In this document: piece after piece, positions 1 to 44,553 of the stretch | Layout of the letters: the number at the start of each line of letters is the position of its first letter | Position numbering within the stretch: position 1 is the stretch's first letter | NCBI GenBank assembly: GCA_947479815.1 | Contig: CANKAT010000019.1 | Span: 1-44,553 of the forward strand | Reading direction: 5' to 3' | From: Sphingobacteriaceae bacterium | GTDB taxonomy: Bacteria > Bacteroidota > Bacteroidia > Sphingobacteriales > Sphingobacteriaceae | DNA length: 44,553 nt | Notes under the pieces: model-generated | Seen by the model: the letters and a program-made list of their open reading frames with translations, nothing else | Databases searched by the model: none | What the model was told of the DNA's origin: nothing | Made by a program: the position numbers and the translations under genes

Positions 1-3
1 ATA

Positions 4-879
4 ATGAGATATTTTAGCAGTTTAACCTATGGGCTTTTAATTATATTAACCATGCTTATTGCCAGCACATCAGTTGGGAATGCTAAGCTAAAATCAGGAT
101 TTAATTCCGCATATAGGCATACTACAAGGCTTAAATTCCTAAAAAATCCGATTTCAAATACATGGAATGGCTTTGAAATTATCGAGTTTAAATTTGATGG
201 TGTTGATGCCAAAATTGTATTCCCTAATCAGTCAAATAAAGCAAGAAACTGGATCTGGCGTACACAATTTTGGGGGCATGAACCACAAACAGATATCGCC
301 TTGTTAAACAAAGGGTTTCATGTAGTGTATGTTGATGTTGTTGATCTTTATGGTAATAAAGTAGCGATAAACCGATTAAATTCATTTTATGCATTTCTAA
401 TCAAAAATTTCGGTTTAAATAAAAAAACTGTACTCGAAGGAATGAGCAGAGGTGGTTTGGATGCCTATAACTGGGCTTCTGAAAATACAGACAAAGTTTT
501 TTGCATCTATGCAGACGCACCTGTTTGCGACATTAAAAGCTGGCCCGGGGGCCTGGGTAAAGGCGAAGGATCAAAAAACGATTGGTTGAAATGTTTGCAA
601 GCCTATGGTTTGACTGAATTAACAGTAAAAGAATTCAAAGATATTCCTATTAATAATTGCGTTAAACTGGCAAAAGCTAAAATTCCACTGATAACTGTTT
701 GCGGTGATGTTGATACGGTTGTACCCATTGATGAAAATACGTATAAACTGGCAGCAGTTTACAAAGCGGCCGGAGGCGAAATTGAATTGATTATCAAAAA
801 AGGAGTAGGTCATCATCCGCATAGTTTAAAAGACCCGATTCCAATTGTAGATTTTATTTTAAAAAATACAATGAATTGA
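4..879 (+). CDS. Exported alpha/beta-hydrolase
   Basis: Predicted secreted or periplasmic hydrolase of the alpha/beta-hydrolase fold, 291 residues. Residues 1-27 form a Sec-type signal peptide with a hydrophobic core, ending in VGNA. The nucleophile elbow is G-M-S-R-G with Ser148. The acid is probably Asp235 or Asp237 in a CGDVD stretch, and the catalytic His is 270 or 271 (GVGHH). That completes a Ser-Asp-His triad in the expected order. The fold resembles the prolyl-oligopeptidase/acetyl-xylan-esterase-like hydrolases often found near polysaccharide genes, but the substrate cannot be read from the sequence. The ATG lies three bases from the window edge, so its promoter and upstream neighbour are not visible. 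The ORF is complete and ends in TGA. Family assignment is firm, specific function is not. Confidence 0.85.
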   Translation: MRYFSSLTYGLLIILTMLIASTSVGNAKLKSGFNSAYRHTTRLKFLKNPISNTWNGFEIIEFKFDGVDAKIVFPNQSNKARNWIWRTQFWGHEPQTDIALLNKGFHVVYVDVVDLYGNKVAINRLNSFYAFLIKNFGLNKKTVLEGMSRGGLDAYNWASENTDKVFCIYADAPVCDIKSWPGGLGKGEGSKNDWLKCLQAYGLTELTVKEFKDIPINNCVKLAKAKIPLITVCGDVDTVVPIDENTYKLAAVYKAAGGEIELIIKKGVGHHPHSLKDPIPIVDFILKNTMN

Positions 880-1000
880 TTTTACTTGATTTTTTGAATT
901 CAATAAACCAAAGTGTCTTAATATAATTAATCGTTTAATCTAGGCCAATCACTCATAGATTGGCTTAAATAGTTTAAAAAATCAGCCCCCTGTTTTTTCT

Positions 1001-1008
1001 TATCTTTG
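1001..1008 (+). promoter_or_regulatory. Bacteroidota-type -7 promoter box before the phnA-like gene
   Basis: TATCTTTG matches the Bacteroidota -7 consensus TAnnTTTG exactly and lies 18 bases before the ATG at 1027, so transcription would start around 1013-1015. A clear TTTG -33 box is not visible (TTTA at 973 is the nearest). Called on the -7 match and position only. Confidence 0.5.
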
Positions 1009-1026
1009 TAAATCAACGACCATCTC

Positions 1027-1371
1027 ATGAGCGACAATCAACTCTGCCCAAAATGCAAATCGGAATTTACCTATCCTGATCAAAATAGAATGATTTGTTC
1101 ACAATGCTTCCATGAATGGGAACCGAGTGAAGAATCAACTATTGAAACAGATGACCATCTAAAAGTACTAGATTCAAACGGGAACGAGTTGAAAGATGGA
1201 GATACGGTTATGGTTATCAAAGATCTTCCTGTTAAAGGTTCACCCAAGCCAATAAAAGCCGGCACAAAAGTAAAAAACATACACCTCTCAGATGGCGACC
1301 ATAACATTTCCTGCAAAATCGACGGATTCGGTTCAATGGCCTTAAAATCAGAATTTGTAAAGAAAGTATAA
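1027..1371 (+). CDS. yjdM: PhnA/YjdM family zinc-ribbon protein
   Basis: Small cytoplasmic protein (114 residues) of the PhnA/YjdM family. The N-terminal zinc ribbon has two Cys pairs, C7/C10 (CPKC) and C24/C27 (CSQC). A C-terminal SH3-like beta domain follows (residues about 45-114) with the family's [13 protein letters not shown] and [14 protein letters not shown] features. Length and domain order match the family. The name PhnA comes from an old link to phosphonate use in E. coli; the family is not the phosphonoacetate hydrolase and its real role is unsettled. It stands alone between spacers with its own probable promoter. Family call is confident; no function is claimed. Confidence 0.9.
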
Positions 1372-1453
1372 ATATTATTACTCTTTACATGCACGTGCAA
1401 TTCATACCATACAACAAGCCATGGCGACTAAAAAAAATAAATTAAATCTAATG

Positions 1454-1512
1454 TCATGCCGAAAGCTGCCCTTCGGCAGCTGAGGGGCCTTGTATTTCTT
1501 GATACAATTTTA
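1454..1512. repeat. 59-bp direct repeat, copy 1 (with hairpin)
   Basis: Identical over 59 bases to 1601-1659. Contains a perfect 7-bp stem with a 4-base loop (AGCTGCC-CTTC-GGCAGCT, 1465-1482). An open frame runs through both copies, but it encodes only the translated repeat and is not considered a gene. Confidence 0.9.
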
Positions 1513-1535
1513 GCTCTGGGTATACGAAAAAAAGA

Positions 1536-1558
1536 CTCTCGCAAAGACGCAAAGACGC
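1536..1558 (+). repeat. CTCGCAAAGACGC-type dispersed element, copy A
   Basis: GCAAAGACGC followed by AAAGACGC, preceded by CTCTC. Related copies lie at 3246-3271 (inverted) and 3343-3358 (degenerate). It sits between the two copies of the 59-bp repeat. Confidence 0.6.
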
Positions 1559-1600
1559 TTTGTATAACGGATAAAGAAATTTATTTAGAGCTAAAAAAAC

Positions 1601-1659
1601 TCATGCCGAAAGCTGCCCTTCGGCAGCTGAGGGGCCTTGTATTTCTTGATACAATTTTA
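1601..1659. repeat. 59-bp direct repeat, copy 2 (with hairpin)
   Basis: Exact second copy of 1454-1512, with 88 bases between the copies. Same hairpin. Immediately followed by what looks like the tail of a degraded gene. Confidence 0.9.
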
Positions 1660-1667
1660 CTTCCCTA

Positions 1668-1733
1668 AAACGAAGTACACCTTTTGATAAAATGCCAACA
1701 GATTTGAAAGAATTGGCAATGAAAGCTGAGTAA
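1668..1733 (+). pseudogene. Possible C-terminal remnant of an unidentified gene
   Basis: Right after the second 59-bp repeat, a frame reads KRSTPFDKMPTDLKEL and on to AMKAE before a TAA at 1731. Its composition is protein-like, unlike the surrounding non-coding DNA, and it has no start of its own. It may be the 3' end of a gene whose body was lost by deletion or repeat insertion. The family is not recognised. Confidence 0.25.
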
Positions 1734-1836
1734 TTTTATCAATGGTCTTATCCTAAAGTAAGTACAATTAAGAAATGTATTTTTATTATGGAATATTCTT
1801 AACTTAATTCCTGAATTTTTAACATTATTTATTTTT

Positions 1837-3174
1837 ATGAAAAGAAGGAACTTTATCCTGAAAACTGGCACCATACTGGCCGGATCCACTATTTTACCGA
1901 CATCTTCAGCCGAAGCTTTTTTGAAAACAACATCAAAAAAAAGAATTGCTATGGTTGGTCTGGGTATCAGAGCTTTCAGCATGTGGGGTAAATCAGTAGT
2001 TGAAAAATTCGGAAATGAAGTTGAGTTTGTAGGTCTTTGTGATATCAATGAAGGACGACTGCGTTTTTCAAAATCACATATGGGTGTATCCTGCCCTACT
2101 TTCACTGATTTCGAAAAAATGATGCGCGAAACCAAACCAGATATCCTGATGGTAACCACCGTTGATTGTACGCACCATGAATTTATTATCAAAGGGATGG
2201 AGATGGGTGCTGATATCATTACCGAAAAGCCACTCACCACCGATGAAGATAAGTGTCAGGCCATAATGGATGCCGAAAAACGTACGGGCAAGAAAGTGAG
2301 AGTCACCTTTAATTACAGATATTCACCACACCGGGCTAAAATATATGAGCTTCTGCGTTCCAATTCTATAGGAAAAATCACTTCTGCAGATTTTCACTGG
2401 TATCTCGATACTAGCCATGGAGCTGATTATTTTAGGCGCTGGCATCGCTTAAGGGAAAAAAGCGGCAGTTTACTGGTGCATAAAGCATCCCATCATTTTG
2501 ATCTGCTCAACTGGTGGATTGATTCAGATCCAGAAGAGGTTTTTGCCTATGGATCGCTAGATTTTTATGGAAAGAACAATTCATTCAGACATACCCATTG
2601 TCGTACTTGTCCGCATACCAAACAATGCAATTTTTATTGGGATATCACCAAAGATTCAACCTTGATGAAACTGTATGTTGAAAATGAAAAATACGATGGC
2701 TATTTACGGGATGGCTGTGTTTGGAAAGAGGATATTAATATTTTTGATAAAATGGCTGTACAGATCAAATACGCAAATAAAGTACAGGTAAGTTACTCAC
2801 TGACAGCCTATTCACCTTATGAAGGCTATAGAATTTCATTCAACGGCACCAAAGGTAAAATGGATGTTTGGATCAAAGAAAGACAGCCATGGGATGAGGA
2901 TGGCTTTGATGAAATTCATATAACCACCAATTTTGGTAAACGAGAGATTATCAAGATCTCCAATAAAGAAGGCGGACATGGAGGTGGTGATGATCGAATG
3001 AAGGAACAAATATTTTTACCCAACCAAAGCGATCCATTCAGGCAGGCGGCAGGATTAAGGGATGGGGCTTTCGCCATCCTTATTGGAATTGCAGCCCGGA
3101 ATAGTATCGATTCTGGAAAACCAGTTAAAATCGGTGATATGACGAGTTTGGTGCCAGGAGCAAAGAAATTATAA
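1837..3174 (+). CDS. Exported Gfo/Idh/MocA-family oxidoreductase
   Basis: Predicted NAD(P)-dependent sugar or cyclitol oxidoreductase of 445 residues, exported by a Tat-like leader (MKRRNFILK, hydrophobic to about residue 27). The Rossmann motif GLGIRA is at residues 41-46 and the family EKP signature at 130-132. The C-terminal alpha/beta domain includes DGYLRDGC and SPYEGYR. A cysteine group is notable: C255, C258 and C264 (CRTCPHTKQC) plus C294, suggesting a bound metal in the substrate domain. Exported Gfo/Idh proteins are common in Bacteroidota and Planctomycetota; an exported NAD-dependent enzyme must keep its cofactor tightly bound. It stands alone between two repeat-containing spacers. 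Substrate unknown. Confidence 0.88.
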   Translation: MKRRNFILKTGTILAGSTILPTSSAEAFLKTTSKKRIAMVGLGIRAFSMWGKSVVEKFGNEVEFVGLCDINEGRLRFSKSHMGVSCPTFTDFEKMMRETKPDILMVTTVDCTHHEFIIKGMEMGADIITEKPLTTDEDKCQAIMDAEKRTGKKVRVTFNYRYSPHRAKIYELLRSNSIGKITSADFHWYLDTSHGADYFRRWHRLREKSGSLLVHKASHHFDLLNWWIDSDPEEVFAYGSLDFYGKNNSFRHTHCRTCPHTKQCNFYWDITKDSTLMKLYVENEKYDGYLRDGCVWKEDINIFDKMAVQIKYANKVQVSYSLTAYSPYEGYRISFNGTKGKMDVWIKERQPWDEDGFDEIHITTNFGKREIIKISNKEGGHGGGDDRMKEQIFLPNQSDPFRQAAGLRDGAFAILIGIAARNSIDSGKPVKIGDMTSLVPGAKKL

Positions 3175-3245
3175 AAAATAGCTCGCTAAGAGGTAGAGAC
3201 AGTATTGTATTATTGAATACAAATGATCATAATTAATCTATTACC

Positions 3246-3271
3246 CTTTGCGTCTTAGCGTCTTTGCGAGC
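3246..3271 (-). repeat. CTCGCAAAGACGC-type dispersed element, copy B (inverted)
   Basis: Read on the minus strand this is GGCTCGCAAAGACGCTAAGA followed by CGCAAAGG, the same element as 1536-1558 in the opposite orientation. It lies between the Gfo/Idh gene and the truncated GNAT gene. Confidence 0.6.
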
Positions 3272-3342
3272 CAAAATTAAGTATGCATGAGATAATTTAT
3301 CGGTGTAAAATTTAATATTAATGAGGTTAGCTAAAAAAAATA

Positions 3343-3358
3343 TCTCGCAGAGACGCTA
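3343..3358 (+). repeat. CTCGCAGAGACGC-type element, copy C (degenerate)
   Basis: TCTCGCAGAGACGCTA. The flank that follows (about TGATTGAATACGAATGAT, 3363-3382) resembles the one after GCTCGCTAAGAGG near 3182 (TTATTGAATACAAATGAT, about 3211-3228), so element and flank seem duplicated together. Confidence 0.45.
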
Positions 3359-3391
3359 GTGTATGATTGAATACGAATGATTTAAAAAATA

Positions 3392-3673
3392 ATGATCAAA
3401 CTGCTTAGAACCGATGCAAATAATCCCGATTTCAAAGAGCTGATCATTTTATTGGATGCCGGTTTAGCCATATCAGATGGAGAAGACCATGAATTTTATA
3501 TCCAATTTAACAAAACTGATCAGATCAGGTATGTAATTGTAGCCTATGAAAACTCAAAGGCTGTGGCTTGTGGTGCAATAAAACAATATGATGAAAACAC
3601 CATAGAGGTTAAACGGATGTATACTTCAACCCAAAGCAGAAAAAAAACGAAAGTCTTCAATTTAGCTTCTTAA
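3392..3673 (+). pseudogene. Truncated GNAT-family acetyltransferase
   Basis: 93 residues matching the N-terminal half of a GNAT acetyltransferase: YVIVAYENSKAVACGAIKQY is the beta2-beta4 region and IEVKRMYT is the strand leading to the acetyl-CoA site. The pyrophosphate loop (Q/R-x-x-G-x-G/A) that should follow is replaced by SRKKTKVFNLAS and a stop. A normal family member is about 150-170 residues. No convincing rest of the gene was found in another frame before 3811. Without motif A it should not bind acetyl-CoA, so it is called a pseudogene. The A-rich tract CAGAAAAAAAACGAAAG around 3637-3653 is a plausible site of the disabling indel. Confidence 0.65.
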
Positions 3674-3810
3674 TGAACAAATCTTATGATTGTTTTTAAT
3701 TAGATTTAGATTGCAATAAACACAGGAATAAGTTATATTGAGAAGCATAAATATATATTTTTTCGAAATTCAGACTCAATAAAAATGTTAACTCGAATTG
3801 AATAATCTCT

Positions 3811-4443
3811 ATGGATAATCCATTTAAAGAAATCCTGACTTCCGAGATTCAAATCAGGGCAATACTGGGATATCCCAGTGATCTAGTCAATAGAAAATCA
3901 ATTAACAGAATTGACAAACATTGTTTAAATTTTATCGCTTTATCGCCCTTATTATTTTTAGCAACCGCCGATAATACAGGGAATTGCGATGTTTCACCAC
4001 GTGGTGATGCTCCAGGAGCGGTTTTAGTTTTAGATGAAAAGCATTTAGTGATCCCTGAAAGACCCGGTAATCGTAGAGTTGATTCGTTAAAAAACATTTT
4101 ACTAAATCCCCAAATTGGAATTCTGTTTATCATACCCGGTCTTGGCGAAACTCTTAGAATTAATGGGACTGCCTATGTAATAAAAGATGAAGATATTCTT
4201 AAGAAAATGAAAGCACATGAAAAGCAGCCAGTTTTAGGAATTGGCGTCAGAGTTGAAGAATGCTTTATTCATTGTGCAAAGGCATTTATGCGATCTAAAA
4301 CATGGGATAGTGAGTCATGGAAACAGAAAGATTCCTTACCATCAGTTTCATCAATTTTATCAGATCATCTTAATTCAACTGAATATACCGAAGAATCAAT
4401 AAGGCAAGGATTTCAAGAGAGCTATAAAACAAGGTTGTATTAA
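3811..4443 (+). CDS. Pyridoxamine 5'-phosphate oxidase-fold flavoprotein (MSMEG_1061-like)
   Basis: Cytoplasmic 210-residue protein with the split-barrel FMN-binding fold. Key stretches are FLATADNTGNCDVSPRGDAP (strands around the flavin), RPGNRRVDSLKNIL, NPQIGILFIIPG and ETLRINGTAYV, which match the MSMEG_1061 subgroup of FMN-dependent PPOX proteins. The C-terminal helical part (from about residue 150: IHCAKAFMRSKTW, then a tail ending ESYKTRLY) is typical of the subgroup. No signal peptide. These proteins are generally thought to reduce small molecules with F420 or FMN; the substrate here is unknown and it is not the pyridoxine pathway enzyme PdxH. Single gene with no operon partner. Confidence 0.85.
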   Translation: MDNPFKEILTSEIQIRAILGYPSDLVNRKSINRIDKHCLNFIALSPLLFLATADNTGNCDVSPRGDAPGAVLVLDEKHLVIPERPGNRRVDSLKNILLNPQIGILFIIPGLGETLRINGTAYVIKDEDILKKMKAHEKQPVLGIGVRVEECFIHCAKAFMRSKTWDSESWKQKDSLPSVSSILSDHLNSTEYTEESIRQGFQESYKTRLY

Positions 4444-4451
4444 CATTCCCC

Positions 4452-4505
4452 GCTAGCGCACGCGTGCCGAGTGTACTTTTATTAAACACATGCTGCATGC
4501 GCTAC
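4452..4505. repeat. REP-like imperfect palindrome
   Basis: Left arm GCTAGCGCACGCGTGC and right arm GCATGCGCTAC form an imperfect inverted repeat of about 22 bases per arm around an AT-rich centre (ACTTTTATTAAAC). It is much more GC-rich than its flanks and lies just after the stop of the PPOX gene. Its form resembles intergenic REP/BIME elements. No related transposase is in the window. Confidence 0.5.
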
Positions 4506-4566
4506 TACAATATAATGATTTTCATATCCTTGATGTCTTGAATTAAAACAGCTTTTTTTGCATATT

Positions 4567-4574
4567 TACTTTTG
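4567..4574 (+). promoter_or_regulatory. Possible -7 promoter box before the PQQ dehydrogenase gene
   Basis: TACTTTTG matches TAnnTTTG and lies 42 bases before the ATG at 4617, which would give a leader of about 35 bases. No convincing -33 TTTG at the right distance. Confidence 0.35.
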
Positions 4575-4616
4575 AATCTAATCAATCATAATATAGCATA
4601 ATCCGCTTACAATAAA

Positions 4617-6389
4617 ATGAAACTGAATTTCAATTCTATATTTTTCAAAAAACCTTTAGCTTACGGAGCAATCACTATACTTTCAATAGCGCTGCTCAGT
4701 CATACCCTAATGCAAAATGCAGGAGGCCTTCCTCCTTCTGATCCTAACAATGGTGGAATTACCCTTCCTGGTGGATTTGAAGCGGTAGTAGTTACGGATA
4801 GCATCGGTCCTGCAAGACACTTGGCAGTAAATGACAACGGAGATATTTATGTCAAACTAAGGTTTTCAGCAAAGGGAGGCAATGTAGCTTTACGGGATAC
4901 GGATAATGATGGAAAAGCAGATATTATTCAGCATTTTGGAAGCTATAAAGATGTTGGCAGTCTGGCTAATGGCATGCGTATCCATAAAGGATACCTATAC
5001 TATAGCTCTTCACTGGCCATTTACAGAAGCAAACTTACTCCGGGCAAACTGATTCCGGAAAGTGAGATGGAAACAGTGCTAACTGATGATCACGAACATG
5101 GCGCACACTGGCATATTACCAAGCCGGTTTCATTTGATGATAAAGGATTTATGTATGTTCCTTTTGGCACACCCTCCAATAACTGTATGGACATGGCAAA
5201 CACGCCTGGAGGAAAGCCTGGTCAACCAGGAATATTTCCATGTCCGGAACTTGAGCAGCATGCCGGAATCTGGCGTTTTGATGCTAATAAAACCGGACTC
5301 ACACAAAAAGACGGAACCTTATTTGCAACCGGTTTACGGAGTATTGTAGCTATGGATTGGAATAAGACAGATAAAAGTTTATATGTGCTTCAACATGGAA
5401 GAGATAATTTGCACCGCTTATTCCCTGAACTCTATACTGCCTGGCAAAGTGCAGTATTGCCATCAGAAGAGTTCTTGAAACTCAAGGAAGGCGATGATGC
5501 AGGCTGGCCATATTACTACTATGACCAAATGCAGAAAAAGAAATTAATGACCCCAGAATATGGAGGTGATGGTAAAAAAGAAGGAAAAGGAAAAGAACTG
5601 GCACAGCCATTAATTGGCTTTCCTGGGCACTGGGCACCAAATGACCTTTATTTTTACCAGGGAGATCAATTTCCTGCTCGATATAAAAACGGAGCTTTTA
5701 TCGCATTTCATGGTTCAACAAACCGTGCACCCTATCCACAAGCAGGCTACTTTGTAGCATTTATTCCATTCAAAAATGGTGCTCCTACTGGTGATTGGGA
5801 AGTATTTGCAGATGGTTTTGCAGGTGTAGATCCAATAGTGAACGTAAGAGATGCGATTTATCGGCCAATGGGAATTGCAATGGGACCCGATGGATCTTTA
5901 TACATCAGTGAGACTGAAAAAGGAAAAATCTGGCGTGTGATGTACAAAGGAGATAAAAAGAATTTCGGCACAGCACAACTGGCAGAGATGGAAAAACACA
6001 AACTACTTTCTCATATCCGCACACCTGATGCAGTAAAGGATAATCTAGAAAAAGGTAAGATCCCAGAAAAGGCAAAACTATACAATACCTACTGTGCTGC
6101 TTGTCACCAAAATGATGGAAAAGGAGATGGCAACCGCTTCCCTCCTCTTGGCGGAACAGATTGGGTAACTGGAGATAAAACAAAGTTATTGAATACTATA
6201 CTCAAAGGATTAAATGGAGAAATCGTAGTGAATGATAAACCCTACAACGGACAGATGCCGGCTCATAATTTCCTGAAAGATGAAGAAGTTGCTACTATTC
6301 TAACTTATATCAGACAAAGTTTTGGGAATACCGCATCAGCAATAAGTGTTGAGGAGGTAAAAGAATTTAGAAATAGTCAAAAAAAATAA
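4617..6389 (+). CDS. PQQ-type sugar dehydrogenase fused to cytochrome c
   Basis: Exported quinoprotein of 590 residues. A signal peptide or N-terminal anchor spans about residues 18-33. A six-bladed beta-propeller of the glucose/sorbosone dehydrogenase type follows (about 45-450), recognised by repeated strands such as GGFEAVVVTDS, LAVNDNGDIYVKL, GLRSIVAMDWN, ALYVLQHGRD-like and GIAMGPDGSLYISETEKGKI. At the C terminus is a class I cytochrome c domain with haem motif C493-A-A-C496-H497 and a likely axial Met in GQMPAH. Electrons from sugar or aldehyde oxidation would pass through the haem to the periplasmic chain. A close architectural relative is at 15095-16603. The SelA-like gene follows 157 bases downstream on the same strand. 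Substrate and PQQ dependence are inferred from family. Confidence 0.9.
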   Translation: MKLNFNSIFFKKPLAYGAITILSIALLSHTLMQNAGGLPPSDPNNGGITLPGGFEAVVVTDSIGPARHLAVNDNGDIYVKLRFSAKGGNVALRDTDNDGKADIIQHFGSYKDVGSLANGMRIHKGYLYYSSSLAIYRSKLTPGKLIPESEMETVLTDDHEHGAHWHITKPVSFDDKGFMYVPFGTPSNNCMDMANTPGGKPGQPGIFPCPELEQHAGIWRFDANKTGLTQKDGTLFATGLRSIVAMDWNKTDKSLYVLQHGRDNLHRLFPELYTAWQSAVLPSEEFLKLKEGDDAGWPYYYYDQMQKKKLMTPEYGGDGKKEGKGKELAQPLIGFPGHWAPNDLYFYQGDQFPARYKNGAFIAFHGSTNRAPYPQAGYFVAFIPFKNGAPTGDWEVFADGFAGVDPIVNVRDAIYRPMGIAMGPDGSLYISETEKGKIWRVMYKGDKKNFGTAQLAEMEKHKLLSHIRTPDAVKDNLEKGKIPEKAKLYNTYCAACHQNDGKGDGNRFPPLGGTDWVTGDKTKLLNTILKGLNGEIVVNDKPYNGQMPAHNFLKDEEVATILTYIRQSFGNTASAISVEEVKEFRNSQKK

Positions 6390-6546
6390 CAAAATTTAAT
6401 CGATTAATTCAATGAAACAGATGTAACATGAATACTACTTATATTAGTGTTAACTATTTACCTAAGTCATTAAATTAGAGAATTCTTTATTCAAGAATTA
6501 TAAAACCGTAAAAATCAATCTCAATATAACTTAAATAAATTATTCA

Positions 6547-8211
6547 ATGAAACGTAGAGACGTTATTAAAGGTCTGACATTGCTGCCATTAGCTGGCGGA
6601 GTTGTTGGAAGTGCTCAGGCTGCCATGGCTGCTCCAGCTGTTGCAGAAGGAGCAGGTCTTGCTGGTACTGCTTCAGCATCAGCATTATTAGGTCCTGAAG
6701 TGTATCGTGCACTTGGGGTAGAGCCGGTAATTAACTGCCGTGGTACCTTCACAATCATAGGTGCATCTACTTTAGTTCCTGAAGCTAAAGAAGCAATGTA
6801 CAATGCTCAATCAAACTATGTTCAATTAGATGAACTGGCAATGGGTGTTGGTAAAAAACTAGCAGAATTATCAGGCGCTGAATGGGGAGTGGTTTCCTGT
6901 GGTTGTGCAGGAGGAATAAAGATCAGTACAATAGCAGCGGTAACTGGTGGAAATCCTGAAAAGCTTGTCCGCGTACCTGATCTTACAGGGTTCGAAAAAA
7001 ATGAAGTAATCATCCCGCGTCATTCACGCAATACCTATGACCATGCTGTTCGTAATGTCGGAGTTAAGGTAGTGACTGTAGAAACACAAGAAGAACTGGA
7101 AGCCGCGATGAATTCTCGTACTGCAATGATCTATATGATGCCTACTACACCAGGTGATACTGGTCCACTTTCTGTTATTGCAATCTCAAAAGCAGCAAAA
7201 GCTAAAGGAGTACCTGTATTTGTAGATGCTGCTGCAGAAGCACTTACCTTAAAACCTAACGTACACCTTGCCGACGGAGCAACAGTTGTTGCTTACAGTG
7301 GTGGAAAGGCAATACGTGGTCCACAAAGTGCCGGATTATTATTAGGAGATAAGAAATTCTTAATGGCAACATGGCAGTCAAGCGCACCACACCACGGTGC
7401 AGGCCGTGATAACAAAGTTGGAAAAGAAGAGCAAATAGGAATGCTTGCCGCTGTTGAAGCTTGGACAAAACGTAACCATGCACAGGAAGAAATTGCCTGG
7501 ACAGGTTACCTTGAAACAATCTCAAAACGCGTTTCTGCAATTGCTGGTATTACCACTAAAATCCGTCAACCTGAAGGATTAGATAACCGTACTCCAAACC
7601 TGAATATTTCATGGGACCCATCAACGTTCAATGCAACAGGACAGGATATTGCCACTTATCTTTCAACAACTACTCCTCGTATTGCATTGAGTGCAGGTGG
7701 TGGTGGACGTGGTGCAGCAGGTGCTGCTAATTTAACTTCTATCAGTGTTGCTGCATTCATGATGCAACCAGGCGATGATAAAATCGTTGCTGAGCGTATT
7801 TTTGCAGCACTTTCTATGAAACGCCCACCTGTACCTGAAATGAAAGCTCCGGCAGCAGACATTAAAGGTCGTTGGGAAGTTACAGTTGAATACTTCAGAG
7901 AAACTAGCAAGCATACCTTCTTTATTGAACAACAAGATTCAAACTGGCTTAAAGGTTCTCATAAGAGTACATTTACGACCAATGAATTGGAAGGCACGAT
8001 AGAAGGTAATGAAGTAAAATTCAGAAGTGCATCAAAATTGTTAGCTGACAATGTTCCATTTACTTTCTCAGGAACACTTACTGGTGATTCCATGTCTGGA
8101 AATATCCATCATGGAGAATACCTGACATCGAAGTTCACTGCTAAGAAATATATTCAGCCAAGCAGTCGCCAGAAAATCGTTGTTCCTACTGGACCACCGC
8201 TTTCAAGCTAA
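6547..8211 (+). CDS. Exported SelA-like PLP enzyme with C-terminal beta domain
   Basis: 554-residue fold-type I PLP enzyme of the SelA / D-glucosaminate-6-phosphate ammonia-lyase group, not a true selenocysteine synthase. A Tat-like leader (MKRRDVIKGLTLLPLAGG) is followed by an Ala-rich segment to about residue 50. The catalytic core (about 55-420) includes INCRGTFTIIGAS, a Gly/Cys-rich cofactor loop VVSCGCAGGIK, VFVDAAAE (PLP-ring aspartate) and YSGGKAIRGPQSAG with Schiff-base Lys254. Residues about 440-540 are extra: a predicted lipocalin-like beta domain (GRWEVTVEYF, GTLTGDSMSGNI, GEYLTSKFTAKKY). Relatives eliminate ammonia from amino-sugar acids. The convergent RidA gene encodes a very similar leader, pointing to a shared periplasmic process. 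Exact substrate unknown. Confidence 0.85.
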   Translation: MKRRDVIKGLTLLPLAGGVVGSAQAAMAAPAVAEGAGLAGTASASALLGPEVYRALGVEPVINCRGTFTIIGASTLVPEAKEAMYNAQSNYVQLDELAMGVGKKLAELSGAEWGVVSCGCAGGIKISTIAAVTGGNPEKLVRVPDLTGFEKNEVIIPRHSRNTYDHAVRNVGVKVVTVETQEELEAAMNSRTAMIYMMPTTPGDTGPLSVIAISKAAKAKGVPVFVDAAAEALTLKPNVHLADGATVVAYSGGKAIRGPQSAGLLLGDKKFLMATWQSSAPHHGAGRDNKVGKEEQIGMLAAVEAWTKRNHAQEEIAWTGYLETISKRVSAIAGITTKIRQPEGLDNRTPNLNISWDPSTFNATGQDIATYLSTTTPRIALSAGGGGRGAAGAANLTSISVAAFMMQPGDDKIVAERIFAALSMKRPPVPEMKAPAADIKGRWEVTVEYFRETSKHTFFIEQQDSNWLKGSHKSTFTTNELEGTIEGNEVKFRSASKLLADNVPFTFSGTLTGDSMSGNIHHGEYLTSKFTAKKYIQPSSRQKIVVPTGPPLSS

Positions 8212-8231
8212 TTGCAATCCGAATAAATTTT

Positions 8232-8267
8232 AAAAGCCCCGATCTCCATGAGCTCGGGGCTTTTTTT
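8232..8267 (+). terminator. Rho-independent terminator after the SelA-like gene
   Basis: AGCCCCGA and TCGGGGCT form an 8-bp GC-rich stem with an 11-base loop, followed by TTTTTTT. It starts about 20 bases after the SelA-like stop and lies between convergent genes. The opposite strand has only a short T run, so it works mainly for the plus strand. Confidence 0.9.
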
Positions 8268-8305
8268 ATAGGGATAATGAACAAAATTTAGAATATTAAT
8301 TTCAA

Positions 8306-8797
8306 TCAATCGATATAAGCAACACAATCAATCTGTACTAATATTCCATCTTTTCCCATTTGATCTACACCACATCCACTGTAAGAACGTACAGGCTTTG
8401 GATCAGGAAAATAGTCGCCGTATACTTCATTAAGCGCTTTGATGTTCTTATTAGGTTCAGCCAAAGTCATGTGCACTTTCAAGACATTACCCATATTCGT
8501 TCCTGCTCGTTCCAACAGATCCTTCATCTGTTCCAATGCACTTTTGATTTGCACCTGAATATCTCCAGGTTCTTTTCTTCTATCTGCATACCAGCCGCCA
8601 ATACCACTTACAAAAACTAAATGTCCTGAACGAATGCATGCCGATAATGGGCTTGAGCTAGGATATTTACTTGGAATCGATACTTTTTTTGGTGTCCAGT
8701 CTGATTTTTGCTTGGACTCAGCTCCTGCAGTTTTTGCGCCTATGGCTCCAGCTAAGGGAAGGATTGTGAGACTTTTTAGAATTTCTCTTCTTTTCAT
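8306..8797 (-). CDS. Exported RidA/YjgF-family enamine/imine deaminase
   Basis: 163 residues with a Tat-like leader, MKRREILKSLTILPLAGA, cleaved probably near residue 26 (AGA). The rest is a full RidA domain: PLSACIRSGHLVFVSGIGG, QIKSALEQMKDLLERAGTNM, VLKVHMTL and VRSYSGCGVD. Arg137 matches the RidA arginine that binds the substrate carboxylate; the usual Glu of IEIEA is Asp157 (QIDCVA). RidA proteins hydrolyse reactive enamines/imines released by PLP enzymes and are normally cytoplasmic, so an exported form next to an exported PLP enzyme with a near-matching leader suggests joint action. Its upstream region is entirely heptad repeat, so its promoter must lie in that array or it is read through from the FAD oxidoreductase gene. 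Confidence 0.88.
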   Translation of the reverse strand: MKRREILKSLTILPLAGAIGAKTAGAESKQKSDWTPKKVSIPSKYPSSSPLSACIRSGHLVFVSGIGGWYADRRKEPGDIQVQIKSALEQMKDLLERAGTNMGNVLKVHMTLAEPNKNIKALNEVYGDYFPDPKPVRSYSGCGVDQMGKDGILVQIDCVAYID

Positions 8798-8800
8798 GAT

Positions 8801-9161
8801 TGAGATGTGAGATGTGAGATTTGAGATGTGAGATATGAGATATGAGATATGAGATATGAGATATGAGATATGAGATTTGAGATGTGAGATAGCAATATTT
8901 GCTTTTAGCTTTTAGCTTTCTGCTTTTAACTTATAACGGATATGAGATTGCACAATTTGCTTTTAATTTTTAACTTATAACCTATAACGGATATGAGATA
9001 TGAGATTTGAGATATGAGATTTGAGATATGAGATATGAGATTGCACAATTTGCTTTCACCTTTTAGCTTTTAGCTTTATGCTTTTAACTTAAAACCTAAA
9101 ACTTACAACCTAAAACTTACAACCTAAAACTTACAACCTAAAACCTACAACCTAAAACCTA
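8801..9161. repeat. Heptanucleotide repeat array filling the spacer
   Basis: Nearly the whole 361-base spacer is built from 7-bp units. 8801-8891 holds thirteen TGAGATN heptads without a break. 8900-8948 continues in units such as AGCTTTT, TGCTTTT, AACTTAT and AACGGAT. 8994-9042 holds seven more TGAGATN. 9095-9160 is a 14-bp (2 x 7) repeat CCTAAAACTTACAA, about 4.7 copies, running into the TAG stop of the FAD oxidoreductase gene at 9159-9161. Short blocks (TGCACAATTTGC) recur between segments. Confidence 0.93.
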
Positions 9162-10871
9162 CCTCCACTTCAACTCCACCCCTTGCCTCACAATAAATTC
9201 TTGGAACTCAGCAAGTAATTCTTTTCCTTCACGCACTTGTTTTGGGAAAACCTGTTTTTTTAGGGAATAAGTCACTAATAATCCAACGGCCTCTCCAATA
9301 CTCCATTCAACCGGATGCAGACGGTAGCAACCATTCGTGATATGTGTGGTGCCTATGTTTTTATTTGCAGGGATCAGGTTTTCCATTCGTATGGGAAGTA
9401 AAGAACCTAAAGGAATCTGGAAAGGTAATGATGAAAAATCGATATAATTATTTCCACGGCTGCTGGGGTGTAGATCAATATGGTAATAGCCGATACCTAC
9501 ACTGTCATAAAAATCGGCTGCGATCTTACCAGCAATAGGCCCAGCAACCTGTATTCGATTCTCTTGACCAACATGCTCTTCTAGAACTGTAAACTCAGCC
9601 TTAATACGTCTGGATTCACGAATATAAGGGTATTTTGCCAAGCCATCTTCTGTCCCCATTACATCTTTTCGTAAACGCAGACCAGGCCAACCCAGTTTCC
9701 CATCCGGCCGTGGTGCTTCAGTTTGAAGCCAATGAAATAAGGATAAGCTAAGCTGTTTTCCTCTTGCTACATGATGGTTGAACTCTTTCTGAGATACACC
9801 CACCAGGTTCCCAAGAGTATAATCATTCTGTGGCCAATTCACCGTAGAAATATCCCCTTTAAAAGCACCTGGGGTGAAATTTTCTTTGGCAAGGATGCGA
9901 CGGTAATTCCAAAGATTAAGATATGGATCTGTAGCGCTCCCATCAGGATTGAGTCCCAATGGTTTCTTTTCAAGCGTTTTGGGATTAGAATAACTCAAAT
10001 CAAGTAATTTACCCGGCCATGCAGGAGTCATTTTAGGCACCAAATTTCGCCAAAAATCGTATTCAGCTGGTTTATCGCCAACATTATTTGAACCAGGGAC
10101 ATAGTCCATAGAAAAACACATGGTAAATGCCTGCTGATTATCTGGGTCGGCTTTTAATGGTGCATGTAATTCATGCGTTTCATTTCTTGATTCAGTTCCC
10201 ATTACGAATTCAGTATTCGTCAATGGCAGTAATTCACCAGTTTCTGTAGCATCTACAAAGTAAGGGGCCACTAAAATTACTATGTGGCCCGATCTTAAAC
10301 TTTGAGCTCTTAGTGCTTTTACTTTATTTCCTGAATATTCTGCTGAGCTGATTTTATGCTCAATTAATAGTGTTAATCTGCCTGAACTTATAAAAGGGGC
10401 AAGCATATTATGCAAAACAGCTAGAGATACGCGAGGTTCATGGCAAAGCGCTGAAACCGTCGCATTACCAGGATTAAGTTTTGGCCTTGATTTTGCAACA
10501 TCTGTGATGGGGTAGTTGTTTTTGTAATATTCTCTAACCGCATTTCTATAATCACGATAGGCCTTTGGTGCACCATGAGTTTCGATCCAGGCATGTTCAT
10601 CTGGAGGTACTCCTTGCGAGGTGAGCTGGCCGCCGATCCAGTCGGTTTCCTCAGTCATAATCACATCCAGACCGTTTCTTAAAGCAGATAAAGCAGCTGC
10701 GCAGCCTCCTACACCTCCACCTGCGATCACCAGATTTGCAGATAGCTCAGATGATTTCTGTTCAATCGCAGCACTTGCAGCTAATGAAATATTGGGGAAT
10801 GAAGTTAAAGCTCCCGAAGCCAAGCCCGTGGCTCCTAGCCCTGTGAGACTTAAAAAATTTCTTCTTTTCAT
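9159..10871 (-). CDS. Exported FAD-dependent oxidoreductase (FAD_oxidored type)
   Basis: 570-residue flavoprotein with a Tat-like leader (MKRRNFLSLTGLGATGLASG, to about residue 33). The dinucleotide-binding motif AGGGVGG is at residues 50-56, followed by AALSALRNGLDVIMTEE and IGGQLTSQGVP, the hallmark of the FAD_oxidored (PF12831-like) family. The FAD-associated C-terminal motif is near NIGTTHITNGCYRLHPVEWS. Such proteins are abundant in polysaccharide-degrading Bacteroidota and probably oxidise or isomerise a sugar-derived hydroxyl, though few are characterised. Its ATG overlaps the stop of the MFS gene (ATGA at 10868-10871), so the two are translationally coupled. Tat export fits a protein folded with FAD before transport. 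The stop codon is inside a 14-bp tandem repeat. Confidence 0.87.
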   Translation of the reverse strand: MKRRNFLSLTGLGATGLASGALTSFPNISLAASAAIEQKSSELSANLVIAGGGVGGCAAALSALRNGLDVIMTEETDWIGGQLTSQGVPPDEHAWIETHGAPKAYRDYRNAVREYYKNNYPITDVAKSRPKLNPGNATVSALCHEPRVSLAVLHNMLAPFISSGRLTLLIEHKISSAEYSGNKVKALRAQSLRSGHIVILVAPYFVDATETGELLPLTNTEFVMGTESRNETHELHAPLKADPDNQQAFTMCFSMDYVPGSNNVGDKPAEYDFWRNLVPKMTPAWPGKLLDLSYSNPKTLEKKPLGLNPDGSATDPYLNLWNYRRILAKENFTPGAFKGDISTVNWPQNDYTLGNLVGVSQKEFNHHVARGKQLSLSLFHWLQTEAPRPDGKLGWPGLRLRKDVMGTEDGLAKYPYIRESRRIKAEFTVLEEHVGQENRIQVAGPIAGKIAADFYDSVGIGYYHIDLHPSSRGNNYIDFSSLPFQIPLGSLLPIRMENLIPANKNIGTTHITNGCYRLHPVEWSIGEAVGLLVTYSLKKQVFPKQVREGKELLAEFQEFIVRQGVELKWR

Positions 10872-12115
10872 AAACTTTCAGCTTTTGACTTGTAGCCATT
10901 AAGACCAAAGAAAACAATGTATAAATAACAAAGAACCGGAATCATAAATGCTATCGCCCATGTTGAGTGGTCTTTTAAATAACCTTGAGAAAATGAAATA
11001 ATTGCACCACCTGCAATAGCTGTTGATAATATTCCTGACGCTTTGGTGGTATATTTTCCCAATCCCTGAACGGAAAGTGCGAAAATAATCGCAAACATCA
11101 CTGAATTGAATAATCCTACTCCAATCATCAACCAAACAGCTAATGTACCGGAAGTATTTACAGAAAGAACTACCAGCACTATTGCTGCTGCGGCGCAAAT
11201 GGTAAGGACAATTGAAGGTTTTACTGTTTTCAAAAGGTAAGAACCAATCAGTCGCCCGAGCAGCATACCGCCCCAATAATAGGAAACATATGAATTTGCA
11301 TCTTCAACACCCATACTTAAGGTATCGGCGATGTAATTTGTCAAAAAAGTACCTATAGAAACTTCGGCACCTACATAAGCAAAAATAGCCCATGAACCAA
11401 AGTTCAGGTTACGGAAAGAGAAGATACTTCTTCTTTGTTCGGGAGTAGCCACAGTGCTTTCGGCACCGGTGCTAATCTTTGGTAGTTTCAAATTATAAAC
11501 TACCAAGGCAATGCAGATGAGCAAGGCTGCGATACCTAAATAAGGGTATTTTACCGCATCACTTGACGTACCTGATTCCTGTAATCTAGATAAAATAAAA
11601 TGTGCACCAAAAATAGGCGCGATGGTGGTTCCAATTGATCCTACTGCCTGAATCAGGGTAAGACGCGAAGATGCAGTTTTGGCCGGACCAAGTGCTGTAA
11701 TATAGGGGTTTGAAGCTACCTGTAATACCACAACACCTATCGCTAGCACAAATAATGCAGCCAGGAATAAATAATAAAGATGCATATCGGCAGCAGGATA
11801 AAATAATAAAGAACCAATTGCTGCGATTGCAAATCCAAGAACCATTCCATTCTTATAACCGATTTTTTCAACAATCATACCCGCTGGAAATGACATAAGA
11901 CCATAAGTCAAGAAAAAATAGAACTGAACCAGTGATGAATCTGCATAACTTAAGGTAAATCCCTCTTTGAAAAAAGGCACCAAAGTGTCGTTCAAACAGG
12001 TAATAAAACCGTTCATAAAATAAAGAACAGCGAGTGAGATGAGTGCGGGCATGTAATTCTGGCCCGAATTCTCCTGATCGGAAACTACACTGTTATGTAA
12101 AGGTATATTTGCCAT
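10868..12115 (-). CDS. FucP-type sugar MFS transporter
   Basis: 415-residue inner-membrane carrier with about twelve hydrophobic segments. ALISLAVLYFMNGFITCLND is the characteristic first helix of the fucose/glucose-galactose permease (FHS/GluP) branch of the major facilitator superfamily. ASNPYITALGPAKTASSRL in helices 4-5 is another typical stretch. It probably imports a monosaccharide or uronate by proton symport. It sits 68 bases after the epimerase gene stop and overlaps the FAD oxidoreductase start by four bases, so the three genes form a likely operon. Bacteroidota sialic-acid operons pair such a transporter with an AGE-family epimerase, but no N-acetylneuraminate lyase is present here, so the sugar remains open. 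Confidence 0.9.
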   Translation of the reverse strand: MANIPLHNSVVSDQENSGQNYMPALISLAVLYFMNGFITCLNDTLVPFFKEGFTLSYADSSLVQFYFFLTYGLMSFPAGMIVEKIGYKNGMVLGFAIAAIGSLLFYPAADMHLYYLFLAALFVLAIGVVVLQVASNPYITALGPAKTASSRLTLIQAVGSIGTTIAPIFGAHFILSRLQESGTSSDAVKYPYLGIAALLICIALVVYNLKLPKISTGAESTVATPEQRRSIFSFRNLNFGSWAIFAYVGAEVSIGTFLTNYIADTLSMGVEDANSYVSYYWGGMLLGRLIGSYLLKTVKPSIVLTICAAAAIVLVVLSVNTSGTLAVWLMIGVGLFNSVMFAIIFALSVQGLGKYTTKASGILSTAIAGGAIISFSQGYLKDHSTWAIAFMIPVLCYLYIVFFGLNGYKSKAESL

Positions 12116-12141
12116 AATCTATTAAAGTTTTTTGAGTATCA

Positions 12142-12169
12142 TGCTTTAGGCTTTACGCTTTTAGCTTTA
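12142..12169. repeat. Short heptad repeat (four units)
   Basis: Four consecutive 7-bp units: TGCTTTA, GGCTTTA, CGCTTTT, AGCTTTA. Same unit type as in the 8801-9161 array, located in the 68-base gap between the epimerase and MFS genes. Confidence 0.6.
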
Positions 12170-12183
12170 AGCCGAAAAATGTG

Positions 12184-13362
12184 TTATTTAGAATACTTTG
12201 CGTCTATCTTTTCTAAAGTTTTCCAGCATTGGAATAATCCTCTAGGAACATGAAAACAACCTTTCCATTTTCCTCCTTTAAGTGGAAGCAATACTTCTCC
12301 CCTACGGTTCAGATAACCATACCACTCGCCCTTTTCAGCATCCGGAAAATGGGCCCATGTGTAGTTATGAACCTTTACAAACCAATCCCAGCATCGCTGA
12401 TCGCCGGTATGGTGAAATCCTTTCAACAAACTGATTAAAGTTTCAATGTGAACCCACCATAATTTCTGATCCCATTCCAATTGCTGTGGAGGATGACCTT
12501 TCACGTCCATGAAATATAAAATTCCATCAAATTCCTTGTCCCATCCATATTCAAGAATGTTTAGGGTAATATCAACTGCTTTTTTAATGAGTGCCTGGTC
12601 ATTTCTGCGTTCGGCAATATCCATAATGAACCACATCGATTCTAGACCATGTCCCGGATTAACCAAACGTCCTTCAAAGGAATCAGAAAACGTACCATCT
12701 GGCTTCACATTTTCTAAAATAATGCCCAGATCTTCCTGATAAAATATATCCATCACTGAATGTATACCATCATTTATGGTCTTTTCAATTAAGTCTGTAT
12801 CCAAAAGATGTTCCAGTTCAAGAACCAGATTACAAAGAATCATTGGTAATGAAAAACCCTGTAAAGGCCGGGTGCCAGGATAGGCTTTATTATATTTTCC
12901 TTTCGGATCATCCTTTTTGCTAAGGATATTATTAAAGGTATCAATTGCAAGCTTGCCATATTCTTCTGTACCTGTAGCTCTGTAAAGCTGTGCAAAGGCC
13001 ATTGCGGCAAAGCAATCCGAAAAAATATTATAGGGCTGAATGAGCGGCTGACCTTCACGGGTGAGTGAAAAATAAAAATTACCATTTTCATCCTTTCCAT
13101 GTTTTTTCATGAATTCAGCACCCTGAACAGCAAAATCAAGCCATTCTTTTTTCTGATCCACCTGATTGTAAAGCATACTGAAGCACCACACCTGTCTGAA
13201 CTGCAACCATGCAAATTTATCAGTATCAAATACATTGCCATCACGATCAATACAGGTAAAAAAACCTCCAAATTCCCTATCTCCTGAGTTTTTTAACCAA
13301 AATGGAATAACATCTTTTAAAAGATTGTCTTGATATTTTTCTGCGTATTGTCTGTAATTCAT
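12184..13362 (-). CDS. AGE-family (N-acylglucosamine 2-epimerase-like) sugar epimerase/isomerase
   Basis: 392-residue cytoplasmic (alpha/alpha)6-barrel protein of the N-acylglucosamine 2-epimerase family. Family signatures in order: WLKNSGDREFGGFFTCIDRD, QFRQVWCFSMLYN, FSDCFAAMAFAQLYR, NPGHGLESMWFIMDI (active-site His), WWVHIETLISLL and CFHVPRGLFQCW (second active-site His). A longer frame reaches a TTG at 13395, but the ATG at 13362 (MNYRQYAEKY) fits the family start better. Members interconvert ManNAc/GlcNAc, mannose/glucose or cellobiose epimers, and sequence alone does not decide among them. First gene of the operon with the MFS transporter and FAD oxidoreductase, so it likely processes the imported sugar. 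Confidence 0.88.
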   Translation of the reverse strand: MNYRQYAEKYQDNLLKDVIPFWLKNSGDREFGGFFTCIDRDGNVFDTDKFAWLQFRQVWCFSMLYNQVDQKKEWLDFAVQGAEFMKKHGKDENGNFYFSLTREGQPLIQPYNIFSDCFAAMAFAQLYRATGTEEYGKLAIDTFNNILSKKDDPKGKYNKAYPGTRPLQGFSLPMILCNLVLELEHLLDTDLIEKTINDGIHSVMDIFYQEDLGIILENVKPDGTFSDSFEGRLVNPGHGLESMWFIMDIAERRNDQALIKKAVDITLNILEYGWDKEFDGILYFMDVKGHPPQQLEWDQKLWWVHIETLISLLKGFHHTGDQRCWDWFVKVHNYTWAHFPDAEKGEWYGYLNRRGEVLLPLKGGKWKGCFHVPRGLFQCWKTLEKIDAKYSK

Positions 13363-13505
13363 GAGTTTAGCTTTAAGATCATAGCAATTGTGCAATTGGT
13401 CTATAATTTTTCCCTAAATAATAGAAAATTTACAAGAAAAGCCAATTGTTTTGGTATAATCGAAGAAAAATATACTCGAATTATTCTTAACGGATATAAT
13501 GAAAA

Positions 13506-14771
13506 TCAATCCAAAATCTGCAAATAAATCAGTGTCAATGCAGCGATACTCATTAAAATAAGAGCGGTGAATCCCATGAAATTCGAAAATTTATTATTCG
13601 TAAAATTACCCATAACCTCCTTATTATTAGCTATATGAAGAATAATAGCAATTAAAACAGGCGCGGTTAATCCATAAAGAATGGCAGACCATAGCAGGGC
13701 TTTTATTGGAGAAATTCCAACATAATTAATTATTAACCCAAGTATCAAAGAGATTCCGGCAACTACATAAAATGCTTTTGCCTGGTGAAATTTTTTATCC
13801 AAGCCCCGCTTCCATCCAAAAGACTCTGTGATGATGTAGGATAAAGAACCACATAATACCGGGATAGCTAATAATCCGGTCCCAATTACCCCTAGAGCAA
13901 ATAGCAAATATGCGGCATCGCCTGCTAAAGGTCTCAGGGCCAATGCTGCTTGTTCAACAGTTTCAATGTTATGTATACCACCATTAAATAGAACTGTCCC
14001 AGAGGTAAGAATGACAAAGAACATGACAATATTGGAGAATAACATACCAAAATCAACATCCTGTTTAATATCGCCTAATATTTTCTTGTCAATAATAATT
14101 TTCTTCCTTTTGTGACTATTATCTTCTGCCACCATGGTTGCCTGCCAAAAGAAGAGATAAGGAGAGAGTGTTGTTCCAAGTATTCCGACAAGAATACTGA
14201 TGTATTTTTTATCAAATGTGATTTTTGGTATTAAAGTACCCTTTAGAATAGCAAGCCAATCCTGTTTGTATAAGAAAGGGACGATCAAATAAACCAGAAG
14301 TACTATACAAAGATATTTTAGGATAGAAGCAAACTTTCTGTAGGGTAAATAGATAATAAGTACAAAAAGCAAAGCAGTAAAACCAATGCTAAAAAACTCT
14401 GAAGGTATAGTTGGAACTAAAAGATTCCCTACGGCTCCCATACCTGCAATATTTGCTCCGATATTCATGACGATGGCCGGAAAACTAAATAAAACCATCA
14501 GGTAAAGAATCGGTCTGGAGTAATGATCTCGTAGTGTACCTGTCAATCCTTTAGAAGTAACTAAACCGATTCGAGCACACATTTCCTGGATTGCAGCCAT
14601 TAATGGAAAAGTGATCAAGGCAGTCCATAAGGTTGAAAGTCCGTATTGTGCCCCCGCCTGCGAGTAAGTTGCAATTCCAGACGGATCATCATCACTTGCA
14701 CCGGTTATTAATCCAGGCCCTAGTTTCTTCCAAAAAGTACGAAGTGTATAGAATAATCTCTTTTTAGGCAT
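13506..14771 (-). CDS. Nramp-family metal transporter, divergent metal-site motifs
   Basis: 421-residue inner-membrane transporter with about eleven hydrophobic segments and the Nramp fold. A longer frame begins at a TTG (14798); the ATG at 14771 (MPKKRLFYTLRTFWKK) is preferred. The first helix has GASDDDPSGIATYSQ: canonical Nramp is DPGN, here D29-P30-S31-G32, so the metal-ligand Asn is Gly. In helix 6 the canonical M-P-H is S203-P204-Y205 (LSPYLFFWQ), so the ligand Met is lost too. The protein therefore belongs to the Nramp-related branch whose substrate may not be Mn2+/Fe2+. Flanked by the AGE operon and a PQQ dehydrogenase on the same strand, but separated from both by spacers. Family firm, substrate uncertain. 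Confidence 0.87.
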   Translation of the reverse strand: MPKKRLFYTLRTFWKKLGPGLITGASDDDPSGIATYSQAGAQYGLSTLWTALITFPLMAAIQEMCARIGLVTSKGLTGTLRDHYSRPILYLMVLFSFPAIVMNIGANIAGMGAVGNLLVPTIPSEFFSIGFTALLFVLIIYLPYRKFASILKYLCIVLLVYLIVPFLYKQDWLAILKGTLIPKITFDKKYISILVGILGTTLSPYLFFWQATMVAEDNSHKRKKIIIDKKILGDIKQDVDFGMLFSNIVMFFVILTSGTVLFNGGIHNIETVEQAALALRPLAGDAAYLLFALGVIGTGLLAIPVLCGSLSYIITESFGWKRGLDKKFHQAKAFYVVAGISLILGLIINYVGISPIKALLWSAILYGLTAPVLIAIILHIANNKEVMGNFTNNKFSNFMGFTALILMSIAALTLIYLQILD

Positions 14772-15094
14772 GAAAATATAATCTTCAATAATGTTCAATT
14801 GAAAGGATCCCGAATAATGATTAGTTAAAAATCAATAATAAGCTAACTATGACCAATAGAAAAGTTTATTTATCAGTACTGAAATGGTTGATTTATAAAA
14901 GTCATTTGATTTCTATAAGGCTGTAGAACTGTGGATTAAAATCTTCCATTCATTCGCCTTAATCTCCTAATATACCTAAATAGCTGATCTTAGTACTAGA
15001 ATCCGATAAACAAACATGGAAGTTTAATATCGGTATGAAAATGAAATTAAAAATGGGGTATTTTTAATCACAATTCATTAAAAACGAATACCAT
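14772..15094. other. Intergenic spacer, no gene seen
   Basis: AT-rich spacer upstream of the Nramp-type gene (minus strand) and downstream of the second PQQ dehydrogenase. It must hold the promoter of the transporter, but no clear TAnnTTTG box, hairpin or coding frame was found. No repeat was seen. Confidence 0.6.
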
Positions 15095-16603
15095 TTATTT
15101 ATTCAAAGATGCCCTAACCTGCTTAACTAGCTCTGGCTTAATTGGAACTGCATGGCTCGATCCCATGGAACGTATATAAGTTAAAATATCCAAGAGATCT
15201 TCATCTTTCATAAAAGCGAAAGAGGGCATAACTGAATCATAGATAACTCCATTAATAGTTGCCGGACCGGTTGAACCTATCAAAATCTTTTTAATCAGCT
15301 CTTTTGGATTAAGAACCACGGTTTGTGAATTTTGTAAGGAGGGAAAAGTACCCTTAACACCTAAACCATTTTCCTTATGGCATGAGGCACAATATTGAAG
15401 ATATAAGGTTTCAGCTTTTGAACCTGCCGCCATCGAAGAAAGTGAATTTTGAGGATCAGATTTACTTAGATTGGAGATCTTAATTATTCGATCATCTTCA
15501 GGCCTAGGAAAACCTGCTACCGGATTCCAGTCGCGGTTACTCGTTGCTAGGTAAATATCGCCAGCAGGAGAAACACATAGATCTCTGATCCTACCAAATT
15601 TGTTTTCGAAATAGATATCTTCAGTAAGTATTTTTTTACCCTGAGCATCCAATTTAAGTGCTCTTAAGCTCTTCCCTTTTAAGGAAACCAGTAAGAGTGA
15701 ATTCTTTAATCCCGGAATCTTATCTGAAGCATAATAATCAAGACCCGCAGGACCAATGGTGGGAGTCCAAGCTTTTAATGGGTCAACTGTACTATTCAAG
15801 CCCTTGAATGAAGTTTCGGCATCACTTTCTGCAATACCCTGAACTGTAGGCCAGCCATAATTTCTGTTTTTACTAATTAGATTTACCTCATCATCATTGG
15901 TGTCGCCATGTTCTGAGGTATAGAGTTGGCCACTTTTTGAGAATGCCATTCCCTGTATATTGCGGAAGCCCCATGCCCAAACAGGATTTCCCTTCATTGG
16001 ATTATCAGCAGGGACAGAACCATCAATATTCATTCTTAAAATCTTGCCATTAGGTGTTTTAGGATCCTGAGAATCAACCAGACTCATGGCATCGCCGGTA
16101 GCCCAATAAACCAAACCATCGTTAACTACAATTCTTGATCCATTATGGCCTAAAGCAGCCGGAATTTCCATCAGTACCATTGGACTCAATAGTGTATCTT
16201 TTTGCCAGGTATAACGAACCAAACGAGAATATTTCTTATTGTTTTTTTCAATGGTATAATCCAAAAAAACGTATGGATTTTTCTTCATGTCGGAATGAAG
16301 CGCCATACCAAGCAGACCACTTGTACGCAACTGCCAAACATCAGTTAGCTTAAGTAAAATTTCCTTACTTCCTGTAATTGGGTCTATCCTACTAATCAGA
16401 CCTTGTTGTTCAGCAATCCATATCTTATTATCCGGACCCCAAGCAATTTCCCAAGGCACATTCAAGTTTTGCGCTACTGTTTTCACCACTGTACTTTCCT
16501 GCCTTGTATTAATTGGCTGATCCTTAATAAAGCTTTTAGGAAGCACAAAAAAGTATCCGAGAATTCCAATAGCTAAAATAAAATTGATTAGGATATACTT
16601 CAT
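15095..16603 (-). CDS. PQQ-type sugar dehydrogenase fused to cytochrome c (second copy)
   Basis: 502-residue exported quinoprotein. An N-terminal signal or anchor spans residues about 2-20 (YILINFILAIGILGYFFVLP). The glucose/sorbosone-dehydrogenase propeller covers about 40-375: LNVPWEIAWGPDNKIWIAEQ, GLLGMALHSD, ALGHNGSRIVVNDGLVYWATG, NPVWAWGFRNIQGMAF, LYTSEHGDTNDDEVN and NYGWPTVQG. This is closer to classical Asd/soluble glucose dehydrogenase than the 4617-6389 protein. A cytochrome c domain follows, with C405-A-S-C408-H409 and a likely axial Met in SVMPSF. It probably oxidises an aldose and feeds the periplasmic electron chain. Single gene; no PQQ biosynthesis genes are in the window. Substrate unknown. 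Confidence 0.92.
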   Translation of the reverse strand: MKYILINFILAIGILGYFFVLPKSFIKDQPINTRQESTVVKTVAQNLNVPWEIAWGPDNKIWIAEQQGLISRIDPITGSKEILLKLTDVWQLRTSGLLGMALHSDMKKNPYVFLDYTIEKNNKKYSRLVRYTWQKDTLLSPMVLMEIPAALGHNGSRIVVNDGLVYWATGDAMSLVDSQDPKTPNGKILRMNIDGSVPADNPMKGNPVWAWGFRNIQGMAFSKSGQLYTSEHGDTNDDEVNLISKNRNYGWPTVQGIAESDAETSFKGLNSTVDPLKAWTPTIGPAGLDYYASDKIPGLKNSLLLVSLKGKSLRALKLDAQGKKILTEDIYFENKFGRIRDLCVSPAGDIYLATSNRDWNPVAGFPRPEDDRIIKISNLSKSDPQNSLSSMAAGSKAETLYLQYCASCHKENGLGVKGTFPSLQNSQTVVLNPKELIKKILIGSTGPATINGVIYDSVMPSFAFMKDEDLLDILTYIRSMGSSHAVPIKPELVKQVRASLNK

Positions 16604-16955
16604 GATTTAGTGGATGTAAAAATTTAATAGCTAAGTAAGAAAAAAACAACTTAGAACTGAAATTTAATACTAAAAAATTAGGTTTATAAAAAAATACAAA
16701 GCCTAAACATAAGCCGCCAGTTTATTAAGGAATTGTTATTTATTGATTATTAAATTAAAAATTTCTTTATTCAATTAAAAAAAAAGAAGATAAATCCTAT
16801 CTTGAAAAATAAATAGTATTTTAACTAGATAAAAATTAAGAAAATAAACAGATTTTGAGCTTTGATTTATTAAAAAATTGTCTTCTGTTTCCTTTTAAAA
16901 AAAATAAATTTTTATTACTATTACTACTAATTATAACAAAACATTTGAGTCTTTA
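16604..16955. other. Divergent AT-rich spacer
   Basis: 352 bases, about 80% A/T by eye, between the divergent PQQ dehydrogenase and DUF1800 genes. It contains long A and T runs and should hold promoters for both, but no clear TAnnTTTG box at a suitable distance was identified. No coding frame or inverted repeat worth naming. Confidence 0.6.
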
Positions 16956-18587
16956 ATGGATAGACGTAGTTTCATTATCGCCAATACTCATACAAAATCT
17001 CCTGAATTTAGAACAAATGCTGGATTATCTCCTTATTCTCCTCCTATTGGTAACGCTGAACTGATTCATCTATTGAGGCGAGTGCTTTTTGGTGTAAAAC
17101 CTGCTGACATCTCCAAAGTAAAAGGTAAATCTCTGAATGACGTTCTCGATATGCTATTCATTGCAGATCCTACTCCTGATCCTCCAGTTAATAATTACAA
17201 TACTACTTCCTATACCGACCCAGTTGTTCCATTAGGCCAGAGTTGGGTTACAGCTCCTAATGATGGGAACGCTACAGGTTATAGAAATTCATCATTCAAA
17301 TCATGGTGGACTGGACTGATGCTGAATCAGAATACCTCCATTCATGAAAAAATGGTATTATTCTGGCATAATCACTTTGCCACTGAAACTGTTGACATTA
17401 ATGACGCCAGATATTCTTACAAGCATAATGTATTATTGAGGACTTTCGCCCTTGGCAATTTCAAATCCATGGTAAAAGAGATCACCCTTGACCCAGGAAT
17501 GCTAAGGTACCTTAATGGCTATTTGAACAATAAAACCAGCCCTGACGAAAACTACGCAAGAGAATTACAAGAGTTATTTACTCTAGGAAAAGGCCCGAAG
17601 TCAAATTATACTGAAAGTGATGTAAAACAAGCTGCAAAAGTATTGACTGGATATACAGTCAATGCAACAACTATTACTTCTGCCTTTGACTCTACTAAGC
17701 ACGATACCGGAAATAAACAGTTTTCCTCGTTTTACAATAACATAGTAATTACGGGAAAAACAGGTGCTGCGGGTGCTACCGAGTTAGATGAGTTGATCAA
17801 TATGATTTTTCAGCAGCCAGAAACCGCTCTTTATATTTGTCGAAGATTGTATCGATTTTTCGTTTATTATGAAATTGATGAAGCCACAGAAACAAATTTG
17901 ATTGCACCCCTTGCTGCACTTTTCAGAAGTAATAATTATGAAATAAAGCCCGTTTTAAAGGCACTATTCAGTAGTGAACATTTCTATGACCCCGTTAACC
18001 GTGCTTGTATGATCAAGGGGCCTCTTGACTATTGTATCGGATTATGTAGGGAGTTCAATGTAGTTTTTCCGCTTTCAACAGATACAGTGAATCTGTACTA
18101 CATGCATGAGTATATCCGGACACAAGCTTCAAATATGCAGCAAAATCTGGGCGATCCACCAAATGTTGCAGGATGGGCTGCCTATTATCAGGAGCCCCAG
18201 TTTCATAAGTTATGGATCAATGCAGATACGCTACCAAGGCGTAGCCAATTTAGCGATACTATGATTGGAAATGGTTATACCAGAAATGGAAAAAATATAA
18301 CTATTGATATCCTTTCTTTTGTTGACAGTTTATCAAATCCTGCAGACCCAAATATTCTAATAACCGATAGTCTTTCCATAATTTACGCGATCGATATCTC
18401 AAAAGAAGTGCAAGATTTTCTGAAAAGTATACTTCTTTCCGGACAGTCAACTGATTCATATTGGACTGCTGCATGGGTAACTTATAAAGCAAATGTGAAT
18501 AATACAGCTAACAAAACAATTGTACTTACACGCTTAAAGTCTATGTTTAAATACCTTATGAACCTTTCTGAATATCAGCTATCATGA
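16956..18587 (+). CDS. DUF1800 family protein
   Basis: 543 residues, clearly DUF1800. Signatures: ELIHLLRRVLFGVKPADI near the N terminus, WTGLMLNQNTSIHEKMVLFWHNHF, LRTFALGNFKSMVKEITLDP, GMLRYLNG, ENYARELQELFTLG, VKQAAKVLTGYTV, ICRRLYRFFVYYEI and the C-terminal QNLGDPPNVAGWAAY. The function of DUF1800 is unknown. Genes for it are commonly next to DUF1501 genes, as here: the stop overlaps the next ATG by four bases. The N terminus MDRRSFIIA looks like the start of a Tat leader, but no hydrophobic segment follows, so the export route is unclear. The pair is probably one transcriptional unit. Confidence 0.92.
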   Translation: MDRRSFIIANTHTKSPEFRTNAGLSPYSPPIGNAELIHLLRRVLFGVKPADISKVKGKSLNDVLDMLFIADPTPDPPVNNYNTTSYTDPVVPLGQSWVTAPNDGNATGYRNSSFKSWWTGLMLNQNTSIHEKMVLFWHNHFATETVDINDARYSYKHNVLLRTFALGNFKSMVKEITLDPGMLRYLNGYLNNKTSPDENYARELQELFTLGKGPKSNYTESDVKQAAKVLTGYTVNATTITSAFDSTKHDTGNKQFSSFYNNIVITGKTGAAGATELDELINMIFQQPETALYICRRLYRFFVYYEIDEATETNLIAPLAALFRSNNYEIKPVLKALFSSEHFYDPVNRACMIKGPLDYCIGLCREFNVVFPLSTDTVNLYYMHEYIRTQASNMQQNLGDPPNVAGWAAYYQEPQFHKLWINADTLPRRSQFSDTMIGNGYTRNGKNITIDILSFVDSLSNPADPNILITDSLSIIYAIDISKEVQDFLKSILLSGQSTDSYWTAAWVTYKANVNNTANKTIVLTRLKSMFKYLMNLSEYQLS

Positions 18588-20176
18588 AAAGAAGGGATTT
18601 TATAAGACATACAGCACCCGCAGGAATTGTATTTCCCGCACTGATCAATGGATTTACTTTTAAAGCCTTTGCAGAGTCGCCTCTAGTTTCTGCCCTTACA
18701 CAGGCTCCAACAGAAACTGACCATGTATTAGTTATTGTTCAACTAAATGGAGGAAATGATGGACTAAATATGGTTATCCCAATAGACCAATACGATAATC
18801 TAAGCAATGCCCGTTCAAACATCATTATTCCAAGAAATAAAATCTTAAAATTAAACGGTACAAGTTTCACCGGTTTGCATCCTTCAATGACAGGGCTGCA
18901 AACTATGTTTAATGATGAAAAACTAAAGATCGTTCAGTCAGTTGGATATCCACAACCCAATTTTTCACATTTCAGGGCCACAGATATTTGGCTTAGTGCT
19001 TCTGATTCGAATCAAATAATCAATTCAGGATGGGCAGGGCGTTATTTAAATGAAGAATATACTAACTTCCCAACAGGATATCCAAGCAGTGTAATGCCTG
19101 ACCCTCTGGCTATTCAGATTGGATCATTTGTTTCACCTGCTATGCAGGGGCCAGGAGTAAACATGGGAATGGCAATTTCAGACCCTGTTAATTTTTACAA
19201 CCTGATCAATGGAATACAGGGAACGGCCCCAAATACCAGGGGAGGAAAGGAACTAACCTATATACGGCAGATCGCTCAACAAACTCAGCAATATGCCTCG
19301 GTGATCAAAGGAGCAGCAGCAAAAGTAACTAAGCAGTTTTCAGGTTATCCTACAGGGAATAGTCTTGCAGATCAATTGAAAATAGTTGCACGCTTGATTG
19401 CAGGTGGCTTAAAAACAAGGATATACATGGTAAGCCTTGGAGGATTTGACACCCATGCCCAACAGGTTAATTCAAATGCCACTGAAACCGGAACACATGC
19501 AATCTTGATGCAAAAAGTTTCAGAAGGAATCAAAGCATTTATGGATGATCTAGAATTTCTTAATTCAAGTAAAAGGGTAATCGGAATGACCTTTTCTGAA
19601 TTTGGAAGACGGATCAAATCCAATTCGAGCGGAGGTACTGATCATGGAGCAGCAGCTCCCCTATTTGTTTTTGGACATTATGCCCAGAATGATGTATCAG
19701 GTACTAGTCCAATTATTAATTTAACTACTGGCACAGCAGACAATATACCCATGCAATATGATTTTCGATCCATTTATGCAGCAATTTTGCAGCAGTGGTT
19801 CTGTGTTCCTGAAACAACTCTTGAAAATGTTATGCTCAAGAACTTCCAGAATATACCAGTGATTAAAAAGTCAGCTCCCTGCATGTCAAGCAGTCCTGAT
19901 TTAATAATCGCAAATGCTGGAAAAAACATTATCAGCAATTATCCGAATCCTTTCCAAACATCTACCACTATCTCTTATGAAAGTTCAGGTGGACATACCC
20001 TTATACAAGTGTTTAATACAGAAGGCAGATTGATCAAAACACTGGTTGATGCTGTTATAAATTCAGGAAATCACAAGATCACCTTTGAAAATGAAGGATA
20101 TTTACCTGGGGTTTATTATGCAAGGTTACAGAACAATACTATTCAGCAGATCAGAACAATGTTACTGGTCAATTAA
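18584..20176 (+). CDS. DUF1501 family protein with T9SS sorting domain
   Basis: 530 residues. A Tat-like leader (MKRRDFIRHTAPAGIVFP) is followed by a DUF1501 domain (alkaline-phosphatase/sulfatase-like fold) from about 45 to 430: VLVIVQLNGGNDGLNMVIP, LHPSMTGLQTMF, VQSVGYPQPNFSHFRATDIW, VSLGGFDTHAQQ, FSEFGRRIKSNSSGGTDHGA. The last 80 or so residues form a type A type-IX secretion domain: ISNYPNPFQTSTTISYE, LIQVFNTEGRLIKTL, LPGVYYARLQNN and MLLVN. The protein should therefore cross the inner membrane and then be exported to the cell surface through T9SS. Translationally coupled to the DUF1800 gene. The biochemical role of the pair is not known. Confidence 0.93.
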   Translation: MKRRDFIRHTAPAGIVFPALINGFTFKAFAESPLVSALTQAPTETDHVLVIVQLNGGNDGLNMVIPIDQYDNLSNARSNIIIPRNKILKLNGTSFTGLHPSMTGLQTMFNDEKLKIVQSVGYPQPNFSHFRATDIWLSASDSNQIINSGWAGRYLNEEYTNFPTGYPSSVMPDPLAIQIGSFVSPAMQGPGVNMGMAISDPVNFYNLINGIQGTAPNTRGGKELTYIRQIAQQTQQYASVIKGAAAKVTKQFSGYPTGNSLADQLKIVARLIAGGLKTRIYMVSLGGFDTHAQQVNSNATETGTHAILMQKVSEGIKAFMDDLEFLNSSKRVIGMTFSEFGRRIKSNSSGGTDHGAAAPLFVFGHYAQNDVSGTSPIINLTTGTADNIPMQYDFRSIYAAILQQWFCVPETTLENVMLKNFQNIPVIKKSAPCMSSSPDLIIANAGKNIISNYPNPFQTSTTISYESSGGHTLIQVFNTEGRLIKTLVDAVINSGNHKITFENEGYLPGVYYARLQNNTIQQIRTMLLVN

Positions 20177-20292
20177 ACAAGCAAGTATTACCTAATTTTA
20201 AAAAATGTTAAGATCATCAATTTAAAATTATCTAGCTGCTATATTAATAGTTTTAACCAAATAAAAAGAATCAGAAAATATAAGACTATATA

Positions 20293-20967
20293 TCAAAGCA
20301 TTTTTGAATGATTCTGGATATCCGCTTTGCCTTGAATAGCTTTATTTTCATGTAACTTATAATGAAAGCTATCTAATTTCTGCAATAAGTATTGCAGATT
20401 CAATTTTTCTGTTAAACTTAAGTTTCCGCTTACCATTTTTCCTACATCATTCATATCCTCAAAAACTTTATATAAGAGCTGTTTACCTTGATCTGTAATT
20501 GAGATACTCTTAGATCTTTTATCATTAACATCATTCAATTGGGATACTAATCCAGCTTGGATCAAACGACGGATTACCTCAGTGCCTGAGGTTTTCTCTT
20601 GGATATTTCTACTAATCAATTCACTTTTCGAAAGACTGTCATGAGTAAGCAGAATGGCCAGACAAGTAAAATCTTCAGGGCTTTGAAGAGGAGTTCCATC
20701 CAAAGTCTTTTTGATATAAGATTTTGCATAGCGACTCATATAAATAAATAATCGGCCAATCGTATTATCAATCTGGTAGGCCAATTGCGTGGAAGCATCA
20801 TACTTATCACCAAAACGGACATCCGCAGCTGATTCTGAATTATCTTGGGTGAGATGATTGATAAGAAACCCTGAAAACTCAGTCAGGGACAATTCTCTAT
20901 CTGTATTTTCATTTTCAAAATCTTTAACAAGATTAAGAAGCTGATGCATTAGTTTGTAACTTTTCAT
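20293..20967 (-). CDS. MarR-family transcriptional regulator
   Basis: 224-residue predicted DNA-binding protein. Long N- and C-terminal helical segments for dimerisation surround a winged helix at about residues 110-175: FTCLAILLTHDSLSKSELIS, EVIRRLIQAGLVSQLND and the wing DKRSKSISITDQGKQLL, the MarR signature. It is larger than the usual 140-160 residues because of an N-terminal extension of about 60 residues. It is the last gene of the folE - SDR - flavin reductase - FAD operon, 19 bases after the FAD gene stop, so it probably regulates that operon and itself, likely responding to a small hydrophobic or oxidised ligand. The operator is not known; see the repeats near 24268-24295. Confidence 0.85.
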   Translation of the reverse strand: MKSYKLMHQLLNLVKDFENENTDRELSLTEFSGFLINHLTQDNSESAADVRFGDKYDASTQLAYQIDNTIGRLFIYMSRYAKSYIKKTLDGTPLQSPEDFTCLAILLTHDSLSKSELISRNIQEKTSGTEVIRRLIQAGLVSQLNDVNDKRSKSISITDQGKQLLYKVFEDMNDVGKMVSGNLSLTEKLNLQYLLQKLDSFHYKLHENKAIQGKADIQNHSKML

Positions 20968-20986
20968 TTTATATAGGAATAATTTT

Positions 20987-22231
20987 TTACATAGATAGAA
21001 TAGCCTCTGCAGCTAAACGTCCGCTTTTCATAGCAGCATTGATAGATCCATTCAATAAATGATCACCGCAAATAAAAGTAGAGTAATTTATCCTGATTGA
21101 AGGTGAAAGAATATCATTTTTTACATGGCTGTTATCGGGCAAAGCATATGGAATAGTATAGGTTTTAATATGTGCCCAGTTAGAACATTCTGCAAACCAA
21201 AATTTCAACTCTTCTTTTACTTTCAATTCAAGCTCATCTTGTTTTATAAAATGCTCATTACCAGATAGAGAAACAGAAATTAGTGATTTTCCTTCTGGAG
21301 CATAACAGGAAGAAATAGTACTCATGACAGCTAAATTATTTACAAGTCTACCGGGAATAGCATTCAATGCAATCAGGGCCTTTTGATAAGGAGCCTGGTC
21401 TGCTGAAAAATACATACAGGTCACTGATTTTTTCTTGATTAGCCTAGGCTGAAATGGCATCGGTATGCAATCAGCAGTAGTGGCTATTAGAATTGTGGAT
21501 GCCTCATATACATTGCCAGAAGCAGTTTGAACCTTATTTTCATCAATACTTATTGCACGTTCATTTAAGATCAGTTCTTCTGCAGATAGATCAGAAGCGA
21601 GTTGGCGGGAAATCATACCCATACCTTTAGCAGGTATAGCGGTATCTGATTCACTAAACATTTTAAAGACAAACTCAAACATTCGAGAAGAAGTGTCCAG
21701 CTTTTGCTCAAGATAAATTCCAGCCATAAATGGAGTAAAAAAATCAGAAATAATTTTTTCGCTAAATCCAGCTCCCCTAAGGTATTCTAATGTCGTAGTT
21801 TCTTTCTTAGAAAAAATCTGATCAATACTATTACCAGCCAGTTTTAATCGAAGAGATAACAATCTTAATTTATCACTAAGAGTACCAATTGGAGATTTGA
21901 GCGTACGAATCAGAGCGGATGCTTCTCTAAGAGGATCGCCAATTTCATCTATCCCAGCATTAGAAAGAATGATAGACCCCGGGTTGAAAGACCGAAGATC
22001 AAGTGCTTTATAATCAAGAAAATGTTTTGCTTCTGGGTATGCAGTGAGAAAAACTTGAAATCCTCTGTCCAGTAAAAATCCATTGACTTCATCTGTCTTG
22101 ACCCTTCCCCCTGGCCCATCTGAAGCTTCAATAATTTTAACCTTTCGACCTGCAGTCTTCAAGACTCGTGCAGCAGTTAGTCCTGCGAGCCCTGCACCAA
22201 TTATTAAGGTATCAATTTTAGTAGCATTCAA
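20987..22231 (-). CDS. FAD-dependent amine-oxidase/desaturase-like protein
   Basis: 414-residue flavoprotein of the FAD-dependent amine oxidase / phytoene desaturase / protoporphyrinogen oxidase superfamily. The N-terminal dinucleotide fold is IDTLIIGAGLAGLTAARVL, then VKIIEASDGPGGRVKTDEVN, the second classic GGR motif. The C-terminal FAD contact is TFICGDHLLNGSINAAMKSG. The start appears to be TTG at 22231 (NATKIDTL follows); no in-frame ATG precedes the fold and a stop lies upstream. No leader peptide. It begins 30 bases after the flavin reductase stop. The substrate is not predictable. Similar proteins occur in light- or stress-induced clusters of other bacteria together with folE and SDR genes; this is context only. 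Confidence 0.82.
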   Translation of the reverse strand: MNATKIDTLIIGAGLAGLTAARVLKTAGRKVKIIEASDGPGGRVKTDEVNGFLLDRGFQVFLTAYPEAKHFLDYKALDLRSFNPGSIILSNAGIDEIGDPLREASALIRTLKSPIGTLSDKLRLLSLRLKLAGNSIDQIFSKKETTTLEYLRGAGFSEKIISDFFTPFMAGIYLEQKLDTSSRMFEFVFKMFSESDTAIPAKGMGMISRQLASDLSAEELILNERAISIDENKVQTASGNVYEASTILIATTADCIPMPFQPRLIKKKSVTCMYFSADQAPYQKALIALNAIPGRLVNNLAVMSTISSCYAPEGKSLISVSLSGNEHFIKQDELELKVKEELKFWFAECSNWAHIKTYTIPYALPDNSHVKNDILSPSIRINYSTFICGDHLLNGSINAAMKSGRLAAEAILSM

Positions 22232-22261
22232 AACATTTGTTGGATTCTATTATGAACTGAT

Positions 22262-22873
22262 TTAAGCAAATTTAGCATACGGCAATCTACCTAAATGTTT
22301 TGTTTCAAAATAACTATCTAATCCTGCTACTGTAACTGTACCTGCTTTTAGATGATCTACATAACCGTCTAGGGCAACAACATCATCATCCATCAAAACA
22401 TGAACAATTTCACCAATCAGCATCTTTGTATTATTGATTGAAATATCAATGATCTCTCTCATCTCCAAACCAATTTTTATACTTGATTGTGCAACAAATG
22501 GAGCCTCAAAATTATCATAGAAATACTCTTTAAATCCGCAAGATTCAAACTCTGAATGCCCAGAAGGAAATCTGGCACTTGTTTGATGTGCCTGAGGATA
22601 CCATTCAGACAAAACATTATTCAAAGTGTACTGTCCTGTTTGCATGATATTTTTCAATGAATCATGCTCATCCCCATCAGGTCTGAATATCATGCCAAGC
22701 AAAGCAGGACTAGCTCCAAGATGAAAAACTGAATTAAAAAGCCCTAGATTACTAATTCCTGAACCATTGATAGTGCCAAGCATTTGAAGGCACTTATATC
22801 CGGGAAGGCTATTTACAAACGTAGTTTTGTAACGTTTTTCCATAGCTAAAATATGATCTCGACTAAAATTCAT
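22262..22873 (-). CDS. Flavin reductase-like (FMN-binding split barrel) protein
   Basis: 203-residue cytoplasmic protein of the flavin-reductase-like split-barrel family. Key stretches are GISNLGLFNSVFHLGASPAL (flavin-binding strand-loop), LLGMIFRPDGDEHDSLKNIM, YTLNNVLSEW and the C-terminal GRLPYAKFA. The frame extends upstream to 22936 inside the SDR gene, but the ATG at 22873 lies two bases after the SDR stop and starts the real domain (MNFSRDHILAMEKRY), so it is preferred. It may supply reduced flavin to the FAD protein encoded next, or itself be a flavoenzyme. Third gene of the folE operon. Confidence 0.82.
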   Translation of the reverse strand: MNFSRDHILAMEKRYKTTFVNSLPGYKCLQMLGTINGSGISNLGLFNSVFHLGASPALLGMIFRPDGDEHDSLKNIMQTGQYTLNNVLSEWYPQAHQTSARFPSGHSEFESCGFKEYFYDNFEAPFVAQSSIKIGLEMREIIDISINNTKMLIGEIVHVLMDDDVVALDGYVDHLKAGTVTVAGLDSYFETKHLGRLPYAKFA

Positions 22874-22875
22874 CT

Positions 22876-23592
22876 TTAAAGATTTTTTAAATTTCCCATA
22901 CCACCATCTACTCCTAACACCTGACCTGTTATCCAACTACTTTCATCAGTTAATAAAAATGAGATTGCAGACGCTGTATCTTCGGGATTACCAATTCTGC
23001 CCAAGGGATGCCGTTTAGCTGAAGTTTCGTGTTTATCTGGCGTATTAAGAAGGTTTGAAGCCAAAGGAGTATCTGTCAATGATGGTGCAACTACATTCAC
23101 TCGTATATTCTGTGATGCAAATTCTGCTGCCAAAGATAGGGCAAGACCTTCCACACCACTTTTTGCAGCTGCAATACTGGCGTGATAACTCATTCCATTA
23201 CGCGCCGCAACAGAACTAATCAGTACAATAGAAGATGCCTTTGCATTTCTTAATGCACGATAAGACTGCTGAATAGTTTTTACAGCACCAAGCACATTTA
23301 AGCGATATTCTGTAATAAAATCTTCTTCTGTTAAGCGACTGAATGGCTTCAATGTTATGCTTCCAACTGCATATACCAAACCATGTATTTGTTCGGGTAA
23401 AAAATCTACTAGTGATGCTCCATCAGATAAAACATCAAACTTAATATAGTTCACCCCTACTGGCCATTCATCTGATGCAGTTCGGGAAGCAGTATAAATC
23501 TGTGCTCCTTTTGCAGAAAGTGACTTGACGAGTGCTAAACCAATACCAGAGCTTCCTCCAATAATCAGAATATTTTTACCACTCAAACTCAT
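22876..23592 (-). CDS. SDR-family oxidoreductase lacking the usual catalytic Tyr
   Basis: 238-residue short-chain dehydrogenase/reductase. The nucleotide-binding motif GGSSGIG is at residues 12-18, a VGSI stretch at 76-79 corresponds to the NNAG position, and catalytic Ser is 126 or 127 (LISSVAA). The usual Y-x-x-x-K is I140-A-A-A-K144; the nearest Tyr is 136 (SYHASIAAAK). The C terminus ITGQVLGVDGGM is standard. Divergent SDRs with an I-A-A-A-K pattern exist, so this is not unique, but normal Tyr-dependent hydride chemistry is doubtful. The gene overlaps folE by one base and is followed after two bases by the flavin reductase, so co-translation is likely. A pterin or quinonoid substrate would fit the folE link; this is inference. 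Confidence 0.87.
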   Translation of the reverse strand: MSLSGKNILIIGGSSGIGLALVKSLSAKGAQIYTASRTASDEWPVGVNYIKFDVLSDGASLVDFLPEQIHGLVYAVGSITLKPFSRLTEEDFITEYRLNVLGAVKTIQQSYRALRNAKASSIVLISSVAARNGMSYHASIAAAKSGVEGLALSLAAEFASQNIRVNVVAPSLTDTPLASNLLNTPDKHETSAKRHPLGRIGNPEDTASAISFLLTDESSWITGQVLGVDGGMGNLKNL

Positions 23593-24278
23593 TAACCTAT
23601 ATGCTTTAAAAATTCATTTCTTGTTTCAGGCAATAAAAATTTACCGCAATATTCAGCGGTAACGGTAGAGCTGTTCATATCTCTAACTCCCCTCGATGAC
23701 ACGCAATGATGATGTGCATCAATAATAACTGCAACATCCTCTGTTCCTAGAGCAAGTTTCATTTCATTGGCAATTTGAATGGTTAACCTTTCCTGCACCT
23801 GTGGTCTTTGCGAATAATACTGAACAATACGATTAAGCTTAGAAAGGCCGATCACCTTTCCCTGGCTAATATAAGCTACATGGGCCTTGCCGGTAATTGG
23901 CACAAAATGATGCTCACAATTGCTGTAAACTGATATATTACGTTCAACCAGCATTTGATTGTATTTATACAGATTTTCAAACAAGGTTGGCTTTGGTTTA
24001 AGCTTTGGATTCAAACCACTGAATATTTCCTTGACGTACATTTTTGCAACCCTTTTTGGAGTATCCTTTAAACTATCATCAGTCAGGTCAAGACCCAGGA
24101 TATCCATAATTTGAGTAAAATGTTTTGTAATTAGCTGGATCTTTATATCGTCATCCATTTCAAATGCATTACTCCTTAAAGGCGTATCAAAAGAAGTAGA
24201 TATATGCTCATCAGAGATCATGTCCAATAATTCATCCTCGGCACTGATCAGGTTTCGTAGCGTACTATTCGTATTCAT
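23592..24278 (-). CDS. folE: GTP cyclohydrolase I
   Basis: 228-residue GTP cyclohydrolase I, which converts GTP to 7,8-dihydroneopterin triphosphate, the first step of folate and pterin synthesis. Zinc ligands are visible: C121 and H124 in SNCEHHFVPITG, and C192 in HHCVSSRGVRD. Other hallmarks are DTPKRVAKMYVKEIFSGL, GLSKLNRIVQYYSQRPQVQE and TVTAEYCGKF. An N-terminal extension of about 45 acidic residues precedes the fold. Lead gene of a five-gene operon with SDR, flavin reductase, FAD protein and MarR rather than folate genes, which suggests a second, inducible folE making pterins for another purpose. Whether the genome has another folE cannot be seen here. Confidence 0.94.
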   Translation of the reverse strand: MNTNSTLRNLISAEDELLDMISDEHISTSFDTPLRSNAFEMDDDIKIQLITKHFTQIMDILGLDLTDDSLKDTPKRVAKMYVKEIFSGLNPKLKPKPTLFENLYKYNQMLVERNISVYSNCEHHFVPITGKAHVAYISQGKVIGLSKLNRIVQYYSQRPQVQERLTIQIANEMKLALGTEDVAVIIDAHHHCVSSRGVRDMNSSTVTAEYCGKFLLPETRNEFLKHIG

Positions 24279-24598
24279 TAGTATAGTTTCGTATTAATTT
24301 CACACAATTATAATGGTTATGTTTTAAAACTAACGAAGAATTTGGGTCGCACTTTTGTCATAATAAACTGAAGTACAATCCAGAGTAAATTAGATAGGAA
24401 ATAGACCTTATAAATCAATAATTAAAAAATTCTATTAGCAGAAATTTTAATGATTATTACCCTATAAAATTCAGAAAAACAAAACTAGACCTTAATTGTA
24501 CTTATATATCTTGTTATTATTGCTCACAAATTTTTAACTAAGATTTTTATTGGCAAAAACCAATCTGTTTAAAAATATTGGATATTTCAGCGAATTCA
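24279..24598 (-). promoter_or_regulatory. Upstream region of the folE operon
   Basis: 320-base AT-rich spacer between the TonB-type barrel gene and folE. It must contain the operon promoter. No exact TAnnTTTG box was found on the minus strand. Two copies of TTCGTATT (plus-strand reading) lie at 24268-24275 and 24288-24295, exactly 20 bases apart and flanking the folE start codon, so a repressor bound there could block expression. Operator function is speculative. The rest shows no gene or strong hairpin. Confidence 0.35.
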
Positions 24599-27361
24599 TC
24601 ACCCACCTGGGAAACCTCTATTATATCTATCATCATTATTGTGATTCTGTACCGGGCCTTTACCATTAACAAGTTTATTGATCCTCATATTTAAGGTAAG
24701 CATGAAGTATCTTGTAAGCCGGTTAGTTCTGATATCTGTAAATCCATTTTCAACAACCGATCTTAATATATTATTTGACTGATCTAACAGATCGAATCCT
24801 TGGAAACGAACAAAGGCCATTTTGTTTTTGAGGAATTGCTTTTCAATATATGCGTTTATGATCAAGGGGTTGGTGTTCAGATTACCTGAAAAACCTCGGT
24901 TAAATGTTTTTCCGGCATAAAAGCCAAGAATAAAAGTTTTTGATTTCTGAAATAAAAATCTTCCATCCAAGTTAAAACCATAAGTTTTTAAGAGCATGTC
25001 TGTATTCGTTGCCAGTGAATAATTAGTATTAGTATGACTATACGAGAGGTTTGGCGTCAATTCCATCCGATTACCCGGATTAATTTGTAGTCCGAGCCGC
25101 TGGGTGATATTTCTTCTTTGGGCAGTATTTCTGATATTATCAGCAAATGAAACATTATTGGTATATCGGGTATCACCATTCAATCGAAGAGTGTATTGTT
25201 TATCCTTAAATGATTTCTGCCAATTATAGGAAACAAAGTAGGTGTAATAACCATTCGCATTCACAAATCTGATTTCCTGCTTTTTACTGCCATAAACGTC
25301 AGGAATCAAGACAATATTCTGCACCACCTGGTTATTCAGCATATTGGCCTGCAAATTCAAGATAAATGAGGTTTTCTTGTCGGGGTTAGAGTTGTTCAAA
25401 TTGGCATTTAAATTATGCGAGAATGCACTATTCAGATTCGGATTACCCACTACAGGTCTTTGCGGATTTGAAATATCCCGTACTGGTTGTAATTGCGAGA
25501 ACTGAGGTTCATTTGCAAAACCATAATAGTAAAGATTTACAGATCTAGTTTGAGAATATTTATACTGATACCTTGCAATTGGGGCAAAGAAAAGATTTGT
25601 CCGGTTTATTCTGGTATTTAAACTTTCTGAGTTCCCAGAAAGACGTGTAGGGTTTGCTCTCACTCCTAGTGAAAATTCGTTGGTCTTAGTTTTATGGTTA
25701 TAGTTCAGCCCAAACTGCTGAGAAAGAAAATTATACTGAAATACATTACTCAAAGAATCGATATTCTGCAAAATTCCAGCAGGATTTGTAAAACTACTGA
25801 TCCGACTATTATCATAAGCATTATAGGTTACGTTGTAGATCATTTGAATCCTGCTTTTCTCACTTAAGGGTTCTGAAAAGCTGAACCTATTGCTTCCATT
25901 AAAAACTCGGTTTTCTATCGCATTTAAACGGTAATTCATTGAGTCACGCAAGGTATTTCCGGAAGGATCAAAATAAACGATTTGGTTATCATTTTCCTGA
26001 TCTGAATGATAACCGCCATTCCTTAAATTCATATTGACCGAATAATTTCTGCCTAGCTTTTGAAAATTATGATTGAAAAGAATATTGCTGCTAACATTTG
26101 GAACAACAGATTTATTCGTTGAAACAGAAGCCTGATCCTGCCTGATTACACCGGTTTGAGAAATAGAGCCTGAATTAGTGCTATTTGAATTTGAAAAACT
26201 TATGTAGGGAGAAACAATAAGCATATTAGATTTGTTTATTGTATACTCTATTCTGCTTCCAAAATTGTGGGTATTAGAATTAGTGGCGACATCGCTAAAT
26301 TCGGTACTTAAAATAAGACCTGAGGCATTGGCATTTTGCCTGAAAACATCACTTATTATACTTCGGTCACTATTCGTGAAATAATACGAACCACTGACTA
26401 GCAATTTCGGACTCCAGCGATTATTATAACTTAAACCGATGGAGCTAAGTTCCGTTATTCCTCCACCACCTGATGCTCCAAAATTAGCACCGCCACCACC
26501 GCCTCCTCTTCCACCAAAACCACCACCGCCAATCTGAGTGCCATTATTATTCAAATTGGCAGTTATACCTATATTTTTATCCCCTTTAAACTGACTGGCA
26601 AAGACCCCCATTTGATAACGATCCAAACTTCCAAGCCCAATGGTTGAATTCAGAATCAATCCAGTATTTCTACCCGGCTTAGTGGTGATATTGATGATGG
26701 TTTCCGGATCTCCATCTTTTACCTTTGTGAAGTTTGCCTGATCTCCATAATCATCAATCAGTTGGATTTTTTCAATAGCATTAGCAGGAATATTTTTGGT
26801 TAGAGTCTTTAGATCCCCTCCAAAAATTTCCTTTCCGTTTATTTTAATTCTTGTCACCGGTTTGCCGGCAGCCGTCACATTACCATCCTTATCTACTTCT
26901 GTACCATCCAGGCGCTTTATCGCATCCTCAACTACGGCATCATCTTTTAACTTAAGATCAGAGACACGGAACTCAACGGTATCCTGCTTCATTATCACGG
27001 CGGGTGTACCATTTACAACAACTTCTGCAAGCAAATTACTGCCTGCTTTCAGGATAATTTTAGGCAGTATGATGGTGTTTATACCTGGCTGATATACATA
27101 TTGGGTTAAAAGAGGAATATATCCTAGACTAGATACAGATATCCCAAACTGGCTAACTTTTATTCCTTTAAAAAAGAAGTTTCCATCCACATCAGAACGC
27201 GTAAAGAGAGTATCTTTAAGGGTGATAAGCCTTACGCTAGCGCTGAAAACAGGCGCTCCTGTCGTATCCTGTAAAACACCTTTTATTTCGCGATTAGTTT
27301 GGGCAAACACAGAATAATTGATGCAAACAATTAATAGAAGCAGTAATAATTTAAATTTCAT
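24599..27361 (-). CDS. TonB-type outer-membrane beta-barrel protein with CarboxypepD_reg-like domain
   Basis: 920-residue outer-membrane protein. Signal peptide 1-20 (FKLLLLLLIVCINYSVFA), a carboxypeptidase-regulatory-like Ig domain from about 25 to 110 (REIKGVLQDTTGAPVFSASV and VDGNFFFKGI), then a plug-like domain (LLAEVVVNGTPAVIMKQDTV, GDPETIINITTKPGRNTGL) and a large barrel rich in alternating aromatic strands. A Gly-rich stretch (about residues 275-300, GGGGFGGRGGGGGGANFG) is probably a surface loop. This is the outer-membrane barrel family 3 type; unlike SusC there is no SusD partner nearby. It could import a metal, peptide or similar ligand. It stands alone, downstream of a divergent promoter region shared with the CDP-alcohol gene. 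Confidence 0.88.
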   Translation of the reverse strand: MKFKLLLLLLIVCINYSVFAQTNREIKGVLQDTTGAPVFSASVRLITLKDTLFTRSDVDGNFFFKGIKVSQFGISVSSLGYIPLLTQYVYQPGINTIILPKIILKAGSNLLAEVVVNGTPAVIMKQDTVEFRVSDLKLKDDAVVEDAIKRLDGTEVDKDGNVTAAGKPVTRIKINGKEIFGGDLKTLTKNIPANAIEKIQLIDDYGDQANFTKVKDGDPETIINITTKPGRNTGLILNSTIGLGSLDRYQMGVFASQFKGDKNIGITANLNNNGTQIGGGGFGGRGGGGGGANFGASGGGGITELSSIGLSYNNRWSPKLLVSGSYYFTNSDRSIISDVFRQNANASGLILSTEFSDVATNSNTHNFGSRIEYTINKSNMLIVSPYISFSNSNSTNSGSISQTGVIRQDQASVSTNKSVVPNVSSNILFNHNFQKLGRNYSVNMNLRNGGYHSDQENDNQIVYFDPSGNTLRDSMNYRLNAIENRVFNGSNRFSFSEPLSEKSRIQMIYNVTYNAYDNSRISSFTNPAGILQNIDSLSNVFQYNFLSQQFGLNYNHKTKTNEFSLGVRANPTRLSGNSESLNTRINRTNLFFAPIARYQYKYSQTRSVNLYYYGFANEPQFSQLQPVRDISNPQRPVVGNPNLNSAFSHNLNANLNNSNPDKKTSFILNLQANMLNNQVVQNIVLIPDVYGSKKQEIRFVNANGYYTYFVSYNWQKSFKDKQYTLRLNGDTRYTNNVSFADNIRNTAQRRNITQRLGLQINPGNRMELTPNLSYSHTNTNYSLATNTDMLLKTYGFNLDGRFLFQKSKTFILGFYAGKTFNRGFSGNLNTNPLIINAYIEKQFLKNKMAFVRFQGFDLLDQSNNILRSVVENGFTDIRTNRLTRYFMLTLNMRINKLVNGKGPVQNHNNDDRYNRGFPGG

Positions 27362-27515
27362 GTAAAGAATTGCAGATTCTATTGAGTGCTGGTGTTAAAT
27401 AAGAGAAAAAACTACTCTTCTTAAATTTTTGCACTAAAATAGGCTGTTATTCCGACAAAAGGAGTCATATACCAAAGATGTTGCAATAGTTCATTATTAA
27501 ACGTTTAAACAATCA

Positions 27516-27523
27516 TACCTTTG
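27516..27523 (+). promoter_or_regulatory. Bacteroidota-type -7 promoter box before the CDP-alcohol gene
   Basis: TACCTTTG matches TAnnTTTG exactly and lies 43 bases before the ATG at 27567. The expected -33 element is weak. Confidence 0.45.
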
Positions 27524-27566
27524 TGCCCGCAGCTATATTGTTGCAAACTACTCGTTCAAGACAATC

Positions 27567-28337
27567 ATGTCAAAACTTAATGCCCAAGATAAATTCCTCG
27601 ATTTATCAGATTATGGGAGGCCAATGGGGAAATTATTCGCTAATCAGGTTAGCCATACTTTCATTACCCCTATTCATGTAACTATACTTTTTGGCATTAG
27701 TGGACTAATAGCGATCTATTGCATATTTAATGGTAATTATTGGAGTGCATCCTTTTTTATCATTTTAAAATCAATTATCGATGCTGCAGATGGCGAACTG
27801 GCAAGAATAAATAAAACACCTTCATACACAGGAAGATATCTAGACAGTGTTTTTGACATAATTTTGAATTTTTTAATCTTCATGACAATAGCTTATGTCA
27901 CAAAAAGTAGTTATTTATATGCCTTTATAGCATTTTTTGGAGTACAATTACAGGGAACACTCTATAATTATTATTACGTCATTTTAAGAAATAGTTCAGA
28001 GGGAGGTGATACAACCAGTAAGATCTTTGAACATGAATCACCAATTGCTTTACCCGGAGAGGGTCAGCGTTCAGTAGATATTTTATTCTCAATATATTAC
28101 CTGGTCTATGGATTTTTCGATAAAATAATCCATGTTTTAGATCCCGAGGCTTTTAAAGTTAAAAATTTCCCTTCCTGGTTTATGACCATGATTTCGATTT
28201 ATGGATTGGGTTTTCAATTGCTGATCATTGCATTTATGCTCCCCATGAATTTAATTCAATTCATCGTTCCATTCTTTATTCTTTACAGCTTTTTTATCAT
28301 TGTTCTGATTGGTGTCAGGAAAATTAAGATAATTTAA
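27567..28337 (+). CDS. CDP-alcohol phosphatidyltransferase family protein
   Basis: 256-residue inner-membrane enzyme of phospholipid or head-group transfer. The family motif D-x2-D-G-x2-A-R-x8-G-x3-D-x3-D is fully present, starting at Asp72 (DAADGELARINK and then TGRYLDSVFD). About six hydrophobic segments surround it, including two after a soluble loop at about residues 150-175. Members condense a CDP-linked lipid or alcohol with a second alcohol, for example in phosphatidylglycerol, phosphatidylserine or inositol phosphate synthesis. The acceptor cannot be read from the sequence. The start ATG follows the -7 box at 27516-27523. The M20 peptidase gene follows after 58 bases but is probably functionally unrelated. 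Confidence 0.9.
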   Translation: MSKLNAQDKFLDLSDYGRPMGKLFANQVSHTFITPIHVTILFGISGLIAIYCIFNGNYWSASFFIILKSIIDAADGELARINKTPSYTGRYLDSVFDIILNFLIFMTIAYVTKSSYLYAFIAFFGVQLQGTLYNYYYVILRNSSEGGDTTSKIFEHESPIALPGEGQRSVDILFSIYYLVYGFFDKIIHVLDPEAFKVKNFPSWFMTMISIYGLGFQLLIIAFMLPMNLIQFIVPFFILYSFFIIVLIGVRKIKII

Positions 28338-28395
28338 GCCAGAATTTGAATTCATATATTTATCACCGAAAATTTAGGAACTAAGCATCACATTC

Positions 28396-29688
28396 ATGAA
28401 AAAAATTATCCTATTTACTATTTTTTTATTAACAGCATCTTTTTTGCATGCTCAAAATGAAAAAAACATTAGTGCGCAATCATCCTACAAAAAGGAAATA
28501 GACAAATTAAGCAGTTCTGCCAAAATTCAGAAAGCGTTTGAAATTATACAGGAACTAGAGCCTACTTGCATGAAGGAGCTTATTGAACTTACTCAAATTC
28601 CTGCACCGCCCTTTCAGGAACAAAAAAGAGCTGAATATTTTAAAAAAATGCTCAAAGAAGCAGGCATAGATAGTATCTGGATTGATAAAGTGGGCAATGT
28701 ACTCGCCTTAAGAAAAGGAAATGGGAATGGAAAAACTGTCCTAATAGATGCACATTTGGATACTGTTTTTCCATTAGAAACTGACGTAACCGTTAAAATT
28801 AAAGGTGACACACTATTTGCTCCCGGAATAGGTGATGATACCCGGGCGCTAAGTATGATGCTAACCGTATTAAAGGCAATGAATAAAGCATCTATTCGTA
28901 CTGAATCTGATATTTTATTTGCAGCTACAGTGGGTGAAGAAGGCTTGGGTGACCTTAGAGGAATCAAAAATATTTTTAAAACTGGTACACTAAAAATAGA
29001 CTCACACATTGCCATTGATGGAGGCGATATCAATAGAATATCAATTAATGGCTTAGGATCCATACGCTATAAAATCACATTTAACGGTCCGGGAGGGCAT
29101 TCATGGGGTGCATTTGGTTTAGCCAACCCCCATCATGCAATGGGAAAAGCAATTGACTATTTTAGCACTGCAGCAAGCAATTATGTTAGTTCAGGGCCAA
29201 AAACAACTTTCAATGTGGGCCGTATTGGTGGTGGAACATCTGTAAACTCTATTCCTTTTGAAACATGGATTGAGGTAGACTTGCGCTCATTAAGCCCTGA
29301 AAAATTAATAGGCATTGAAAAAATACTACTAGATCAAACACGCAGAGCACTTAACGATTACAATGCAGGAGTAAAAACCGGGGTTAAGCTCAGTCTGAAT
29401 TTCGAAAAAATTGGCGAACGTCCTTCTGGAGTTCAGAGAGAAGATCTGCCATTGATACAAAGAGCTGTAGCAGTTATTGAATTCTTTAATGGAAAAGCAT
29501 TTGCTGGTACAGGGTCAACCAACTCGAATACTCCCATTTCTTTAGGCGTTCCAAGCATAACGATTGGACGTGGTGGAAAAGGTGCAAATGCACATTCACT
29601 TGATGAATGGTGGATTAATGAAAAAGGTGCAGAGGCCATAAAATTTGGATTGCTGATGTTAGTATCAGAGGCAGGATTAGCAAAATAA
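28396..29688 (+). CDS. Exported M20-family metallopeptidase
   Basis: 430-residue exported di-zinc peptidase or amidohydrolase of family M20 (tripeptidase / ArgE / DapE-like). Signal peptide 1-20 (KKIILFTIFLLTASFLHAQ). Zinc and catalytic residues in order: H120 and D122 (DAHLDTVFP), D147 (GIGDDTRA), E181-E182 (VGEEGLGDLRG), D218-G-G region, and the C-terminal His in GANAHSLDEWW. The dimerisation lid (about 240-350) contains GPGGHSWGAFG and NVGRIGGGTSVNSIP. It probably trims small peptides in the periplasm. Located 58 bases after the CDP-alcohol gene, with which it may share a transcript. Confidence 0.9.
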   Translation: MKKIILFTIFLLTASFLHAQNEKNISAQSSYKKEIDKLSSSAKIQKAFEIIQELEPTCMKELIELTQIPAPPFQEQKRAEYFKKMLKEAGIDSIWIDKVGNVLALRKGNGNGKTVLIDAHLDTVFPLETDVTVKIKGDTLFAPGIGDDTRALSMMLTVLKAMNKASIRTESDILFAATVGEEGLGDLRGIKNIFKTGTLKIDSHIAIDGGDINRISINGLGSIRYKITFNGPGGHSWGAFGLANPHHAMGKAIDYFSTAASNYVSSGPKTTFNVGRIGGGTSVNSIPFETWIEVDLRSLSPEKLIGIEKILLDQTRRALNDYNAGVKTGVKLSLNFEKIGERPSGVQREDLPLIQRAVAVIEFFNGKAFAGTGSTNSNTPISLGVPSITIGRGGKGANAHSLDEWWINEKGAEAIKFGLLMLVSEAGLAK

Positions 29689-29906
29689 TCTGAATTTATT
29701 CTTCCCATCAAAAAAATTCATCGATTTGATTAATGGAAGTGAATTTATGGGATTCCTCTAATTCTAATCACCGATAAATTAATTTTGAGAGGTTAAAATC
29801 TATTGAATAAAAATAAAAACACTATTTTTTGTAACAGATTAATGTACAATCTTTTTAAAATCGAATATTTTTTCCCAAATTGTTAAAAATTTAAAACAAA
29901 AAAATT

Positions 29907-30092
29907 ATGGCAGGTTTAGGTGGTCCCGAAATTATTTTAATTGTATTGGTGATATTATTGATGTTCGGCGGGAAGAAACTCCCAGAGCTTATGCGCGGTT
30001 TAGGCCGGGGCATGAAAGAATTCAAAGATGCTAAAGACGGAACTTCAGAAGAAACTGAAGTTAAAGAAACTCCGGTTATAAAAGAAAACTAA
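29907..30092 (+). CDS. tatA: Sec-independent protein translocase subunit TatA/E
   Basis: 61-residue TatA/E subunit of the twin-arginine translocase. One transmembrane helix ([20 protein letters not shown]) is followed by the FGxKKLPEL hinge, an amphipathic helix ([15 protein letters not shown]) and a charged tail. Length and layout match Bacteroidota TatA. The protein forms the Tat pore with TatC, which is not in this window. The many Tat-like leaders in neighbouring genes make the context meaningful, although tatA is not in an operon with them. Followed two bases after the stop by a strong terminator. Confidence 0.95.
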
Positions 30093-30094
30093 TA

Positions 30095-30121
30095 AAAAAG
30101 GGTCCTTTTGGACCCTTTTTT
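30095..30121. terminator. Bidirectional rho-independent terminator (tatA / bcp)
   Basis: AAAAAGGGTCC and GGACCCTTTTT form an 11-bp stem with a 4-base TTTT loop. A T run on each strand allows termination of tatA from the left and of the convergent peroxiredoxin gene from the right. Confidence 0.93.
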
Positions 30122-30155
30122 ATGTTTCAAACGTTCGTTTACTAAAACTTCTGCT

Positions 30156-30677
30156 TTAATTCTTTCCTAATATCTGACCGGCATGATTCTTTGTATCAAT
30201 CTCGGTAATCACCCTATTAATATATCCATCCTTATTAATTAGAAAGGTAGTACGAGTTGTGCTGAAAGCCTTAACTCCATTTCTTTCTTTCTCTGTCCAG
30301 ACACCATAGTTTGTTACTATCGTTTTATCTACATCAGCCAATAAGGAAAAAGGCAAAGCATTCTTTTCTATAAAACCTCTGTGAGAAGCTTCATCATCTA
30401 TACTTACTCCAAGTATTTTATAACCTTCTTTTTTAAGCTCTTTAAAATTATCACGCAAGCTACATGCCTGAGCAGTACAACCAGAGGTATTATCTTTTGG
30501 ATAAAAATAGAGCACTAATTTTTTGCCTTTAAACTGACGAAGCGAAACGATTTTACCATCCTGATCTTTTGAAGTAAAATCAGGGGCTTTATCTCCTGCT
30601 TTTAATTTGGTCTGAGCCTGATTAACCATCGGAGAAATAAGAAGGAGAAGCAGTGCTATTTTAATGATTACTTTCAT
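30156..30677 (-). CDS. bcp: Exported Bcp-type peroxiredoxin
   Basis: 173-residue thiol peroxidase of the BCP/PrxQ group, reducing peroxides and regenerated by thioredoxin-like partners. An N-terminal signal peptide (IIKIALLLLLISPMVNQAQ) makes this a periplasmic version of a usually cytoplasmic enzyme. Peroxidatic Cys67 lies in DNTSGCTAQACSLRD and resolving Cys72 five residues later, the PrxQ arrangement. LVLYFYPKDNTSGC and the C-terminal FLINKDGYINRVI are typical. Convergent with tatA, sharing its terminator. A role in protecting exported enzymes from peroxide is plausible but not shown. Confidence 0.92.
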   Translation of the reverse strand: MKVIIKIALLLLLISPMVNQAQTKLKAGDKAPDFTSKDQDGKIVSLRQFKGKKLVLYFYPKDNTSGCTAQACSLRDNFKELKKEGYKILGVSIDDEASHRGFIEKNALPFSLLADVDKTIVTNYGVWTEKERNGVKAFSTTRTTFLINKDGYINRVITEIDTKNHAGQILGKN

Positions 30678-30775
30678 AATGTTTAGGTTTTTTCTTAAAG
30701 TGCAATTTTCAATTTAAAAAATTAATGTGAGAATAGAATTAAAAAATTAGCTGTTCTTTTATTTAATGCTACTGA

Positions 30776-32040
30776 TTAAAACATATAAACTGCAATATCA
30801 CCAGCCCCCACATCAAGTGTAGTGTCATAAACTCGTGCGGGCACAATGGAGCCATCTTTCAATATCCTTTTCAAATTGTCATCACCTAATAGAGTCAATT
30901 GCATACTGTGTTTATAATCCATATTAACAATAACAAGAAATTTTTTATCGCCATTTTCAAGGATGGATACGATGGCGGGCTTTCCAGCCGTATCCAGAAC
31001 TTTCAAAGATGCCGGAAGCGTAGATAAACGGTTGGTCCCAATTGGAGTTTCCTTTCCTGCATATTTGATTGATATCAGTTTAGCCCCAAAAATACTCCTG
31101 CCAGATTTTTTATTTCCTGGTTTAATAGCTTAATATCATCATAAACAGCTGATCTTTTACCCGTTAAAGAGATTGGTGCTCCCCGAAAATCTTCTGTTGA
31201 AGATACGGGTGTCCAGTAGGTAAAATATTGCAAACCCTGAGCTCCATAGGCAAGATTGGTATACATCTGTACGCGCATAGTAGCTAAGGTTGGAACTTCA
31301 TGAAAATCATCAAATAAAACAGATTGCGCAAAACCCCAGAAAGGTTTATTAACCTTCTTGGCTTCATCAGCAAAAATTTCAAGATTCTGATGCCATTTCG
31401 AGTAAACTCCATCTGCAGTAGTAAGCGGATAAGAATCATAGGAAAGGAAATGCAAGGGTACTTCTTTGGCAAATTTATTCACGTACTCTCGGTAATCGCT
31501 GGTACCCAATTGGGTTGCTGTGGCATAATTAGGGAACAAGTTTACATAGCAAAAATGCTTAGCATCTATTGCATTCACACGTTTTGCCCAGTTCCCAAGA
31601 TCAGTGAACGCATCAAGAGCTGGCTCATCTCTCAAAAAATAACCGGCCAATGCAGGATGGTTCATGAAGCGTTTTACCGTTTTTTCGGTCTCAGTTTTCA
31701 ATTCGGGACATCCAATCACAATCTTCATCCCTGCCTTTTGAGCCGCATCTAATGATTTTTGAACCGCTTCCAAGTTTCCAAGAAATGAAAAGCTATAATC
31801 AAAACCGGCCTCTTTCATCTCCATATAGCGCGCCGATGTGGCTTCTTCTGGTGGTATACTGTACCAACCCAGAATTGGAATATGGCCTTTAGATTCTAAT
31901 TTATCTTGCGCAAAAGCAGATTGAAGTATCAATACTGGCAGAATTAAAGGCAAACAGATGAGCCGGATTGAAATCCATAAAATAGTTGTTTTATTCCTTT
32001 GGCGACTTTTCTGTAGTTGAATATCGGTTGACATGAGCAT
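30776..32040 (-). pseudogene. Exported glycosidase-like protein, frameshifted near its 3' end
   Basis: A TIM-barrel-type secreted protein: N-terminal leader or anchor (about residues 18-45), GWYSIPPEEATSARYMEMKE, AGFDYSFSFLGNLEAVQKSL, GYFLRDEPALDAF and GLQYFTYWTPVSST, as in beta-galactosidase/GH42-like putative glycosidases. The frame stops at 31075-31077 (GVFLGLN). The next minus-strand frame is open from 31087 and reads GAKLISIKYAGKETPIG into a 76-residue tail encoded to 30776. A single missing base in the run TTTTTGGGG (31092-31084) explains the break; adding one G or T gives an intact protein of about 421 residues with a beta-rich C-terminal domain (from NGDKKFLVIVNMDYKH to the end). Pseudogene, sequencing error, or slippage-prone tract. 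Glycosidase role inferred only from fold features. Confidence 0.75.
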
Positions 32041-32157
32041 ATTTTATTTAAAGTTCAGAAAAGAGTTTATTTTGTTCAAGCTACAAATTAAGGTTTAATA
32101 AAGTCTTGAATCTACTGAAAAAAATCCCGAAGTTCGTGATAGTACTAATACCTGAGC

Positions 32158-32255
32158 ATTCGTAATTCGTAATTAATCATTCGTAATTCGTAATTAATCA
32201 TTCGTAATTCGTAATCAATAATTCGTAATCAATAATTCGTAATTCGTAATTAAAT
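32158..32255. repeat. Heptanucleotide repeat array (ATTCGTA type)
   Basis: Fourteen consecutive 7-bp units with no break: ATTCGTA in most, with ATTAATC or ATCAATA at regular places. The first nine units form a 21-bp higher-order period (two ATTCGTA then one variant). It lies in the divergent spacer between the frameshifted glycosidase-like gene and the isomerase-like gene, and ends 27 bases before the latter's ATG. Confidence 0.93.
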
Positions 32256-32282
32256 TTATATCTCCTAAAATCCAAAAAAGCT

Positions 32283-33197
32283 ATGATCTATTCTAGGAAA
32301 CAGTTTTTGCAAAATTCGGCCATTCTATTTGCTGCAGCAATGACAAATTCGGCCTATGCCGACAAAAACAATAAGCCTCTTTTAGGATTTTCAACTTTGG
32401 GCTGCCCCGACTGGTCTTTTCATCAAATTGCAGATTTTGCATCGGCAAATGGTTATAACGGATTAGAAATTCGTGGTATTAAACGCCAGATGGATCTTAC
32501 AAAATGTGAAGAATTTAGCAGTCCGGAACGGATAAAAGCAACTTTAGCTTTGATGAAAGAGAAAAGCTTAAAATTCATAAACCTAGGAGCATCAGCCAAT
32601 ATGCACTTTCATGAAGGGCCGGAGAAAGAAAAAAGCATGGCTGAAGCTAAATCATTCATTGATCTGGCACAAAAGATAAATTGCCCATTTGTAAGGGTAT
32701 TCCCTAATAAATTTCCAAAAGGCAGAACAAAAGATCAAACAATTGATACGGTTATAGAAAACCTCTTGACTCTTGGTGATTATTCAAAATCACGCAATGT
32801 GACTGTTTTACTTGAAACCCATGGCGATTTTTCAGGCTCTGACGATATATTAAAGGTTATGAAAGGTGCTTCGCATCCCAATATTGCACTTGTTTGGGAT
32901 ATTGCAAACATGTGGACCATCACCAAAGAATCACCATCACTGGTGTATGCTAAACTAAAGAAATACATACGCCATACGCATATTAAGGATGCCAAATTGA
33001 CTGGAGATAAACTAGAATATACACTACTTGGACAAGGAGATGTGCCAATTCTCGAAGCTATAGATATTCTATCAAAAGATAATTACAAAGGCTATTATAG
33101 TTTTGAATGGGAGAAATTATGGCATCCAGAAATTGCAGAACCGGAAATTGCTCTGGCTAATTTTCCTGGGGTTATGAAAAAACATTTCAAGTATTGA
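32283..33197 (+). CDS. Exported sugar isomerase/epimerase-like TIM-barrel protein
   Basis: 304-residue protein of the xylose-isomerase-like TIM-barrel (AP endonuclease 2) family. The N terminus YSRKQFLQNSAILFAAAMTN and AYA at about 27 forms a short export leader of Tat-like style but with S-R-K instead of R-R, so Sec or Tat is uncertain. The barrel includes LLGFSTLGCPDWSFHQIADF, GYNGLEIRGIKRQ, VTVLLETHGDFSG (metal-ligand Glu), ALVWDIANMW, YIRHTHIKDAKL and YYSFEWEKLWHPE (second Glu). Such proteins isomerise or epimerise sugars or keto-sugars, often with exported Gfo/Idh partners. Its upstream region is an ATTCGTA heptad array. Convergent with the SGNH esterase gene. Confidence 0.88.
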   Translation: MIYSRKQFLQNSAILFAAAMTNSAYADKNNKPLLGFSTLGCPDWSFHQIADFASANGYNGLEIRGIKRQMDLTKCEEFSSPERIKATLALMKEKSLKFINLGASANMHFHEGPEKEKSMAEAKSFIDLAQKINCPFVRVFPNKFPKGRTKDQTIDTVIENLLTLGDYSKSRNVTVLLETHGDFSGSDDILKVMKGASHPNIALVWDIANMWTITKESPSLVYAKLKKYIRHTHIKDAKLTGDKLEYTLLGQGDVPILEAIDILSKDNYKGYYSFEWEKLWHPEIAEPEIALANFPGVMKKHFKY

Positions 33198-33410
33198 AGC
33201 GATAAAAGTACTTTTTAGATAGAAAGCGCATTCTTAGTATTGAAATTTACATTAAAATCAATTCTGAATTTCAACAAAATAAAAACTTGCATTTAGTTTT
33301 ATCTTATGAATGGGTACACCAAAAGATCGTTAAAATTGAATCTATTGCAATAAAATGGCCTATTACAAAAAAAAGAATTTATTGTCTTGACAAGATTAGT
33401 TTGAATTCTC

Positions 33411-34784
33411 TTACCGAAGGGGTCTCCCATTTAACAATATTCTCCCTAAATAAACCTTGTGCTGCAAATACTTTTCAGGATGTTTTGTGTAGTCATCCAA
33501 ATTTGATAATCCGAGTATAGCCTTTTTATCAGGTAATACAGCTGATAATTTCAACTGAACTTCATGTTTACCTTTAGGCAATTCAATAAACTCATACTGA
33601 CCCCTATATCGGTTATTGCAGTATTGATTAAATCGATTTAATAAGTTAGCGCCTGTATTTTTATCTTCAGATAGGCTAAGCATAGTAGTTTCTGGTGATT
33701 TTACTAACTGTACTACCTTTCCATCAACAACAATTTCTAATTGTCCAACTTCTGGTCCGCCAATATCAAAAATACCAAATGCACTGCCTCTAAAGGTAAA
33801 AGTATACGTTTCTCCTGAGTTTGAAGCGCTCAAAACTTCTTTGAACCAGGGTGCAAATTGTTTTAGCGCGGGTACATCATCTGTATTTATCAATTGCCAG
33901 CCAGAGCTATAAACTCCATATTGATTGAGCGAAAACATAGTTGCATCAATCAAACTATTTTTAAGAATCGGCTTTCTTTTTTTCCGAAAAAAAGGACTCT
34001 CTACTTCACTTATTTTTTTTAATGCTCTTGCTATTGACTGAGCGTATAAATTTCCGCCAGCTTCTGTAGGATGAACACCATCATTTGAGAATACAATTTT
34101 ATTTTCAACAGGAAGATTACTCTTCCAAATCAATTGATTTCTTTTTTCTAATAGTGCAGGATAAAGACCCATGTGCACTGAAGGGATCTGGTAATAATTA
34201 GCAATACGTTCTAATTTTTTGATATTATCAGGCACTTGACCTGCTGCATAGATCATATACTGCTCCCTTGCAATAGTATAGATGAAGCAGATGTCAGTTG
34301 CTGCATTATGTTGCCTAATTTGACGAACAATGCCTTCTATGGCTTGGCTTGTTCCTCCATTTACCGCAAATTCAACAAAAACCAAATCTGGATTATATTG
34401 AAGTACTTGCTCATACAAACGACAAGCACCTAAATCTGATCCAGTACCTGAAACACCCGCATTAATGCCCTTGACTACGCAAGAAGTATTAAATGATTGA
34501 ATGTAATTAGTGATTTGTAACCTGTATTGCTCATCAGCGCGGGTAATACTTCCACCTAAAAAAGCAACTTTTATTGATGAATTGTTTTGCTTAATTTTTT
34601 TGAAGAAATTGGGCAGGCCACTTCGAACGCTAAATTCATTTGAATCAGTAAATTCTGACAGGTTTTTAACTTCATATCGCGGATTAACATCAAATAATAA
34701 GGGCTGACCTATCCCACTTAATACTACTCCAAAAATTAAAAATAGGAATGGAGCTACAAATACACAATACCTTGATATTTTCAT
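33411..34784 (-). CDS. Secreted SGNH/GDSL-type hydrolase, putative carbohydrate esterase
   Basis: 457-residue secreted esterase-like protein. N-terminal hydrophobic leader at 8-26 (FVAPFLFLIFGVVLSG). SGNH blocks: I is FLGGSI with Ser79, II includes GINAGVSGTG, III reads FAVNGG (Asn142, with Gly where GxND has Asp), and V is D235-x-x-H238 (NDGVHPTEAGG). The C-terminal half (about 290-457) looks like a beta-rich accessory domain (GETYTFTFRGSAFGIFDIGG, PKGKHEVQLKLS). It begins 11 bases after the GH2 gene stop, so the two form an operon; deacetylation of a polysaccharide alongside GH2 cleavage is plausible. Substrate unknown. Confidence 0.85.
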   Translation of the reverse strand: MKISRYCVFVAPFLFLIFGVVLSGIGQPLLFDVNPRYEVKNLSEFTDSNEFSVRSGLPNFFKKIKQNNSSIKVAFLGGSITRADEQYRLQITNYIQSFNTSCVVKGINAGVSGTGSDLGACRLYEQVLQYNPDLVFVEFAVNGGTSQAIEGIVRQIRQHNAATDICFIYTIAREQYMIYAAGQVPDNIKKLERIANYYQIPSVHMGLYPALLEKRNQLIWKSNLPVENKIVFSNDGVHPTEAGGNLYAQSIARALKKISEVESPFFRKKRKPILKNSLIDATMFSLNQYGVYSSGWQLINTDDVPALKQFAPWFKEVLSASNSGETYTFTFRGSAFGIFDIGGPEVGQLEIVVDGKVVQLVKSPETTMLSLSEDKNTGANLLNRFNQYCNNRYRGQYEFIELPKGKHEVQLKLSAVLPDKKAILGLSNLDDYTKHPEKYLQHKVYLGRILLNGRPLR

Positions 34785-34795
34785 GGCATATATTC

Positions 34796-37624
34796 TTAAT
34801 TCGCGAATATTTCAAGTGATTCTACTACTGAGTCATCCTCTAAAATTATTTTTGTTAAACCTGAAATTGATTGATTTACATAATATGCTTTCTTCTTGTT
34901 TTTAACATTGCAAATAATGTTATAGCCAGTGGCATTTTTTGCACCTGAAAAAGAGATCAGTAACTCATTTCCTGTTTGCTTAAAGCCCTGGATGCTGACA
35001 TGACCAAATTGATGACCTGCATTAGGTACTACCTGCTTTATTTCACTCCATTCGTTTACCGAGCCATAATACAAACTCAACTTACGCAATTGATAATAAT
35101 AGGTTTTACCATTCTCTAATTTAGGCACTTGGATCATTGAAAAATTAGTAGTCCGATTTGTTTTCCAATTCTCTTTTTTAGTTAAATCAGTACCGTATCT
35201 AACTTCATAAGAGGCATCACTCCAATAAAATGAATATCCTACAAAAAAAGAATGATTGCCGGGCTCAGATAACCAAATTACAGGTGGAAGCAGCATGTAT
35301 CCAGGTGTAGGTGTATATGTTTTTATTTCAGAGCGGACACTTTCACCAAAGCCATTTTTTGCTACTACCCAAAACTCATATGTTTTACCCATAACAAGGT
35401 TTGTTATATCTGTATAATGATCTATGGTTGGTTTCATTTCGGTTTCAACACTGTCAACCACCCGATACTTTACCTGATATTCAGTAGCCATTGGTGACTT
35501 TTCAAAGATAAGCCTGGCTTCTTTTGTACCTGTTAATAATTGAATTTTACTAGGAGCAGGAGGCGGTGCAAAAAAATGTGTGGTATCCTTTACTACATAG
35601 CCTGTTGGCGATAATAGTGAAAGTTTAAAGAACATATCGCTGTCTGACCTTTTAAACTTTACCTGGTAAAATTCACTTTCAGAACCTGGAAGGATATTTT
35701 TGAGTGGAATTGTACCCATTGCCGAATTTTCATTTTTACTGTTACCTAATTCCCAAACTAATTGATATCCTTTTAATTCATAGGCAGGGATATCCATTTT
35801 TTTTCTTGGAACCAGTACAATATCTGATTGCATCTTTTGACCCGATAATTCTTTAATAGATAATTGCAAATCTGAAATCGGCGCATAAAAATTCTGCATC
35901 TGTCGGTATGCTCTTTTCTTATTTCGATATACATCAACAACTCCCCATTGTCTATGTTGGTGGAGTGGTGTTGAAACCGAAGGAACAGGAGTTTGATAAC
36001 TACTTCTATAATCATTGAATGTCCAAATGGAATAACCAATAAGATTTTCTTTACTTCTAAGATTATCAACCATTAAGGTTTTAAACGTAGAATTATTAGG
36101 AGTATCATAAATGAGGTTATCTGCATGGGCCCCGTATTCAGAAAGGAAAACTACTTTATTGGGATATCGGATTTTTAAGTTGTCGACTGCTTTTTCAAAA
36201 TTCCCATATTTGTTAATCATGATCAAATCACAAAATTTGACAGCATCATTGTCCTGAAAATCAGCGGTATGAGACACATAGGTCACCAAACGATTTTTAT
36301 CTATTTTTTTGATGTAATCAATTATTGAAGAAAAATATTCATTTACTTTCGGGAAATCTTTAAGACTACCATTTTCATTTCCTATACTCCAACCAAAAAT
36401 GCTAGGATGATTGAAATTTTGTTCTACCAACTTTTTGGCAAATATTTTTGGCTCCTTACTTTCTGCATTCATATAGGGAGGCCAATTATTAAATTCTGCC
36501 AAGACTAAAATCCCTTTCTCATCTAGATAATCCATCACATCATCGGGAAGTGGTCGGTGTGAAATACGGGCCATATTTGCTCCCGCAGTTTTCATTAAAT
36601 CAATATCTTCCTTAAATCTAAATTCAGGAAGAGTGCTTCCTGTGGTTCGGTCATCAGCTACCCAATTATAGCCAGCAAGTCTAACAGACTCGCCGTTCAA
36701 CAAAAACCGTAAACCATCAATTTCTATTTTACGAATACCAAAGCGGGTAGTTTGCTGAAACAAAACCCTATTTTGATCTTGCAAAGTAATCGTACTCTTG
36801 TATAATGCTGGATGGTCAAAATGCCAAAGCTTGACTTGCGATTTGCTAAGTGGCCTATTAAAAATATGCACTTTTTCAGTATGAGCAGCCAGCTTTATAA
36901 TTTCTGGTGAAGAATAAGTCAATACTAAGCCATTTATGCTAATTTGCTGTTTAAGTGAAATTACTTTATCTACATTGGTTTCATTTTTTAAAAAAACTTT
37001 GGTATTTATATTTGCTGTTCCATTAGATAGGTCAGGATTGGAAGTTATTTGTTGTTGTTCTATAAATACAGGTTCCCTTACCAACAAAGAAACAGGCCTT
37101 CTAAAACCACCCCAACTCCAGTATGCACCATAGTTAAGACTATTGTCAATTTGTACTGACAACACATTGTTTATACCTGTTTTTAGCAATTTAGTAATGT
37201 CGAATTGTTCCATATAATTGCCGCATAGAATATCTGCCACCTGTTTTCCATTGAGAAAAATTTTATAGGACATCCCAACTTCTCCAAGGGATAGAATAAT
37301 TTGCTTATTTTTTACTAATGGAGTTTTAAAAGAAGTCCTATACCAGGCATTCCCTTTATAGTTAGCGTATTCATTGTACAAATCCCAATTACCTGGAACT
37401 GCAATCATTGTCCAAGCGGCATCATTAAAACTTGAAGTATGCCATTTCTTTTCTAAGCCCTCACTATTGGGATCAATATTAAATTTCCAATAAGGATCAA
37501 GTGCAATAATTTGTTGGCCTTTATTCACTTCCACAGCCAACAAATTGGTGCAGAAAATTATATTAAAAATAAATAATGAAAATTTAAAGAAAATTGAATG
37601 AGGTTTTTGCATCGAAGAGAGCAT
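34796..37624 (-). CDS. Glycoside hydrolase family 2 enzyme with fibronectin III-like domains
   Basis: 942-residue secreted GH2 enzyme (beta-galactosidase, beta-glucuronidase or mannosidase type). The start is the ATG at 37624 or, equally plausible, the one at 37612 (MQKPHSIFFKF); a hydrophobic leader ends near residue 30. The sugar-binding jelly-roll (about 40-195) has WKFNIDPNSEG and VPGNWDLYNEYANYKGNAWY. An Ig-like domain and TIM barrel follow. Acid/base is Glu417 (GWSIGNENGS) and nucleophile Glu496 (FLSEYGAHAD), 79 residues apart as in the family. After about residue 680 are fibronectin III-like modules (PPPAPSKIQLLTGTKEARLI and a second repeat). It is the first gene of an operon with the SGNH hydrolase. 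Exact sugar specificity is open. Confidence 0.9.
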   Translation of the reverse strand: MLSSMQKPHSIFFKFSLFIFNIIFCTNLLAVEVNKGQQIIALDPYWKFNIDPNSEGLEKKWHTSSFNDAAWTMIAVPGNWDLYNEYANYKGNAWYRTSFKTPLVKNKQIILSLGEVGMSYKIFLNGKQVADILCGNYMEQFDITKLLKTGINNVLSVQIDNSLNYGAYWSWGGFRRPVSLLVREPVFIEQQQITSNPDLSNGTANINTKVFLKNETNVDKVISLKQQISINGLVLTYSSPEIIKLAAHTEKVHIFNRPLSKSQVKLWHFDHPALYKSTITLQDQNRVLFQQTTRFGIRKIEIDGLRFLLNGESVRLAGYNWVADDRTTGSTLPEFRFKEDIDLMKTAGANMARISHRPLPDDVMDYLDEKGILVLAEFNNWPPYMNAESKEPKIFAKKLVEQNFNHPSIFGWSIGNENGSLKDFPKVNEYFSSIIDYIKKIDKNRLVTYVSHTADFQDNDAVKFCDLIMINKYGNFEKAVDNLKIRYPNKVVFLSEYGAHADNLIYDTPNNSTFKTLMVDNLRSKENLIGYSIWTFNDYRSSYQTPVPSVSTPLHQHRQWGVVDVYRNKKRAYRQMQNFYAPISDLQLSIKELSGQKMQSDIVLVPRKKMDIPAYELKGYQLVWELGNSKNENSAMGTIPLKNILPGSESEFYQVKFKRSDSDMFFKLSLLSPTGYVVKDTTHFFAPPPAPSKIQLLTGTKEARLIFEKSPMATEYQVKYRVVDSVETEMKPTIDHYTDITNLVMGKTYEFWVVAKNGFGESVRSEIKTYTPTPGYMLLPPVIWLSEPGNHSFFVGYSFYWSDASYEVRYGTDLTKKENWKTNRTTNFSMIQVPKLENGKTYYYQLRKLSLYYGSVNEWSEIKQVVPNAGHQFGHVSIQGFKQTGNELLISFSGAKNATGYNIICNVKNKKKAYYVNQSISGLTKIILEDDSVVESLEIFAN

Positions 37625-37658
37625 GTTAAATATTTCTAGATAAAATAACTAATCAAAC

Positions 37659-37666
37659 TAAAGATA
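37659..37666 (-). promoter_or_regulatory. Possible -7 promoter box for the GH2 operon
   Basis: On the minus strand TATCTTTA differs from TAnnTTTG at one base and lies 34 bases before the ATG at 37624. Weak call. Confidence 0.3.
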
Positions 37667-37833
37667 AAGCTACAATTTATTGATCTAGCTAAAGTCATTC
37701 AAATTATTGCTTCAGCTAACATAATAACAGATAAGATAATATCAACCAATTTGGTGCATTATTTTTTTAAAAAAAAATCAATTCTAACCTTAAAAGAATA
37801 TAAGATTAGATTTATTTCAAGTATTGAAGACAC

Positions 37834-37870
37834 AAAAAAGGAGCAATTCTAATAGAAATTGCTCCTTTTG
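37834..37870 (-). terminator. Rho-independent terminator after amidohydrolase 1
   Basis: On the minus strand AAAAGGAGCAATT pairs with AATTGCTCCTTTT across a short loop, and a T run follows. It begins 26 bases after the amidohydrolase stop at 37896. Confidence 0.88.
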
Positions 37871-37895
37871 TTAACTAACTAAATATCAGTTAAAA

Positions 37896-39281
37896 TTAGC
37901 GTACTGGTGCCGGCCCTGCTGGTTGTGAAATTCCATCTAAATCATAAACAACATTTCCGGCTCTTAAAGTCATTTCAGTTTGAAATCGTTGAGATCCTTC
38001 AATTTTACCGCCTCTTACAGGCCATCCATATTTACCGTTAGTGATCTTAAATATCGCAATATCCGCTACAGATCCCTGAGAAAGATTTCCCAATTCTTCA
38101 CGTTTAATTGCTTGAGCAGGTTTCCATGTGCTTGCCGCGATCACCTCTTTAAGTGGCATTCCGGTTGCCATAAATAAACCCATGATATTTTCCATGCTTT
38201 TCATCGGGCCATTCATACTACCTGTATGGAGGTCTGTACTAATGGTATTTGGATAAAAACCTGCCTTTATAGCCGGAACACCTTGGTTATACAGGTAACT
38301 ACCTCCACCAAAACCAATATCAAAGATCACTCCTTTTTCTCTGGCCTTGTAAACAAATGGCTTTACTTTACCATTCATATCCACAATAGATTCTCTTCCA
38401 TTTGGGCTATCCGTACCATTTCCACCAAAAGCATGGGTATAAATATCCCCTTTACGGAACTTTACATTAAATAATGAATCAAGAGGCAAAAATGGATCTG
38501 CAGAACCAAAATCAACCATGATTGGAATATTTGCAAGCTTTCCGGCTTCAATTGCACGGTCAGTTGGAACCCAAGTACGTCCTCCAAAGTGTGCCAGTTT
38601 AACTCCAACAATATCATGAGGATATTTTTTAGCCATCTCAGCAGTTTTCTGAGGATCCATTTCATCAATATTGCTCTCACCTGCTCCATCCATTCCTGTT
38701 CCAACAATGTTCAACATTGCTAATACTCGGGTTTGAGAAGCATCGATGGTTCGCTTTTTATACAATTCAAAATCTCTCCAGCCTGTACAACCTGCATCAA
38801 CTACGGTAGTTACTCCGGTACGGAAAGTAAAACCATCTGCTGGTAATGCTGTTGCTGCATTTTTCAAATAACTACCATCATGCCCCCAGAAAAAATGTAC
38901 ATGAAGATCAATCAAACCCGGAGTTACATATAAACCCTTAGCATCGATAATCTTATCGGCCAAATCAGGATTAATATTTTTAGCTACTAGCGCCACTTTA
39001 CCTTCTGATGCAGGAATAGCAGCACGGGCAGGCATAGCAGGACGAGCAGGGCGGCCATTTGCTGCCGGACGCTCAGGCATTGCAGGGCGAGCAGCTTGTG
39101 CACGTGTTCCTGAAGTAACTGCGATATCAATTATTTCATCAATATTGTTTTTCGGATCAATCACATGACCCCCTTTAATAATATAACTATAAGGCTTACC
39201 TGAAGGAGCGGCAGGCTGTTGAGCGCTGGCGTTCAATCCAAATATGAAAAGGGATAAGAATACAAATAGATTTTTTTTCAT
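37896..39281 (-). CDS. Exported amidohydrolase/deacetylase-type metallohydrolase 1
   Basis: 461-residue exported member of the amidohydrolase superfamily. Signal peptide 1-20 (FVFLSLFIFGLNASA). Domain start GGHVIDPKNNIDE, then H127-x-H129 (GLIDLHVHFFWG), a carboxylated-Lys candidate K228 (DIVGVKLAHFGG), strand-6 His in DIYTHAFGG and catalytic Asp in ISTDLHTGS. Strand 5, normally M-V-H, reads MVDFGS, so a ligand His is Asp. Residues 60-92 are an Ala/Pro/Arg-rich insertion (RPAMPERPAANGRPARPAMP and on) absent from the paralogue at 40172. Motif order (VIFDIGFGGGS, GDIYTHAFGG) resembles the amidohydrolase/deacetylase family often encoded beside SelA-like ammonia-lyases. Substrate not known. Confidence 0.88.
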   Translation of the reverse strand: MKKNLFVFLSLFIFGLNASAQQPAAPSGKPYSYIIKGGHVIDPKNNIDEIIDIAVTSGTRAQAARPAMPERPAANGRPARPAMPARAAIPASEGKVALVAKNINPDLADKIIDAKGLYVTPGLIDLHVHFFWGHDGSYLKNAATALPADGFTFRTGVTTVVDAGCTGWRDFELYKKRTIDASQTRVLAMLNIVGTGMDGAGESNIDEMDPQKTAEMAKKYPHDIVGVKLAHFGGRTWVPTDRAIEAGKLANIPIMVDFGSADPFLPLDSLFNVKFRKGDIYTHAFGGNGTDSPNGRESIVDMNGKVKPFVYKAREKGVIFDIGFGGGSYLYNQGVPAIKAGFYPNTISTDLHTGSMNGPMKSMENIMGLFMATGMPLKEVIAASTWKPAQAIKREELGNLSQGSVADIAIFKITNGKYGWPVRGGKIEGSQRFQTEMTLRAGNVVYDLDGISQPAGPAPVR

Positions 39282-39655
39282 CGTGTTTTTTGGTTTTTAA
39301 TATTGAAATATAGAAAAATACTTAACAGCTGACAACATTGAATACAGGCAAACTAAAACATTGGCTCGATAGATTTCCATAAAATCAAGCATTTCAGATC
39401 TATAAGTCATTTTAATTGGCCTTGTAACATTAATATGATGAGGCATAAAAGATCAATGATGGCTAAAAAAAGAGACCAAAAACGAATTGGTTTTTCAAAT
39501 TCGTATTGATTAAAATAAGATCAAAAAAGCGCTATTTAAACCCATGCTAAACTTTAATTATAATTTTTAATTTACCAGCACAGCAATTATTTGATTTATC
39601 CTTGCATTATTCTATTAAAAAAATATTAAATTCAATTCTTAAAAAAAATGAAATT
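39282..39655. other. Divergent spacer between amidohydrolase 1 and the small secreted protein
   Basis: 374 bases. On the plus strand TATCCTTG at 39597-39604 is one mismatch from TAnnTTTG and 52 bases before the ATG at 39656, suggesting that the small gene starts at 39656 and not at the upstream in-frame ATG 39602. On the minus strand TATATTTC near 39310 is a weak -7 candidate for amidohydrolase 1. No gene, repeat or strong hairpin was seen. Confidence 0.4.
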
Positions 39656-39961
39656 ATGAAAAAGTACTTAATGCTTCTTGGAGTAGCTTTTTGCTTAACA
39701 GCTGCTGCCAATGTAATGGACAAAGGAAAATGGACTGGTTTTATCGGTGATGATCACTGTGGAACAAAGGGCAATAACAAGGAACATGCTGCCTGCGCCA
39801 AAAGTTGTGTAAAAGGTGGAAAAATTCCAGTTTTTGTAGTTGCCGACAAAGTTTATACCATCAGCAACCCTAAATTAGTTGAAAATTTTATTGGTGATGA
39901 GGTTACCATTACCGGCACTATTACTAATAATGTTCTAGTAATAGAAACAATCAAAAAATAA
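39656..39961 (+). CDS. Small secreted Cys-containing protein, function unknown
   Basis: 101 residues from the ATG at 39656 (MKKYLMLLGVAFCLTAAANV, a good signal peptide). An in-frame ATG at 39602 would add 18 charged residues before the leader and is less likely. The mature part has GFIGDDHCGTKG with C35, then EHAACAKSCVKGG with C47 and C51, and a beta-rich end (PVFVVADKVYTISN, GDEVTITGTITNNVLVIET). The Asp/His/Cys-rich segment could bind a metal or form a disulfide. Similar small exported proteins occur in Bacteroidota and Acidobacteriota without a known role. It sits between two related amidohydrolase genes and may be co-regulated with them. Confidence 0.75.
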   Translation: MKKYLMLLGVAFCLTAAANVMDKGKWTGFIGDDHCGTKGNNKEHAACAKSCVKGGKIPVFVVADKVYTISNPKLVENFIGDEVTITGTITNNVLVIETIKK

Positions 39962-39975
39962 GAAATAAAGAATAT

Positions 39976-39996
39976 GCTCCCCTAAATTAGGGGAGC
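39976..39996. other. Perfect inverted repeat (hairpin)
   Basis: GCTCCCCTA and TAGGGGAGC form a 9-bp perfect stem around AAT, 14 bases after the small gene's stop. No T run follows, so it is a processing or stability hairpin, or the first part of a two-hairpin terminator with 40013-40046. Confidence 0.6.
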
Positions 39997-40012
39997 TATA
40001 CTTAGTGCTGAA

Positions 40013-40046
40013 GGGGATTAACATTCATCTGTTAATCCTTTTTTTA
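40013..40046 (+). terminator. Rho-independent terminator after the small secreted protein gene
   Basis: GGATTAAC and GTTAATCC form an 8-bp stem with an 8-base loop, followed by TTTTTTTATT. Confidence 0.82.
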
Positions 40047-40132
40047 TTCTTTTCAATATTCAACTAAATTCTTATAACGGAATATATTTTAGATTGATGT
40101 TATAAAGCAAACTATGGTATATCCCAAAATAC

Positions 40133-40140
40133 TGCCTTTG
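40133..40140 (+). promoter_or_regulatory. Possible -7 promoter box for amidohydrolase 2
   Basis: TGCCTTTG differs from TAnnTTTG at one base and lies 31 bases before the ATG at 40172. A separate promoter is needed because the terminator at 40013-40046 lies between this gene and the previous one. Confidence 0.35.
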
Positions 40141-40171
40141 TATCTAATTTTATAAATAAGAATATAAACCC

Positions 40172-41491
40172 ATGAAAAAATACGCATCACTTTTTATTGC
40201 TCTTCTTTTACTCGGCAGCAATACAATTGCTCAGCAATCTCAACCCGCTGAATCAAGCAAACCCTATAGCATTATCATTAAGGGTGGTCATGTAATTGAC
40301 CCAAAAAATAACATTGACGAGGTAATGGATATTGCCATTAACTCTACTCAGGGTAATCAAAACGCGCGGACAGCTAATGCTGTAGAAGGTAAAATTGCTC
40401 TGATAGCAAAGAATATTGATTCCAATCTAGGTGTAAAAGTGATTGATGCTAAAGGCATGGTTGTAACTCCAGGAATTATCGACCTTCACGTGCATGTTTT
40501 TTCAGGAACTAATCTGAAACAAGAGTATATGAATGGACCCAGTTCTGTTTGGCCTGATGGCTTTACCTTTCGTTCTGGCGTAACTACAGTTGGCGATGCT
40601 GGCAGTTCAGGATGGCGAACTTTTCCTGAATTCAAGAAGAATATCATTGACAAATCACAAACAAGGGTTCTTGTATTTTTAAATATTGTTGGTGATGGAA
40701 TGGGCCAGAATCAACAGAATGTGAATGATATGGATCCCAATATGGCGGCTCAAGTTGCTATAGCCAATAAAAAAGATGTAGTTGGTTTTAAATCTGCTCA
40801 TTTTGGTGGAAATCCATTTATACCATTGGATAGCGCGGTAAAAGCAGGAAATATCGCAAATATGCCTGTCATGTTAGATTTAACCTATCCTTCAAAACCG
40901 GCTATCAGTTCAGTTGAAGATCTGTTTATGAAACATCTTAGACCTGGCGATATTTTTACTCATATGTACCGATTGACCTTCCCTTTTTTCTATGTGAATG
41001 ATCAAGTTTCGCCATTAGCAGTTGCAGCACAAAAAAGAGGAATACTTTTCGATATTGGGCATGGTGGCAATGGATTTACATTTGCCCGTGCAATTCCCTC
41101 TGTAAAACAGGGATTTGTACCGTATTCCATAAGCTCCGACTTGCATATTTCAAGTATGAATGCAGGAATGAAGGACATGTCAAATATTATGTCCAAATTT
41201 TTAAATATGGGGATGCCTCTAAAGGATGTTATTTTACGATCAACCTGGAATCCAGCCAAGGAAATAAAAAGAGAAGAACTGGGTAATCTTTCTGTAGGAT
41301 CGGTAGCAGATATCGCAATATTCACCTTGAAAAAAGGAAATTTCGGATTTATTGATTCACATAACTACCTACTTAAAGGAACACAAAAGCTGGAAACAGA
41401 ATTAACGATTCGTTCCGGAAAAATAGTGTATGATTTAAATGGTCTTGGAGGGAGAACTGATAAAGAAAGTACAATTTTAACTATCAAATAA
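40172..41491 (+). CDS. Exported amidohydrolase/deacetylase-type metallohydrolase 2
   Basis: 439-residue paralogue of the protein at 37896-39281. Signal peptide 1-20 (YASLFIALLLLGSNTIA). Shared blocks: IIKGGHVIDPKNNIDE, H106-x-H108 (GIIDLHVHVF), PDGFTFRSGVTTVGDAGSSG, K207 (DVVGFKSAHFGG), GDIFTHMYRLTF, GILFDIGHGGNGF, ISSDLHISSMN, and a C terminus EELGNLSVGSVADIAIF. Strand 5 is VMLDLTYP, again with Asp where a ligand His is expected. It lacks the Ala/Pro/Arg insertion. The GILFDIGHGGNGF and DIFTH stretches are typical of the amidohydrolase/deacetylase group. The duplication with divergent loops suggests two substrates. Export makes hydrolysis of a periplasmic N-acyl or ester compound likely. Confidence 0.88.
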   Translation: MKKYASLFIALLLLGSNTIAQQSQPAESSKPYSIIIKGGHVIDPKNNIDEVMDIAINSTQGNQNARTANAVEGKIALIAKNIDSNLGVKVIDAKGMVVTPGIIDLHVHVFSGTNLKQEYMNGPSSVWPDGFTFRSGVTTVGDAGSSGWRTFPEFKKNIIDKSQTRVLVFLNIVGDGMGQNQQNVNDMDPNMAAQVAIANKKDVVGFKSAHFGGNPFIPLDSAVKAGNIANMPVMLDLTYPSKPAISSVEDLFMKHLRPGDIFTHMYRLTFPFFYVNDQVSPLAVAAQKRGILFDIGHGGNGFTFARAIPSVKQGFVPYSISSDLHISSMNAGMKDMSNIMSKFLNMGMPLKDVILRSTWNPAKEIKREELGNLSVGSVADIAIFTLKKGNFGFIDSHNYLLKGTQKLETELTIRSGKIVYDLNGLGGRTDKESTILTIK

Positions 41492-41593
41492 TCGTTTTTT
41501 GATAATTTAAATGGGTGAAGAACGGGGAAGCGTGTATTCAATGAAGGGCAAAGAGCATCTAATCAAATAGAAACTCTTTGCCATTTACATATT

Positions 41594-42790
41594 CTATTCG
41601 AGCCGCCACTTTGATTGTCGCAACACGGCTAGTTTCGGCTTTGCTAAACTCTCGTACCACACTGTGAGCAGCGTGCCGTCGGCAAGCTCAACGGTGCTCG
41701 GATATCCAAGATCGCCGTCAATACCATCAGCAGAAATAATTAGTTCATCACCCCAGGTTTTACCATGGTTTGTACTGATTCTCGCGCGATTGCCATAGGG
41801 CTTTTTGCGGTAGCCGTAGCTCATTAAGATATCACCATTTTTAAGGCGAAGCAAATGTGAAGGGAAACCGTAACAGATTGGATGCAGTTCAGTCCAAGTT
41901 TGGCCGCCATCAATTGATTCGGTTTGTAGCGTCCACAATTTGTTCGCTTCGTTGTGATTACGAATATGCACAATTAGCGTACCATCGGTTGTTTCAACCG
42001 CATGCAGCTCGTGATAGCTACTACCCTTGTCGCCTTTGCGCGTCGGAATTTCAGACAGCCATTCCCAGGTTAAGCCGTCATTTGATGAAACCGCCACCCC
42101 AATTTTTCGGTCTTCGGACCACAGTTTTTTTCCCGCATATAATAAGCGTCCATCTTTTAGTTGAATTGGCCCATGCGGGCTGTTTACTAGTGTTGGGATG
42201 CGCTTAGACCATGAACGCCCCCCGTCTGTTGACCGAATAAGCCATTCACCGAGTTCTGAGTTCCGTTCATCGTCACTCAATCGAGCGTGGGCTGCGCGCC
42301 ACTTTGCCAATTGTTCTGGCGGCATGGGTTGGGAAACCCAACCTGTCTCCTTATGATCAGCAAAAATACTCTGACTTTTAAGATGCAATTCATAAGCAAG
42401 CGATGTAAATGTTGTAACAATTAATGTGCCCTTTGCGGTCTCGAGCACGCCAGAATCACGGTCATCCGTGATGCTATCGAGCAGCACACGGGGCCAAGTC
42501 CATGTTGCGCCGTCGTCATGTGATGTCATCGAGTGAACCTGACCAAACGGATCTACATGAGATTCCCGCCCACCAGACCAGGAAACCCATAGCTCGCCAT
42601 TCTGTCGGCGGGCATGCGTCGACCATCCGTTATAGAATTCCGGTTGCTGAGAAATTATTTTGGTCTCGAGTATTTTCACAATGGGAGCCGCAGCACGCGC
42701 AATCCAAGGCAAAGCTAATAAGGTAGTACTGAGCTGCGCCACGCGAGTGATAAAGCGCCTCCTGGTAACCAATAATGATGGAATATTCAT
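41594..42790 (-). CDS. Tat-exported sialidase-like (BNR/Asp-box) protein, probably acquired
   Basis: 398-residue six-bladed-propeller protein of the sialidase superfamily. A Tat leader (VTRRRFITRVAQLSTTLLAL, ending WIARAA) is followed by five Asp-box motifs S-x-D/N-x-G-x-T/S-W: SHDDGATW, STDGGRSW, SSNDGLTW, SIDGGQTW and STNHGKTW. Other propeller features are RDSGVLETAKGTLIVT, GPIQLKDGRLLYAG and GYPSTVELADGTLLTVWYE. It may be a true exo-sialidase or one of the many BNR proteins acting on other glycans; the catalytic Arg triad was not traced with confidence. Base use differs sharply from its neighbours (about 50% GC in 42181-42240, against 35% in 43141-43200), which suggests horizontal transfer. 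Single gene, convergent with amidohydrolase 2. Confidence 0.85.
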   Translation of the reverse strand: MNIPSLLVTRRRFITRVAQLSTTLLALPWIARAAAPIVKILETKIISQQPEFYNGWSTHARRQNGELWVSWSGGRESHVDPFGQVHSMTSHDDGATWTWPRVLLDSITDDRDSGVLETAKGTLIVTTFTSLAYELHLKSQSIFADHKETGWVSQPMPPEQLAKWRAAHARLSDDERNSELGEWLIRSTDGGRSWSKRIPTLVNSPHGPIQLKDGRLLYAGKKLWSEDRKIGVAVSSNDGLTWEWLSEIPTRKGDKGSSYHELHAVETTDGTLIVHIRNHNEANKLWTLQTESIDGGQTWTELHPICYGFPSHLLRLKNGDILMSYGYRKKPYGNRARISTNHGKTWGDELIISADGIDGDLGYPSTVELADGTLLTVWYESLAKPKLAVLRQSKWRLE

Positions 42791-43077
42791 ATTAAAAGGT
42801 TTAGAATGAGTCTATTTATAGATGTAGGTTATTCATAGTTTGTTAACTGATAGTTATCGGGCGGGTTGTTATTTGGTAGTTACTTTCGTTTATAGAATTA
42901 ATATTTATTGACTATCAGAAATTTATGAAAAATGTTTTAATATTTTCTGGTACCAGTGTCTGCTATCTAACCTAGCTTTGCTTACAAGATTAAAGTTCGA
43001 TCATAAGGCAATAATAGGCCTTTTTATTAAAATAAATCAACAAGGCTATTCACCATGAATTTATGATGGTTCTCCAT

Positions 43078-43554
43078 CTAATTTTTACGGAATCGATTAA
43101 CAGCTTGCAGTTTCTTTATTTCCCTGATATCTGCAAGGTCTTGCTTTCTTCCAGATGCCTGTTTGTTTATAAGGAAGTCATCAAGGCCAATATAATTAAG
43201 AAAGAGATCATCGTCCAAATGAATAATTTGCATACCTAAGATGGCCTCACTGAATGAAACACCATCGATACTATTTAGTATATCTATGCGCAAAGGCGGA
43301 TAACCAATTTGGCTCATAAAACCAGGTTTTAGAAAATCTTCCTTTTCTAGCCCAATTGATCCCATTCCAAATTCATGTAATACCAATACCAGTTTAGCTG
43401 CATTGTCTTCAGAAACATCAATCCAGATATCCAAATCACCAGTATGCCTTGGTTTGCCATGAAGCGCAAGCGCATACCCTCCTACTACCATGTAGGCTAC
43501 GTTATACTTGTTCAGTAATTTCACAAAATCTTCAAAATCCTTTTCTAAGATCAT
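43078..43554 (-). CDS. Nucleotidyltransferase-fold protein (putative toxin-antitoxin component)
   Basis: 158-residue nucleotidyltransferase of the type found in two-gene toxin-antitoxin or accessory modules (AbiEii / DUF6036-like). Active-site pattern: V-G-G at 24-26 (VVGGYALALHG) replaces the usual G-S motif, D40-x-D42 in TGDLDIWID, and third Asp at 91 (PPLRIDILNS). The C-terminal helices include LDDFLINKQASGRKQDLADI, typical of these proteins. No leader. It overlaps the upstream gene by four bases (ATGA, 43551-43554), so both are co-translated. Such proteins often modify a partner or tRNA by nucleotide transfer; which applies here cannot be seen. Confidence 0.85.
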   Translation of the reverse strand: MILEKDFEDFVKLLNKYNVAYMVVGGYALALHGKPRHTGDLDIWIDVSEDNAAKLVLVLHEFGMGSIGLEKEDFLKPGFMSQIGYPPLRIDILNSIDGVSFSEAILGMQIIHLDDDLFLNYIGLDDFLINKQASGRKQDLADIREIKKLQAVNRFRKN

Positions 43555-43967
43555 GTCTTCAAACTCCTTTTTACAATAGCAGTCTTATCCATTCGCTCAC
43601 CCTTTTTAATGGACTGCCTAGAAAGGAAAGTAACAGCAGCCAAACGCTCAGCAGGTGTCTTTCCCATCCAATAATTTAAATCTTGTTTATAATCATTTGC
43701 TTGCTTCAACGCAACTTTTCTGATTATAGGCATTATTTTACGCACCTGAATTTTAGGTTGCAAAAATATAATCTTACGTTCTACCCGCAGTTTATCTGTT
43801 TCATAAGGCACTTTCGCTTTGCTGAGATAATTACTAAGCGTATTGTAGTTGTATTCCAGATAACTGAGGCAAAAGTTTTTTAGACTTGAAAAAACCTCAA
43901 TAGGATTTTCAGGATGGTTTTTCCAATAAACCACTATTACACGTTTATTTTGAGTTACACTTGGCAT
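43551..43967 (-). CDS. Partner protein of the nucleotidyltransferase (two-domain, function unknown)
   Basis: 138 residues in two parts. The N-terminal half (1-60) contains NPIEVFSSLKNFCLSYLEYN and NTLSNYLSKAKVPYE, which look like a small helix-turn-helix or winged-helix module. The C-terminal half ends with NYWMGKTPAERLAAVTFLSR and KKGERMDKTAIVKRSLK, a motif seen in small Bacteroidota proteins encoded directly upstream of nucleotidyltransferases like the one here. No leader. The start ATG at 43967 is only four bases after a TATATTTG box, so the mRNA may have almost no leader. Probably the regulatory or antitoxin-like partner; function not established. Confidence 0.7.
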   Translation of the reverse strand: MPSVTQNKRVIVVYWKNHPENPIEVFSSLKNFCLSYLEYNYNTLSNYLSKAKVPYETDKLRVERKIIFLQPKIQVRKIMPIIRKVALKQANDYKQDLNYWMGKTPAERLAAVTFLSRQSIKKGERMDKTAIVKRSLKT

Positions 43968-44553
43968 TTTACAAATATAACTAATATAAGGTATATATTT
44001 GTTATTTTACTTGTTTTTATAGAAGGGGAAAAGGATTAGTTTAAATTTATAAAAACTAAAACTAATGTAGGCTATAAAGAATCTGGAGGTTTGATTTGAT
44101 TGAGTTACTTCCCGATACAGAAAGTAACTTATTAGCTTAAACACTTTATTTACAATACTTTACGAAAGTACAATACTTTCAAGGTACAAATAAGGTACAA
44201 AATTTAGTCATAACCTTACTTCTGCTTAAAAATAGTACACTATTGAATAACCCTTGAAATTAGGATTAATTGATGAATGCGCAAACGTAAATTATTCTTT
44301 TCACTTGCTTTAAGTAGATTTAGATAGTAATCTAACTATTCAAATTCCTAATTGAGCCGTACCCCCTTTGAGGAAACAATCTCTTTTCTATTTCTGATAC
44401 CCTTAACCTATAGGTATAATCCCTGAAAGATAGATGCAGGCCTATTCTCAATTTTAATAGACAAACTATTTTTTTAATTTAAATTTATAAAATACCCAAG
44501 ATACTTTGTCAGAAATAACTACCTGCATTAGTATGTAAATCGTCAGCATAAAG
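43968..44553. other. Terminal stretch without a recognised gene
   Basis: 586 bases of AT-rich DNA with no convincing coding frame on either strand, no tRNA-like fold and no strong terminator. A short direct repeat GGTACAAA (about 44181-44188 and 44192-44199) is the only local structure noted. It may be the approach to another gene beyond the window. Confidence 0.5.
43972..43979 (-). promoter_or_regulatory. -7-like box immediately before the partner gene
   Basis: On the minus strand TATATTTG, an exact TAnnTTTG match, is followed by TAAA and then ATG. Transcription would start at or next to the start codon. The surroundings are AT-rich, so chance is possible. Confidence 0.3.

Follow-up and report, generated by a model that had tools for sequence, protein, structure and literature searches.

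Could an amino sugar be oxidized and deaminated before it reaches the cytoplasm? This question is raised by three neighbouring genes in a 44,553-nt stretch of DNA from a Sphingobacteriaceae bacterium (contig CANKAT010000019.1), which as a whole is called the window here. Amino-sugar catabolism is usually viewed as uptake, phosphorylation and deamination in the cytoplasm, and a noncytoplasmic location is almost unknown for PLP enzyme and imine hydrolase chemistry. A sequence-only reading had interpreted the three gene products as exported enzymes of amino-sugar oxidation and deamination. The ORFs that it had delimited were recovered exactly:

4617..6389, + strand: PQQ-type sugar-dehydrogenase propeller (GSDH/AA12-like) with a C-terminal cytochrome c fusion, predicted to be exported (590 aa)
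6547..8211, + strand: SelA/DgaE-like PLP enzyme with a Tat leader and an extra C-terminal domain (554 aa), proposed hexosaminate ammonia-lyase
8306..8797, - strand: RidA with a Tat leader (163 aa), proposed to hydrolyze an enamine/imine after the PLP enzyme; convergent with the other two genes

The three family calls are borne out by profiles and conserved residues. In a family profile search, the dehydrogenase narrowly passes as a GSDH (PF07995, 28.7 bits, cut-off 25), and its cytochrome c domain is above cut-off (PF00034, 46.8 bits). The CxxCH motif (residues 493-497) is unchanged in an alignment of 11 relatives. The structural model is poor (pLDDT 61); its top matches are AA12 PQQ sugar dehydrogenases, followed by Asd and sGDH. 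With 18 bits, the AA12 profile PF22807 stays below its cut-off of 30.9, and the AA12 likeness is a fold match only. H166, R241 and R416 are conserved, with no residue-level match to any PQQ-bound structure.

The SelA-like protein is found by the DgaE-family profile TIGR01437 (E 6.6e-45, 153.6 bits, under the curated cut-off of 385.3 bits) and by NF047797 (DgaE; 146.3 bits, below the 600-bit cut-off). Its model is of moderate confidence (pLDDT 72). The top Foldseek match is 7lc0, a D-glucosaminate-6-phosphate ammonia-lyase (TM 0.82, normalised to the target), followed by Cap15 (8t7j) and then by SelA. The PLP lysine K254 (SGGK) and the twin arginines R3 and R4 are kept in every one of 24 homologues. 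According to the model, the long form of the protein carries an additional all-beta C-terminal domain (about residues 441-534). RidA is assigned by PF01042 (59.6 bits, cut-off 27.3). Its conserved Rid arginine, R137, is invariant and is also visible in PDB alignments; the assignment was made by alignment against an E. coli-type RidA sequence.

The SelA-like protein has an RR motif followed by a hydrophobic stretch, and the genome codes for TatC; the protein is thus a predicted Tat substrate. All three window proteins look exported, as judged from their predicted leaders. The leaders of SelA and RidA had been described as nearly identical. They agree in 12 of 18 residues and 39 of 54 bases, and the likeness ends directly past the leader (14/42). 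Because 15 of the 54 leader bases differ, recent copying of the leader from one gene to the other was rejected. What stands is a predicted leader of common type, and this is not special to the pair: the pattern 'MKRR..LK.L..LPLAG' is found on many other SelA and RidA paralogues of the same genome. We applied a simple leader rule to the homologues. It is a crude rule, with a background Tat rate of 25/335 among other ORFs and one cytoplasmic-looking RidA scored as Tat; it assigns Tat leaders to 81/81 SelA homologues. Some export leader is assigned to RidA (45/46), amidohydrolase (67/68), dehydrogenase (30/31), SMP-30 (18/18) and RraA (19/19), and none to KDG kinase (0/4) or KDPG aldolase (0/6).

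The neighbourhood held up when other genomes were compared. Two sets of loci were used, one of 41 loci chosen by SelA similarity and one of 19 loci chosen solely by SelA profile. Bacteroidota loci repeatedly bring dehydrogenase, SelA and RidA together, and almost every one of these proteins carries an export signal. In Daejeonella, the order is dehydrogenase, SelA, RidA (opposite strand), FAD enzyme, transporter and epimerase; the order SelA, RidA, FAD, MFS, AGE is kept in L010, L011, L013-L015, L017 and L020. Several Daejeonella loci have two or three amidohydrolases immediately upstream. The window carries the last three of these genes as follows:

9159..10871, - strand: FAD-dependent oxidoreductase with a Tat leader (PF12831, 306.6 bits), syntenic with SelA and RidA in Daejeonella
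10868..12115, - strand: MFS sugar transporter of GluP/FucP/NagP type (TIGR01272, 286.8 bits, above cut-off; NagP, 195 bits, below cut-off)
12184..13395, - strand: N-acyl-D-glucosamine 2-epimerase (NF052547 equivalog, 720.3 bits, cut-off 600)

The epimerase and the NagP/FucP-type transporter next to the window genes agree with an N-acetylhexosamine, without fixing which one. Between RidA and the FAD oxidoreductase, 7- and 14-base tandem repeat arrays (TGAGATA; AACTTACAACCTAA) fill the intergenic space (8801-9162).

The fullest gene run was found in Flavobacteria (L043). It consists of SusCD, a NagX-like transferase, a GH20 hexosaminidase, the dehydrogenase, an SMP-30 lactonase, an amidohydrolase, SelA, RidA, RraA, a DUF4440 protein, a BASS transporter, KDG kinase and KDPG aldolase. 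Export signals are seen on the enzymes between the dehydrogenase and RraA, both included, but not on the kinase and the aldolase. Having GH20, the NagX-like protein, KDG kinase and KDPG aldolase in one gene run supports the proposed oxidation and deamination of an amino sugar. The gluconolactonase and the amidohydrolase/deacetylase steps had been missed by the sequence-only reading, and their presence in the set implies an N-acetylated substrate.

Among the 19 profile-picked loci, 14 have an amidohydrolase near SelA, 12 have RidA there, 9 the dehydrogenase and 8 SMP-30. In the 11 other genomes of this set, 22 of 68 RidA genes have SelA at a distance of 5 kb or less (expectation 0.42), and such proximity occurs in all 11. 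Four relatives without SelA have two to three RidA apiece. The trait is scattered, occurring in 7 of 296 sampled Bacteroidota, and many Dyadobacter loci are partial, with the amidohydrolase alone or nothing recognisable beside SelA. On a plasmid of the acidobacterium Granulicella, RraA, SelA, RidA, a second SelA, an amidohydrolase, a different lactonase and a BBE (FAD) enzyme are found together, most of them with leaders. As read from these genes, the same steps would be covered, with the BBE (FAD) enzyme standing in for the PQQ dehydrogenase and the other lactonase for ring opening. The three window genes are thus members of a gene set found repeatedly in Bacteroidota and also in one acidobacterium.

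The genome that contains the window (3.2 Mb) codes for 14 SelA-like proteins, 18 NF006689-type amidohydrolases and 11 RidA loci. Within 5 kb of a SelA gene are 13 of the 18 amidohydrolases (0.66 expected, p about 1e-15) and 5 of the 11 RidA loci (0.40 expected, p about 3e-5). Dehydrogenases of the window kind number four, three of them within 8 kb of a SelA gene. The SelA clusters also contain SusC/SusD pairs, SMP-30, RraA, BASS and one KDPG aldolase. GH20 is present, and KDG kinase adjoins KDPG aldolase on a contig other than the window (C95). The 14 SelA paralogues suggest several substrates. Next to the window SelA itself there is no amidohydrolase, lactonase or BASS gene. Two amidohydrolases of the type that adjoins SelA elsewhere are encoded 30 kb away on the same contig:

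37896..39281, - strand: amidohydrolase/deacetylase (NF006689, 379.9 bits, cut-off 371), predicted to be exported, proposed N-deacetylase
40172..41491, + strand: second amidohydrolase/deacetylase (NF006689, 386.8 bits), predicted to be exported, with conserved metal-ligand motifs (HxH, TH, D)

We consider it likely that the set encodes an oxidative route outside the cytoplasm, with an N-acetylated amino sugar as substrate, probably N-acetylglucosamine or another N-acetylhexosamine. Sequence shows which genes are present and that they occur together, and also their leaders, folds and conserved catalytic residues; from these we infer the substrate, the order of steps and activity in the periplasm. 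SusCD would take up the substrate across the outer membrane, and GH20 would release the hexosamine. The cytochrome-linked PQQ-type dehydrogenase is proposed to oxidize C1 of the (N-acetyl)amino sugar, yielding the lactone, which a lactonase (SMP-30 in the fuller loci) would open to the aldonic acid. Removal of the acetyl group would then fall to the secreted amidohydrolase. The SelA/DgaE-like enzyme would bind its PLP while still in the cytoplasm, since the Tat system allows it to fold with the cofactor there. Outside, it would eliminate water across C2-C3, and RidA would hydrolyze the resulting enamine/imine to ammonia and 2-keto-3-deoxygluconate (or its epimer). After import of the 2-keto-3-deoxy acid (BASS transporter in the fuller loci), KDG kinase would phosphorylate it and KDPG aldolase would cleave it, as in the Entner-Doudoroff steps. 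A variant of this scheme appears unlikely, namely that the entire route is nonphosphorylated and proceeds outside the cytoplasm. In that case, the exported RraA-like protein, which is of the 4-hydroxy-2-oxo-acid aldolase family, would split the 2-keto-3-deoxy acid into pyruvate and an aldehyde, BASS would import the keto acid, and the 14 SelA copies would be specialised by amino sugar.

The weak GSDH score and the poor model of the dehydrogenase leave some room for a propeller that lacks PQQ and acts on another substrate, so that the exported route would begin at an aldonic acid made elsewhere. No PqqE above cut-off and no PQQ synthesis gene were found in a search of the genome. Own PQQ synthesis was therefore dropped, and PQQ may be scavenged or the cofactor may be a different one. 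Against a PQQ-free propeller, the top structural matches are all PQQ dehydrogenases, its profile matches AA12, and a cytochrome c domain is fused. Furthermore, other SelA clusters carry an unmistakable GSDH (310.6 bits). We therefore regard such a propeller as rather unlikely. An LPMO as the source of the aldonic acid was rejected, as the genome has no PF03067 match.

The set might instead degrade N-acylated D-amino acids, for example those derived from peptidoglycan. The amidohydrolase would deacylate, the SelA-like enzyme would deaminate a beta-hydroxy D-amino acid, and RidA would hydrolyze a product of the 2-aminoacrylate type. An M19 dipeptidase in one SelA cluster (contig C16, see below) fits this. 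So does the COG3964 enzyme Atu3266, presumably 2ogj and thus a relative of the amidohydrolases described here, which reportedly acts weakly on N-acetyl-D-serine and far better on acetyl-(R)-mandelate. The PLP enzyme OngC of a related pathway also deaminates D-serine and D-threonine (PMC9537276). However, D-amino acid degradation has no place for a sugar dehydrogenase, a lactonase, GH20, NagX, KDG kinase and KDPG aldolase, and we find it improbable.

Just as improbable in our view is a Cap15-like role for the exported PLP enzyme, in which it would act as an oxidase or decarboxylase that depends on oxygen and RidA would handle its imine product. Cap15 belongs to the SelA family, so that another PLP reaction is possible; it is the second-best match by sequence and structure, and the periplasm is accessible to oxygen. 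However, the ammonia-lyase 7lc0 is clearly ahead in sequence score (125.7 bits versus 81.3 bits for 8t7j), and KDG kinase and KDPG aldolase downstream suit an eliminating lyase. Finally, that unrelated exported enzymes came together by accident within a sugar-rich locus is very improbable: RidA is on the other strand and the window SelA has no adjoining lactonase or set transporter, but the gene order is conserved in Daejeonella, the association elsewhere is strong, and the association tests in this genome and in 11 others reject it.

The preferred amino-sugar route follows the same chemical logic as the Ong pathway of Pseudoalteromonas for oxidized chitin, which also combines a deacetylase, a PLP deaminase, RidA and KDG kinase. 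That pathway converts N-acetylglucosaminic acid to KDG-6-phosphate after TonB-dependent uptake (PMC9537276, PMC12017989), and growth on GlcNAc1A needs the deacetylase (OngB), the PLP deaminase (OngC), RidA (OngD) and KdgK together (PMC9537276). The Ong enzymes are predicted to be cytoplasmic, whereas those of the present set are predicted to be exported. OngC belongs to PLP fold type III and OngB is D-aminoacylase-like; their counterparts here have the SelA/DgaE fold and are NF006689 amidohydrolases. The aldonic acid of the Ong pathway comes from an LPMO, whereas the present set has its own dehydrogenase and lactonase. An Ong-like linkage of RidA and KDG kinase to deacetylase and PLP enzyme is seen as one gene run in Flavobacteria, while the KDG kinase of the present genome is on another contig.

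Individual components can be compared in a similar way. With DgaE (7lc0), the SelA-like protein shares the fold, the PLP lysine and the predicted elimination of ammonia from a glucosaminate; it differs by its predicted Tat export, an expected unphosphorylated substrate, the extra C-terminal beta domain (long form) and scores below the family cut-offs. The amidohydrolases match the NF006689 family above cut-off but, in contrast to cytoplasmic COG3964-type enzymes (NF006689; TIGR03583/EF_0837), they are predicted to be secreted and have many paralogues. The RidA proteins match the RidA/YjgF enamine-imine deaminases in family and arginine; they carry a Tat or Sec leader, and their partner enzyme is predicted to be outside the cytoplasm. 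Pseudomonas PvdN is a Tat-exported periplasmic PLP enzyme, as is predicted here, but it functions in pyoverdine maturation and is not known to belong to a catabolic gene set. In a literature search that covered mainly openly accessible papers, an exported SelA/RidA amino-sugar module was nowhere described.

If the proposal is true, an exported route would feed electrons into the respiratory chain and free ammonia outside the inner membrane, with PLP lyase chemistry and RidA protection at work in the periplasm. It would also provide a testable function for large gene groups in Bacteroidota of soil, freshwater and sea that are annotated as selenocysteine synthase, dihydroorotase, adenine deaminase or translation inhibitor.

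Several minor observations were made along the way.

(a) SelA-like relatives with about 33-35% identity, annotated as hypothetical proteins, are encoded on Rhizobium and Sinorhizobium plasmids (L086, L087). The surrounding genes are those of a phosphonate set (PEP mutase, aminotransferase, CDP-alcohol phosphatidyltransferase). These relatives were therefore rejected as members of the same system, and a different use of the fold is indicated.

(b) Contig C16 (L050, L051) contains three SelA and four amidohydrolase genes, alternating with an M19 dipeptidase, a CBM9 protein, SusCD and KDPG aldolase.

(c) Additional exported Rid-family proteins are encoded in this genome away from SelA (C1 27042-27964, C31 1837-2912 and C53 6102-7136; L084, L082 and L083). 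Among the SelA-distant Rid proteins, two have a Tat leader, two are lipoprotein-like, and one of 398 aa has three Rid domains and a Sec-like leader.

(d) The window encodes one more dehydrogenase of GSDH type, again with cytochrome c at the C-terminus (15095-16603, - strand; PF07995, 239 bits); no SelA gene adjoins it. Elsewhere in the window, a DUF1800 protein and, after it, a Tat-leader protein of DUF1501 appearance (16956-20176) form a common pair.

(e) The window also codes for a BNR/Asp-box (sialidase-like) protein (41594-42790, - strand). A similar-looking protein is placed between RidA and the FAD enzyme in one Daejeonella locus (L017:16117-17157).
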